Shown here one piece after another: positions 1 through 64,000 of a DNA stretch of 64,000 nt. This stretch comes from Aplectana chamaeleonis. Lineage: Eukaryota > Nematoda > Chromadorea > Rhabditida > Cosmocercidae. The translations under genes and the position numbers were made by a program. The DNA lies in the NCBI GenBank assembly GCA_029168955.1, contig JAPDOI010001824.1, positions 1 through 64,000 of the forward strand. The letters are read 5' to 3'. How positions within the stretch are numbered: the stretch's first letter is position 1; each line of letters begins with the position of its first letter. The notes under the pieces are model-generated. The model saw nothing but the letters and a program-made list of their open reading frames with translations, had not been told where the DNA came from and made no database searches.

Positions 1-735
1 CACGCCGCCGTGAGCGAGAGGGCTGGGCGTGGCGAAACTCCGACGCGGCGGCGCACTTCCCATGCCTCGCAGAGTGGCAGCGTTGCTCTCCGTCATTCTT
101 TCATTTTCATACATTACGTACAACCTCATTCATTCCAAGCCAAAATGTGAATTTTTTTCGATTTCTGAATTTTCGACATCACTTTTCTCGCTTGCTTTCA
201 TGTATCCATTGTTGTATTTCATTATCGAGAAAAAATTTGAAGGAACTGCTCAGACGCGGAAAGCATAAAATCTATGTGGTCCCCGTTAATGACGATTTCT
301 TGAAGTAATCTTGTGAGAATCGGCATTACCTCACAAAAAAGAAACTATGATGAAATCAATTACAGGAATTGGAATAGATTACATAAAAACCACGATAAAT
401 GAATGAAAAGTGCTCAAGCTGCTTACGGGATGGCGCTGACTCAAAATGAAGAGAATCAAATGAGAGTGAAAAAATAGAAAAGAAAAAACGGCATGGATGA
501 CCAATAAACAACGAAAAATCATTGAACGGGATCTACGGCGGCACTCCTCGCCGGCCGTAGAAATGGTCCAGATTATCCCCTCTCCGCCGCCCGCTGGCGG
601 CGTCGCTGCGGGAACCCCGCTGTCGCGCCGACGAAAACACTCTTGCGAGGGTACTCCGCGTCGCCGCCCTCGCCACGCTGCGTGGCGCTCCCTCACCCCT
701 CCATCTTCTTCTTTCTTCTTGCAGCCACATACAGA
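1..735. other. No recognisable gene; GC-rich stretch at about 530-690
   Basis: I see no supported gene here. Positions 530-690 are strongly GC-rich and give open frames on both strands, which is expected from composition and is not evidence of coding. Part of this block may be the 3' untranslated end of the minus-strand LINE that follows, because no 3' tail or target duplication marks where that LINE stops. A short plus-strand frame from the ATG at 61 to 268 has two hydrophobic segments, but I cannot support it as a gene. Confidence 0.4.
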
Positions 736-1573
736 GGGTTTTGTCATAGGCGTGAGGAACTGGGCGCGCGACCAGTAGTGGATTCGTCCATAGGTCCATT
801 GGTGTCAGCGTGGTAGGTCTTCCGGACAGTTGAATAAATGTGCGGTATCAGTGCGGGCCGACGATACCGCAGAAGTCCGGGCACACACATCAGATTTGCT
901 GCTGTCAATTCTTGCTGACATAAGACATTAGCATTGTAGAGTGACCACAGCGTAATGATGCGAGCGTGCATCTCGCCCTTTCTTCCTGAGTTGAGACTCT
1001 GAGGTGCAGATGGGGGCGGATATATCTCCTAGTATAGGATTTATGGCCACCTTACCACAAGATGACACCGTACGAACTTCTGGTGTGCTCCTTCGCGCAA
1101 AAGACGGAGTCGTTCTTGCTGTGAGTCGTGCCATCTTTGACTTTGTTTGTAGCATCGGCGAATGGCTTTCATACTTCTCCTCACGGGGTTTAGCACCTTC
1201 CATCGACGGGTGATTTAAGGTTGCTTTACATAACGTTAAATGCGGATATTGCTGGGCCTGGAGCTGACAGTGCTCCTTCACTGGTAATAGACGGGTCTCA
1301 GCATGCAGGTGCTCGATTGGGGAACTCCTTGCACATCCGGTGGCGATACGGAGAGCAGCATTTTGTACCTCTCCGTTGCATCTTTGTCCAGGAGGATTCT
1401 GAGACGAGATGCTGCCAAACCGGTGCGGCGTATCTCCAGGGCGGGCTGCAGAATTGCCTTTATACGTTGTGAGTATAGTCTCCTGCTGCTACCCCACGAA
1501 GTGCCGCCCAGGGCCCTGAGAAAGAACGTTGGAGCTTAGCTTTAACTGACTGTCTGCTTCCTGCTCGGTATTC

Positions 1574-2450
1574 TTATGAAAACTTGAGTGACGGATCGAG
1601 CACAAGACCGAGCAGCTTTGGGAAAGCGGAGCAGCAGGCAAACGGTCTATTCCATCCCACACACGACATCCGGATGTAGAGCGCTGTGCTCGGATGGGTC
1701 CGTCGTGAGAACGGGGACACTGACGACTTGGCTGCAGAGATACTTTCAGCATCTTGCGGTCGAGAAAGCTCTTCAGTGTGATCAGGTACTCTGTTGATCT
1801 TATTGGCGGCCACCTGTAAAGTCCCGATCTCGACACATGATTGTTATGTCACTTCAGCATACGCGACGACCTTTGATGTCCTGTGGAGGCTCAGGCATAT
1901 CTTCGAAGTACAGATTGAAGAGGGCTGGCGATAGAACTCCGCCCTGAGGGACTCCAGCCGCCATAGGAATACTGTTGGAGATATGGGTTCTGAAAACATG
2001 ACTTCTGCCTCCGCCGACCTTAATCAAAGGTCTGATATCCAGCGCTTCTGATAAGATGGGTATTGACGACTCCAGAATGTTGCTTGGACAGAACTCCAAG
2101 GTTCAATCTGCATCAAAATGCCTTGGTGAGATTCAACGCAACAGCTACAGTTCTCAATGGCTTGTTAAAGTTGAACCCATCGGATAGCATGTTAGCTGGT
2201 AATTTCTAGCAACGCCGTAGTTGTGGAATGTAAGCCTCCTGAACCCATGTTGAAACAACTGCTTCTCGTTGTGCTCCGCCAGATCCTTGACAATGAGCTT
2301 TTCAGCCACCTTTGGCGAAAGGTGACATCAAGCTAATGGGGCTGATATCCTCTTACTGGATGACTGAGGCTTTGCCAGGCTTCTGGGTAATGGGATGACG
2401 TTGGCTGTCTTCCAGTTTTGCGGAATAGTGCAAGAGCTAAACGAAGTGTT
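1574..2450 (-). pseudogene. LINE reverse-transcriptase remnant with lost YADD box
   Basis: From 2450 downward the minus strand encodes, in shifting frames, WKTANVIPLP, then EHNEKQLFQHGFR, VAVALNLTKAF (RT motif A region), and GVPQGGVLSPALFNLYFEDM (about 1930-1990, motif B). The catalytic box that should read YADD is VAYAEVT followed by a stop (about 1845-1870), so both active-site aspartates are gone. The strand then continues with SAAKSSVSPFSRRTHPS, typical of the segment after YADD. At least three stops or frameshifts are visible. Identity as LINE RT is firm; the exact limits are approximate. Confidence 0.75.
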
Positions 2451-2747
2451 AATCACTACTCAACGTTGAGCGGAAGGATCTCAGTCGGAAGTTTTTTCTT
2501 TCAGTACAGCAGGACAAATGCCAGTCCGGACCGACAGCTTTGGAGTTCCGTGCATGTCCTTGATAAACCCTTCCTACTTGCGCCACAGTGTACGCTTTCT
2601 GGCCGTGCCTTCATGAGCGGGAGGCGGCACAGCTCTTACTGTCACTCTATTTTGCGGACCTCGCCTTGTACTCGTGGACAAAGAAACTCTTTTTACCGAA
2701 AGAGTAGGCGTGCTTCCTTTCCTGACTTGGAAACGTTATTACCGAAC

Positions 2748-3710
2748 TCAATAGTGGAGATGGTGGCTGGCGAGCCTCTTTCCCGGATAGCTTTCCGGAA
2801 GCACCTTCCAAGTAGCTCCACCTGTCCGGTCTTGAAATTCAACTGTCTCTGTGAATTTTTCCCACTGTTCTTTCTTGTGCTGGTCGAGATCTTTTCTGAT
2901 CTCACCATCCAGCTGAGTGAGGACAGGGTCTAGGTGGTCAACTGCTCTTCTGGCATTTCTAGTCCTGATTTTCTGAAGGATTTCTCTGGTGACGTTTGGA
3001 TAGAACGTCTTAACTCCGGCAACAGGGATAGCCGCCTTCATGGCCCTGCGCATTGCATCAGATAAGTGATGCTCCTTCTGGTGCACATTGCCATTCCACG
3101 GGTAATCAGTCACTAGGCGTAGCGCAACCTCACTGAACAGGCACCAGTCTGCTTGGCCTAAATTGAGATAAGAAGGTTGACGAACACCAGAATAAGGAGC
3201 AAGAAAGTTTAAGACATCGATGTGCACAAAGACAGGAACATGATCACTAGACAATGTTGTTGAGGTAGACCATGAGCAAGCGTTGGAAAGGTTGGACGAG
3301 ATAAGAGTTATGTCTGGGCTAGAAGATCGGCCGTTGGCAGGGAGACGAGTGGGCTGATCATCGTTTAAGATGAGCAGGTCGCACTCCTCAGCCCATTCTT
3401 CGACTTCTTCTCCTCTAGCATCAGAACCAAGGGACGAGCAGAAGGTGTGGGCATTAAAGTCGCCCGCGAAAACAACTGATGATGAGAGGAATAATCGTTG
3501 AGTTGTTTGAGAAGAGGAATGGGATTGTAGGAGGAGGGGCATGAGGTGGTAGGGGAATATATATGTTGAAAAGAGAAAGGGGTGTTTTAAGAGGGAGATG
3601 GATTGGAAGGTACTCGAGAGTACCATCCGTGGGGTGTTTGGTATGAGGTGGGAGGAGAGAGGATAAAACAAAGGTTGAAACTCCTCCGCCAAGAGCTGAC
3701 CTTGGAGCAT
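2748..3710 (-). pseudogene. LINE ORF, second half of the endonuclease and linker
   Basis: This frame carries the rest of the AP-endonuclease: VVFAGDFNAH (catalytic Asp/Asn), LILNDDQPTRL, SSSPDITLISS and the terminal SSDHVPVFVHI (Asp-His pair). A charged linker rich in Lys and Arg follows toward the RT domain. The segment upstream of GDFN in this frame has odd composition because the true frame there is the neighbouring one. Together with 3454-4098 the endonuclease motifs are all present but split by a frameshift, so the domain looks recently enough lost to be recognisable and is not functional. Confidence 0.75.
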
Positions 3711-4098
3711 GGAAGGCAGTGTAGCCCGGGATATTAGGATGAGGATAGGTAGGGGATGGAGAGAGTTCGGTTTCTTGAACCATGATCACGTCTGGATGGT
3801 AAGTACGTGCGAAGAGAGAGAGCTCAGAAAGTTTGGCACGAAGGCCGTTGAGATTGATATGTACAATGGAAAGGGGGCGATTTGAGGAAGAGGAATCAGA
3901 GTTGGTAGGTGAAGAGCATAAAACACAGCGAAAAGCAGAGTTATGATGCTTCACAGAGCTGAGACCCGAACAGGAGAGATGCACCCACCTTTGGCATCCG
4001 AAGCACTGGACGCTGGTACGTCTCCTGGTAACATCCTTGCCGCACGTGGCGCATAGGTACTTCTGAGCGGGTCCAGGATTCCTCTCCACGCCGGCCCT
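3454..4098 (-). pseudogene. LINE ORF, N-terminal part: PHD-like finger and first half of the endonuclease
   Basis: The frame opens after a stop at 4099-4101 and reads VERNPGP, then a finger with the spacing C-x2-C, CFGCQRWVHLSC and FRCVLC, which fits a PHD-like zinc finger. The endonuclease begins about residue 70 with HINLNGLRAKLSEL (the Asn motif) and VIMVQETEL (the catalytic Glu motif). The frame then leaves the endonuclease near 3480-3500 and the domain continues in another frame (see 2748-3710), so one frameshift splits the domain. The protein would act at target-primed reverse transcription by nicking DNA. As it stands it is a pseudogene. Confidence 0.75.
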
Positions 4099-4125
4099 TT
4101 ACAGGAGAATCCAAAGGAGGGCTGC
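4069..4125 (-). other. 2A-like translational recoding peptide relic at the LINE N-terminus
   Basis: In one frame the minus strand reads AALLWILL, stop, RAGVERNPGP, directly before the Cys/His finger. A leucine-rich run followed by a G-[VI]-E-x-N-P-G-P end is the signature of 2A-like 'ribosome skipping' peptides, which are known at the N-terminus of several APE-type LINEs. Here a stop codon (4099-4101) interrupts the run and the usual Asp before Val is Gly. The C-terminal ExNPGP core is intact, so the resemblance is specific, but activity is not expected. Confidence 0.55.
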
Positions 4126-4330
4126 GGCCGGCCAGCACCTCTCCCATGACAAAAACCCTCTACGCGGAGGGGGTGACGTCGGTTTGCATAGAGGTGATCT
4201 TCTTTCCTCCACACTGCCACGGCGTGAACTTCTCGGCAGCCAGACATCTCGGCAGCCCTCCATCATTGCCCCGCCGCAGCGAGACTCGCGGTGGCTCAAC
4301 TCTGCATAGCCCTTTATATTTTCGTTCAGC

Positions 4331-5270
4331 GGTGTCCGCAGCAAAATCCGATGTCAGATTCGAAGACAGCTAGCCAAAATGGATCAGAGAACATTGGTCA
4401 CCTTTGAAATGGTGGGGATGGCACGGCGAGGTTCCCTGGTCAGCCAAGAAACAATATCACAAGTGTTTCGAACATTCAACTTTGAAAAAGTTGTGATCGC
4501 GCAAGACAAAGCCGTTATACTAAAAAAACTAAAAAAGGGATACATTCTAGCAGGAAAACCGTATTTGCATACCTCAAACGTAGATTTGGACATAGAACTG
4601 AAGTTCATCTCAAAACTTTTCAGGTCGGCTTGCAATGCTGTCTGATCCTAATAGAACACGCGTCACAAATGCAATTATTTGATAGGACGTCCAGTGTCAT
4701 ACTTCGATTAAAAACGATTTGCGCAGCCGTGCTGATTACCAGAGAAACGTGAACCTTTGCCGGTGACGCAGTCTGCGCGGGTGGAGCAAGCAATCATGGG
4801 ACCAGACACGTCAACATACAAACATCCGCTGGTTAGATACAATATGTGTTTCAAACATTCGTCTACGTTAGATTGAACATGAAATTGACAAATTTCATAC
4901 TGCCCCATACTCAGAAATGAGGCATGGTCTCCTTATCATATTGAGTCTAATGAATTGACCAGGTGGGACCATTGCGGCTGGCCGTCCGGCGTCGGTGACA
5001 CCCCGGCCAACAGGGTTTCGACGACGCACCTCTGCAGCCCCTATAAACTTCAGCCAATCTTTTCTTGTCTTCTGTGACATTTTGATCAAGCATAATATAT
5101 ACCATTCAAAACCTCAATCCTTCAATTATTAAAAACATTAACGGCATCTTTTGCGGAGATAACCACTTTCCATTTTTACAAGCTCAATTTAATGAATGAG
5201 CCCAGTAGACCACAACGCTGAAGTGTCGCGCGTCAAAACACGGGAATGCGGGACGGTGGTATTTAATACG
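4331..5270. other. Host repeat fragment, otherwise nothing recognised
   Basis: 4335-4440 shares two blocks with 33037-33185: GCAGCAAAATCCGA followed by a related AGATTC segment, and GCGAGGTTCCCT. It is therefore part of a dispersed repeat into which the LINE inserted. 5165-5225 weakly resembles the interior of the TTAA element at 60637-61096 (GAGCC-CAGTAGACCACA). I see no gene. Confidence 0.4.
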
Positions 5271-5274
5271 CATA

Positions 5275-5790
5275 AGTTGAAGTCAATAGAGGTGCTTGAG
5301 AGTGTGTAGCGGAATTTTACACGTAGGGTACTAATAAAGTCCAGTGGCTTTAAGTACGATACAATTCTAGGTTATTTAGGCAGAAATGCCAAGCTAGGGC
5401 TCATGACTCTAGCGCAGAGGGAGCTCGATTTGATAATGCTGTATAAGATTATCCATGGTGGTGCAGGTACTCCTGCAGGTCGTCTATTCAACCTGAGGGC
5501 GTCTACGACCTCAGGGGCGGTCCTGAAGAGCTGGCCTTCCTGGGGTCTAGGAGGAATGTGCGATTGCAGTTCTTCGTAAATAGAGCCAGTACCGAGTTTA
5601 ATAGGCTGTTTAGAATAAGCCTGGTCAGTGGATAGTTGTCTGCATTCTAGAGAGCCCTCGAAGTTTATCTGAGGTCTGGGAATGGTTCTTAGCTATGACT
5701 GACTGATTTCGCGTTGTTTCACTTCTTTTTTCTTTTTTCTAATGCTTTATGGACAGGGGTTCGCAGTGTAATAAATTAAATTGAATTGAA
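5275..5790 (+). pseudogene. LINE 3' fragment (CR1/Jockey-like RT C-terminus and 3' tail)
   Basis: From 5275 the plus strand reads LKSIEVLESV, stop, RNFTRRVLIKSSGF, then KLGLMTLAQRELDLIMLYK and IIHGGAGTPAGRLFNLRAST. This is the conserved C-terminal end of LINE polymerases (fingers of the form VQ-x-x-FT+R ... L-x-x-L-x-x-RR). A frameshift near 5515 moves the frame to RRNVRLQFFVNRASTEFNRL. A stop replaces the Gln in the first motif. The 3' end at about 5765-5790 is an A/T-rich run of short repeats related to ATTGA, a typical LINE tail. There is no start codon, so this is a 5'-truncated dead copy. Confidence 0.7.
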
Positions 5791-6600
5791 AAAACGTATC
5801 TTTAAGAAAACCACACCTGCCCAATGGGTAGTTCATTTTTTTAAAATAAATTTCGTTGAAAGAAAGGCTAGAGAAATTCACCCACTCCATAAGTTTAAAT
5901 CGAAGAAAAAAAAATCGACGTTTGAGAGAAAAAAAAACTTCCCACGTATTGCACCTGAAACATCGAAATAAACGAAGGGGGGGGGGAGTAGACTCTGTTT
6001 CCTTCCATGTGAACTCATGTTTTCACTTAGCACAGCGCGGAGCGGTGGCTTTTTCGTCGAAACCTCCTTATCACCAGCTATATTTCATCGGAGCCCACTG
6101 CTCCGCTGCTGGTGATAATCGGAATCGACAGGTCACTAGGAATTTACCAGAGTTTAAGTGATGCGAGACGTTTTGGAACGAGTTTCTTAAAAAGTTGAGG
6201 GTTTTATGAGGCCATTGCCCTTTATCTCATGGAATGGCCTGCGCAAAGACATGAAAAAATAAGGCACAGTTTTTCGCGTGTACAGTGCCTTTAACGCCAA
6301 ACAAAAAAAAGGATACAGACTTGCTTCGAATTTTTACATAGAAGGTGTAACTATAATCAGGCTTCCCATGTAATATCAGTGTTCATGCTTATATCTATAA
6401 CACCACCGCAGTAATACTACTACAGGTAGGGCGAAGAGAAAGCTACATCACTTGTCACACTCTCACGATATGGAACCAAAATATTAGATTGAAGCGAAAG
6501 TTTCCGGCCACTTGACTTTCAAACCTTTCAGCGTTGATTCTTCGGTTGAGTGCGATATACCTATCGGAAGCGCAAATTCTTTTCCAACTAATTCTGTCTT
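5791..6600. other. No gene recognised; small hairpin at 6088-6120
   Basis: The stretch is A/T-rich with a poly-G run at 5977. A short inverted repeat, TATCACCAGC and GCTGGTGATA, brackets 6088-6120. The block 6255-6295 ends in a CAGTGCCTTTAA-like string resembling the right end of the TTAA elements described elsewhere in the window. Nothing else can be supported. Confidence 0.35.
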
Positions 6601-6605
6601 TGACT

Positions 6606-7045
6606 CAGGATTGAGCAGGGTTGCTACTCGGTGCAACGGGAGTCGTAAAATGTTTGGAATTTTTTGAAGAAAAATGAAAATTTGGGGAAGGGCTCGTATT
6701 TTTTTTTTACAAAAAAATGCATTTTCTCCAAATTCAAAGGTTTTCTGTGTTCTGCATACAAATTTGGTGTCTATTTATCGAGGGGGATCGTAAAAATGTT
6801 CAAATTTTTCCGAAACTTTGGTCAAGAAGGGGGGGTGGTACCTCCACCGAGAATTGGCGTGACGGCCTGCTCAACCCTGTAAATGGACACCAAGTTTGTA
6901 TGCAGAACACAGAATAAACTCTGAAATCGGAGAAAGTTTCTTTTTTTGTAAAAATTTTAGGAACTCCCTCCCAAATTTCCATCTCTTTAAGAAATTCTTA
7001 ACATTTTACGACCCCCGTTGCGCCGCGTCGCAACACTGCTCAATC
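6606..7045. mobile_element. hAT-like MITE pair, plus copy joined to part of an inverted copy
   Basis: 6606-6881 starts CAGGATTGAGCAGGGTTG and ends GCCTGCTCAACCCTG. It is a direct relative of 10449-10685 (shared blocks GTCGTAAAATGTTT and TCTGTGTTCTGCATACAA). Immediately after it, 6882-7045 is the reverse complement of the second half of the same family, ending CACTGCTCAATCCTG. The CAGGG-type ends match the hAT-like elements that show 8-bp duplications elsewhere in this window, but no clean duplication is visible here. Confidence 0.6.
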
Positions 7046-7069
7046 CTGCGCGGTAAAGGGAATGGAACA

Positions 7070-7262
7070 GTGTCAGCATTTCTTAAGAACTGGCACGTCA
7101 TGAGACGTTGAGCTGTGAAACGAGCTGGCGTGAAGGGAAATACCTGAGCATCACCATTGAGCGGTGCCACTTTGCTGGCTGTTGTGATGCAAACACCAGA
7201 ACCAGCAGGGTGGTACCTTAATATGCTCAGGTCGTCCCCTGCCGCCCTCTTCACAATCTGTA
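7070..7262. repeat. Dispersed repeat carrying the empty site of the 8911-9970 element
   Basis: 7095-7195 is the reverse complement of about 8783-8870 (GTGAAACGAGCTGGCGTGAA against its complement at 8845-8864). The following part, TTAATATGCTCAGGTCGTCC at 7218-7237, is the uninterrupted form of the two flanks of the element at 8911-9970. This makes it a paralogous empty site. Confidence 0.65.
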
Positions 7263-7429
7263 GCTTCGTAACTACCACCCCATGCAACTGCGTTGGATCA
7301 GGAAGAAGTTTGGAAGAAGAAAGTTTCTTTATGCACAATTTTGAAACTTTCGGTTGCCAAAATTTTAATCCTTTTGCAACCTCGACTGATAAATCTTGTG
7401 AGCCACTATGAGGCTCAGGGACAGCAGCA

Positions 7430-7645
7430 TTTTTACAAAACCTGTAACGATCAAAACCCACGGGTCTGCCCCCGGTCCATGGCACCCTTGCTCCTTACGA
7501 GACCTACATGGATTATGAATCCATGGTCGCGTGAGCATGATATGAAGCCATGGTCGCATGGGCGCCACCAATACGTGTCGGTCCCGCCAAGAACAGGGGT
7601 ACTGTAGATCGCGGGCAGGCCCACAGATTTTGACACGGGTGAGCA
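7430..7645. repeat. Imperfect palindrome, MITE-like
   Basis: The two ends are inverted copies: CAAAACCCACGGGTCTGCCC near 7452 pairs with GGGCAGGCCCACAGATTTTG near 7613. The centre carries inverted CATGG...CCATGG blocks around 7510-7560. No target duplication was identified and no protein is encoded. Confidence 0.5.
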
Positions 7646-7982
7646 GTGTCCGCCTCCCGCTGAAAAATCCACTGATAATCGGCGTCGACTTGGAAGCAAA
7701 TCGGCTAGTGCTGCTAACTTTCACAGCAATCGGCTTCTTAAATTTTCAGGACTTGCCAGAATGCATGTTACGTAAAGACCCCCATATTCGCCGTCGCGCG
7801 GCGCGGCTAAAGCCTCATCACGACGCGACTAGCAGGTGGATGTGTACTGTGACAAGCGCGCTTCATCGCACCGCGGCGTCCCACCCGAGCCGCACGACGG
7901 CGACTAGAGGTGTCTTTACGTAACATCGCCAGAATGTACAATTTCTAAATGGATGGTGAGGGAAAGGAGAGAGGGGTCGTTA

Positions 7983-8473
7983 TACTCTGTCCCAAACGAG
8001 ATGGCAAGCGAAGAGTCCAAACAAGCAGCGCTCCCTCTGCGTCTCTGACGTTTTTGGATTACGGCAAGACGTCGCGCACGCAAATCACGTCAGCGACACA
8101 GCATCTGTCTTTCCGTAATCCAAAAACAGAATCCACTTCCTGAAACACCCTACCTGCCACCTAAATAAAAGTATCTACACCAAGAGTAAGTATTACGGGC
8201 ATTCTCCGCGAAAACAACGCAAAAAATGATGAAGTATGCGGGAAAAAGAAATGATAAGGTGAAAAACTGGGTGAATTCAGTTATGGATTACAGTGAAAAA
8301 ATGCTGTGTCGCAAACTTGGTTTGCGTACGCGACGTCTTACCGTAATCCGAAAAAGCCAGAGACGCAGAGAGGGAGTTCAAAGAAGGAGTCCTTGTTATA
8401 CTCTGTCCCAAACGAGATGGCAAGCGAAGAGTTCTTTAGACTCTTCGCTTGCCATCTCGTTTGGGACAGAGTA
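7983..8473. mobile_element. Stowaway-like MITE, 33-bp perfect terminal inverted repeats, TA duplication
   Basis: The left end begins TACTCTGTCCCAAACGAGAT and the right end is its exact complement. Each is preceded or followed by TA (7981-7982 and 8474-8475). The TIR is identical over 33 bp (37 bp counting the flanks). A third copy of the end sits inside, in plus orientation at 8395-8431, so the right side folds into a perfect 37-bp hairpin with a 9-nt loop (8432-8440). Sub-terminal arms also pair (8028-8122 with 8281-8378). TIR start and TA target fit the Tc1/mariner-derived Stowaway type; no transposase is present. Confidence 0.75.
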
Positions 8474-8910
8474 TAACCAGGTTCTGCACAAGGCGTGCGC
8501 CGGCGATTTTCTCACAGACCCCGACCCGTCAGGAACATGACCAGGTCAAATTATCTGCGATTTTCTTAAACCCCCCCCCACGGTAGTCGAAGAGTTGAAG
8601 AAGATGGTTGGTGAGAATTCTGAGATAGGGTCGACAATAACCATCAATGAAATGGAGAGTTGGTGGTGTAAAGTGACTAGAAGACAGACACGGCTCAGGC
8701 AACTAGGTAGCTCAATGAAATCAGATGTATCGACGAAGGCACGCTGACGACTTCGATTCTAACATGACTATGAACACGAATCGGCATCACAACAGCCAGC
8801 AGAGTGGCACCGCCCAGTGGTGATGCTCAGGTAATTCCCTTCACGCCAGCTCGTTTCATAGCTCAGCGTCTCAAGACGTATCAGTTTTTAATGGCACCGT
8901 AATATGCTCA

Positions 8911-9970
8911 CAAGGGAAATGTTTAGAGTGGTAAACGCATCTGCCAAAACATTGGTATCGTTAGTATCTCTAGTGGCTCAATAGTAAAACTGCGCAGTAT
9001 CCAGCCCCGAGCTGCAGGTTCCAAGATGTTACAAGCTTAAAAAGTCGCCTTTTGTAACCTTCAAAAAGGGCATTGATCTTTCGAAAATTCGGAAACGGAC
9101 CCGATAAATGTGTTCAGCGCCCAAAATAACCCCCCTGAGCCAAATTTGGGTGAAGGCGCACTCTCCATACTTTGTCCAGACTGACAGCGTTTTGGCTTGT
9201 ACGGATTTTCGGTTGGTTATACCGATTAGAGGGCTCTGGAAGCGTTTTAGAAAAATGTTAAAGATTTGACTTAAAATTCTCCCAGGGAGATTTTTTGGGG
9301 CGCTGATCACGAATCTGTGGTTTATTCATCGATTTTTCAAAGTTTTCGGCTAATTTCGTTCAATGCTTCCCAACCGGGGAAAATTTCGACGGAAAAACGC
9401 CACTTTCGAGATTTTCGGAGTGCTACGGTAGATATTGCTCAAATTGTTCCTCTGTAGGTTATTTGGAGTGCTGAACACGAATCTGGAGTCCGTTTATCGA
9501 TTTTTTGCAAACTACGGTAGATTACGGTGGATATACGGTAGTTTGGTAAAAACCTCAGATTTTTCACAAAAATTGCATACGGGGGTTATTCGGGGTGGAG
9601 AATACGAATTTAACGTCCGTTTGTCGATTTCCAAAATACTGAGGTGGGTTTTGACCGCTAATTGACATGCTACCCAGCGTAACCTACAGTAAACCTCAAA
9701 ATTTCGACAAATGGACTGCAGATTCGTGTTCAGCACCCTAGATTACCCCTACATACAACTTTTGAGCTAAATCCGAAAATTTTTTTAAACTTCAAAAAAA
9801 ATGCCTAATGGGCACTCTTGCCTTTCCGCAAGCCTCAAAAAATTCTCATAACTTTTTTGAACCTGCAGCTCGGGGCGGGATACTGCGCATTTTTACTATT
9901 GAGCCAGAATAGATACTAACGATACTGGTCGTTTTCGCAGATGCGTTTACCACTCTAAACACTTACCTTG
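8911..9970. mobile_element. 1.06-kb non-autonomous element, about 100-bp TIRs, 3-bp TCA duplication
   Basis: Left and right 100 bp are inverted copies (GTTTAGAGTGGTAAACGCAT at 8930-8949 and its complement near 9943-9962; also the CCCCGAGCTGCAGGTTC block). TCA flanks both sides (8908-8910, 9971-9973), and the same flanking sequence without the element occurs at 7218-7237, which fixes the ends. Inside, a roughly 45-bp motif containing ATTCGTGTTCAGC recurs five times in changing orientation (about 9085, 9300, 9465, 9590, 9715). No transposase frame. Fragments recur at 39.5 kb, 41.3 kb and 43.9-44.3 kb. A 3-bp duplication recalls PIF/Harbinger, though TCA is not the usual target. Confidence 0.75.
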
Positions 9971-10024
9971 TCAGATCGTCCCCTGCCGCCCTCTTCACAA
10001 TCTGACGTGGAGGCCACAACAACA

Positions 10025-10445
10025 TCGCATCGAGCAGTTTCTAGTGGGAAGGGTATATTAACGGGGGTTCCCCCAAAGATGACCAAAGTATAGGTGCACG
10101 TCCGATTTTACGAATATGGTATGGAGAGCAAGACCCCACGGAAACGGATGCAAAGAAAAATGAACTGTTTCTGAGCCCTGGGCGCGGAAACAGGGTTCAG
10201 CAGGCCGTTGCACAAATTCTTGGCGGAGGTATCCTCTGGCTCCGAGCCAAATTTTCTGTTCCCTCACGCCCTTTTGCGGAGCGAGGGTGGAAACAGCGAG
10301 AAAGTATGGGAAGAAGGAGACACAGCGTACGCACGCAGACGCACGCGATGAACGGAAATAAATCTCACTCGGAACAGAGGATACGACCTCCTGTTGACCA
10401 AAACTTTAGAGAATTTTGTACATTTTTACGACCCCCTCGACAAAT
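10025..10445. repeat. Dispersed repeat shared in inverted orientation with 58780-58930
   Basis: 10225-10380 (CTCTGGCTCCGAGCCAAATT, then GAGCGAGGGTGGAAACAGCG and ACGCACGCAGACGCACGCGA) is the reverse complement of 58780-58930. 10425-10448 is the left half of an inverted hAT-like MITE whose right half is missing. No gene is seen. Confidence 0.5.
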
Positions 10446-10448
10446 AGA

Positions 10449-10685
10449 CAGGATTGAGCAGGGTTGCGACTCGACGCAACGGGGTCGTAAAATGTTTAGA
10501 TTTTTTTGAATAAAGATGAACATTTGGGGTGGGGGCTCGTAAGATTTTACAAAAAAAAAAGAAACTTCCTCCAAATTCAGAGGTTATTCTGTGTTCTGCA
10601 TACAAATTTGGTGTCTATTTGTCGAGGGGGATCGTAGGAATAACAGAGGGGGGGGCGAATTGGCGCAACGGCCTGCTCAACCCTG
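10449..10685. mobile_element. hAT-like MITE, second copy of the 6606 family
   Basis: Starts CAGGATTGAGCAGGGTTGCG and ends GGCCTGCTCAACCCTG. Internal sequence matches 6640-6881 closely (CATACAAATTTGGTGTCTAT, then CGAGGGGGATCGTA). Its left flank (10425-10448, ending CAAATAGA) is itself the complement of the family interior, so this copy appears to have landed inside an inverted relative. Confidence 0.6.
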
Positions 10686-10781
10686 TTTCCATTTGGGCCA
10701 AAGCCAGCTCATTCGCGAAATACATGCTATAATTCAGTGGTAATCTTCAGTACGGAGTATCTTTGAGTGCTTCTATTCACT

Positions 10782-11300
10782 TTGAGGTACACCATCAAAC
10801 CTGCCAGAGTTGACAGAATATGCGAGCCATCTTGGAACTAGCGTTCATGGAAATTTTCGGCGGAGCGTAATTTTTGACTATAAGCGGACTTTGTGATTTT
10901 GCAACTTCGCTCTTCTCTGGCTTGTCCGAGAAGTTTCGGTCCTAAAGCTTCAAAGTTAAGTGTGATGGCCAAGTCCCCAATCAATAGTCTTTTTTCGTCA
11001 GTTATCGATCGGGTTTTTCCCAAAATTAATGAGAATGACGAAAATCGAATTTTCGAAAAAAAAACTATCGCTAATTGACGAAAAAACACTACTGAGGGAG
11101 GACTTCGCCATTGTATTTAACTTTGAAAGCTTCGAGGCCGAAACTTCTTTAATAAGTCAGAAAAGACGGAAGTTGCAAAATCACAAAGTCGGCTAAGAAT
11201 CAATAATTACGCTCCGTACAAATTTTCTGCAGACGCTATCATCTAGTTCCAAATAGCTGAAACATACTTCCACTCTGGCAGGTTTGGTGGTCTACCTCAA
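10782..11300. mobile_element. Palindromic MITE, about 520 bp
   Basis: The left end TTGAGGTACACCATCAAACC and the right end, complement TTGAGGTAGACCACCAAACC, start a pair of arms about 140 bp long (shared ACTTTGTGATTTTGCAACTT). The centre is A/T-rich and not symmetrical. No coding capacity and no certain target duplication. Confidence 0.65.
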
Positions 11301-11800
11301 TGTAAACATAAGCACTATAGCACATACTTCGCAAATGGGCAGGCTATGACCCAAGTCGAAGGCAGCGTTAGAGAGAAAAGAATTTGTGCTTTCGATCGGT
11401 ATATCGCACTTGGCCGAAGTACCAACAATGAAAGGTTCAAAATTCGTCAAAGTCAAGTGGCGAGAAACTTCCGCTTCAACCTATATAATAGTAATATCAA
11501 ACATAAAATCAATGAAATCATATTCCAATCTCAGGTATAACAAAAATGAGACACACAGAATAGATAGACCTGGATCACACCACAACACTAGCAGAAATCT
11601 AACACACCTTATGAAATTGTTTATTCTGACGTAAACAACTGAAAGGACGATATCTCTCCTGCAATCAATACCAATATTTTAACCAAAAGTTGAGTTTCTG
11701 CAAGATGAGACAACAATATGAACAAGACATAGCTAAAACAACGGCACTATAGTGAACATATCGTCCGTGTCCTTCCTTCGGGTAGCTGCGACGCAGCTGT
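11301..11800. other. No gene recognised
   Basis: A/T-rich sequence between a palindromic element and a mariner fragment. Open frames here are short and lack protein-like composition. Confidence 0.3.
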
Positions 11801-11807
11801 GATATCA

Positions 11808-12197
11808 CTAGCTCATAGGCCCGGAGAGCTCATAGGGGATCCATTTTCCTTCCTTTTGAATCTTCCCCATTGCCTTCAATCGAATAGAAATTGCTTTTTG
11901 GGTGACGCCGAGAGATGCCGCGAGCTGTTCTTGCGTTTGAGCCGAATCTTGATCCAACAAAGCCTGAAGTTCTTCGTCTTCGAACTTTTTTGGCTGTCCT
12001 GGTCGATCTTTGTCCTTAACGTCAAAATCACCCGATTTGAAACGCTGAAACCATTCTTGGCAGGTTCTTATGGATGGAGCAGCATCCCCGTAAGCTTGGG
12101 CAAGCATTTGGTGCGCGTCAGTGGCTTTCTTCTTGAGATGAAAAAGGAAAAGGAGAGCTTCCCGCAAATGGCGTTTTTCCGGCACAAAAGTTGACAT
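11808..12197 (-). pseudogene. mariner transposase, N-terminal DNA-binding half only
   Basis: The 129-residue frame begins MSTFVPEKRHLREALLFLFH and contains CQEWFQRFKSGDFDVKDKDR and GQPKKFEDEELQALLDQD, followed by a second helix-turn-helix ending GKIQKEGKWIPYEL. These are the paired helix-turn-helix domains and the KDKDRPGQPKK linker of mariner (Mos1/Hsmar1-like) transposases; hookworms are known to carry such elements. A full transposase is about 345 aa. Here the whole DDD catalytic domain is missing after YEL, where a short duplicated string (CCTATGAGCT) precedes the stop. The start ATG follows TTTTAGTTTCAGAAT, which resembles a splice acceptor. A fragment that binds ends but cannot cut is the simplest reading. 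Confidence 0.8.
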
Positions 12198-12540
12198 ATT
12201 CTGAAACTAAAATAATACTTTTTTTATAAGGTACGTGAAGCAAGTTATATATCAATAGAAAGCTGATAATACAGTGAGCATTATAACATAAAATTCGTTA
12301 TATAAAAATAATTTTATTTTTTACAAAATATCAATAACAACAAAAACGCGGAAATTAACTTCTAGACCTAATAGAAATATACCTACCTCACACAACATAT
12401 AAAACTGAACCCGTGATAGACACAAAGAAAATCCTAGTAACTCCCTTTAGCATTTCCTAGAACATTCTAAGGAAATTATTAAACTGTACACTATGCTTTG
12501 ATCACGCAATCATATACACATAGAATCAAGACATACAGAC

Positions 12541-12674
12541 GACATTGATCCTAGTGATACTTTGCGTTCCACATTGAGGGTTGGCGCAATCTAGGTGCAC
12601 CTATGTTATAACATATGACGCCGAGTTTGCGCCAACATTCAATAGAGAACGCGAACTATCACTAGAATCCATGC
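12541..12674. mobile_element. Short palindromic MITE, 134 bp
   Basis: The two halves fold on each other: CCTAGTGATACTTTGCGTTC at 12550-12569 pairs with the complement of GAGAACGCGAACTATCACTAG near 12645-12665, and GGTTGGCGCAA pairs with TTGCGCCAAC. The centre is ATGTTATAACAT. It is related to the element at 44989-45122. Confidence 0.6.
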
Positions 12675-13138
12675 CGACGAACAAACGACCCGCTGGACAA
12701 AATGTTATTAAAGACAGTGTTCTCGATTAAAAGCTTCCCGTTTTTGACAGAAACCTATGTTTTGGTTTCTTCAAGAAAGTGAGGGAGAAAGAATGGCGAA
12801 AAACGCAAGGAAGTAGGCGAAAATCGCGTGAATCCGCCGACACAGTGGATCAGCCCATTGTCATCATGGACGAGACATTCACGCAGAGGATTAATAGACG
12901 ACGAGTTGGATATTCTTTCTATCGACAGATCTAACATCTAAATAGAATCATCATTTTTTTGCATCGAACACACCGAAATCAGGGGGGACGGCATGTGTAA
13001 TTGGTTTTAGAAGTTTTTTTTTCTATGGAAGTTCACGGTTTCGAGAGACTGGTGGTTGCTATCCTCCACGTCGCGAACTTACTAGCATAAAAGCATTGGA
13101 AATTGAGATACGATCCTTATCGTGAACACTGCCTTTAA

Positions 13139-13567
13139 AGGCACAGTCCAACCCAACGGGTGAAATTTGACACTATAGTCCGCCCACCTTGTATAGCAAC
13201 CCTGCAAAGCACGAGATCTTGATTCGATCAAAAAAGTGAGGAACCACAGGGAAAAATGCAGGCCCGCCCCAATACCCTAAGAGCATAATCAAGTGTCAAG
13301 CTCCGGATAGGGAACCGAAATCTTTGCAAACCTGAAAATTGGTTTGTGTGGCGATGCTCAAAGGCAAAATAAACGATAGCAGAGCTCTTGGAACCCTTTC
13401 CGGGGCGGTGTGCGCGGTTAGGCTTTTGGGCTATAGTGGGTGGAGCAGACTTTTTCCCAGTAATTTCTCACTTATTTGAGCGAATTGAGATCTCGCGCTT
13501 GCCAGTTTTGCTATTCACGGTGGGCGGACTGTAATATCGAATTTTACCCTGAGGTTGGACTGTGCCT
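13139..13567. mobile_element. TTAA element, family with ends AGGCACAGTCCAACC, inserted next to the end of another family
   Basis: Left end AGGCACAGTCCAACCC and right end complement AGGCACAGTCCAACCTCAGG, flanked by TTAA at 13135-13138 and 13568-13571. Relative to 61101-61557 it is in reverse orientation. The sequence just left of it, TTATCGTGAACACTGCCT, is the right end of a different family (complete at 38506 and 57249), so the two share one TTAA. Confidence 0.65.
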
Positions 13568-13571
13568 TTAA

Positions 13572-14160
13572 GGCTATGACGCCGCGGTAGCGTGTGGGCG
13601 AGGCATAAACAAGTAGCAACGTAGGAGAACCGGGATTGAATTGAAAGTTTCATAAAAGCTCATTTGAAAGGGAAAGTATCAGATGAATCATGCTGCGCAA
13701 TAACAGTGGGTGTTATCAATAACATAGAATACAGCTATACAATGACAGACTGCTCCTCTGCCAGCTGATCGACCAGCAAGCAAAATTCGCGCACCTTGAT
13801 TAACTCGCTGCTGTTATGCCATCCACAGAAGTCGGACTAGTGCATCTGAACCACTGTTTTGATCTGTGAAATATCAATCAAGCACCTGTGCAAAAGAAGA
13901 TGGAAAGTCGAACTGAAAAGAAATGTTTTCACCGAAAATCGCACAAAGCAAGGTCAAGCGGCTTGTGTAATTTTTCAACGACTGATAAGAGGAGGGTCGT
14001 AGAAATATACCAAAAGTGTGGGATCCCGAAATTCCAAAAATTCTGGTCACAAAGAAGAGAGGGTCCTCGCTAACCAGAGGTCCAACCTATAGGCTCTCCT
14101 GACTATAGCACAAAGACCACTGATTTGACAGTAACCCCCTCTCTCTCTTGCTTGCGACGA
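13572..14160. other. No gene recognised
   Basis: Unassigned sequence. No splice-bounded or conserved frame was found. Confidence 0.3.
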
Positions 14161-14429
14161 CATCAGCAGGGTCAAGCAGGCCGTTGACCCAGACCTCGAT
14201 GGAACAATGTTCCCTCTTGGTGACGAAAAATTTTGAATTTTTTAACGTTCCCTTCAAGAAAAAAAAACCTTTTTACACAATTTCGAGATTGTGAAAAAAT
14301 AAAAAAACTTTTGGTATTTTTTTGTTTTAATTAACATTACACTCCTTATCTACCCTACCTCCGAGCCTTGGGAACTGTGATGCATTCTTGGCCTTGAACT
14401 TCCCGTTTCTTAGATAACTCCTCTGCCCC

Positions 14430-15200
14430 CCCCCTCTCAGGCAAAAACGCCGGCTGAGGGGGCAGGAAATACCGGCTGACTAAACATTGTACCCGGGCGA
14501 GCCCATGTATTCACTGCCCCCCTAAATGGTGGAGTGCTCAGCCGGCAAATGGTGGCCCCCTCACACCGCGCTCACTGCCCCCTCAGCCGGTAAATGGCTG
14601 TCCCTCAGCCAGTATTCACTGTCCTCTCAGCCGGTAAATGGAGGTCCGCTCTGCCGGTATTAGTTGCTCACCGCGTGAACGATATCGATGTGCAAGAGCA
14701 GATAAAGCCCCTAGTAGGCTTTCCCTATTCCCCAGCAAGTTCGAGGCTTGCGTTCCATTTCTGAAGCGGCAAACCCTACATTGCTTCAAAAATCATGAAC
14801 TGACCCGCTGTCACGTCCCCACGGTCACAACGAACCGTGAGGGGTGAGGGGTCAATGATCCAAATCGTGTGGATTACCACCCGTTCGAATGCCAACACCC
14901 GAATTCGCTCGAAGCCCATTTCGCCCGCGCCGTACATGAGCTCGGTTCGCTTTAGTGTCTGCCCGATCAGCCGGTGATATGCTCCGCCATTGATTTATGT
15001 CTGCCCGCTAACACGTAAAGCCGTGCCCCTCAGCCGGTAATGCTATGTCTGCCCGATCAGCCGGTGACATGCTCCGCCGTGGATTTATGTCCGCTGACCC
15101 GGTAAAGCCATGCCCCTCAGCCGGTAATACGCTCCGCCCCACAAATAAGCCTGCCCACTCAGCCGGCGACCCTACTTCTCCGCTCGCTCAACCGGTGTTA
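14430..15200. repeat. Degenerate minisatellite built on CTCAGCCGGTAA
   Basis: CAGCCGGT recurs many times, with a longer period near 100 bp visible at 14960-15150 (TATGTCTGCCCGATCAGCCG occurs twice; CCCCTCAGCCGGTAAT recurs). Interspersed units CTGCCCGCT and GCTCCGCC vary. The block is GC-rich compared with its surroundings. Confidence 0.6.
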
Positions 15201-15249
15201 TTATCTGAGCCATTCCTGTACCGCGAGACAGTAAACGCGTGAGCCAGGG

Positions 15250-15947
15250 ATATAAGAGGCATCATTCGACCAACTAAAATCATCAGTCATGCTTTTAAAT
15301 CTTGCTTCTCTATGATACCCTTTGTTTCGTCCTTTTTTTAGTGACCAAGTTGTTGTCTTCTGTTCGGCTTAAATGTCGATGAGCTCTTGAACGGTCGTCG
15401 CAGCAAAGACTAAGAGTGTTCTAAAGACTCGTATACAAACCCGTTCAAGACGCAGAAGACGTCATTTTGACGTTACGGAATCTATCACCACCAAAGTGTA
15501 TGCGTGATTCCGCCGCGACCAGGAGCGAATCTTCCATGTGAGACTGAACGGAACCGACTACCCAAATCGAACCTTTCCAAATGCGAAACGCATCCGTTGG
15601 CCGAAAAGCACTTCGTTTCTTGTCAAAGGACCTTTCAATAAGACGGTGTTCGTACTAGAAAGCAACAATCGATGTCACTAGAACTCCCTCCACGCCACCG
15701 CCTTCCCTCAATGGCCGCCCAGCTTTCCGAGCTCAGACTCGGTGGATTACTGTCATGTCGCTTCTCACAGCAACACGCTTAAAGGCAGTGTCATCCGAGG
15801 AGACCGGCTTCGAGATTACACCGGAAATCGAAAGGTGGGTGCTCATGGCAGCAGCAATACCGAAAACGGGAAAAAAGAGCCTCAAGAAGCCCTATAAGAA
15901 CCTTAATTTTTGTGCAGAGCGCGATCCCCGCCCACAGTCTTCAAAGG
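15250..15947 (+). other. Unidentified protein-like stretch near 15480-15670, no gene model
   Basis: One plus frame from about 15483 reads a protein-like run (FHVRLNGTDYPNRTFPNAK then RIRWPKSTSFLVKGPFN) with an internal stop at about 15505. I do not recognise it and find no flanking splice sites, so it may be a decayed transposon gene. The rest of the stretch shows nothing. Confidence 0.2.
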
Positions 15948-16111
15948 CCATTGATTGAAGCAAACAACTGAGAAAAATCGACTATAAGGAAAAACATTAT
16001 ATTGAAATGGGGTGGATTTGTTCAATCCGCGCATCATGGGGAATAGCTGTGGTCACCTGATCATCGTACGTTTTGTTGAAGTCGATTTTTCAGTTATTGT
16101 TTCGATCATGG
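15948..16111. mobile_element. Short MITE with 30-bp inverted ends
   Basis: CAACTGAGAAAAATCGAC at 15965-15982 pairs with GTCGATTTTTCAGTTATTG at 16081-16099, and the outer ends CCATTGATTGAAG and its relative CGATCATGG are also opposed. No protein and no clear target duplication. Confidence 0.5.
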
Positions 16112-16224
16112 ACCGTTGAGTGGAGTATGCGGGCATTGCGCTCTACACAGAAGTTCAGGGAGGTGTAGGGCCATTCGGGCTCTTTTTTTCCATTTTTCGA
16201 CATTGTTGTTGCCATAGGCGCATC

Positions 16225-18367
16225 TTCCGACAACGCGTTTCTATTCACATCGGAGTACGGACTAAGAAGAAACTTTGCGACGCGGATTCTTTTGTCAAGT
16301 GCATCCAGGACGCTTCGAAAGAGGCACTCCCGGTTGTACAGCCTAAGAAGAAGTTCGCCTACGTCTCAGAAGAAACAACATCTACCTACAACAGAGTATG
16401 TGCTCTCCGAACTGCAGGAAACTTCGTGGAGGAGAAGCGTCTGAGGAGGAAGTTGCGTCGGCAGCTTCAAAGTGACCGCGAACGAGAGTGGACGTGTAGA
16501 GCTAAGGAGTTCGAGAAGGCTTGGGAGGAGAAGAATCCGAAGAAAGCCTACACGTTGCTGCGACAGTATAGCGGGAAGATGAAGAGATGTTCTCCTGTCT
16601 TGAACACTACCAATGGAGTTGCAGTTGGTGATGCGACGCTGCCAATATGGAAGGATTACTTCAGTTCACTACTGAATCGTCCAGCGCCATCAGTACCTGA
16701 GCTCCCGCATGTTCAGAGAGCACATTACGATGTCAGTGAGGAACCGCCGACTGAGTCTGAAGTTTTGTATTGTGTCCGGAAAATGAAGAATGGAAAGGCA
16801 GGTGGAGATGACAACATCACTGCTGAAATGTGGAAAGCTCCTCCTCCGCCTTGTAGTCGTGAAATGACCAACACCATCCGTGCCATATGGATGAGCGAAA
16901 GGATACCCGATTCGTGGAGACATGCGATCATCGTACCTTCTTCACAAAAAGCTATCCGTCACGGATCCTAAGAACTACAGAGGAATCTCTCTACTTCGTG
17001 TCATGTACAAGGTTTTAGAACGTATCATTCTCGAGCGACTTATCAAACATCGTGAAGGAACGACCAGAGATGAGCAAGCCGGTTTTCGACCTGGAAGATC
17101 GACCATCGACCAAGTGTTCGTCGTGAGAAGAGTAATTGAATCGTGGCAGCGGCATTCGAAGCCATTACAGCTTGCTTTTTTGGACTTTGAAGCCGCGTTC
17201 GACTCTCCTCATCGTGGTCGATTGCTCAATGCTCTGCGAGCAGATGGAGTCCCGGAAAAGTATGTTCGGTTAATCGAGGACATGAACAAAGGAACAACAG
17301 CAGCAGTTCGTACACCTGTCGGATTTACGTCAGCTTTCGAGGTGAAAACAGGAGTAAGGCAAGGAGCCGTTGCAGGACCTTTTCTTTTCAACTTCGCCGT
17401 TGATGACATCATGCGTAGAGTTGCAGAACAGTTTCCTGCGGATGTGATCCTAACACCATCAGGACGCTTCCTTGTCGACCTGGAGTACGCCGACGACATT
17501 GTGTTATTCGCTGAAAACAACGCAAAACTGCAAAGGATTGTGAACCTCGTTTCGAAGTATGCCGCAGCCTATGGACTTCGTCTTCGTCCCGACAAATGCA
17601 AGCTGATGTGGGTCTCTCAGAGGCCTTCAACTGGAGTTTGTGTGGACGGACAACGTATCGAACTGGTGGACGATTTCTGTTATTTGGGCTGTTTGCTGAA
17701 GAACGATGGTAGTTATGCAGCGGATATTCGACAACGATGTGCGAAAGCTACGTCTGCATTCAATTCTCTAACCAAGTGTTTGTGGTCTTCCACCATCGCC
17801 AAGGAACTCAAGTTGCGCGTCTACCTATCCGCCATTCGCCCTATCATGATGTACGGATCGGAGACGTGGGCAGCACCGGAAAACGCAGATGGAAAGGTTG
17901 GATTGCACGGAGAGGAAGCTTTTAGGCGTTTGTTTGGATATTTCTGCCTGCGTGTATGCCATAACGAAGACCTTAACAAGGAAATCGACGCAGTACATCA
18001 ACGCTTGACACGAGGGAGGTGCCAGCATCTCCTAACGTCATCTCAAGCAGCAATGGAAAGTCGACTTCGACTGCTCGGGCATATACTAAGAAGAACGCCG
18101 GATCGTCTCGTACAACACGCTTTAAAAATGCTTCCAAATCCTGTCTGGAAACGGCCACCTGGGCGTAGGCGAAAGTTCTGGACGGATGTGGTGAAAGAGG
18201 ATTTAAAGTCACTCGGCATCGAAAGACAGTTCAGGCGCGATGTTTCGTTTCGCAGGAAATGGAATAGTGACAGCTGGATGGAATGTGTTCAAATTGTGGC
18301 TGAAGACCGTGAAAAATGGACACGGCTGACTACTAGGACGGCACACCTCGGTGAAGATGCGGAATGA
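16225..18367 (+). pseudogene. RTE reverse transcriptase, copy 1, one frameshift
   Basis: The frame covers the linker, the RT palm and the C-terminal domain. RT landmarks: KMKNGKAGGDDNITAEM (about 16780), NYRGISLL, QAGFRPGRSTIDQVFVVRR, LAFLDFEAAFDSPHRGRLL (motif A, catalytic Asp intact), GVRQGAVAGPFLFNFAVDDI (motif B) and LEYADDIVLF (motif C, intact). A single extra T in CCTTCTTCAC near 16940, absent from copy 2, breaks the frame. The C-terminal end (RPPGRRRKFWTDVVKEDLKS) is the RTE-typical tail. A patch at 17880-17925 differs from copy 2 by compensating indels. The lost endonuclease means it could not move by itself. Confidence 0.85.
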
Positions 18368-18407
18368 CCGCGTCAGGCGAAAGCCAACCGATTAAGTCAA
18401 GTAAGTC
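16225..18407 (+). mobile_element. RTE-type LINE, copy 1, 5'-truncated
   Basis: Homology to the full-length copy (28678-31952) starts sharply at TTCCGACAACGCG, in the linker between endonuclease and RT, and runs to the common 3' end AAGTCAAGTAAGTC. 5' truncation is usual for LINEs. A probable target duplication is ATAGGCGC at 16214-16221 and ATAGGCAC at 18410-18417. Confidence 0.85.
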
Positions 18408-18900
18408 AAATAGGCACCGAACGTTTCAAAATCCGGTGGAAACTCGGAGACGAATTTATAGTGGACACTGTCTTTGGAAAACCACATTGTTCTGTCAATT
18501 TTTCATATGAAACGACAAGAATGCTTCGATTAAGTTTTACTTGCGTACTCCGGTCGAAGCAATCCCTTACCGTTTCAAATTACCTTGATTTTTTTTGTAA
18601 AATTTGTATTAAGTAAATTTTGAATCTCAAAACTGCTTTGTTAATAAATTAGAAAAAAAATTATCGCATAATTACCCATGGTTTTGCTTCCTAACCCGAC
18701 TTTTTTTGCAAAGCGTGTTTATCCGGGATCATAATTGCCGCTACCAGCGACTGTGCTTATCAGGCATATTGACTTTCAGTCGAAATCGGTGGTTACCATT
18801 GTGTACGCGTCGCTGTAGGTATGATCCCGGCCTTAATTTTATCTCAGTGACTATCACGGTCCAGCAGATCTTCAAATCGGACCTTAGCGCAGCTACGACC
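18408..18900. repeat. Fragment of a TTAA element end and a small inverted repeat at 18719-18834
   Basis: 18440-18475 resembles the right end of the element at 54144-54711 (AATTTATAGTGGACACTGTCT). 18719-18834 is bounded by CCGGGATCATA and its complement TATGATCCCGG with partial pairing inward. No gene. Confidence 0.4.
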
Positions 18901-19400
18901 CCCTCTTGATGATAGAATTTTTTGGTCCAAAATTCTTACGATTCCTGCAACAAAATTTCTGTTTTGGGCAGAAATTTTTACCATCCCCCTCGCCCCTCCT
19001 TGTAGGCGACACAACACCGCTCAACTCTGCTGACTATATAGGAAAACTCCGAAGTAAAATCGAAGCCTCAGAACAAGTGACCGTCATGCTACTACCTCCT
19101 CCACTGAACTTACTTCTCCAAAAATCACACAAAAACTCGCAGATTTTGAGGCGACAATGGATTTTCAGGCCAGAGCAAGGTCACGTAATCTCCAAAATGA
19201 ATAGCTGGCTACCAGAGGCCAGCGGACCGTTGCGTCAGACGCCGACAAAGCTACAACCCCCTCTTCAGGGACGAAAAAATCTCGGTAAACTGCAAGAGCA
19301 TTCTCTGAAAATTTTCAAATCTAGACCCCAATTTCTACGATCACCCATCAACTTTTCATTTTCAGGCCATAATTTTTACAACCTCGTCCACTAGGACTGT
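18878..19400. repeat. Relatives of the hAT-like CAGGGTCAGGC family lying 3' of the SOSS-B gene
   Basis: Two blocks (about 18878-19020 and 19215-19390) resemble the left end of the element at 39599: GACCTTAGCGCAGCTACGACCCCC and ACCGTTGCGT...AAGCTACAACCCCC followed by GTGATAGAA- or GGGACGAAAA-like text. They occupy the region downstream of the stop codon of the minus-strand host gene and may form its 3' untranslated region. No canonical AATAAA was seen near the stop. Confidence 0.4.
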
Positions 19401-19448
19401 GGGCATAATATACGGAAAAATCCTCTTTCAATGCTCACCGTCATGTCA

Positions 19449-22400
19449 TTACGGTCTTCCTCTGAAATGGCCTTGATCCTGGCGTTTGAGAGGAGGACCA
19501 CCTCCTGGATGAGGTGGGACCGGTCTTTTATGAGAGGGAGCACCGGGCCTAACAGCCTGTGGCCGTCGGTTGTCTCCGTGTCCACTGTTTGATGACGCCT
19601 GACCCTGAAGTCTCAGATCACAAACTATAAAATAATGATCAATCAAACAAATATAAGAATGAAGGCTAACCAACCTCTCCCTCAGAAGGAGGAGGAGAGG
19701 GCTTTCGCGCCCTTTCCATAGCAGCGAATTCGCTGTTAAACTCGCTCATGTTAGGAGTTTCTGAATACAGTAACGTGAATTCCCCAGACTTCATGAATTC
19801 TCCCTGACGACCGCACGACAGGTTCAACATTCCCTGAAAACATGGGGAGAATGGCGAAAGTAGAAAGTCAAGATCATAATGACGAACTGACGCACCCTAT
19901 AAACATTCGTGAACCCATTTTTGATTTTTATTATGTCACCAGGTTCGTACAGATCCTGCACCTCAGCATTCATGATGGTGAACATTATTGAGCCAGAAGG
20001 ATCAGCGATCCGCATACTAATCACCATATTGCCGCTGGCGAGTCGACGAGGCGGATCTTAACACTTAGATGGTAGACAAAGAACTGTGCGCTTAGATAAT
20101 CAAATATGAGGAAATATACGGCTAAACTGTTAATCCATTCACGACCACGCCCATTTTGGGGTGACAGCATATTTGGACCACGCACAGTATTGCGCCACCA
20201 TAAACTCCGCAGCAAAACTATATGACATACCCCGATTTCCGCGGATCTGAATTTTACCTGGGTCGGGCAGAAAAACTGCAAATGCCAATCGAAGCTACAC
20301 CTTCGAAAACTCCCGGGTACGAATTTCCTATGAGGCCGGCACCCAGGGTCAAGCGGGGTTGTGAAATTTCGCAACGGAGGAGGAGGGGGGCGTCGCAGAA
20401 TTTTTGGCCCGAAATTAAAGATAAGGGGATCGCAAAATTTTTGAGCCAAAAATTAAAAACTCTGGAAGTGTTTACGTTAGAAATCACTTCCCAGTACCAA
20501 AAAATCTCAACATTTCTTGGCAAAAAAAGTAACCAAAAATTACACTTTGTGGGGGGTCGCAAAAGTTCCAAATTCTGGAAAAACATCTGATGGCGGGAGG
20601 GGGGGGGTCGCTCTGATTTCGGAAAATTACACAACGCCCCGCTTGACCCTGCCGGCACCGGAAAAAGTCGAAATTGACCGATGCTAAACTATATAACATA
20701 GCAGATGAATCTTGGGAATTTCCTGAATCTTGTAGATTTGGAATGAGAAAAATGACGGTTTCAAGATGAAAATCTATTTTACAAGAGAATGTTTCTGCTC
20801 CTTATCTTCCAAAATGCCTCGTGGAGCCATATTGTCGGAATGCGAAAGAGCTCAGATTGATCTCCCAAGCCTTATGGGCCTCAGTATTCAATCTATGAAT
20901 CAACGAATTAGACGAACTCGAGGCTGCATTGCTCTACACGTTGAAGACCAATTAGGCTGAGCAAGCGAGAGGAACGGGTAATCGTGAGGCTGGCATCAAA
21001 TTCCATGATTTCCGCTAGCGCGATCGAAAGAGCCTTGGACCTGCGTGTGGACAAATTCACAATTCTGCGAACCATTCATGAGTTCCAGAACGTTGCCCGC
21101 GAACGAATGAGAACTGCTCCACATCCTATGGACAACCAAAAGGAATCGAAGCTCCAATTCGCCCGAGTGAACATGCAAATCGATGGGGAAAAGGTGGTTC
21201 CTCTCTTCAGTCTTGATGTTAAACGACCTCGTAGGAAAATAACTTCTTAGATTGTGTTCTCGGACGAGAAAAAGTTCAACTTAGACGGGCCTGATGGATT
21301 CAACTCGTACTGCGAAAGGACCCACTCACGTTCCTGAAGAGGAACTTCGGAGGAGGTTTGATGAGTTGGGCGGCATTCAGCTGGTACGGCAAGCTAGACA
21401 TTGCCTTCATACCTTGCAGCATGAACTCTGCCGATAACCAGAACGTGCTAAGAGATCACCTGTCTTTTTTAAGACGCCATCGTCTTGTATTCCAGCAGGA
21501 AAATGCGTCCATTCATGTGAGCCGGTCGACTCTGGGTCGGTTCCAAGCCAATCATGTCGAAATACTTGAATAGCCCGACTGTTCGCCGGATTTCAACCCG
21601 ATGGAAAACTTATGGGGTATACATGCGCGACGCATGTACGCACATGTCAAGCAGTACCCGTAGCTCAACTAAAGGAGATCGCCGAGTTTTAACCTTGACG
21701 CGGCGACAAAAATGTTTTCAAACATTATCGTCGCGGCGTCGGTTGCAGCTCGCTGGCAGCGTTCAAGTCCATGTGAGTTTAAGTCGCAGCGTCAAAACAC
21801 CCCCCCCCCCTCGTCGCCCTTCACGCTGCGTCTGTCGCCCCGTCGGCGAATGTAATCGATATTGCATCACTCATCGCTGCGAGCAACGCCGCGACTTGAA
21901 CTCTATCCTCCCCGTAAGGGAAGCCGTTATCGCCGAGTGGGTCGCAATTGAAGGTGGCGTCCTTACGAACTTAGTAAACATTATGCCAAACAGATTATTC
22001 GACGTTAACCTGCGCCAGGGTAACTCCACTGACTACTGAATCCATGCTACTGATTGTTATAATAAACGGATTAGTACAGGGCCTGTAAAATTGAAGCTTT
22101 GGCCGTATCCTCTGCAACGTCATATAGTCTTACATCCGTCAATTTCGACACTTTCCGGTTCGCATATTCTTATGAAAATTTGTAGCCAGGGATTTTGAAG
22201 GTAGCCGCGTCGATTGACTTTTGCAGTTTTCCTGCTTAGCCCAGGCGAAATCCAGAACCGCAAAAATCGAGGTATGTCACATAGTTTTGCCACACAGTCT
22301 GTATCGCGTACCGCCGGTGGAATGCTTTTGACTGTTTAGCATGCCATTACAAAGTTTTTTTTTGTCTACATGTATGCTGTGGCACGATAGGGACATCAAA

Positions 22401-24010
22401 CTGAAGCGTTTTCGAAAACATGAAGAGGATTCTAACAATAAGTTCTTTTCATTAGGCTGCTACGGAAGTTCTACTCAGAAAAAGGTCGACGAATTCCCCT
22501 TGTCTGTCTGTGATCCTTCGATCAAGTGTGGACTGCTCTTCGAAAATACAACTATTCCTTGATTCTTTAGCTTCTAAAGAACTTTGAAAACTTGGGCCGT
22601 TTCAAATTCCGTATATAATCCAATAGAAAGGTTTGTGTTTCAGGAATCTCTATATATCTCTGGTCTTCTCCTTGCTACCTATTAGAACTTTCCAAGTGTC
22701 TGGAACATCTGAACCAGTAAATTTTTAATTTCAATGGCGGAGAGTGTTCACGAAAGTCCTCAAAGGGGCTAAGATTGCGTTCATCCAATGGAGGGGATTG
22801 CCTGTATTTTACCGAGAAAATGTCGGGAACCTACCGCCTCGGTGCCGGACCGGGGCCAAAGCGAGAGATTTCTGGCATATTCACAGTAGAATCAAGGCAG
22901 TGCCTGAATTCCGCCAAGAACCCACTGTCTCTACCAGACGAAAATGCGGCTACGCCAGGGCTCTGCTGCGAATCTACCGTGATTTTTGTCACCGCGTAAG
23001 AAGATTCGAACTACTCACCCTTACCAATCCATCGCATTGTAGTCTGTCACGTTAGCGACTGAGCCATCGCTGCTGCACCGAAGCGCTTTCATTGCAACGA
23101 TGGATGTGCTATCGTGATATTTTGACGAAGAAACCGCAGAAACTTCCCGGTATTTTCGCCGTGAATTCGGTGCGGATTCGCGGCAGACACCTACTGGGTA
23201 AATTTGCATCATTTTCTAAACCCTTTGGCGACTCGCGGTATTTTTCGCGTCAAACGTACGGTAGAATCCAGGCACGCGGTTAATTCTCGGTGAATTCAAG
23301 GCAACAACTTTCGGACTTGGAGCACTTGATCAGTTAGGCTCTCGATTATACCTACCATGGGTCAACCCAAACCCAGAATTCGGTTGATGAATCCAGTTCC
23401 AGGAGAATGCGACCAGTAAATAGGATTTTAGCTACCATCTACCCATTCCTAGAATGCGTTACTAGTGGAGCTCTAAGCATGTTCGCTCATTCTGTGAGTA
23501 CCGTAATCCTTGTATATCAATGTAATTCTTAATCATTTTCTGCAACAGTAAGGTCTCATACCTCACGAAAACTCCAGGTGGGCTTCAACTATTCCAGACC
23601 AATCTAACCAAGCCGAACTTTTGACAAAACGAAATGTGACAAAATTTTGTTGTCAAATACCAAGCTTTTTTGAGCGTGACAACCGCACCATAACCGCATG
23701 ATTACAACTGCATCTCACACCTTAGTTTTTCCTCAATTCTTGGGCACCCTTAGGCGAACATTCACTACTTCACTTCCATTTTGAAAAGAGGTAGAGCCAA
23801 AAGACCTCAACTGAAATGCTGAGCAGAGCTGACAGCGATTTTAGTAATCTACACCGGATAGTTGTTTAAGAGATGAGATAAAAACGCACGATTCTCTAAA
23901 ACGATTCCGAACGTGTTGATCGAATTCATCTGAGGAGCTAATGATGCGATCTTAACGTATCCATCATTCTGCTGCGGCGGCGCATGACCGTGAGCATGGT
24001 TGGCCGCCAT
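19449..24010 (-). CDS. SOSS complex subunit B homologue (OB-fold single-strand DNA-binding protein), 4 coding exons
   Basis: This is the one complete host gene I can model. Coding exons, 5' to 3' on the minus strand: 24010-23890, 20056-19896, 19833-19675, 19604-19449; they join in frame to 198 aa, the usual length of SOSS-B (about 200-211 aa). Exon 1 gives GYVKIASLAPQMNSINTFGI then VLEN; exon 2 gives MVISMRIADPSGSIMFTI and LYEPGDIIKIKNGFTNVYR; exon 3 gives GMLNLSCGRQGEFMKSGEF and LLYSETPNMSEFNSEF. These are the strands of the OB fold and fit the family without gaps. Exon 4 is a Gly/Pro/Arg-rich tail ending QGHFRGRP. In other animals the protein binds single-stranded DNA at breaks in the nucleus within the SOSS complex with INTS3. 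Introns 2 (62 nt) and 3 (70 nt) are short and end in TTTTCAG and CTTCAG. Intron 1 is 3833 bp, swollen by transposons. Its inferred acceptor (GTGTTAAG) and the donors GTGCGT are not canonical; phase and length support them. Confidence 0.85.
20344..20651. mobile_element. hAT-like MITE with exact 8-bp duplication CCGGCACC
   Basis: Ends CAGGGTCAAGCGGGGTTG and its near-complement CAACGCCCCGCTTGACCCTG, flanked by CCGGCACC on both sides (20336-20343, 20652-20659). It sits inside the left TIR of the Tc1-like element, which closes up perfectly when the insert and one duplication are removed in thought. Length 308 bp, no coding. A second, older copy is at 24734-25060. Confidence 0.85.
20814..22039 (+). 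pseudogene. Tc1-like transposase, broken by stops and an insertion
   Basis: The frame starts MPRGAILSECERAQIDL with the first helix-turn-helix (SIQSMNQRIRRTRGCIAL), then a second DNA-binding part (AIERALDLRVDKFTILRTIH). The catalytic domain begins IVFSDEKKFNLDGPDGFNSY (first Asp at about 21265), continues MMSWAAFSWYGKLDIAFIPC and FQQENASIHVSRS where the second catalytic Asp is replaced by Glu, and reaches CSPDFNPMENLWG with the final acidic residue. Several stops (for example at 20957, 21249, 21336) and a 241-bp insertion break it; after the insertion it resumes GGVLTNLVNIMPNRLFDVN and ends GNSTDY. It cannot be active. Confidence 0.8.
21688..21928. mobile_element. 241-bp insertion in the Tc1-like transposase, relative of 38290-38480
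   Basis: ATCGCCGAGT occurs at both borders (21678-21687, 21929-21938), consistent with a 9-10 bp duplication. Internal text (AACCTTGACGCGGCG, then ACATTATCGTCGCGGCGTCG, and GAATGTAATCGATATTGCA) matches the reverse complement of 38290-38480. Caution: TCGCCGAG also sits next to the homologous end of the 38-kb copy, so part of the apparent duplication may belong to the element. Confidence 0.6.
22291..23889. other. Remainder of SOSS-B intron 1, no further element resolved
   Basis: No exon-like frame in phase was found here, and none is needed because exons 1 and 2 join in frame with the conserved length. Short related blocks at 22840-22990 and 23125-23290 (GTAGAATCAAGGCA and GTAGAATCCAGGCA; TACCGTGATTTTTGTCACCG) suggest an old dispersed repeat. 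Confidence 0.35.
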
Positions 24011-24031
24011 CTCTCCTGAAAAAGCGATCAT
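24008..24031 (-). promoter_or_regulatory. Probable trans-splice (or 5' splice) acceptor of the SOSS-B gene
   Basis: The minus strand reads GATCGCTTTTTCAG, then GAGAG, then ATGG. TTTTTCAG five bases before the start codon is the normal place for a nematode spliced-leader acceptor. It could equally be the 3' end of a 5'-UTR intron. Confidence 0.55.
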
Positions 24032-24193
24032 GCATAGAGAAAAGGGGTTTTAACGAAGCGCAACAGACACGAAACTCTGTGGAAGCCGCTCAAGGTGCTG
24101 CAAAAAGGAACCACCGACATCGTTATATAGGCTATTTCTGTAGGAATTCAGCAGACGAACGAACATGAGCAGGTGGATTCCTTAAGGGCAGAT

Positions 24194-24640
24194 ACACCAT
24201 CGCAAACGTGGTTGAGGTAACAACATGAAAAGAAGCGTGCGGCTTATACACAATGCCTACACATTTCGAAGCGTTTAAAACGACCCACAATGCCGCTACA
24301 ACAGCAGCAAGTTCTACCCCGCCCGTATTTTCAAGCCACCATGTGCATGGCCTTCCCCTCCAAAACTAGGATGCTAAGCCATCTCCACCATCGGTGACGA
24401 GTACTTGTTAAGCAATCCACGAACAATACCGATGACCGAGATCGCCTAACATCCTTGTTTTGGAGGGGTAGAGCAAATACAGCGAGCGTGAAAAAACAGA
24501 CGGGGCCAAGCTTTCTACTCCTGTTAGGCCACTATGAGTGGTTTTTGACGCTTCGAAACGCGCAGGCATTGTGTTCTAAACCGCACGGTTCGATTAACGT
24601 TGTTATATCAACCACGTTTACGATCATATATGCTGCCTCT
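24194..24640. mobile_element. Palindromic MITE, about 450 bp, just upstream of the SOSS-B start
   Basis: Arms of about 200 bp: CGTGGTTGAGGTAACAAC near 24207 pairs with GTTGTTATATCAACCACG near 24600, CACAATGCCTACACATTTCG with CGAAACGCGCAGGCATTGTG, and CCCCTCCAAAACTAGGATG with CATCCTTGTTTTGGAGGGG. Identity between arms is well below perfect, so it is not young. It may affect the promoter or outron of the host gene. Confidence 0.65.
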
Positions 24641-24733
24641 AAGCACAACAAGACCAGGCAATAAGGAATCACAGCCAACTCGTCAGAAAACTCAAGAGCT
24701 GGTGAAGAGAACTCTAAGCTCTTCGATTTTCGC

Positions 24734-25060
24734 CAGGGTCAAGCGGGTTGCGAAATTTCGCAACGGGGTGGGGGAAGTCTCAAAAAATTCGGACCAAAAA
24801 TTAAAATTTGATGAGGACATCACGAAAATCCTCGCTATTTTTGCTCGCCAAAGGTAGGGAACGTAGCATAGCTCAAGTTTCAGACGCTCGATCCCGAGTA
24901 CTGAACGAATGTTCGGCGTCTGACAATCAAATATAAACCTCCCAGGTATCGAGTCTCGGGGCGGGGATCACAAAAATTTTGTTTTTCGGAAAACGATTTT
25001 GATGGTCGGGGGGGGGTCGCTCCGTTTTCGAAAAAATACGCAACGCCCCGCTTAACCTTG
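24734..25060. mobile_element. hAT-like MITE, older copy of the 20344 family
   Basis: Starts CAGGGTCAAGCGGGTTGCG and ends CGCAACGCCCCGCTTAACCTTG (positions to 25060), with the shared interior CAACGGGGTGGGGG and GGGGGGGGTCGCTCC-like runs. The flanking 8-mers do not match, so the duplication has decayed. Confidence 0.65.
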
Positions 25061-25155
25061 TCCATATTTCCGTGGAGTAAAACAGCGGCCATGTTGGAGA
25101 GGTAAGTAGGTTTCGTAGGAGATTCTCTATACGACGACAACTTCTCCAAACTCTT

Positions 25156-25407
25156 TTATAGTTTCTTTTGTGGCAATTCACATGATCGACAATTCCTTGA
25201 TAAGTTATAGACGTCTACATCATTGATTCCCAGAGACAGAGGATACACAAAAACTCCTGATTGTTGGATCCGGTAGCCAGAACCCTGGTGCATAGAGCGG
25301 AGTATCATGTAGCGTTGACCGGCGTGTTGTAATGGTTCCTTTGCCCCAGAAAAAGCTGGTAAGGAGACTAGATCTCTTTTAGACACTTCTGGATGATTCA
25401 ATATGAC
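25156..25407 (-). CDS. Candidate terminal exon of an unknown host gene upstream of SOSS-B
   Basis: The minus strand after a possible acceptor (TGAATCATCCAG at about 25408) reads AAGTGTCT as part of EVSKRDLVSLPAFSGAKEPL, continuing AGQRYMILRSMHQGSGYRIQ, SGVFVYPLSLGINDVDVYN and LSRNCRSCELPQKKL, then a stop. The composition is that of an ordinary protein and the frame is free of repeats. I do not recognise the family and found no upstream exons. If real, it lies 1.1 kb upstream of SOSS-B on the same strand with two MITEs between them. Confidence 0.3.
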   Translation of the reverse strand, partial: VILNHPEVSKRDLVSLPAFSGAKEPLQHAGQRYMILRSMHQGSGYRIQQSGVFVYPLSLGINDVDVYNLSRNCRSCELPQKKL

Positions 25408-25409
25408 AA

Positions 25410-26240
25410 AAGAAGGGAATCGAAACGAGTGTAAAACGATCAAGGATATTAAAGGGGGAAAGGAACACAGGAGGGTTGTAAAAATTAAAACTGGAGGTTT
25501 AAGAAACAAAATATATTTTTTTAGTTGTATAAAAATATTTGTTTGCTACATAGTATCACATAAAACATGTTTTGTTCGATATAGCATTTTTAATTTTACA
25601 GAAAAACCCTTGGTTTAAAAAACAAAACGAAAACCAGCAAGCCAAGGTCGGAATCGGCAAGACTTCCCATTAAGAAGCTGTTCGTATATTTCCTCCTAAT
25701 ACACTACACCCCAAAAAGACATTGGTTTCAGAGAAGAAAGAACAAAAACAAAAAGGAGAGGAACAGATACTCTGGCAAAAACTCGTTTGCGACCCCGTAA
25801 GAGATTCGGGAAATTTTTGGGTCGGAGGGTCGCCGATTTGGGGGAATCAGTGGGCGGGGCTGGGAATCGGAGGTGGCGTTACTCAATGCGTGCTGGGTCG
25901 CGTGCGCAGTGCCGCCAGACGATACGACAGCACCGACGTAACGTTGTAGCCAAAAAATCAAACCAGCGGTACATACGAGCCGTCTCGGGGTGGGGCTAGA
26001 CCGATTTATTCCATTGTCGAAGTGTGCACTCCTCGGGCTCTGCCTTCGAGGTTGAGTGGAATGGGCGGAGTGCCTGCACTTGGCCGCTCCTGCACCAACA
26101 TGGGTGCTCCTATCCTGGGAGCAGGCAAGAGGCGGAGCATTCAGTAGAATTGATTGACTTTGGAGAGCACAGAAAGTGCAGACATGGCTAGGGTCCCAGG
26201 TGAGCGTATAGCGGTTGGCATAGGAGTAGGGAGGGGGCGC
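25410..26240. other. No gene recognised; GC-rich block 25790-26110
   Basis: 25845-25870 holds a GTGGGCGGGGCTGGG string and the block gives long open frames on the minus strand (25728-26333), but the predicted protein is low in structure and Pro/Ser/Arg-biased, so I do not call it. Confidence 0.3.
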
Positions 26241-26540
26241 ACGTGTCGTGTATGGCGTTATCGGGATTCTCGTCTCGTGGTTTAGCATCCCGTTCCCGAA
26301 TAGTGACCCGTTTCGCAAAGCCCAGGGAGACATTGCACGTTCGCCGTCGGAGGTTGCATCGTCCCTTCGGTGACGTCATCAGTCGCTTTAGCATCCCGTA
26401 CACTCAATCGTTTCTTACGACGGCGTACGTATGTGTTGTTTTCGATCATTTGGGATGCTCACTCAATCGTTCTGACGGCGCGCAATGTATGTGCGTTTTC
26501 GATCAACGGATAGTTTGGCACGCCTCTCGCTAACGAAGAG
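26240..26540. repeat. Two imperfect tandem units around CACTCAATCGTT, with a TGACGTCA site
   Basis: ACACTCAATCGTTTCTTACG at 26400-26419 and CACTCAATCGTTCTGACG at 26461-26478 start two related blocks, each followed by GTATGTG and TTTTCGATCA. TGACGTCA at 26370-26377 is a perfect CRE-type palindrome, which could be functional or chance. Confidence 0.4.
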
Positions 26541-26619
26541 CTGTCAGAGTAAAGAAAACTGAAGGATTAAAGGATTTGATTTGCGGTAGGGCGCAAATGA
26601 CGAACAGGGCGTGGAAGTT

Positions 26620-28045
26620 GGCGGCTGAACTCAGAGTCGCCAGTAAACCTACAACAAAAACATTTGGCTGCTGGGCACCCGCGGGACCATGAGGGGGTGT
26701 CGCCGTTGGATAGATTCGCGTTTTACTGTATTTTGTATTGGAGCACCTTTTTTCTTCTGCGCTCACACTCGTTTCGCTAGTGGTAGACATTTAGTTTTTC
26801 CTTTGCTTCCGAGCATTTCTCACTGAAAAGTTTGAGTTTGAATCTCAATACATAATAAGCAAAGTGGTAGGCTCTGACAAAGGATGCATAGATTTCAAAC
26901 ATTTATGCTGAACAAGAAAGCGATATAAAAATGGGAAGAATTATATTTGCTGACCATCTGAACCGAAGTAGCTTACGGATTACGAAAACCCAGGCTCCTA
27001 AGCAGATTTACATTGCGCAATCATCACACATGTCGTTTCCTCACCTCAGTATCGATGCACGTATTTCTGGATTGCCCACAGTGCGCATAACAACTACGCA
27101 ATAATACCAATAAGCCCTGGTTGATTCTACATAGCACAAAATCTAGTGAAAGAAATCAACTAAAGCGAAACAAAGGATGCCACGTGAGTTTGCCGTGAGG
27201 GGAGGAATGGGATGAAAAAGGTAGCCAAGAGATGGGAACACTGGCACTCATGCAGACCTGGAAGGGGTTCCCGCTTCCCTGTCACCATTTGATAGAAGAC
27301 AACAGTAAGCTTGTCAGCGTCGGTAGGTATTAGCTGAATAGGTGCTGGTAGGTGGCAAAGTAACTGATGAGTAGAATATAGTAAAGTAGAATATCTGGCC
27401 AGATTTTAGCAAAAAAACGCGTTTGACGATCGTAGCGGTGTGCTAATAGAATTCAATATATGTTAGCAGATTAATCGGACGACTACAGTGGAATATCTGA
27501 CGATTAGAACAGTAATAGCGGTTTTGTAGCGGAATATCTGACGATCATAGCTAGATATGGAATAGGTTTCAGCTGAATATCTGGTGCATTCCAGTGGAGA
27601 ATATTTGACGACTAGAGGCCTAATTCCTCCCGGTTTTAGCAGAGGTAATCTGACGATCATAGCGTAATAGCAGTCCCGAGCCTTGGTAGTTATCAGTCCA
27701 TTCGGATATGTGAAAAATAGAATAACATGTTTTTATTTTGTAAAAGAAACCGAAAACACCGATTGATTGAGTTCAGAGCATTTCAAGGTGAATAGAAGTG
27801 ATTGAAGTCCTGATATCTGAACTCGGGTATCACTAAAATTAAGCGTAAACGGCTATATAAAGTAGTGGAAATGTTGGAACTTGGTGACGGTTCCCAGCCG
27901 AGCACTAGCGGGAAACGGTGCTCCAATGCGAAATACAGTAATGCGCGAATCTATCCAACGGCGACACCCCCCTCATGGTCCCGCGGGTGCCCAGCAGCCA
28001 AATGTTTTTGTTGTAGGTTTACTGGCGACTCTGAACTCAGCGGTC
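26620..28045. repeat. Inverted repeat pair 26620-26760 and 27903-28045
   Basis: About 140 bp in opposite orientation with few differences: GCGGGACCATGAGGGGGTGT in the left arm against ACACCCCCCTCATGGTCCCGC in the right, plus CCAGTAAACCTACAACAAAA and its complement. The arms are 1.14 kb apart. They may be the ends of one element or two copies of a MITE. Between them lie a minisatellite (27370-27680) and nothing else recognised. Confidence 0.6.
27370..27680. repeat. Degenerate minisatellite, unit about 41 bp
   Basis: GGAATATCTGACGAT recurs with variants at about 27491, 27532, 27576 and 27601 and 27655, each followed by CATAGC- or TAGAAC-like text. Open frames across it are by-products. Confidence 0.55.
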
Positions 28046-28677
28046 GGGGTCTGCATTCAACAATCTCAAAGACACCGGTCAGGTATGGAACGATGGCTAA
28101 TATTTCAAATTTCTGCTGAGATGCTGAAGCCAGATTTGAAAAATCAATACCATAGACTATCTCCCATCGAGCGACAGCCCCCCCCCCTGAAATTTCCTAT
28201 CGATTTCTGTGATAATCGATTGAATCGATAATCTAAAAACTCGGTAGAGGTTTGGGACGAAGATTTCTACCGACAGTGAGTCATTTCGAAGATGATGAAT
28301 CCTTCCTGGTCAATTCTAGCTCGCTGTTTCCGAATCTGACAACGGACTTTGATGCCGACACCGCTGAACGAAGTTATACGCGTTTTCGCCTCGAGAAAAG
28401 GTGTTTGTACCCAATACCCAACATCGGCCAATTTTTAGGGTGTTCGAAAAAGACCTTTCGGATTCGACGCAACATTTTTGACTAGGCGTTATGTAGGGTT
28501 CTATACGCGAATCTGGGGTCTTTTTGTCGCTATACATAGGGTTACTGTAGGCTACGGCAGGGAAAATGCCTTTTAACTGGAGTTACCTACCTTAAAGGCA
28601 GTGGTCGCGCTCAAATATGCTCGTCTTCTTTTTCTCTTTAAACCCTTTTCTGGGTATAGAGTAGTAGAACCTATAAG

Positions 28678-31600
28678 GGGGGTGTGTATACAAGTCTGTT
28701 GGTACCTGCTCGTTGGTGCCCCTGCTTCTACTGAACCCAGCAGACGTTTGAGTGTACACAGGGAACGTTCGAGCGATATAGCGTGCACAACTATATCGCG
28801 AAAGTATCCCGCACATTGCATAAAGGTGTCGCCGTCCGGCACACTAAGGCCTCTGGTCCATAACACCTTAGGATCCGTACCTAGGGAGCCATGGAGTCTT
28901 TGGCCACAAGCCACAATTTCGCCACCCTGAACTGTCGATCGCTGTCGAGTGATATCCAAAAAACTGCGCTATCCAGACTTCTGAGCTATTTCCATGCACC
29001 GTTTGCTGCTTTGCAGGAAACCCGCCTCAGGATAGACCCGTCATCAGCGTCGGAGAGTACACCATCTACTGCGGTAACGCTGACGATAGGAGAGTGGGAG
29101 GCTGTGCAATAGCTGTAAGGGAAGGATTTCAATGGTATGGTCAAGGAGTTCGGCTCAACGTCGTGTCGGAATGCATTCGTACGACTGCGGGATCACAGAG
29201 GATTCAATCTGTGGATAGTGAGTGCTCATGCGCCCACTGAAACCGCCGAAGACAATTCGAAGGATGCGTTTTATGAGGAACTCAATACGTTGCTGGCCAG
29301 GATACCTTGTCAACATGCTGTTGTCGTGGGGATTGACGCAAATGCGAAGATGGGACTTGATCAGGAATCCGAAGTACTCGGTAAATGGTTCTACCCAGTG
29401 GAGCAAACATCGGACAATGGCTACCGCCTTGTCGACTTTTGTGAACGCAGTGGTCTGATTATTGCATCGACATTCAAGAGGAATCATCCCCGCCATCAGC
29501 TTACGTGGCAGGGACCAACCCAGCTATCTCCAGAAGAGCAGCGGAAGCGGAAGATGACAACTTTGAAACTACAGCTTGACTATGTCCTGACGAGGAATAT
29601 TCCAGTATCGGACATTCGAAGATCTAGAACTGTGTGGGATGTCGCATTCGATTCGGATCACCGTCCTGTTCTGTTGAACTTCACTGCGAGGATTCATAAG
29701 AGGAAGCGAGGGGCTCAGCCTCTCCAGAGGATTGACATGACAAGTCTCAGAGATGAAGAGTGCCAGAGGAATTTCCGACAACGCGTTTCTATTCACATCG
29801 GAGTACGGACTAAGAAGAAACTTTGCGACGCGGATTCTTTTTGTCAAATGCATCCAGGACGCTTCGAAAGAGGCACTCCCGGTTGTACAGCCTAAGAAGA
29901 AGTTCGCCTACGTCTCAGAAGAAACAACATCTACCTACAACAGAGTATGTGCTCTCCGAACTGCAGGAAACTTCGTGGAGGAGAAGCGTCTGAGGAGGAA
30001 GTTGCGTCGGCAGCTTCAAAGTGACCGCGAACGAGTGGACGTGTAGAGCTAAGGAGTTCGAGAAGGCTTGGGAGGAGAAGAATCCGAGGAAAGCCTACAC
30101 GTTGCTGCGACAGTATAGCGGGAAGATGAAGAGATGTTCTCCTGTCTTGAACACTACCAATGGAGTTGCAGTTGGTGATGCGACGCTGCCAATATGGAAG
30201 GATTACTTCAGTTCACTACTGAATCGTCCAGCGCCATCAGTACCTGAGCTCCCGCATGTTCAGAGAGCACATTACGATGTCAGTGAGGAACCGCCGGCTG
30301 AGTCTGAAGTTTTGGATTGTGTCCGGAAAATGAAGAATGGAAAGGCAGGTGGAGATGACAACATCACTCCTGAAATGCTGAAAGCTCTTCCTCCGTCTGG
30401 GATTCGTGAAATGACCAACACCATCCGTGCCATATGGATGAGCGAAAGGATACCCGATTCGTGGAGACATGCGATCTTCGTACCTCTTCACAAGAAGCTA
30501 TCCGTCACGGATCCTAAGAACTACAGAGGAATCTCTACTTCGTGTCATGTACAAGGTTTTTAGAACGTATCATTCTCGAGCGACTTATCAAACATCGTGA
30601 AGGAACGACCAGAGATGAGCAAGCCGGTTTTCGACCTGGAAGATCGACCATCGACCAAGTGTTCGTCGTGAGAAGAGTAATTGAATCGTGGCAGCGGTTT
30701 TCGAAGCCATTACAGCTTGCTTTTTTGGACTTTGAAGCCGCGTCCGACTCTCCTCATCGTGATCGATTGCTCAATGCTCTGCGAGCAGATGGAGTCCCGG
30801 AAAAGTATGTTCGGTTAGTCGAGGACATGAACAAAGGAACAACAGCAGCAGTTCGTACACCCGTCGGATTTACGTCAGCATTCGAGGTGAAAACAGGAGT
30901 AAGGCAAGGAGCCGTTGCAGGACCTTTTCTTTCCAACTTCGCCGTTGATGACATCATGCGTGGAGTTGCAGAACAGTTTCCTGCGGATGTGATCCTAACA
31001 CCATCAGGACGCTCCCTTGTCGACCTGGAGTACGCCGACGACATTGTGTTATTCGCTGAAAACAACGCAAAACTGCAAAGGATTGTGAACCTCGTTTCGG
31101 AGTATGCCGCAGCCTATGGACTTCGTCTTCGTCCCGACAAATGCAAGCAGATGTGGGTCTCTCAGAGGCCTTCAACGGGAGTTTGTGTGGACGGACAACG
31201 TATCGAACTGGTGGACGATTTCTGTTATTTGGGCTGTTTGCTGAAGAGCGATGGTAGTTATGCAGCGGATATCCGACAACGATGTGCGAAAGCTACGTCT
31301 GCATTTAATTCTCTAACCAAGTGTTTGTGGTCTACCACCATCGCGAAGGAAGTCAAGTTGCGCGTCTACCTATCCGCTTTTCGCCCTATCATGATGTACG
31401 GATCGGAGACGTGGGCAGCACCGAAAACGCAGATGGAAAGGTTGGATTGCACGGAGAGGAAGCTTTTTAGGCGTTTGCTTGGATATTTCTGGCCGCGTGT
31501 ATGCCATAACGAAGACCTTTACAAGGAAATCGACGCAGTACATAAACGCTTGACACGAGGGAGGTGCCAGCATCTCCTAAAGCCATCTCAAGCAGCAATG

Positions 31601-31952
31601 GAAAGTCGACTTCGACTGCTCGGGCATATACTAAGAAGAACGCCGGATCGTCTCGTACAACACGCTTTGAGAATGCTTCCGAATCCTGTCTGGAAACGGC
31701 CACCTGGGCGTAGGCGAAAGTTCTGGACGGATGTGGTTAAAGAGGATTTGAAGTCACTCGGCATCGAAAGACAGTTCAGGCGCGATGTTTCGTTTCGCAG
31801 GAAATGGAATAGTGACAGCTGGATGGAATGTGTTCAAATTGTGGCTGAAGACCGTGAAAAATGGACACGGCTGACTACTAGGACGGCACACCTCGGTGAA
31901 GATGCGGAATGACCGCGTCAGGCGAAAGCCAACCGATTAAGTCAAGTAAGTC
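28678..31952 (+). mobile_element. Full-length RTE-type LINE, copy 2, 12-bp target duplication
   Basis: The 3275-bp element is bounded by identical 12-mers AGAACCTATAAG (28666-28677 and 31953-31964). The 5' end starts GGGGGGTGTGTATACAAG and the 3' end is the short repeat AAGTCAAGTAAGTC, no poly(A), as in RTE elements. It codes for endonuclease then RT in one ORF with no ORF1. Differences from copy 1 are few. Confidence 0.9.
28891..31912 (+). pseudogene. RTE endonuclease-reverse transcriptase, copy 2, four frame breaks
   Basis: Starts MESLATSHNFATLNCRSLSS (endonuclease Asn motif), then AALQETRL (catalytic Glu), VSAHAPTETAED, VVVGIDANAKMG, LDYVLTRNIP and FDSDHRPVLLNF (Asp-His pair). RT landmarks are KMKNGKAGGDDNITPEML, QAGFRPGRSTIDQVF, LAFLDFEAASDSPHRDRLL (catalytic Asp kept; the usual Phe is Ser), GVRQGAVAGPFLSNFAVDDI and LEYADDIVLF. 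The C-terminal Cys/Arg-rich tail ends HLGEDAE. Frame breaks: between 29050 and 29140, an extra T at about 29850, a 2-bp loss at about 30033 (GAACGAGTGG against GAACGAGAGTGG in copy 1), and indels at 30530-30560. Close to intact but not functional. Confidence 0.85.
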
Positions 31953-32579
31953 AGAACCTATAAGAAAAATCGCGAAAAAAACGCTGGTCTGGGCCAAATT
32001 CGACTCCTGAACTTTCTTGTCTTTTGATGGTGGACGAGTCCACCCCTACATCCTCGGCATCGATGATCTCTGATATCAAGAACATCAGCTGACTTGAAAT
32101 TGAATTTCAATCAATGAACTTTCGGATTTATGTACACATCTAGTCAAAAACATTTAGATTAATTTTTCTTCCTCTGAGTGTCGATGATTTTTGACTGCTT
32201 GGCATGAGACTGTGATCTTTCTGTGCACGTGTGCACGAACTGGAAGTTTAGGGTCTTAATAACTCTAATTCTAGCCCATTTTTCACCGCGCTACCTTCAT
32301 AGTTTTTGGGCTGTTTTTGATCTAAGCTGGTTTTTGTAGTTTTTCGATAACGTTCTTCATCGTGACAACTGCCTTTAATAGTTCGAAAATCGTAAAGTGA
32401 ACCTCAAAATTCGTGTTCGGCGTCCCAAATAACACTCATGGAAAAATTTTGAACCAAACTTGAGACTGTGACCAAGCTACCGTATACCCACCGTTACATA
32501 CCGTAATCCGAGGAAATTCGATAAACCGATCCTAGATTTGTGTTAGGCAGCCCAAACAGCCCCTATGTAGACGTTTTAA

Positions 32580-32975
32580 AGACGCAGTCCAACCTCAGAA
32601 TTAATTTTTCGTTTTTTCTGTCTATCTTGGAGAGAATTTCACGCTCATCACGATGGTGTTTTCAGAATCGCTCAGAACACACTACAAACAGAGTTACGGC
32701 TTCTCAAAAATTTCGATTTTGAACGGCTAGAAGTTCTCGAACGAGTTGTCTCGAGCCCGTATTTTCTCGTTATACGCGGCCATCGTTCCGTAGCAGGCCA
32801 CAATATAAAGCCAGACCGAAAACGAATTGAAGAACATAGGTTTTGAATAAAATCATTCGCGCGTCTCTTCCCTACTGGGGTCGGAAACCTGCCAGTGGGC
32901 GTTGCCCTTTTTTTTCAAGAAGGCGTGGCCGATTTTTTTCCCAAATCCATCAGAAAGCTATAAACGTCACGTTGA
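32580..32975 (+). mobile_element. TTAA element of the AGGCACAGTCCAACC family, 3' part lost
   Basis: Starts AGACGCAGTCCAACCTCAGA after TTAA (32576-32579). Interior matches 61101-61430 (TTTCACGCTCATCACGATGG, GGCCACAATATAAAGCCAGA, CGCGCGTCTCTTCCCTACTG). The right end is missing; the next block (33000-33190) is the dispersed repeat shared with 4335-4440. Confidence 0.6.
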
Positions 32976-33274
32976 GCCCAGCTGTAGGAACTACTAACTT
33001 TAGCCGGCTATAACTGTTTTCGCAGATGTTCGCAGCAAAATCCGACTTCAGATTCAAAGAGAGTGCCAGAGTTGACCAGGAAACGCTCATCAGCAATCTC
33101 CGAATTCTCCTCTCGTCGAACCACGGCACTGTACAACATTCATCAGCTTTCTGGTCCGGGGCAACACCATGCGAGGTTCCCTAGTGAGTTATGCTTCTGA
33201 TATCGGCAATTCAAAAGCTGAGTTGTCATGCGAAATAACGGAGCAACAACAGCTCTGAGAAACAGCGTTGTCAA

Positions 33275-33750
33275 AGGCACAGTCCAACCTCAGAGCCGCG
33301 TTTCTGTTTTCATGCCTATCTTGAGAACGGTCCCACGCAGATTCCAATGGTGTCTCTGGAATCGCACAGGGCCCTCTGGGAACGGTTCCAGGTCCCTCAA
33401 AATTTGAGCTGCAGAAGCATTGTGAACGAGTTGTCCGAGGCGTGTCAATTCCGTCATTTGCAACCGATGTATGCGAGCCGACCTGAATAAAGACAGAAGC
33501 TGGGAATGAAGGGAAGAACGGGGCTATTGATCGGAAACAAACGCTCATCTCCTCACTGATGAGCTCGAAAGATCCTAAAAAGGGCGTGCCAAAGTGGCTA
33601 CCTGATGTGGGCGACCCAGGGTGGCTTCCTCTTATATCTCGCTTACTCGGAGAAACCGAGAGCTCGCGCTTAGCAGGTGCTCTATGAGGTGGGTCTGCTT
33701 CACAATTACGTGGAAGTCTCAGATTTCATCCCTGAGCTTGGACCCTGCCT
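33275..33750 (+). mobile_element. TTAA-family element at a TCAA target
   Basis: Left end AGGCACAGTCCAACCTCAGA, right end complement AGGCAGGGTCCAAGCTCAGG, flanked on both sides by TCAA (33271-33274, 33751-33754). The interior is a diverged relative of 61101-61557. Matching TCAA on both sides suggests the target may be TYAA rather than strictly TTAA. Confidence 0.6.
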
Positions 33751-33797
33751 TCAACGATCTGGGGACATGGCCTGAAATGGCGCTCGATCTGTCGGTA

Positions 33798-34114
33798 CTA
33801 TGACCTGCTAGACTGATAACTTCCCTTTTTCAATGACCCATCCCTGATCCTCTCCAACCGCGTGGAGTAGAGTTCGTGTTCAACTTTCTCTAACTTGGAC
33901 CGTGTTTCGGGAATGCTGGTGCATCTCGGTTTCTTCGTCATACAGCCGTTCTCGTTCGTTAGCAGTGATGAAAGTGTGGCCTCATTCTGAAATGTTGCGA
34001 GGCCGAAAAACGAAAAACGCACTTTGCGCACCTTACTTTCACATTAGGAACCTTCCAATCTAAAAAGGGTAATCGCCGAATCGCATAAAACCATCTCGTC
34101 GGGTCAGAGTTTGA
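33798..34114 (-). CDS. Last two exons of an unrecognised host gene
   Basis: Two open segments are separated by a textbook nematode intron: donor GTAAGG at 34036, acceptor AACATTTCAG at 33987, 50 nt, phase 0. The 5' exon reads RWFYAIRRLPFLDWKVPNVK (open from about 34114). The 3' exon reads NEATLSSLLTNENGCMTKKP, then RCTSIPETRSKLEKVEHELY and STRLERIRDGSLKKGSYQSS before the stop at 33798. The tail is charged and probably helical. I do not recognise the family and could not find exons further upstream, so the start of the gene is unknown. A TTAA-family element ends 47 bp after the stop. Confidence 0.45.
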
Positions 34115-35880
34115 TTAAAGGTGACGGATAACAACATATGGACTCCCAGTTATCGGAGCGAGGAAGAGACCCTATTTGCCCACATTTTTTTGAACAAATT
34201 CCTTCAGTAAGTGAATAAAATCTGCGTGTTATTGCGATATCAGAGAAAAAAATCAAAAAGTCCTCACAGAACAGTTGTTTAACGAAGGCTCGGTGCCAGG
34301 ATGGAACTAAAAGTCTGTTGCATGAGCAGGCTTTTACCACTTGATAAATCAGAGGGCGGAAAAAATGACATAGTTGAGAGGGTATGAAGCTACAGTGATC
34401 TCCGCTGAAACTCTAGTAGAAGATTCCGTCTCCTCCCACGAATCGTGTCGGGGCTGTCACTCACAGCTGCGATTTTCGACAGTGAGGAGTACAAAAATAT
34501 TTTGCACCCAAGTTGAAACTCCGCTTGTTTGCCCAACACTCTCAACCATTTTTAGCGGAGATTCGGGTAACGTTTTTCTCTCACTTCAGAACTTTTAATA
34601 AGCACTGGGCTCTAATATGTAGTCGAAGGGGACGGATGGAGCTCCCGTACCCAAGAGTTTTTGATTGAGGGACGATCATCCAGAAAGTGTTATCAGCGCG
34701 ACTCTTTGTGAGAGCGCCTCAACTGCTGCGCTTGTCGAACATAAGGACAACCTTGTAAAAAGACGGTTTCTCGAGGACATATTCAAAAACACACCTAGCT
34801 GGAGGTTGTCTCAATTATGCCCCGACGTTTTAAAAATCTTGTAAGTGCATATAGTCCTGTGGACCAACAACCCGCATTCAAAATACTCTAAACAGCTCAG
34901 TGGATTCAAAAAAAGGGCAATAAAAAGAATCAAGCAAACAACTTATCGCACTGAAAAAATAACAAGCTCGCTCAGTACGAAACTCAAAATTGCAGCTCTA
35001 AGGCTGTCCGAATTTTATCCTCGCCCTTTTATGCAGTTTTGCAAGCTTTTTATTCAGAGTTTTCCAGGCTTTAGGATGAATACACTTGTTGTCATCAGTG
35101 TTTTCAATTGCTAGTTTGCAACTGGACGATTAAGCTGGTTTTTACAAAATGTATAACAATTGATACAGTTGTGATGACGCTTGTGAATTCAGATTCGTAG
35201 CTGTAAGAGAATTTTGTCGAACCGGGATACGGAGGGCTCCAATCGAATTATTAGGTAATTTTTATAGCGTTTGGAAAAAAATGTCTAGGATTTCGCTCAA
35301 AACTTTTTTCTGGGAGCCACTGGTGGCCCCAAACACGAAAAAGGGTTTCCGATTCTATTTTGAAGGTTACCGCAGGTTGCGGTGGATATACCGCCAGTCG
35401 GCTGGCGTAACCTGCCCTGGTGAAGAAAATAGAAAAGAAAAAACCTGAAGAAAAAAAACATAAATGAACACCAAATTCGCGTTTGGCTTCTCGAAGAACC
35501 CCTCGGAAAGAAAGTATAAGGAAAGAGCGTTAAACGCATCTGCATAAAAGCAGCGGGAAAAAAGATCTCTTGATTATTTCGGGGATTACTTTTAAAACTT
35601 TATTGTTTTGTTTGCGCCGCGTCACTGGTATGAATCCACTTTGAATGATACGCTATTTAGTGTAAAAACAAAATGTTTAGCAGAAGTCACTAATGGATTG
35701 TTGCTCCTTGTTTGGTGGCCAGTTCGATCTTAAAAGGCGCTGTTCTCGTTTAAAAAACCATATTTTAGTTTTCTATGTTTTTGAGTAGGCAAGATAACGA
35801 AGTAGTGAATGATAGGGGAAAGTCCTCATGAAACTCTAGACTATCGGAGAAAAAAGCATTTTGCGTCATTTTAAAATCAT
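34115..35880. other. No gene recognised; fragments of the 8911-9970 repeat at 35300-35500
   Basis: 35310-35490 contains TTGCGGTGGATATACCGCCA and ACACCAAATTCGCGTTTGGC, related to the recurrent motif of the 1.06-kb element. The rest is unassigned; it may hold upstream exons of the gene at 33798-34114. Confidence 0.3.
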
Positions 35881-35884
35881 TCCC

Positions 35885-36312
35885 GACTTCTTTTAGCTTA
35901 CTGCACGATCAAGAATACGACAAAACCTAATGCAAGCAAGGGACAAGTATCCAGCGATTTTTGATTTCTGCTTCAATTTGCACACATTTTTCTCCATTGT
36001 TGTGCCATCCTGAGACTGTGAGGCGATCTGTGTCACAATTTTAATTACTTCTTTCAGAATACAGATGTTATTGCTCAAGGGCAGGTCAAAACTAAACTCT
36101 CCGTAGCTAATCAGTCGGATAGGAAGTGCAGTAATTATTTTTCGAAAATTCAGGTTGAAGTATACACTTTTGGAAATTTTTGACCACAAAAAGTGTTAAA
36201 TTTTTTTCAGTATCTGAGGAGGGCGCAAAAGTTTCGTACATTTTTTTCAGAAATTTCGATCTCCAAGGACGTAGCTTCGTCGAGGTCCTGGACAACGGTC
36301 TGCCTGACCCTG
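35885..36312 (-). mobile_element. Inverted relative of the hAT-like element at 39599-41320 (partial)
   Basis: On the minus strand it starts CAGGGTCAGGCAGACCGTTG (36312 downward) and runs through GACGAAGCTACGTCC to AGCTTACTGCACG, matching 39599-40015 throughout. The far end was not located, so it is either truncated or decayed. Confidence 0.6.
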
Positions 36313-36476
36313 TTTCACAGATTGGCCTCACGTTTCGCCGATTGCTGCGACCGACTTCATCGAGAGTTTGAATCTGCGCTTTTTCTTCCACGAACTACTG
36401 GAATTAATTGGAGAACAGATCATCATGGTTTCATTTTGATGAGTATACATAGGCTGATTCAAACGGGAAGATTTAA

Positions 36477-36910
36477 AGGCAGGATTCGCTATGAAAACGA
36501 TTTTCGAGCTCTCTTCATGAGAATGTGATTTGGTTATCACGAAAGTAAAAATAAGGGAAAAAAACAGGAAACTAACTGGAAAAACGCTCAAAAACAAGGT
36601 ATAACGGCTAATTACAGGTGTCGGGCGGCCCCATAATTGATGAGATTTTCATTAATGCTTGTTTATCCGTCTTTTATGTTGGTGTTAAAGTAGACAGCAG
36701 TCTCCAGAAGTTTTCAGAAATCTATTCAAAAGCAAAATAAAAGTTGACGAAACAGGCATTTATAGAAATCTCGATGATTAGGGGCGGGCGGACACCAAGC
36801 AATAACTTGTTACTGAGCGTTTTTTCTACAACTTCATTTCACATTTGTGATGACCAGACCTACCTTCTCATGAGGATAGCACAGAACCGTTTTCATCGCG
36901 AACCCTGCCT
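36477..36910. mobile_element. TTAA element, family with ends AGGCAGGRTTCGC
   Basis: Left AGGCAGGATTCGCTATGAAA, right complement AGGCAGGGTTCGCGATGAAA, TTAA on both sides (36473-36476, 36911-36914). 434 bp, no coding. Its right end recurs alone near 46975 and 55205. Confidence 0.7.
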
Positions 36911-36969
36911 TTAACTTCCTTAAATACCTGAAGTGGACGCATGGTATCGAGGCAGGAGCTCTGATCAGC

Positions 36970-37510
36970 TTCTCTGAGAGGGTTCGCAGCTGCGGCTCCG
37001 CGACAGTGCAGCTTCAAAGCCTACAGCACCAAACCGGCACCAACGCCGAGCCGCGTCGGCACTATCGCGAAGCCGCGGCGGACCTACCGCGGACCCGTAG
37101 CGGCGATGCGGCAGTGCCGCTTCGGCTCCGCGATAGTGCCGCAGAGGCTCCGGGAGAGTATCTGATATAAAGTTATTTTGAGAACGATAATACAACTAGG
37201 GGGGTCTAATAACAAAAATACGCTTCTGCGGTCGTTAAGTCCTCTGTCTAATAGGGACAGAGGTCAGCGCAGCTTTTGCACTCAAGGAAAGCGGAATGTA
37301 CCTCAAAGCTGGGTAATTGAACCGGCGACTATTTCGTTTTACCACGCAGGATAGTACATCGTACTTCACGCGGGTTCCCTGCTGCATCCTCGCGGAGCCG
37401 CTGCGGTACTATCGTGGCGATGTCGAGGCTCAAGACACGGCAACAAAATCGTTTGACCACGGAGCCGCTGCGGTACTATCGCGCAATTATCGCGGCACAG
37501 TCGAGGGCCC
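36970..37510. repeat. GC-rich repeats of a 20-bp motif in both orientations
   Basis: GGAGCCGCTGCGGTACTATC occurs at 37395 and 37461; in the other orientation GGCTCCGCGATAGTGCCGCA at 37124, GGCACTATCGCGAAGCCGCG at 37057 and GGCTCCGCGACAGTGCAGC at 36995. Composition differs sharply from the A/T-rich neighbours. Confidence 0.55.
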
Positions 37511-37707
37511 GCGGCAAATTTTCTCACAGTTAGTATGTAAGCAGCATGCAAAATAAAATTAAAAAACTAGCCACCAAACAAGAAGCAAAAGTGGATTACT
37601 GATTTTTGCAACACTCACAATCCAATAGGTAGCCTACCATCCAAAGTGGACGCAAACTAGTGACGCGGTGCAAAAAAAACACGAAAGTATCGAGAATAAC
37701 TTTTTAA

Positions 37708-38245
37708 AGGCAGTAGTCACGATGAGAACCGTTATCGAAAAAACTACAGAAATCAGTTAAGATAAAAAACAGCTGAAAACTATAAAGGTGGCGGGGTGAA
37801 AAACGAGCTAGAATTAGAGTTTCTAGGGCCCAAAGAAGCCAGTTAGTGCACACGTGCCCAGCGCCGACCCTAAAGATCGCAGTCTCATGCCGAGCAGTCA
37901 AAAATCATCAACATTCAGAGGAAGAAATAAATGCAAATTTACCGAATAAAAGCAGTTGAACAATGAAAGCAAGCACTTCAGTGAATGTTTTTGACTAGAT
38001 GAGTCAATGTTCATTGATTGAAATTCAATTTCAAGCCAGCTGACGTTTTGGTATTAGAGATCATCGATGCCGATGATGTGGTTTGGGCTCGTCCACCATC
38101 AAAATACAAAGAAAGTTCAGGCTTCAAATTTGGACCAAAACAGTGGTTTTTTCGAGATTTTTTTGTACAGGTCCTACTACTCGAAACCCAAAAAAGGGTT
38201 CAGAGAGAAAAAGAAGAAAAGCATATTTGATTGCGACCACTGCCT
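37708..38245. mobile_element. TTAA element, AGGCAGTAGTCACGATG family, intact
   Basis: Ends AGGCAGTAGTCACGATGAG and, as complement, AGGCAGTGGTCGCAATCAAA; TTAA at 37704-37707 and 38246-38249. It is the uninterrupted version of the element split by the RTE at 28678-31952. 538 bp, no coding. Confidence 0.75.
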
Positions 38246-38289
38246 TTAAGAAAGCCAGAGACCTGAAATTTCTGCTATAGTTTTTTTAA

Positions 38290-38480
38290 ATGTGCAATAT
38301 CGATTACATTCGGCAACGAGGGCGACCGACGCGGCGTGAACGGCGGCGCGGGGCACCGCAGAGTGTTTTGTCGCTGCGACCGCCATTTTCACTGCCAGCA
38401 AGCGGCAACCGACGCGGCGACGATAATGTTCAGAAACATTTTTGCCGCGTCAAGGTTGTCGCTCGGCGACCACTCGACGG
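38290..38480. mobile_element. MITE-like repeat related to the 21688-21928 insertion
   Basis: Reverse complement of the insertion in the Tc1-like transposase. Ends show degenerate inverted repeats (GAGGGCGACCGACGCGGCG against GCCGCGTCAAGGTTGTCGCTC). The centre AATGTTCAGAAACATT is palindromic. Confidence 0.55.
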
Positions 38481-38505
38481 TCACTGCAACTCCGCAGACC
38501 CCTTA

Positions 38506-38988
38506 CAGGCAGTGTTCACGATGATTTTCATTTCCGAGTTTTTCACATAAAACAAAGCGTTGGCCTTCAATTGTTACCAAAATTACGAAGAAACGGCGAG
38601 AAACGCATTTCAGTATTAGTAACGTCGTATTTCAGTGACATTATTCTATAACATGGACTAGTTGCCCGGTTGGATTAACATGTTCATGGTGGTTGTCACC
38701 GGTGAAAAATGGGGTCAGTCGAAAATGGAAAAATATTTTATGCGAAAGAGTATTAGTTAGGGTCCGAAGGAAGGGACGGAGCAACAGAGAGCACAAAGTG
38801 GCAAAGGACGGGTCCACAAAACATTTCGTCGTCACAACGAACAGTTCCTGTGAGAGTAAAGTGGCGGGTTGAGAGCAAAGGATTTCGTGTCCGTTTTTCG
38901 CGGTTTCTCGGTCATTTTAGTTCTACCCGGGTCAATTAATCGATTTCGCGAATAATCTCAAAATTGAAATTTATCGTGAACGCTGCCT
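38506..38988. mobile_element. TTAA element, AGGCAGTGTTCACG family, copy 1
   Basis: Left end AGGCAGTGTTCACGATGATT after TTAC (38502-38505, a decayed TTAA); right end complement AGGCAGCGTTCACGATAAAT before TTAA (38989-38992). Matches 57249-57738 along its length (GTCACCGGTG, GGGTCAGTCGAAAAT). Confidence 0.75.
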
Positions 38989-38992
38989 TTAA

Positions 38993-39510
38993 CGCAGCAA
39001 AATCCAGCTTATAGTTTTTTTAGAAGGCTATATTGCGGTTGCGACCGCCACTCCAAAACTACGGTGGAAAACCTGGCACTTCGTCAGGTTTCGTTATCGA
39101 TCGACAGCAAAGCCGATTTTCTGGGTGAGTTATAGTTTTTTGTTATTTTTTCTTGTTTGTTTATGCTTTATTTTTGTTCCTGACTCTTTAAATAATGCAA
39201 TTATGGTCTTTTCTCAGTGTATTAGGGAAATTCGCCGTATTTTTTTTTGAAAAATAGCTTTGAAAAAAAAACTACCAAGCCCGAACAGTCGGCAAAGTCT
39301 CCTCACACACTAGAAAAAGGCCCCTATTTGCACAATAATAGAGTCAGCAGCAAAAATAGAGCAGAAACAAGCGTTAAAAAGAAAAAACCTTAACTCACCC
39401 AGGAAATCAGCTATGCTCTCGATCGGTGACGAGATCTGGCTGAGTGCCAGGTTTTTCACGGTAGTTTTAGTGTGTCGGCCGCAACCGCTCCATAGCTTTT
39501 TGACATTGCG
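38993..39510. mobile_element. Second TTAA element chained to the first
   Basis: Starts CGCAGCAAAATCC directly after the TTAA at 38989-38992 and ends GACATTGCG before TTAA at 39511-39514. Arms of about 110 bp pair (ATTGCGGTTGCGACCGCCA with its relative in GTCGGCCGCAACCGCTCC; CTGGGTGAGTTATAGTTTTT with AACTCACCCAGG). It shares no ends with the neighbouring family apart from the target. Confidence 0.65.
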
Positions 39511-39598
39511 TTAAAGTGTAGCTTTATTGCACGTCTAGGCGAAAAATAAGGTTGGGCGCATACCGGTGACGCGCCTTGTTTGGTAACACTGCGTAGTA

Positions 39599-41320
39599 CA
39601 GGGTCAGGCAGACCGTTGACGAAGCTACGTCCCCCCTTGGTGATAGAAATTTTTGCAAATTTTTCAAAACTTTTACGTCCCATCAGGTCCTGAAAAAAGT
39701 TTAACAGTTTTTGTTATCAAAAATTTTAAAAAAAGTATATTTCAACCTGGATTTTCAAAAAAATAGTAACTGCACTTCCTATGCGACTGATTAGCCTCGG
39801 GGAGCGTAGTTTTGGCTGGCCCTTGAGCAACAACGTTTTTATTGAGAGAAAGGTGATTAAAATTGTGACACAGATCTCACAATCTTATGATGGTATAACT
39901 ATGGAGAAAAATGTGGGCCAATCGAAGCAGAAATGAAAAAAAAAACGCTGGATACTTGTTTCTTGCTTGCATAAGGTTTTGTCCTAATCTTGGTCGTGCA
40001 GTAAGCTAACAAAAAGCCAGGAATGCTCCAAAATGACGCAATAGGCGAGCTTGAGCCGATAGGATTTTTTTTTGTAGTGGAGGAAATTACGGTGAGGATG
40101 TAGAACGTTTCCTGAGTTTTAATGGACCCCAAACTCGGTTTGGGCAAAACTTTCGCGTATGCCGAGCATTACTCGGGGACGTTTTGGACTCTCGATAACA
40201 GGTTACTAATCATAAGGCTTCATGACACCTGGCTGCAAACCTAAATGGATGGGGTCACTCAAGATACGAGGAAAGAATACATTGTCAAATTTCTGAGCAT
40301 TTCGATGAAGTTTTTGTAAGTAAAATACTATCAAATAGCAGATACCGACAGAAGTCTACATTTTGACGGATAAGAAACCTCCAACTAGGTTTGCATCAAG
40401 ACCTCCGGGTGGGCGGAACCCTTTTGTGGGTGCGTAAACCTTCACAGATTCAAAAAAGTTCGATTCCCAACTACTATTGTTCAAACAGCGGGTGGGAGAG
40501 GGGTGTCACCTGCGGTGGTTTGCGGGCACTGTACTGCCCAACAGTGCCCGCAAAACCACCGCAAGTGGCAGACGCGGCTTGGCATTGGAGCGCGATATTT
40601 TCGGCGGCTCGTCGCAGTGGTAAGTAAAATTCCTTGCTCCGGAATGTTTTAAATTGAGGAGTTTCCTAGCGAAATCGGGGTAGTTAGTAGAAGATAGGCA
40701 AAGGATAAAATATTTAACTCTAGTATTTCAGGATTGCTTTTTAAAATAATTACCGTTGTCCAATTTCGGCCGAAGGCGCGGTTTTGGACAACGGTGAAAC
40801 GTGTTTTAGGCGAATTTCTTCGTGATTTTAAGGTAGTGGGAGGGGTGTTAGGTATCAGTTCGTGGGGGATTTTACGGAGAACTTGAATCTTTTTCTGAAT
40901 TTTGAAAGTTTGAAATTATATGGGGGACGTACGTTGTCCAATTTTCGAAGTGAAGAATTTAACGGTAATAGGCCCGATTAGTTAAGGTAACTCGTCTAAA
41001 AATTTGTTTTATGTGCTGAAAATTTTAATACTGCCTGAAATATGTTTATTATATCGTTTTTAAAGTTATTTACTGTTTTGGTGCTGTACTAATGTTCTCT
41101 TTGATCTTTTTGTTGCTATTACAATACGTGAGACAACCACGTCCGAACCTCTCCTTCCACGACCTGTTTTCTTCACAGAAAGAGATACGCAACTGAAAAC
41201 ACCCGCGATTCTTGTAAACTTTTGAGCCGGAGTTTTTACGTCTCCCCCTGTAAAAATCTAAATTTCGAATATTTTTACGTCCCCACTGTTGTTCAACTGG
41301 ACAACGCTCGTCTGACCCTG
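39599..41320. mobile_element. hAT-like non-autonomous element, 1722 bp, 8-bp duplication GCGTAGTA
   Basis: Ends CAGGGTCAGGCAGACCGTTG and, as complement, CAGGGTCAGACGAGCGTTG; GCGTAGTA flanks both sides (39591-39598, 41321-41328). The host sequence closes to GCGTAGTATCCCGCCCCGAG, matching the arm of the 8911-9970 element. No transposase frame. It contains the hairpin at 40501-40573. Confidence 0.8.
40501..40573. repeat. Long near-perfect hairpin inside the 39599 element
   Basis: TGCGGTGGTTTGCGGGCACT...GT (40511-40532) pairs with ACAGTGCCCGCAAAACCACC...GCA (40541-40563), with one bulge and an 8-nt loop; flanks GGTGTCACC and AGTGGCAGAC extend the stem to about 31 bp with G-U pairs. The shape resembles a microRNA precursor, but the surrounding element is a transposon. 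Confidence 0.5.
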
Positions 41321-42663
41321 GCGTAGTATCCCGCCCCGAGCTGCTGGCAGGGTTCGGCACGAGGTGTGGACAAGGCTAAATTTTCTCAGACCCCCCCTCT
41401 AAAAGCAAACTTTCGGCGATTTTCCCAGACCCCTCCCAGAAGCGTTAATGGGTCAAATTTTTGGCGATTTTCTCGGACCTCCTCCCAGGAGTGTTAATTG
41501 TCTGTTTTTGTAGTAAAATTAAAACAAAAGGAGCAACTTATTCTAAAAGATGTATAATTTGAAGAAGAACAACCATTTCAAAAAAACAAGACATTGACAT
41601 TGAAAGAGATCACGGACGAAGTTTTTCTTGACGGATTACATGAAGTTGCCTGCGTTTTTGAAAATCTTAGCTAAAGTAAGGATTTCGATTATAGTGAAGG
41701 CTCTCCTAATGTTGAATGTAAGACACATAGGTTCGAACGTGTTTCCAGAAATTGTGAATGATTCCGGGTAGGCAGCTAAGGTAAATGTGTGGTGGAAAAG
41801 AAGCGTGGAGACGATGAAGGGATTGGCTAAGTTCAAGAATACGGGATGTCTCGAAGAAACAAATGTGTTTTTAAATTCATATGAGTCCAAGAAGAACATG
41901 TTACTTCAGATGCATTAACTTCTGATTCGAAAGAGCGTCATCTAATCTGGTTACGTTTCGAAAATCATTCTCCGAAACCCACTCATACACCAAACACACG
42001 ACACGGGTTCGATCCCGCAAAGTGCTTAATTTTTGCAAGACGTTAGACCTCACATTTTTTTGCAAAGTAAGGGTCACGAAAATAAGATATTCGAGTCGAG
42101 AGTGGTAGATTTACCCTATATACAAATTTTCAGCCTCTATGATGGACACTGAAAGGCACTTCCCTGTGTGGCCCACAGCTGTCGCAGGTGCGATCGCGCT
42201 GGAAGTCTACATTTTTGTAAGGTATGAGTCAGTGGAATACGATGATCGAGTCCAGCGTGGTCGATTTATCCCATATACTCTCCTTCACCGTCCAACATAA
42301 AATGTTGGACGGTGAACACCGCTACAATATCAGGCCTCACACTTTTCTCAGGTGTGGTCCTGCTGAAAAGGGGCATTTTTGAAATTTAGGTGCGACGAGA
42401 GTAGGATATTTAAGTCCAGCGTGGTCGATTTAACCTGTGTGCAATCTTTTACCGTCTCAGTGTAACGCCGAAGACCGCTACATAGGAAGCCGAACAAGGT
42501 AAAAAAAAACGTCAAGTCCAGAGACCTAAACTAGGGTTTTAAAACACCTGTAACTTAAGTTGCAAATGAGCTATCTCGGGTTTGAGCAAAACTTAGAAAC
42601 TAGATTTGTAACCCCACCGAATGAACTTTACTCGCTCCCAGAGGACGCCTTACAAAAAAATTT

Positions 42664-42766
42664 ACTAGGTGTGGACATTTGATGTTTTCAGCATAAATGT
42701 CCACACCTAAATGCACTGGCTAGGTGTGGACATTTATGCTGAAAACATCAAATGTCCACACCTAGT
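42664..42766. repeat. Perfect 46-bp inverted repeat with 11-nt loop, itself nested
   Basis: 42664-42709 and 42721-42766 are exact complements. Each arm begins and ends with opposed copies of TAGGTGTGGACATTT, so four alternating copies of that 15-mer lie within 103 bp. This can extrude as a cruciform or fold as a branched RNA. Confidence 0.85.
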
Positions 42767-43530
42767 AGAATTTTTTGTAAAGCGTCCTCTGGGGTCGGTC
42801 CAGAGGTGTGAGGTGTAGCGGTGTTCAGCATCTATGTTGGACGGTGAAAGTGAGTATACGGGATAAATCGAACACGCTGGACTCGATCATCGTATTCTAC
42901 TGACTCATACCTTGCAAAAACGTAGACTTCCAGCGCGATCGCACCCGCGACAGGTGTGGGCCACACAGGGAAGTGGCTTTCAGCGTCCATCTTAGAGACT
43001 GAAAATTTGTATGTAGGGTAAATCTACCAGTCTCTACTCGAATATCTTATTTTCGTGACCCTTACTTTGCAAAAAAATGTGAGGTCTAACGTCTTGCAAA
43101 AATAAAGCACTTTGCGGGATCGAACCCGTGTCGTGTGTTTGGTGTATGAGTGGGTTTCGGAGAATGAAATTCGAAACGTAACCAGACTAGATGACGCTCT
43201 TTTCAATTAGCGAGTGTTTTTGCCATGTCTGGTCTGGATAATGTTGAAGCACCTATTTTCGTATCCAACCACTTATTAAAGCGTGTTTTCCATATATTTA
43301 AAGTGACCCGTTCTTTTCTGAAAACATATTTATCTCTTTAGTACATCTCGTCGTCTTCGCCTTTGCCAATAACTTTATTCATCGCGTCCTCTCTTTTCTT
43401 CCGCCCCATTCCGTTGCTTCCAATCTGCTCTTATTTGCAATTCAGTACACAACTATCCAGGATACACGCCCAGAACCTATGTGCCTTATATTCAATCGTA
43501 GGAGAACCTTTACTTTAACTTCAACATTTA

Positions 43531-43685
43531 GGGACACGGTCTCTCTACACACCGAGGGAGGTGATGTCTGGCCTTTCGCGGCTCTAATTCCACTCGGGAC
43601 CACTTCGCTTGCATTGAGTGGCGTGACGCGTCGAACTGCAAAAACGGGAAAACTTCTCCCCATGTGTGTAGAGAGCCCCTGTCCC
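43531..43685. mobile_element. 155-bp hAT-like MITE with exact 8-bp duplication AACATTTA
   Basis: Starts GGGACACGGTCTCTCTACAC, right end complement GGGACAGGGGCTCTCTACAC; AACATTTA at 43523-43530 and 43686-43693. Nested in the right arm of the fold-back element; the left arm (41650-41670) lacks it. Confidence 0.85.
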
Positions 43686-43898
43686 AACATTTACGTTAAT
43701 TTAATTACTACAAGGTTTCATGTTTATTGGATTACCGAAACATTCGCAAAAAATTTTTCTAGACAGTGCACCTACTACGCACGGTCAGAATGGTTTATGT
43801 GGTCTCCCGGTGGACCTCAGACCCCCCTCCCTCCACCATTGCGCAGCTCAGACCCCCGGTGTGGATATCCACACCCCGCGCCGAACCCTGGCTGCTGG

Positions 43899-44265
43899 TT
43901 CTAAGAAGTTATAAGCTCAAGACGGCCGTTCTCTGTATCTATTAAACCTTCCAAAACGCGCAGTATTAATTCGAAAATCTGGAAACGGACATCATAATCG
44001 TGTTCAGCGCCTAGAATAACCCCCTCAACAAAATTTGAGGACAAACACGTTTCTCGAACTTTGAACAGAGTAATAGCGCTTTTGATTTGTTCGGATTGTT
44101 GGTAGAACCCTTACTTTTATCAAATAGTGGTTCCGAAAGTGTTATTTCAACTTCATTCTAAAACTCTCTCATGGGTTTTTGTTGTTGTGCTGATCACGAA
44201 CGTGATGTTCATTTGTCGATTTATTTAAATTTTTGAAAATATCGGGGCATAAGTAAAACAGTCAC
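43899..44265. mobile_element. Remainder of a 1.06-kb-family element hosting the two hAT-like insertions
   Basis: ACGCGCAGTATTAATTCG, GTGTTCAGCGCCTAGAATAA and GCTGATCACGAACGTGATG follow the order seen at 9060-9340 in the element 8911-9970. With 39515-39598 and 41321-41347 it forms one older copy. Confidence 0.6.
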
Positions 44266-44311
44266 AGAAGTTCAGATTCTACCCTGGGGTAACCCGGCAT
44301 CTACTGTTTCA

Positions 44312-44791
44312 TTAGATTGCGGGAGCGGACCACCCGTTCGTAATGCTCCGAGAATGATGTGTTGCGTTGTTCCATGTCCGTGGTCTTGACCCGAATCTCG
44401 GCCCGCAGCGGACGCGGACGTTCCAGCTGTGTTTCTCCTTTCGTTTATCAGCGCGTCTGATATCTGACTCACAACATTCAGTTCGACTCCCATCATATCT
44501 CTCTGCGACGCAGCTCCGATCCTCGATCCAGCGAATACCATCTCCGACCGCAACCATGGCAGTTGTATAGTTGTTATCGCGCTCCAAAATATCCGTATTC
44601 TCTTCTGGGTTGTCAGTTGAGGTCACCGGCTTAACACAAATTTCAGAATTTTCGACACTGCATAGTTTTTTTTCTAATTTCATTCGGGCCCATTTCTGCA
44701 CCCAATATTTCAAGCATCTGACAACAAAAATGTAGCAACCAACTTCTACGTGCACATAGCAATAATCTTCATCTATTCGCTGATCCGCCAT
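44312..44791 (-). CDS. Unrecognised open frame of 159 codons
   Basis: The longest ATG-initiated frame that does not overlap a recognised element. It starts MADQRIDEDYCYVHVEVGCY in a good start context (CGCCGATGG), continues KLEKKLCSVENSEICVKPV-like text and ends SITNGWSAPAI. No domain is recognised. A strong donor-like GTGAGTCAG at about 44462 and an acceptor-like TTGTTGTCAG at about 44717 could mean the real exons are shorter. It may be a host exon or the relic of a transposon gene. Confidence 0.25.
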   Translation of the reverse strand: MADQRIDEDYCYVHVEVGCYIFVVRCLKYWVQKWARMKLEKKLCSVENSEICVKPVTSTDNPEENTDILERDNNYTTAMVAVGDGIRWIEDRSCVAERYDGSRTECCESDIRRADKRKEKHSWNVRVRCGPRFGSRPRTWNNATHHSRSITNGWSAPAI

Positions 44792-44988
44792 CGGCGAAAT
44801 CTAGATTCATATCACCTTTACAAACCTGTATCTCGAAAAAGAGCACTGTTAAGAAGAAAAAAGGGATCGGAAAAGAATCTCGTGAATGAACCACCCCAAC
44901 TAGGACTCACATGGTATGTATAGTTATGGTTTATGTACATGAGCTGGGGTTCTAGTTTAGTTTTTGTTGCTTAGCGTATCTACAGGCG

Positions 44989-45122
44989 GCACAGATCGTA
45001 CTGTTGCTTTGCGTTCCTTATTGTGCGCTCACGCACGCTCGTTGCGCACATGATACAAAATACGGGCACCAAGTTTGTGCCAACCTGCGATAAAGAACAC
45101 AAAATATTACTGCGATCTGTGT
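44989..45122. mobile_element. Short MITE related to 12541-12674
   Basis: ACAGATCGTACTGTTGCTTT at 44991-45010 is opposed by AAAATATTACTGCGATCTGT at 45101-45120, and GGCACCAAGTTTGTGCCA is shared in form with the GTTTGCGCCAAC block of 12541-12674. Confidence 0.55.
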
Positions 45123-45261
45123 CCACGGCATAAGCCTCTGTTTATACTTCCGTCGCTGCAAAGTGAAACCCCATAAAATTTATGTTGCAGCGCTGCGTGG
45201 TCAACATGCTCTGATAGCACTTTGTCGTCGCGCCCGCGTCAGGAATATAAATAACACCTAA

Positions 45262-45983
45262 GGCGGTGTTCAGAGTTTTCGCGGCGCGACGCGACGGCAC
45301 ATGTCAGCGCGACGCGAAAATCGCGTCGCGCGGAAATCTAGGTGTGAACGGCGCGCGAACGCTAGGCGACTACGCGCAATTGCGTAAATTCTGCAATTTT
45401 CCGTACCCAAGCAAAACTCAATATTTGATATTATTCTGTCTATTTAAGCGTAATTTACCTTTTTTATCTTTTATCTATATTATTATGGCACATTTTTGTT
45501 TTCGTTGCGATCAAAAAGACATCGGGAGCAAATGATGCTTAGAATTTTTCGGAGTCGATTGTACATAATAGGGATGTTTCGGTAAAATGAGACCGAATAT
45601 GCTTGTGTCGTTTGTAAACCATGAAAAAGTTTATGGCTCGCCAACTCTTTGAAACCATCACCCTCATCACAATGCAGACAAAATTGTTTCCAGTATGATC
45701 TGAGAACAATACAATAACCCATGACTATTTCAATCAACCTAGTCTTTGAAAAGGCTTGAGAAAATCAAAAACGCCCCTTGAGAACCCGATGATGGAAGAA
45801 AAAATGATGACAATCGCTCCGCGACCATCGCGTCGCGGAGCGATTGTAATTTGCGCGTCAAATTCGATGTATCGCGCCTCTTCACTGTGAACACCTAGCG
45901 ACGAGATGACGCGACGTCGCTTGATCGACACGTAGGCTAATCATACCGTCGCGTCGCGCCGCGAATGAACTGTAGACGCCGCC
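45262..45983. mobile_element. PIF/Harbinger-like element, 722 bp, TAA duplication
   Basis: Ends GGCGGTGTTCAGAGTTTTCG and, as complement, GGCGGCGTCTACAGTTCATTC, followed on both sides by the shared CGCGGCGCGACGCGACGG. TAA lies at 45259-45261 and 45984-45986. A 3-bp TWA target and G-rich TIRs fit PIF/Harbinger. The interior (45380-45780) is A/T-rich, unlike the ends; a minus frame of 84 aa inside is not recognisable as transposase or Myb-like protein. Confidence 0.75.
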
Positions 45984-45989
45984 TAATGC

Positions 45990-48900
45990 TCTGTGAAAAA
46001 GAATAAATATACATCACTCGCCCGTGCGTGTGCCCGCGATGCTGCTCCCTTCCTCGGTCTTCCTTCCGCTCTCTATCTTGAAACTTCGGGGTTTTTCTTC
46101 TCACGGCCTATACCTTCAATCGAAGTTCTCCCTCTTTTCTGCCAGAACATTTCGTCTGATTGAGCTTTCCATTCAGAGAAGAATGAAAAATAGGGCATCT
46201 CCCTAAGTTGTCTGTATGCGGACTGGTCACGAGTGTTTTTCTGTAGGGAAACACCACATTATCTTTTGTTCTGATTGAGTTCATACAAGCTATTCGCTCA
46301 CACCTATCTCTAATTTTTTTGTTGAAATGTAGAACTCTATTTCTTTCTGTAACTGAACTCCTCTCATGTTTTCAGTGTTGAGGGAAAAACGAGGAATTTT
46401 TATGGAAGGCTTCACATATGAAATTCGAAGGGGACTGAGCTGTCCCGAATTTTTAATCGCTTGCAGCCGTCGTCCGTTTAGGCCTAGTGCAAGCTCCCCG
46501 ACACGCGCGACAGCGACAGTTCATATGAGCAAAGTCGATTTTGGTCGATTTGTATGACAAACGCTATGTCGTGCCGTCCGTCGCGGGAAGCAGGCATTAC
46601 GCCTCAGTGAACTACCTTTTTTCATCTTCTCGAATTCCTAGTGTTATTTTGCAAAGTTCAGACTTCAGTGTTGCGTGTCCGATGTATTCAAGGTTCTTGA
46701 AGACGGCTCTGGGGTTTGAAAAGGAGGAGATTCGTCGTAGGTCATCAAGCACAAGGAAGAGAAGCGCAATGACAGGCGCAAACGACCCAATGATTCATTT
46801 CTCGTTAGGCCCCAACATGCAAACATATGTGCTCAGAGCTTTTTCAAAATTTATAAAAAAAAATGATTTTTGATATCCGAGAGAGCAAGAGGATTTCGCC
46901 TAAACACAGAGGTTAGGGTACGAAATGATTAAAAAATGATCTCTACGGGTTAAACTCTGCCAAAAACACCTGTGCTGCGAACCCTGCCTCTAATGACATT
47001 GTATATTCTCTCAGAAATACCGTTTTCGTTCATCTACAATGAAGAGGCTTCCACTGAAGAAAAAACAAAAAAATTCAAGGGAAACTACTCCAATTTCAGA
47101 AAAAGAAATGGTTTTCAAATGCGAAAGAAGTGCATGTTTGCGCCATTACAGCTCTCGAACAGCTTCCAGTGCGGTAAAGCAATCTTTCTCAAAGAGAGAG
47201 ATGTAGTTAGGTTGAGGCCGCGGAGGAGATCGGTGCCATCAAACAAAAAGTATAAATCGCTGTAATCAAAAAAATAATTATGGAAAAGTGACGTGATTGT
47301 TCGTGATCCTATTTATCCTCTCTCTGAGCTCTACACTCAACCTGGTCCTTTTACGGCATCTTTGTTCGGGACTGATTATTTGCCCTCACCCTCGCAAAGC
47401 CTGCACGCCAACATAAGGACCGTCCCGTTGTTGGGACTCGGCGCCGCCTCCTCCGACTTCTCCACGTCGGCTCGAGCTCATCTTTATCCCGTACCATTCC
47501 TTTACTCGAGATAATTGATTGGTAGTTACACTCTTCATTCATTAAATTTTCCACTATTGAGAACATGCAACTTGATTTTTCTCTTTCATTTCCCACCTTC
47601 TTTGGGCTTCTCATGTTGTTTTTACTTTTTTATATGTTCTTCTTCCAAACCAGAGATGGGAATTCTGCTGAGTATATTGGTTTCCTAAGACTAAATAGTT
47701 GTGCTGAAGTAGACAACTTGTGTTGCAAATTCGTATTCCCGTTTTGAATGAATATTTTTAAATTTGGCGGAGCTCTCCTCATTTTCCTTTCAGGAGAAGA
47801 ACGCAACCAGATTCATTACGCAATTCCGACTAGTGCACCTTTCGCGCGAACGATCTAGGGAAAAAAGGGAAAATATCGCGAAATTGCGCGCAATTTGTCC
47901 CACACATCTAGGGGATCCGGTTCGAGACAGGAAAATAAGTGCTTATGGGTGTTCCAGCAATCCCAACATAAGACTTCTACATTCTACCTTATTGGAAGAA
48001 TTTGGCAGCCTCTACTTATTCACTATGATTTTCCTTTCCTTGTATGTATTTACTGTGTCACTACTAGGATTTGGTAGGAAGGCTTGCGAGTCCCATGAGT
48101 AGTTGCGTATTAATATAACGCCCTCTTTGAACAAACCCCTTTCTTTAACATTTTTTCGAACTTTAACTAATTAAAGATTTTGTTGAGCAGGGCTATCTAA
48201 CCATAACTGTTAGGGTTTCGATTCAAACAAAAAAGTTAGCGATCAAATTTCTAGATTCTAGCATTTTTTCTAGTAGATTTTAGATTCTTTCTTTTGAATG
48301 TTTTTAGATTTTTTAGCACACAGTTGTATAGTTCTCATCTCACCCAGATTTTCTGATACGCCCAGCATCAGTTCTTAGACAAATTTTCAGATGTGAAAAA
48401 AGCGGATTCAAAAAGAATTGAGAATAAAAGGACGCAGAAGACGCTGAAGCGTTTTTAGGTTTGATCTTTCGGGTTTAGTTTGGCTTTGATCTGAAGCGGT
48501 TCCAGGAACAGATAATCACTTTGTAGTGCTGCCTGAGCATAATCAACAATGTAGTTGGTTCATCGTTGTTGGTGGGAGGGAGGAGATCGGGGGGAGCCTT
48601 TTCTACCCTGATCCTGAATTTGTCTGAGATTCGGAACATTTTTATAATATGCACAGTAATTCGAAATCAAATAATTGTCATGTATTCCTATTTCCTTTTC
48701 ACCAACCAGTTACACTCTAGTGGCCTGGATTCTTTTGTAACTTAATTTTTCTAGAGTAAATTCGCATAGGTAATACTGTTTGAAAATTGTTTTTAATCTG
48801 TCACATCAACTCACACATATTAGCTCGCACAACAAAGGGTGTTAGCCTACCAAACACGTTTGCGGTCGGGAGAAGAATTTTTTGCGCGGTCGATAGAACT

Positions 48901-49370
48901 TCCTAGTGTCTCTTGAAACGAAATAAATCGAAGCCCCGGCATCCGTATCTCCTCTTCCTTCGATCATGAAGGGTTGTCGAATACCGCTTCCACCTTGCAT
49001 TTTCAGCCAAGTACAAGTTCAAAAGCTTAGTGTTTTGCCACCGAAGTAAAATACTCGAATTTCAACGCGTTCACTGTTTCCCGCCTGTTTCTGACTCATT
49101 TTTTGAGTTCTACCCATAGATAACTGCAGTGAAATGTTGTACCAATGTGTCAGATTAAGAAATCTGGTGCGAATGTGTTAGATTACTTGTATTTCCCGGC
49201 GATGGCAAGACATCAACCTTTGAAACTTATAATCGAGTTGAACTTTTCGCTTTTTGCGCGTTGCCTACGCGCATTATGGGTATACTTAGTTTTCCAACTT
49301 AAAAATGCAGCAATTTTGTTGTGTCAAGGCTTGTGAAGTATATGATTGATCAAAATCGGATCCTGGCCTA
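45990..49370. other. No gene or element recognised
   Basis: Several open frames (47293-47514, 47565-47747, 47764-48102, plus) have partly protein-like or hydrophobic composition. The last follows a good acceptor-like TTTCCTTTCAG at 47796, but no donor or conserved domain supports a model. The right end of the AGGCAGGGTTCGC family appears near 46975. Confidence 0.3.
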
Positions 49371-49374
49371 TTTA

Positions 49375-49436
49375 TCCTGAGCGTGGGAGCGCGCTTGTTT
49401 CCCTTGCAAGCCGCTCTACCAGCCGAGTGACCTCTT
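49375..49436 (-). other. tRNA-like 5' half (A-box region), probably a relic
   Basis: The minus strand reads CACTCGGCTGGTAGAGCGGC and then a stem GCTTG...CAAGC, resembling the D arm with A box and the anticodon arm of a tRNA. The anticodon loop would be two bases too long and there is no GGTTCGA-type B box after it, so this is not a working tRNA gene. It could be the head of an old tRNA-derived SINE. Confidence 0.3.
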
Positions 49437-49568
49437 GTTGGGGACTTCGTATACTAGAACAAATAATGGTCGCCGCGTGTTTTCCTGTCCTCGAGATCCC
49501 TTTCCTCGCAATCAGACTCGACTCGGCTTCGCATTCCGAAAAATGACATTATGAAACCAGCCACGGTA

Positions 49569-49791
49569 CAGGCCATAAAACGGCCAATGTCTCACCGTCG
49601 ACTGCGTACCACGCGCTGCGCGACCGCACGCGCGTCGGAAGCAGACGGGTTTTGGCCGCCGCGCGATGTTTTGGCCGCCGCAGCGCGGCCAAAACTCGTC
49701 GCGCGGCGGCAGAAACCCGTCTGCTTGACGCGCGTGCGGTCGCGCAGCGCGTACGCAGTCGACGGTGAGACATTGGCCGTTTTATGACCTG
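49569..49791. mobile_element. Palindromic MITE with TA duplication, 223 bp
   Basis: Ends CAGGCCATAAAACGGCCAAT and, as complement, CAGGTCATAAAACGGCCAAT, with TA at both borders (49567-49568, 49792-49793). The arms run inward about 105 bp with few mismatches through GTCTCACCGTCGACTGCGTA and GCAGACGGGTTTTGGCCGCC. The whole element can form one long hairpin. Confidence 0.8.
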
Positions 49792-50170
49792 TATGTTCTT
49801 CCATAACTATGAGGTGAACTTTGAACAGAAAAGATTTCATTGGGCAAACGAAAATGTGAGAACCTTAAAAAAATTTCCAAGTTCTTCGTCGTGGGCACAT
49901 CTAAATCATCACAAAATGAAGTCCGTAGTGACCATGGGCCAACCCTCGGGATAAAGGCAGCGTGAAAATTAAGCGTATCTTATTTTCCTATCTTTTTGCA
50001 CGAAGAGGCTCACACCGTAATAGAACATAGCAAAAAGCCTTCACCTATTGTTGACTTTTGGAAACAAACTCTTCTAGGAGCCGCGTAGCATTCAACTTCT
50101 TTTCTACACCTATCTTAGTGCTTTTAAAATAATATGAATTTGAAACGGCGGAAATGGTTTTGCGCCTCAG

Positions 50171-50560
50171 GCAGCGTCCATACTTTGCGATGGCGCGCGG
50201 TTTGCTAGCCGCTCTCGCGCGTCCACGCCCGCTACCGCGCGTTTACACCTCCTCTCGCTCGCTCACGCTTGGTTCGGGAGAGTTGCAGCCACTCGTAAGT
50301 AATTTTGCTATATCCATCAAGCAATAAAAGCCAAACCTACCTCAAAACCAAAGCCCTCGTGTTTATCTCAAACCACCATCTCAAACCGCGATAAATGAGC
50401 AGCAGACGAATCGATTCGAGCGAGTGATCACCAAGTCAAGCGTTTTCAATCGAATCAACATGAGGCGCGGTGCCTTTGTTGGTGTCTTTCTGCCTGTACG
50501 GGCACCTGTCAGCGTTGGAGAGCGAGAGAGAGCGTTTAAGCCACCTATGGACGGAGCCCC
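50171..50560. mobile_element. MITE-like element with GGCWSCGTCCATA ends
   Basis: AGGCAGCGTCCATACTTTGC at 50170 is opposed by GCCACCTATGGACGGAGCC near 50540-50558. The same end, GGCTCCGTCCATAGCAG, starts again at 50794, where its partner end is missing. No duplication is certain. Confidence 0.5.
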
Positions 50561-50925
50561 AAACTACTCAAGTGAACTTAATCTTTGTTTTCCACTTTGC
50601 CGATTTTTTTTTGCAAAAAATAATCTTATCACACGCATGTTCGACTGTTAGGATCTCTTGAGTAAAACAGTATCGATCATCGGATCGTTAGCGTTTATCA
50701 TGGCGCTTCAGCTCCTTGTGCTAGATGAACGGTAGATAATTTTTAGGCCTCAGAACTGTTTCCACTAAGCGATAAAATTACGTTAACGCATTAGGCTCCG
50801 TCCATAGCAGACGACCAGCGGCAAAGCGTCAAGGCGTCAAAGCTTCTTGCTCCAGCGCTGAAACGCTGGCGCATAACGCTCGACGGCTGGCGCATTCAAC
50901 GTGTCCGAGGACGGCACGTGGTTAA

Positions 50926-51519
50926 GGGGTCTTTTATACTTCCGCCGCGGCGCGGCGAGATGCAATACAGACGTATCGATCAAGCGGCGCAGCCTCGCGG
51001 CGCCGCGAGGCGTTTAGAGTTTTTCTGCTTGAAATCTTCCAACATCGCCGCACGCGGCCGCCGCCCGGGTGCTGCCGCGCCGCCCGGGGAGAATGGGCGA
51101 CCGCGTGCGATCCTCTTTAGCATCACATGCTTTTTTGCTGATATTTCATATACATTCTCAATTTGGCTCCTCTGATTGATCGCTAAAATTTCTTTTCGAG
51201 GTGCTGGAAGTTGTTTAGAGTAGGCTGGGTTGTAGTTCTTTTTTTTTGCTCTTAAAATAATTTTTCTATAGAGAAAAATTTCCAGAAGACTGTCTGCTTT
51301 CGAGTGCTGTGTTATGATACAAAAGATTATAAATGCTCCTTTTGCAGAAGAAATCACTCATTAGAGTCGACCTTGTGCTATGCGAGAGCTACTACAGGCT
51401 GTGTTTAGCATCGTTCTGCGACTTCGCCGCGTCAGTTCGTCGCAGCTCGATTATACATCATAGTGACGCGATTTTCAAGCGGCGCGGCGCCGCTCCGCAG
51501 TGGAAGTATAAACGACCCC
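50926..51519. mobile_element. PIF/Harbinger-like MITE, 594 bp, TAA duplication
   Basis: Ends GGGGTCTTTTATACTTCCGC and, as complement, GGGGTCGTTTATACTTCCAC; TAA at 50923-50925 and 51520-51522. GC-rich arms (CGCGGCGCGGCG) enclose an A/T-rich centre. Non-coding. Confidence 0.75.
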
Positions 51520-52725
51520 TAACGATGGTATCGATAATATTAGTGACAGCCATAACGGTTACTATGCCTCCACCGTCAGCGACTGGCCGGCTACAGTGGT
51601 CGCTGGGGAGTCAGATCAATAACAAATGCTGAAGATGCAAACCCCCAGCGTCATATTACGGTCACTTGACGCTAGGATGTCTGCTATGGACACAGCCTTA
51701 TTGAAATCTCAGACGTTGCGAATCGCCATCAGAGGCTTTAAACATGGGATTAAGACAAAAATAAACAATCGTGGCTTCTTAAGAGGGCGTAAAGGCACTG
51801 AACAACCGAGAAATATTTTTTGGATTCCATACTTACCTTGGAGAAGATCACAAACTGTATATATTGGTATCTTTGAAATGCTTCAAGGCCCCTGCATACG
51901 GAGTTATGGCTCCTGGAATATGCGCAAACTATGTGGACGAGTTGTCTCATGCAGACGATTCTCTTCATTCGCACCAGCGAATCAGGATGGAAAGACAAGG
52001 GAATGAAAATCGAAGACGCAGTTGAATTTGTCCCGCCTATGAAACCGCTATCGGATTCAAAAATCGAGAAAAGGGGCGTGGCCCGCGGTAGTGGTTGAAG
52101 GGTCGGACCAGGGATGAGCGGAATTAAATTATCAAACTTTGGAAATCGGTTGTCGTGTTTCGGTACAAATTTTTTCACGGATTCGCGAAATCGGGTGCGA
52201 AGCGCCCTAAAACGCGCGGAAATGTGGTTTTGGGAGCTCGAAACGCGAAATTTTTCGTTGAATTATATTGATAGGCTGGTCTCATGTCAATTGATCGAGA
52301 ATTTCCGCGTTCCGCAGTGCCTTGTGCGTCTTTGGGAAAAAGCTAAGCGGAGCGGAAGGCAAAACAAAACATTCGAAAATACCGGTTCCGGAAACGCGAA
52401 GTTCCGCTTATCCCTGGGTCGAACCCGTAATGGTCGATAGTATCTCGCTAACTGGATGTGAGATCGCACCTTTGGCAAGTGTTTTATTACAGGAAGGTTG
52501 TACTATATACATAATTACAATCCAAAAGGTCTCAGCGATCCTTTTCACTTTTTTTCGTTTTCCTTTTCTTCCCCAATCGGATCACCATTATACGCAGTCG
52601 CATCAGTTTTTCTGCCAGTCTGTGATGTTTGCCCTTTTTCTAGGTGATGAAGAAATCATCTGCTGTCGTTCGATCGAGTTTATCCGCAATGAGACGTTTC
52701 ACTTCCACTTGACCTTTTAACACGC
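51520..52725. other. No gene recognised; distant relatives of the TTAA families
   Basis: 51780-52100 resembles the interior of the AGGCACAGT... families (for example CGGAGTTATGGCTCCTGG and GTGGACGAGTTGTCTCATGC compared with 61205 and 33430). The rest is unassigned. Confidence 0.35.
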
Positions 52726-53195
52726 CGCTTCAAGACACAGAACACCCAGAACTTTTTTCGTTTTTATTTTCGTCTTAGAGAGAGTAGCATGCTGATCACA
52801 GTGGTATCTCTAAAATCGTCCAAGACCCCGTGTGAACAGAGTTATGGCATTCCAAAGATGCCTACATATATTATGAGGGTGAAAAAATGGTGGACGAGTT
52901 GACTCAGGCCTGTAATTCTTTTCATGCGCAATCGTCGCGCGAGGGCGAGCTAGGATAAAGAGACAGTAAGGCAATAGACTGAGGAACGACGATTTGTTGA
53001 GAATTCATCAATCCATCTAGCCGTTATCGAGTTCAGAAATTCGGAAGGGGGTGTGGCCCGTCGCGGTGAGAGGAGGAGGACGGGCCTGTGGTGGTCGCTT
53101 ATATCTCGCTTATTTGAAGGAATTGAGGTCTAGCTTTTGACGCATGTTATACAGGAAGGGTCTACTAACAAGAAAATAAAAATCACAAAATTTAC

Positions 53196-53646
53196 AGGTA
53201 CAATACACCCTCAGACATGAATTTTGTGATCTTCATTTGTTTGTGTAGTAGACCACTCCTGTATAACACGTGCAAAGTGCGAGATCCCGATTCCTCCAAA
53301 TAAGGGAGATATGAGCCAACACCACAGGCCCGACCCCCATCCTGATTTTCGACCTCGATATCGGCTGGATGGATGGATGAATTTTAACCGAGCCTATGTT
53401 ATTCACTCCATTAATGATTTTTGTCCTTCTCCTGACTCGCTCTCACGCAACGGCTGCGAATGAAAAGAAATACAAGCCTGAGACAATTAGTCCATCAATT
53501 CTCCGCCCTTAAATAATAGGTTTTTTTGAGGAGCTATAACTCCTTTCGTAAGGGTTCTTGAACGATTCCTAAGCTGTGATCAGCGTGTGATTTTCTCCGA
53601 TATATACATGAAAACAGGAAAATAATTCTGTTTGTGTTCTGTGCCT
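53196..53646. mobile_element. TTAA element, ACAGTACACCCTCAG family, first of a chain
   Basis: Starts AGGTACAATACACCCTCAGA after TTAC (53192-53195) and ends TTCTGTGCCT before TTAA (53647-53650). To its left, 52730-53191 is an inverted, end-clipped copy of the same family (GTTATACAGGAAGGGTCTAC against GTAGACCACTCCTGTATAAC). Confidence 0.65.
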
Positions 53647-53650
53647 TTAA

Positions 53651-54139
53651 AGGCACAGTACACCCTCAGACATGAATTTTGTGATCTTCATTTGATTGTG
53701 TAGGAGACCCCTCGTGTATAACACGTGCCAAATAAGAGATCTCAATTCCTCCAAATAAGCGAGATATAAGCGACCACCACAGGCCCGACCCCCTTCGCTC
53801 GCCACCACAGGCCCGCCCCCTCCCTACCAGATTTACGGACTCGATAGAGGCTAAACGAATGGATGAATTCTCAACATGTCGTCGTTCTTCAGTCCATTTT
53901 CGGTCTCTCTCCTCATCCAGTTTTCCTCGCGTTCAGAGATTGCGAATGAAGAGAAATACAGGCCTGAGACAACTCGTCCCCGAAATTTTCGTCCTCAAAA
54001 TGCAGGCACTTTCAAGGAGCCATATCTCTGTTTTATAGGGGGTCTTGGACGATTTTAGAGATACAATTGTGATCAGAGAGTGGCTCCCTCCGAAATAAGC
54101 ATGGGTTCTGAAAAATATTTTTTTGGGTGTCCTGTGCCT
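53651..54139. mobile_element. TTAA element, same family, second of the chain
   Basis: Starts AGGCACAGTACACCCTCAGA at the shared TTAA (53647-53650) and ends GTCCTGTGCCT before TTAC (54140-54143). Direct repeat of the preceding element, with an extra GGCCCGCCCCCTCCC-like expansion at 53785-53825. Confidence 0.7.
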
Positions 54140-54143
54140 TTAC

Positions 54144-54711
54144 AGGTAGTTGCCACGATAAAAATCGTTTTCGAGTTTTCACCAGAAAACGAAGTTTCAG
54201 TTCCTGACAGCTTGATCAGTCAACAAAGAATATTGGGAAACGCTGCGTAACAGCTAAAATTAGCTCTTCTTCTTCTTGGAAGCCACATCTCAGCGGTGGA
54301 CGAGTTGCATGGGCCTAAAATAGACACTGAAGGCAATTAACACAAATTTTCAATGCGAACTGATTTTAATTTTAGTGAGACAGGAGTACGAGAGATGAAA
54401 CAAGAGAGCAGAGTAGCTACATAAAACAAGGAAATTCGCTAAAGTGTCTGAGCAGAACAGCGTGCGCGGATGCGCCCCAACGCTGAAACTCAGCCGCACT
54501 CGCGCTCCAATGCTAACGGAGAAGTGTGCCAGACCCATCCACGCTAAAGTCGGCCGTGAGTGGAAAGGGGCTTCGCGAGCGGATCTCTGAGTCAATTTAA
54601 TTTCTTTCGGGCTCGTTTTTTTCGTTCTACACCCCTGTCGCTTTAGAGAGACCTTGGTCTTTCGATTTCCTGCGAAAAACTGAAGGCGAAATTTATAGCG
54701 GACACTATCTT
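54144..54711. mobile_element. TTAA element of a third family, third of the chain
   Basis: Starts AGGTAGTTGCCACGATAAAA and ends, as complement, AGATAGTGTCCGCTATAAAT before TTAA (54712-54715). Its ends differ from the two preceding elements; it joins them only through the target tetranucleotide. Confidence 0.6.
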
Positions 54712-54715
54712 TAAA

Positions 54716-57244
54716 GACAGCAGATACGCTCGAAAAAGTTGTTGAGATAACTACGCTACTTGGGTTCTATGGCCCCTAGTATGTAGAACGCTCACGACGA
54801 TGGAAGCGTCAAAAACGAATGAAAACTACTAAATTTGAGTCGAAAATTTTCGTCAGCCACGCCCATGAGCTTTCAACCCCGCCCCCTCAATATACGAATA
54901 CGGTCACTTCGGCCGGTTTTTAAAGCTTCCAACGAGGAGAGCGTTCTAGTACAGGCTAAAAGAGTCTATTGGATTCGCTATCCCAACCGTTTTATCGTTA
55001 ATATTAGCTTTTTCAGCCGCTCGGGCAAAACTCTTCCGATTTTACCCCATATTAAAAACAGCCGTTATTCCTGTATTTGCATGCAGTTTTCGTCGGTTTT
55101 TTCGTTAGTTTCCCATACTACAAGCTTCAAACCTTCGATTTAAGACATAAAATCGATACCATTCTGAGCGCATCTGCTGGTTCTAAATGGGACATGTGAC
55201 ATGCTGCGAACCCTATGTTTTAGGTTTTCCATAGTTTTTTGGAGTTCGAAGGGCGCACTCCTCCGTGTTTGGTAAAAAAACGAAATAGCTGGCCATAAAG
55301 GTTGGTCGGGAAACGAATAATTGAGTCTGGTATCCATAAATCACGCAAGTGACACAATTATGCTCTCAAGTACGAGATCCAGGCATCTGAGTATGCTTTG
55401 GATCAACCAGAGGTGTTTTTGATAAATCTTATTATCTCTTGAAATAAGCGACTAAACTTGTTGTTGATATTTCCGGGAGAAAGCTAATTTCCGGGAATCG
55501 CCGATACTCAATAGTTTCCTCGGAAAGCCTCTAAGGTTCCACAGCGCTCTTCAGCACTCATCAAAAACTACTCCCAACCACTTCAAAACGCTGTTGAGGT
55601 ATACACAAAAAAGCGCGAGAAATCTCTCAATCGACTCCAGTTTGGCTACTTTGCAAAATCGTGGCGGATTACACATTCCATAAGCTTGCAAATTTCGCTT
55701 CATCGCCTATTTCAACTAGCCTTGAAGATTTACTAAATTAAAAAAAAAAACTTATTGTACTTTATTACAAGAACACTGCACCTGCACCCATGCGTTCAAG
55801 ACTTCCCCAAAACGCTCTTAATAATTAGAAACCCGATACACCTCAATAAAATTGTCTTCTAATGACGTTGTCTCACATTATTCATTACACTTGCACACTC
55901 TTGAACGGTGTGGATCGGAGTGGGACCCTCACTCTCGAGCAGAAACAGTGGAACACCGGCTAAGCCTTTACTTTCAAACTACATGTTCCACACGTCTCAT
56001 CGCTCTACGCGAAAGTCGATTGCGTGCAAAATTTCAAGAATCGTCTCTAGCATGTTTGAAGATTTACAGATTGATCTCAATCAGTCGTGCTTATACCAGT
56101 ATTTGATCCGCTTCAAACCCTTCTTTCGCCACGTAATGGGCAAGGCGATCGGCTTCTTTTCGAGACTTCAATCCACACGCGATCATTGGAGGACATTACG
56201 ATCCACATTCCGCATAACTGCTAATCCTCATCCTTCATCCAGAAAGCGCTAGGATATGTAGTTTAGACTAGCGCGCTGGTTTTTTGTTTCCATCTCCGAG
56301 CTTCTCACCTTCGTTTGTTGGAGAGACGTCTTCATTCGATAGGAATGTGATCCTTCAGCGAACGCCTCCGCTTTTGACGGTTTCACTTTTATGTTATGAT
56401 TTGATTCTCTGCGAAACCCGGCAATTTTTCCAAATCCCGTTCGGAATGTTATGCTATATAAAAATATATTATTAAACTCGGATATGAATCGATTATTAGT
56501 TAAACAAATACTTGAACGTTTAAATATTCGATCACTTAAAAATCTTACTCTCATAATTCTCCGAGGCGCCTGACAGTTCGACTCGTTTTCCCAAATTTTC
56601 TGGCCACTGCTGTTGCTGTCCGGCGAACTGAATGAGCCTGGACAGCAACAGAAGATGCTAGATCGTTGGGAGAATGAGCAGAAGACTCAGAAGGCTCCGA
56701 AACCTGTGCGGTGTGACATGGGGCTGAGAATCGGCAGAGAATCTTTTGCTTTTTTCTCCAGAAAATTTCTCAGAGTGCTTGTTTTTTTAAATAATCATTG
56801 AACGTATAAAACAATTAATTTCATTGAAAGCAATACCCTGCGAGGATACCCACGCTAGAAATGATGAAAACTAGGAGTGTCCCTTCCCGAAACCTAGATT
56901 TCAAGAAGTCACAAGCTCAAAACGGTAGGTGGACGCCAGAAATTAAATTTCTATTCACCTATACTTCGATTCGGTGGTTCCCTTGGGCCCTGAACGCAAA
57001 TTTTTAGTTCGTTTTTATTTTGTCAAATGATTGTGGTAAGTAACGTATTGTGTACAACATCTTTTTTTTTACCGTGATGCACCGAAATCGTTCGAAAACA
57101 GAACAAACTACATATTTGTGTATGGAACTCCAGGTGTTCTCTCGGACAAAGTCAATACTGAGGAAAATCTTTCCTGCGTTTCATTTATAGCTTTTAGCTT
57201 GCGGATTTTTGGGATCTACGCTCGAGGAAGGTGATATCGACGTT
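54716..57244. other. No gene recognised
   Basis: Another TTAA-type end (AGACAGCAGATACGCTCG) starts at 54716, but its partner was not identified. 56975-57030 holds a weak copy of the recurrent GAACGC-AAATTTTTAG motif of the 8911 family. No supported exon. Confidence 0.3.
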
Positions 57245-57248
57245 TTGA

Positions 57249-57738
57249 AGGCGGTGCTCACGATGATTTTCGTCCCCGAGTTTTTCACATAAAACAATGC
57301 GTTGGCCTCCAAGTGATACCAAAATTACGGAGAAACGGCGAGAAACGCATTAGAACGTCGTATTTCAGTGACATTATTCTGTAACATGGACTGACTAGTT
57401 GCCCAGTTTTATGAATATGTTCTCAGGTGTTGTCACCGGTGGTAAATTGGGTCAGTCGAAAATAGAGGAATGTTTTATTCAAAGCAGGATTGGTTAGGGC
57501 CCTAAGGGAAGAACGGCGCAATATAGAGTAGAGAATTGCAAAGGATGGGTTCACAAAGGATTTCATTGTCACAACAAACACTTCCTGTGATACTCAAGAG
57601 GCGGGGTGATACTTAGGGGTTTCGTGAACTTCTGGTGCGTTTTACTCAATTTCTACGTCATTTTAGTTCTATCCGGGGCCACCACCTAATCAATATTGCG
57701 AATGATCTCAAAATTAAAGATTATCGTGAAAACTGCCT
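57249..57738. mobile_element. TTAA element, AGGCAGTGTTCACG family, copy 2
   Basis: Left AGGCGGTGCTCACGATGATT after TTGA (57245-57248), right complement AGGCAGTTTTCACGATAATC before TTAA (57739-57742). Matches 38506-38988 along its length. Confidence 0.75.
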
Positions 57739-57742
57739 TTAA

Positions 57743-58310
57743 AGGCATCGTTCGCGATGAAATTAACTTCTGAGTTTTCACTATATTTAGGAAGCTTTAG
57801 TACCGTACACAACAGCCACATTCAAAAAACCGCTAAAAAGTTACTGAAAACTGCTTTTCCGAACCCCTGTTTCTTCGTTTTCAGACCCCATTCAACCAAT
57901 CGACGCATGAGAGTGGAAGAGTTGATCGTTACGAATCACTGTGTTGACCCGTGATCTCCCGATCAGATCCCCTTCATCTTTCTTTCAGCTGATTTTCAAG
58001 GGAGAAAAGGTTGCCCGATATGTGCAAAAAAGGCATCCATGACGTAATCATATGATCTATTTCATCAACTTCCACGCATTTTTACTATATCACTTTTTAA
58101 TCAATTCCTTTCGTTTCCCATTAGGTGAACGGACGTAACAGATGATCGACCCAAAGGCCAACCCCCAAACCCAGAAAGACGTTTTCAACTAGAGATAACT
58201 CCATTTTGGTTGGATTTTAAGACTACAGACTTCGTAAATGACCTTATAAAGGCCCACTTGAACGATTTAACACAAAAACAGGAATTCGGTTTTTAGCGCG
58301 CACGATGCCT
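57743..58310. mobile_element. TTAA element, AGGCATCGTTCGCG family, chained between two other families
   Basis: Left AGGCATCGTTCGCGATGAAA, right complement AGGCATCGTGCGCGCTAAAA; TTAA at 57739-57742 (shared with the left neighbour) and 58311-58314 (shared with the right neighbour). Related to 60637-61096. Confidence 0.75.
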
Positions 58311-58314
58311 TTAA

Positions 58315-58650
58315 AGGCAGTGGTCACGATGAAAAACGTTATCGAGATCAAAAACAGCTGAGTTTCTAGGGGCCAAAGAAGCTAGTTCGTGCACACGTGC
58401 ACAGGGATGACGAAACAGATCGCAGTCTCATGCCGAGCAGTCAAAAATCATCGACATTCAGAGGACGAAATAAATGCAAATTTAACGAATAAAAACAGTT
58501 CATTGATTGACATTCAATTTCAAGGTAGCTGATGTTCTTGATATAAGAGGTCATCGATGCCGATGATGTAGATTCGAATTTGGCCCAAAACAGTGGTTTT
58601 TCCGCGATTTTTTCTTATAGGTCCTACTACTCGAGACCCAGGAAAGGAAC
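58315..58650. mobile_element. TTAA element, AGGCAGTGGTCACG family, right end lost
   Basis: Starts AGGCAGTGGTCACGATGAAA at the shared TTAA and follows 37708-38190 (GTGCACACGTGCACAGGG, ATCGCAGTCTCATGCCGAGC, CAATTTCAAGGTAGCTGATG), ending within the CCTACTACTCGAGACCCAGG block. Confidence 0.65.
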
Positions 58651-58779
58651 CAGTGGCATGTGCATGTCTGCAAGGTTTGTAGGTATGTTTCTACTCCACT
58701 TCGCTCACTTCTGACAGCACTAAAATGGTTCTTTTTGTTAGGCGTGAATAAACTGGCATCTAGATACGTATTCTCTGTT

Positions 58780-58930
58780 TCCGAGTGAAATTTTTTTACC
58801 GTTCTTCGCGTGCGTCTGCGCGCGTACGCAGTGCCTTCTTCCCACACTTCCTCTCTGTCTGTACCCTCGCTCCGCACAAGCGCGCGAGGGAACAGAGTGA
58901 ATTTGGCTTGGAACCAGAGTATAACTTCTA
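58780..58930. repeat. Dispersed repeat, inverted relative of 10225-10380
   Basis: CGTGCGTCTGCGCGCGTACG and GAGGGAACAGAGTGAATTTG match the reverse complement of 10225-10380. Confidence 0.55.
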
Positions 58931-59024
58931 AGATTTCTGAATATTCGAGTACCGCAACTTCTCTTGAAGATGTACATGTATTTTGATTATCTAGACCTCT
59001 TTTTAAATGTACTCCAAATAAAGG

Positions 59025-59682
59025 ATGTGCGCCTATTTTTTGGCTTTATTTTTGCTCGGAATTCTCATAGCGGAGATTTTTATCACGAAACTCTTAAATT
59101 CGCCACCAGTATCGAGAAAAGTCAGCTATTCAAGTCCGACTGAGGCATCGTTCACGCTCGCTAATACATATTATCGCCCTTTTCTAAGCCGTGAACCCAT
59201 TTTATATTCTCAATTACCAATCCCTAGCCTATTTTGAAATGTTCTGCTAGTAGGGATTATAACTAGATAATTTCTCTAATTTTCAATTAGTTGGGCTACT
59301 CGAAAAATCATGCTGCTCGCATTTTTTCAGAGAGTCCGAAGGTACCGCTATTGAGTTTTGGGTTCTTACAGAGGACCGAAATGATCCAAAGGAATTTCTT
59401 GCTGATTTGAAAAAAATTTCACATTTCTCGTTTTTGACAAAATCAATGTTTTCTACGCTTTTCCAAAGCGCACCCATACCGCTAGACTTACAATCGTGGA
59501 CAAACTGTAAGGCAGGCGGTACAATAAAACAACCTCTTGCTTATCTACTTAGACAGACAACTTCCGCAGTGTACATACTCCACCACCTCAACATGAAACG
59601 ATGTGAGTCCACTGCCACCTTTTTTGTAAACTTGAATACCTGTGGATGTGGTGGTAATGCCTCCCTAAAACCCTTGGCGTAA
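59025..59682 (+). CDS. Candidate exons of an unrecognised membrane or secreted protein
   Basis: An ATG at 59025 begins MCAYFLALFLLGILIAEIFI, a signal-anchor-like segment, then SPTEASFTLANTYYRPFLSR. A second stretch follows a good acceptor (CGCATTTTTTCAG, about 59328) and reads EFWVLTEDRNDPKEFLADL and TKSMFSTLFQSAPIPLDLQS, with possible donors GTAAGG at 59508 and GTGAGT at 59602. The composition is protein-like, but I could not join the two stretches in phase through any visible donor, so the model is incomplete. No family is recognised. Confidence 0.25.
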
Positions 59683-60315
59683 AATGAGTCTGCAACGGAT
59701 CCATTGCGGAGATGTGATCGCTTCCATGTTGTCATAAAGCACGGATTAATTCGTCTTCTTATGGTTAGGCATTAGGAGCGATGGATGGATAGATACCAGA
59801 TAGGATCGCGGTTGGAAGGTGCGACACGGTCACCTCCGTCAATAATGTCTTCATGATGCGGCGGAAGATCCATCAGATGGGATCGTTTTACGAGACACAC
59901 AGGAATGCACATACTTAGTACATGTGTAGGTTTCTTAAGGCTGATTTATCCCCTCTGTGAGATCTAGCATTGCTCAACTCGGCTCTGTAATACATCATTT
60001 GCGGGTTACTAAATAACTATATTCTAATTAATGTACGTGCCGAAACCCCGGTGACTGTAGAAAAATCCAGTGAAGGTGCGAAGCGCTATGGGTTCTCTCC
60101 AAGGGTTGGCGTGCCGAGAATTCTGCATTCCGAACTGTCGGCTTCATTTTGTATAATGGGAACAGGTACTCAAGCAAGCCTGTGAGAAACATGCATCTCC
60201 TCATTGTTTTCGTAGGAAGGGTTTTGTCGCCCGGCGTCGCTCGTTCCCGCATGCAGTCGAGTTTTTGTCTTCTTATCGCTTATTATCACTTCCGAACACT
60301 ACGTAAAATTGTATA

Positions 60316-60508
60316 CTGTCCTTACAGAAACGAAATTCGGGTCCACAGTTGCTAAGAGCGGCTGTGGCGTGCGCGCTCCTCGCTGATAATAGTGCTAGGA
60401 TCTTGTGGTCCCGCAACGACTCTGATCCAGCCCGATTATCATCAGGGTGCGTGAGGCAACAGCTGTTGTCCACAAATGCGGAGCGGAATTTCGTTGCGAT
60501 AAGGACAG
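60316..60508. mobile_element. MITE with TA duplication, 193 bp
   Basis: Ends CTGTCCTTACAGAAACGAAA and, as complement, CTGTCCTTATCGCAACGAAA; TA at 60314-60315 and 60509-60510. Tc1/mariner-type target; no coding. Confidence 0.7.
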
Positions 60509-60636
60509 TAGTTTTCACGCTTTCAGTACTTGTTTTCATTCAAAGAAAAACTAGCTCGGTTTCTTATAGCATTAATGCTTCTTTGGGCTTCATTGTTTTA
60601 AACTATGAAAGGAAGCAGAACAAACTCTTCACTTAA

Positions 60637-61096
60637 AGGCATCGTTCGCGCTGAAAATCAATTTTTATTTTTCAGGCTCAATTTCATGATTGAGCCAGGT
60701 AGACCACACTGGTAAACTTTGGCGCGTTAAAAACGTTGGACAATGAGGTTGGAAGGCGCCAAAGATGAAGATCCGCCACCAATTCTCACCAGTCATCTAG
60801 CACTTTTTCCAACAATGTTGGTGCGAGCGTAAGACAACATGAAAAATAGTTACGGCACGAACTCCACATGCAGAAAAACTCCGAAAATGACAGTGACGAG
60901 GCCTCCAGAAGCAGAAAAACTTCAAAAAAGATTTTGGCGCGAAATTCAAATTCGTATTTACATTGTGTTCCGATTGACTTTTCTTCACAAATAAAAGTTT
61001 TTCATGGGCCCCCTTCGACATTTTCGTTCACTAGAGAGGCCAAGCTACACGAAAACATGAAAAAATAATATTCGGTTTTCTGCGCGTACGATGCCT
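60637..61096. mobile_element. TTAA element, AGGCATCGTTCGCG family, copy 2
   Basis: Left AGGCATCGTTCGCGCTGAAA after TTAA (60633-60636), right complement AGGCATCGTACGCGCAGAAA before TTAA (61097-61100), which is shared with the next element. Confidence 0.75.
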
Positions 61097-61100
61097 TTAA

Positions 61101-61557
61101 AGACACAGTCCAACCTCGAAAACGATTTTTCGCTTTTCTGCCTATCTTGGAAAAAATTTCACGCTGATCACAATGGTGTTTTCAAAATCGCTCAGAACTT
61201 AATACGAACGGAGTTATGGCTCATCAAATATTCCGATTTTGAATTCCGTTGTCTCGAGCCTGTATTTGCTCGTTGTTCGCAGCCATCGTTTTGTAGCAGG
61301 CCACAATATAAAGCCAGACCGAAAACAAATTGAAGAACATGGGTTTTGAATGAAATCGTTCGCGCGTCTCTTCCCTATTGAGGTCGGAAACCTGGCGGTG
61401 GGCGTTACCCATTTTTTCTTTAAAGGGGGCGCGGCCAACTTTTTCCTAGCTTTTTCTCGCTTATTTGAGTGAATTGAGATTTCGCGCTTGGCAGGGTTGC
61501 TATAGACGGCGACCAGACCAAAATATCAAAAATTACCCCTGAGGTTGGACTGTGCCT
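61101..61557 (+). mobile_element. TTAA element, AGGCACAGTCCAACC family, intact copy
   Basis: Left AGACACAGTCCAACCTCG, right complement AGGCACAGTCCAACCTCAGG; TTAA at 61097-61100 and 61558-61561. It is the most complete copy of the family in the window (others at 13139, 32580, 33275). Confidence 0.75.
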
Positions 61558-61761
61558 TTAAACCTTTATTGTCAGCGTTTCGAACCTGATACTCGAGAAA
61601 AAAGACATCAAGAAAGGTTTCATGTTTTTTCTCTTGGGCCTCAGATTCGAGCTTCGTCAATGCGGTCCAAGGAAGAGATTTCTCCCGCTTCCACTCACTT
61701 GTTTCGCTTCAATGTCTTAGAAGTCTGACTACTGTTGGCTAATGTTTGCAATACAGCGCGT

Positions 61762-61870
61762 CTCAAAATTATACGATATACTCCGATTTCCGTAATTCTG
61801 GACTTCGAGGAAGTTTAGTGGACAAGCGGGGAACGCCGATCGACGCAGCACCATAGGGCACCCCTGGGTA
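61762..61870. repeat. Solo end resembling the Tc1-like element TIR
   Basis: CTCAAAATTATACGATATAC and CTCCGATTTCCGTAATTCTG follow the outer TIR of the element at 20212 (CAAAACTATATGACATACCC, CGATTTCCGCGGATCTG). No partner end nearby. Confidence 0.45.
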
Positions 61871-61894
61871 GTATACTTGTTCCAAATGAAATTT

Positions 61895-62190
61895 ATTCCG
61901 AATTTCCGACTTTTCGGCTATTTTTGGGTTTCGCACTTTTTCGAGTATCCGACTTTCCCTTTATACTCGGATTTTTAAATTTTTCGGATATCCGACTTCT
62001 CGACTTCAGTCGTATATCGCACTTTTTCGGATTTCCGCCATTTCGACACTATAGTCTCTTACTGCACTTTTTCGGAAATCCGACTTTCGGAATACAGTCG
62101 AATTTGGGACTTTTCGACTATCGTCGAAAAAATCACTTTTTCGAAAATTCGAGTTTTCGAATGCAAAGTCTACTTTTTTATCCGACTATG
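61895..62190 (+). repeat. Minisatellite of TTTTTCGGATATCCGACTTT-like units
   Basis: CACTTTTTCG recurs at about 61937, 62030, 62085 and 62139, alternating with TCCGACTTT and a TATAGTCG- or CAGTCG-like spacer. Unit length is roughly 40-55 bp with much variation. The block is a run of TTTTCGGA words and explains the open frame across it. Confidence 0.65.
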
Positions 62191-62724
62191 AGAAAAATTT
62201 AGGTGTATATAACTGTTTTTTTTACATTTTCAAACATCGATTTCTCCCTCACGCACTCACGGGGCAGCACAAGACATTTTTTCATCCATCAAATTAGACC
62301 GATATGTCCGAATGGAGGACGTTTAGGACTAAAAAAAAACTCACTTTTTTGTACCACTAGTTATTCGTTCTATCTCTCTTACAATTAGACTATTGCACTA
62401 GGCGATCACACCGTGATCATAGAGTAGTAACTTCAGTACATATTACTCATTGATCCCATGTTTACACTGTTTTATTGAGTAGAAAAGGCCGAAAGAAGAA
62501 CGTGTCGGCGACTTTCCCATGGGTTAATCTGCGGTCCAGTTCACGGAGGTTCTTGTTTGCACGCTATCCATCATGGATTTCAACGTCCACTAAATGTGGA
62601 CGCGGTTGGGTGCGTGGACCAACTAACTGGATCTTTAACTTTCTCACGTTCAATGACTTTTTCCGACATGCGTAAGCTTTGAATGAGCCTTTTTTTCTTT
62701 TGAAGCGGTGTCGTAGGATGACAT
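62191..62724. other. No gene recognised
   Basis: A/T-rich unassigned sequence. Confidence 0.3.
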
Positions 62725-62728
62725 TTAA

Positions 62729-62876
62729 GCCCCTTTCTTAGTTTGCCGGCCGACGTCGGACGGCTCGTTATCAAATTTGATAAGTTAAGATAGATAAGAT
62801 GGGTAGGGTAGGGTAGATAGATATTACACATTCGATAACGAGTCTTCGACGTCGGTCGGGCAAGTGTGAAAGAGGC
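62729..62876. mobile_element. 148-bp MITE flanked by TTAA
   Basis: Left GCCCCTTTCTTAGTTTGCCG, right complement GCCTCTTTCACACTTGCCCG; arms continue through CCGACGTCGGACGGCTCGTTATC-like text. TTAA at 62725-62728 and 62877-62880 (or a 3-bp TAA, as in PIF/Harbinger MITEs). The centre is a short AGATAGATAAGATGGGTAGG simple repeat. Confidence 0.65.
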
Positions 62877-63107
62877 TTAAGTTTGAAATACGGGAGGGTA
62901 AGGTGGGGTTACTTCATTAATACATTAGGAAAAATGAGCTGAATTAATAGATTTACAACATAAACATTGATCAATTTTTTGATTGATTTATTACGACGCA
63001 TAAGACAATCGTGAGAAAAAGTAATAACTAAGTGCATAGGATACAAGCGAAACGTTCAAGTCGTCACAGATTAAAATACGATTGCTATGAAAGTTGGAAC
63101 ACACAAC

Positions 63108-63540
63108 TCAAGCCAAAACACTGTTGAGCAGCTTGGATTTAGCGAAGCGCTTGAAGCCTGAAAACTCTCTCGTTTCGCGAATCGAACTCATAAGCGTATT
63201 GTAGGTCGACGCTGCCCTGACGCAGAAAGAGTGTGCAACATAATTAGTTCTTGATATATTTATTCTTATTTTGTAGCGAGGCCCCCTTGTCCTGGATTGA
63301 CAAAGTTTGAAAAATTGCAAGAATCCAATTTTCACCCTGAAATTCAGAAGCCTGTATACCATACAAACATCAGATAATTTTCTTCTAGAGTCGAGTGAAG
63401 CGAGCCCAAATAAGCGATTCCTTGCCTTGAATCTAGGAATTCGACTGTACCTCTCCTAATGAAGAGTTTCCTGGTGAAGTTGTTCTGACACTTTTCCATA
63501 CTCTCGATATTTCTCTTCTACAATGATTGAAAACTGTGGT
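63108..63540 (-). pseudogene. LINE 3' fragment (CR1/Jockey-like RT C-terminus)
   Basis: The minus strand reads NNFTRKLFIRRGTVEFLDSR and GIAYLGSLHSTLEENYLMFV (about 63500-63360), then, after a frame change, RTNYVAHSFCVRAASTYNTL and SSIRETREFSGFKRFAKSKL to 63108. This is the conserved end of LINE polymerases (FT+RLF ... SF-x-x-R ... YN-LP-x-x-I+ ... F+-FK-KL). Start and active site are absent. It is a different lineage from the RTE copies and lies directly downstream of the RTE copy at 63565. Confidence 0.65.
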
Positions 63541-63564
63541 CCCACTCTCTAGAAGTGGTCTAAT

Positions 63565-64000
63565 GACTTACTTGACTTAATCGGTTGGCTTTCGCCTGAC
63601 GCGGTCATTCCGCATCTTCACCAAGGTGTGCCGTCCTAGTAGTCAGCCGTGTCCGTTTGTCACGGTTCTCAGCCACAATTTGAACACAATCCATCCATTG
63701 ATCACTATTCCACTTCCTGCGAAGTAAAACATCGCGCCTGAATTGCCTTTCAATGCCGAGTGATTTCAAATCCTCCTTCACCACATCCGTTCAAAACTTT
63801 CGCCTACGTCCAGGCGGCCGTTTCCAGACAGGACTTGGAAGCATCCTTAGAGCGTGTTGAACAAGACGATCTGGCGGTCTTCTTGAAATATGCCCCAACA
63901 GACGAAGACGACCTTCCGTTGCCGCTTGAGATGGCATTGGGAGATGTTCGCACCTCCCTCGTGTCAAACGTAGATGTAAGGCGTCAGTCTCGTTGTAGAG
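63565..64000 (-). mobile_element. RTE-type LINE, copy 3, 3' end; continues past the window
   Basis: The complement of the common RTE 3' end (GACTTACTTGACTTAATCGG) starts at 63565, and the sequence then follows copies 1 and 2 backwards into the C-terminal domain to the window edge. The reading frame ends at 63605-63607. In the RRRKFWTDVV motif the Trp codon is a stop (about 63790), so this copy is also dead. It is more diverged than copies 1 and 2 are from each other. Confidence 0.85.

Follow-up and report, generated by a model that had tools for sequence, protein, structure and literature searches.

Nested and clustered MITEs in plants were reportedly described by Jiang and Wessler in 2001, as cited in work on the carrot DcSto elements. 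The carrot elements themselves, which are Stowaway MITEs, show independent insertions into the same position and into other MITEs, as found here, and have been discussed with the idea of a 'safe haven'. They differ in their TA target (TTA for a Tourist-like guest) and in small samples, whereas the present analysis concerns TTAA and draws on genome-wide rates and internal controls (PMC3695323). The CMITEs of corals, which are piggyBac/TTAA MITEs, likewise duplicate TTAA and form tandem arrays; according to the passages cited, the copies within these arrays resemble one another closely and are attributed to replication slippage, whereas mostly different families adjoin here (PMC2872659). In the PIF/Harbinger MITE mPing, the target preference reaches past the duplicated bases, a feature shared with our elements, but it is a 9-bp preference around a 3-bp target, compared with mainly the +1 base next to TTAA in our data (PMC2836001, as described in part of that source). 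Insertion directly beside an existing end, at the element's own inverted repeats, is described in the cited part of the work on IS30 and resembles the arrangement studied here; IS30 differs in that it is bacterial, moves by copy-out-paste-in and truly prefers ends, a preference that our data do not require (PMC9333248). The T2-MITEs of Xenopus, of the Kolobok group, share with our elements the TTAA duplication, termini starting with AG and a short, non-coding, high-copy form, and the passages on T2-MITEs in the two sources cited make no mention of different families chained at one TTAA (PMC6004289, PMC9587614). A literature search over titles and the beginnings of abstracts returned no report of this exact pattern of chains with shared TTAA. 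The present analysis contributes a measurement at genome scale with internal controls, together with a strong CTTAAG preference.

The DNA analysed, hereafter the window, covers the opening 64 kb of contig C1007, from an assembly of 1.04 Gb in 2,087 contigs. The protein matches of a retrotransposon frame in it place the source near Necator americanus, as a nematode whose genome is large. The window contains a chain of three TTAA elements, the last ending at about 58647, with one TTAA at each junction:

57249..57738, plus strand: Element 1, a non-coding MITE of the 484-bp family (A484) with AGGCAGTGTTCACGAT-type ends
57739..57742, unstranded: TTAA shared by elements 1 and 2, read as GCCT-TTAA-AGGC within GCCTTTAAAGGC
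57743..58310, plus strand: Element 2, 568 bp, with AGGCATCGTTCGCG-type matching inverted ends and TTAA on either side
58311..58314, unstranded: TTAA shared by elements 2 and 3, within GCCTTTAAAGGC
58315..58647, plus strand: Element 3, of a 538-548 bp family with AGGCAGTGGTC ends; its right end is lost and it carries internal deletions

Direct reading of 57739-57742 and 58311-58314 confirmed the initial annotation's claim that TTAA elements abut here at single shared sites. Its description of the three elements as unrelated held for the interiors, among which blastn (E<1e-3) returned no mutual match, and failed for the ends, which share a common layout, AGGC being followed in most cases by ..TTC.CGAT or variants of it. 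Element 1 belongs to a family of 484-490 bp; of the 40 candidates scored out of 5,211, 39 are further long matches that are 87-90% identical to it. Its own left end reads AGGCGGTGCTCACGAT, the family end being AGGCAGTGTTCACGAT, and its left flank is TTGA, a decayed TTAA. Element 3 aligns piecewise to complete copies at L006, L119, L122 and window positions 37708-38245. No stop-to-stop frame of at least 90 aa overlaps 57249-58310, and a minus-strand frame (58551-59045) overlaps the tail of Element 3.

Judged by their ends and target, the elements fit Kolobok-superfamily MITEs and may be classed as such. According to the cited passage, Kolobok elements duplicate TTAA, carry 5'-RR...YY-3' termini and have nematodes among their hosts (PMC9587614). 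Target duplication and termini were assessed on eight A484 copies found by similarity alone. TTAA is duplicated at 13 of their 16 borders (the exceptions being TTGA, TCAA and TAAA), and all eight copies start with AGGC and end with GCCT, consistent with 5'-RR...YY-3'. The terminal motif given for piggyBac in the cited passage, CC[C/T]T (PMC2872659), differs from the AGGC with which A484 begins in 8/8 copies. The T2-MITE motif AGGRR, taken from a passage of PMC6004289, differs as well, the ends here being AGGC and mostly then A. The other families came from AGGC-based searches, and the listing of 79 candidate elements, mostly 390-630 bp long and including some composites or chance pairs, required TTAA. 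As is characteristic of MITEs, the elements are short and non-coding, carry inverted ends and occur in very many copies, with 37,855 ends of one type, the common 16-base A end (end types A to H are labels coined in the present analysis). Two pairs of A ends, with spacings of 2.9 and 3.7 kb, were considered as the limits of autonomous copies and rejected, since by eye the DNA between them held no transposase-like frame in the parts covered (all but about 0.6 kb of the longer one).

Three further chains lie in the window:

12712..13567, plus strand: second chain, elements 12712-13134 and 13139-13567 with a shared TTAA at 13135-13138
52733..55182, unstranded: third chain of about five elements (52733-53191, 53196-53646, 53651-54139, 54144-54710 and 54715-55182), with junction tetramers TTAC, TTAA, TTAC and TTAA
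60637..61557, plus strand: fourth chain, elements 60637-61096 and 61101-61557 with a shared TTAA at 61097-61100

The third chain is more decayed than that at 57249-58647 and contains three members of one family, one of them inverted; the element at 52733-53191 is inverted and has lost its inner end. The same-family neighbours starting at 53196 and 53651 are 69% identical, which makes separate insertions likelier than slippage. Over the whole window, there are 6 exact-TTAA junctions among 26 recognised ends. When 13 elements were placed at random on 241 TTAA sites (3,000 runs per model), the mean was 0.6 junctions under uniform choice and 0.9 under the +1 base rule described below, and at least 6 junctions arose in 0 of 3,000 simulations under each model. 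The window was picked for its chain, and the genome-wide count is therefore the fair test.

Across the 1.04 Gb assembly, the palindrome GCCTTTAAAGGC occurs 15,501 times, versus 140 for the reversed control. The end sequence GCCTTTAA is found at 217,155 sites on both strands of the whole assembly (reversed control, 74,163). GCCT precedes 4,889 of the 37,855 A ends (12.9%), and GCC followed by another base precedes only 404 (1.07%); on C1, two of the four cases of the latter kind are decayed element ends. Among 77 consecutive A ends on C1, a shared TTAA is seen at 14; the partner is intact in 11 of these and decayed in 3. Seven of these 77 came from the listing of perfect junctions and were scored as shared without re-reading, and a wider end library would add L048, giving 15/77. 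Uniform choice among TTAA sites would yield about 2.2% shared borders, assuming some 98,000 intact-end copies (half of what remains of the 217,155 sites once the roughly 20,000 expected from composition are removed) and about 4.4 million TTAA sites. The latter figure is taken from pooled densities (254 sites in the 64-kb window and 284 in 50 kb made up of five 10-kb stretches), the density at A loci being lower. If the reversed-pattern control (74,163) is subtracted instead, the ends number about 143,000, which lowers the uniform expectation and raises the uncorrected fraction of ends lying in junctions (31,002/143,000). Uneven chromosomal density as a cause of sharing is not supported, the ends being distributed nearly evenly along 1.3 Mb of C1 (91 sites, after removal of 9 in a 36-bp-spaced array). 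That array of GCCTTTAA (G000:C1:1259842-1260381), with spacings in multiples of about 36 bp, inflates the apparent end count and is probably a satellite.

The target preference was read from the flanks of 63 isolated A insertions, among which those of L083 and L084 are identical. At the first position outward of TTAA, 28 insertions have G, 21 have A, 7 have C and 7 have T; the background composition, from 1,614 half-sites, is 17% G, 35% A, 24% C and 24% T. This +1 base is the only strong signal in the flanks (chi2 37, 3 df): G is enriched (44% vs 17%), C and T are avoided (halved) and A is neutral, so that C-TTAA-G would be the best context and G-TTAA-C one of the poorest. Positions 3-5 and 7 carry less pronounced signals (chi2 7.6-9.6). 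A G-rich outward preference, suggested by a first sample of 25 flanks, was discarded as a full explanation, only the +1 base remaining strong with 63. The initial annotation had proposed CTTTAAAG as the preferred context, and this sequence does occur 7 times in the window where 2 are expected. Six of the seven sites are themselves element junctions (13133, 53645, 54709, 57737, 58309 and 61095), and the 63 isolated insertions show no such preference, the four-base weight of AGGC being 0.87 of the average; the proposal was abandoned.

TTAA sites inside elements provide built-in controls. A484 has two internal CTTAAG sites, at consensus positions 342 and 361, each occupied in about one-sixth of copies: an AGGC-ended element interrupts 458 of 2,742 (16.7%) at one and 388 of 2,158 (18.0%) at the other. 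A 487-bp family with these same ends carries a GTTAAC site, where 15 of 2,304 copies (0.65%) are interrupted. The flanks predict a CTTAAG/GTTAAC occupancy ratio of 31 (95% 7-217); the observed ratios are 23 and 25, with the GTTAAC denominator of 2,304 cut by 225 according to the reversed-pattern control. For the first of the CTTAAG sites, the guests in its first 20 interrupted copies were read, and the other two sites are represented by counts alone. All 20 hold an element end at most three mismatches from a known type, and the guests form 17 groups at >90% identity. One nest was encountered twice, at L121 and L132, with the same element in the same internal site and 99-100% identity of both guest and host, indicating that nests do get copied or duplicated. 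Two further guest pairs among the 20 may or may not be copies of the same nest. The family of Element 3 was set aside as an additional internal control, TTAA being present in only part of its copies.

We then compared borders with these internal sites. One insertion rate was fitted to the three internal sites and the same rule was applied to borders with a bootstrap over flanks, A being assumed to be the older partner in half of the A junctions. The predicted share of A borders is 8.2% (95% 4.7-15.1) against 12.9% observed, a ratio of 1.6 (95% 0.86-2.8), and the observed sharing thus requires no extra border attraction. The initial annotation had viewed the borders as an insertion hotspot; sharing within the range predicted from internal sites makes a special hotspot unnecessary. 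Strong attraction, of 5-7 fold over the uniform model, is likewise not needed once the internal sites are counted. A calibrated mean-field model yields 6,807-9,780 junctions versus the 15,501 observed. Copied nests would overstate the internal rate by up to about 15%, raising the border ratio to about 1.85, and borders may be favoured by a factor of up to about three. The 50 junctions listed on C1 include 7 pairs one element length apart (double junctions), and 5-7 are expected for independent borders, as estimated from genome-wide shares; the chains are not obviously self-accelerating.

Taken together, we consider it probable (about 0.78) that the chains are independent insertions governed by copy number and the +1 base preference, with no special border hotspot. 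The structure of the chains, the diversity of the sampled pairs, the genome-wide counts, the base preference and the agreement with internal occupancy are direct observations. The alternative of end-directed targeting would have a transposase bound to a resident inverted repeat recruit an incoming element to the adjacent TTAA, which would turn borders into a true hotspot that propagates itself. IS30 offers a precedent (PMC9333248, in the part cited), and border sharing stands at 1.6 times the calibrated prediction, or about 1.85 times with copied nests discounted. Borders are also occupied more than other TTAA sites within 1.5 kb of A ends (14/77 vs about 9 events over about 160 sites; Fisher p 0.004), a comparison made before base-context correction and with the events grouped by hand. 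Set against this, the 95% range of the ratio (0.86-2.77) takes in 1, insertions are more frequent at internal CTTAAG sites well away from any end than at borders, and double junctions occur at about the frequency of independent borders. We regard such targeting as unlikely, while giving it slightly more weight relative to independent insertion, since a single event may have been copied to yield several of the internal interruptions. A milder form, with a modest (about 1.5-2.5 fold) cross-family attraction to resident ends on top of the base-context rule, through which chains would grow by themselves, is also rather doubtful. If true, it would represent end-directed targeting in a eukaryotic TTAA superfamily at genome scale.

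In two other explanations, neighbouring elements would have travelled together. In composite elements, pairs or triples would move as units and the junction would be copied rather than re-created, as a constant pair in constant order would reveal. The nest present at both L121 and L132 speaks for this, since it shows that nests are copied or duplicated. No constant pair was seen in the junctions read, and different families do use the border TTAA, as had been proposed from the window. The 15 junctions read on C1, with end types assigned by eye, comprise many pairs, the commonest accounting for 3. On C2, the partners in the 20 A junctions listed were by best match 12 A, 4 D, 2 E, 1 B and 1 G, each at most 4 mismatches in 16 from a known end type, the first four of these letters being fixed by the search. 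A-with-A junctions number five (10 ends among the first 100 A-shared ends listed), somewhat below the approximately 16 per 100 ends expected from random pairing (4,889/31,002). With partners and order varying among the C1 and C2 junctions, a single composite element was rejected; composites as the general cause are refuted in the junction samples read and are very improbable as an account of the chains. Sticky-end concatemers, in which two excised elements would join by their TTAA overhangs and insert together through the outer ends, would lead one to expect random partners and single TTAA junctions, as independent insertion does. They would demand that one transposase pair unlike outer ends, and in the calibrated model single insertions by themselves would yield about half of the junctions or more. 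Moreover, the chain at 52733-55182 includes a pair of same-family elements that have diverged unequally from the same relative (72% vs 80%). Concatemers are accordingly highly unlikely.

Under independent insertion, the elements would be non-autonomous, TTAA-specific MITEs, most likely mobilised by a Kolobok-type transposase that inserts at TTAA and duplicates it. This enzyme would favour G and then A at +1 on each side. Each insertion would leave two border TTAA sites whose neighbour on the element side is A, which makes them targets of average quality. The genome's TTAA sites, about 4.4 million in number and, according to the fit, effectively available to between a quarter and a half, would then have taken up about 100,000 intact-end copies. 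Later insertions would often use a border TTAA and give rise to X-TTAA-Y chains of independent families. Parts of this scheme are inferences: which element arrived first, what transposase moved them and how many copies are left once chance matches are subtracted. By calculation, an insertion replaces one site of mean target weight 2.5 with two borders of summed weight 3.0, so that targets need not run out. Self-propagation, which the initial annotation had suggested, survives in the form of this weak renewal, and its border hotspot is not required. Insertion without target depletion may help explain the very high copy number.

TTAA transposons serve as gene vehicles and are shapers of animal genomes, and here the bases just outside TTAA alter occupancy about 25-fold. 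Such measurements can draw on natural insertions in their tens of thousands in this genome, with target sites within elements acting as controls. The results also counsel caution, as striking chains with shared sites need not imply a hotspot.

Searches of the window against a plasmid collection gave no match, and Rfam and tRNA scans of it found nothing. At 61896-62156, TTTCGGATTTCCGACTTT-type direct repeats recur at intervals of about 43 nt, and locus L051 contains a similar repeat with long repetitive open frames (EKSNIRKFRNP). By eye, 11808-12206 (minus strand) and 20945-21573 resemble fragments of mariner-type and Tc1-type transposases. Two related reverse transcriptase frames of non-LTR retrotransposons are located at 16895-18367 and 30518-31912; the best-scoring protein matches of the former are from Necator americanus, at 69% identity.
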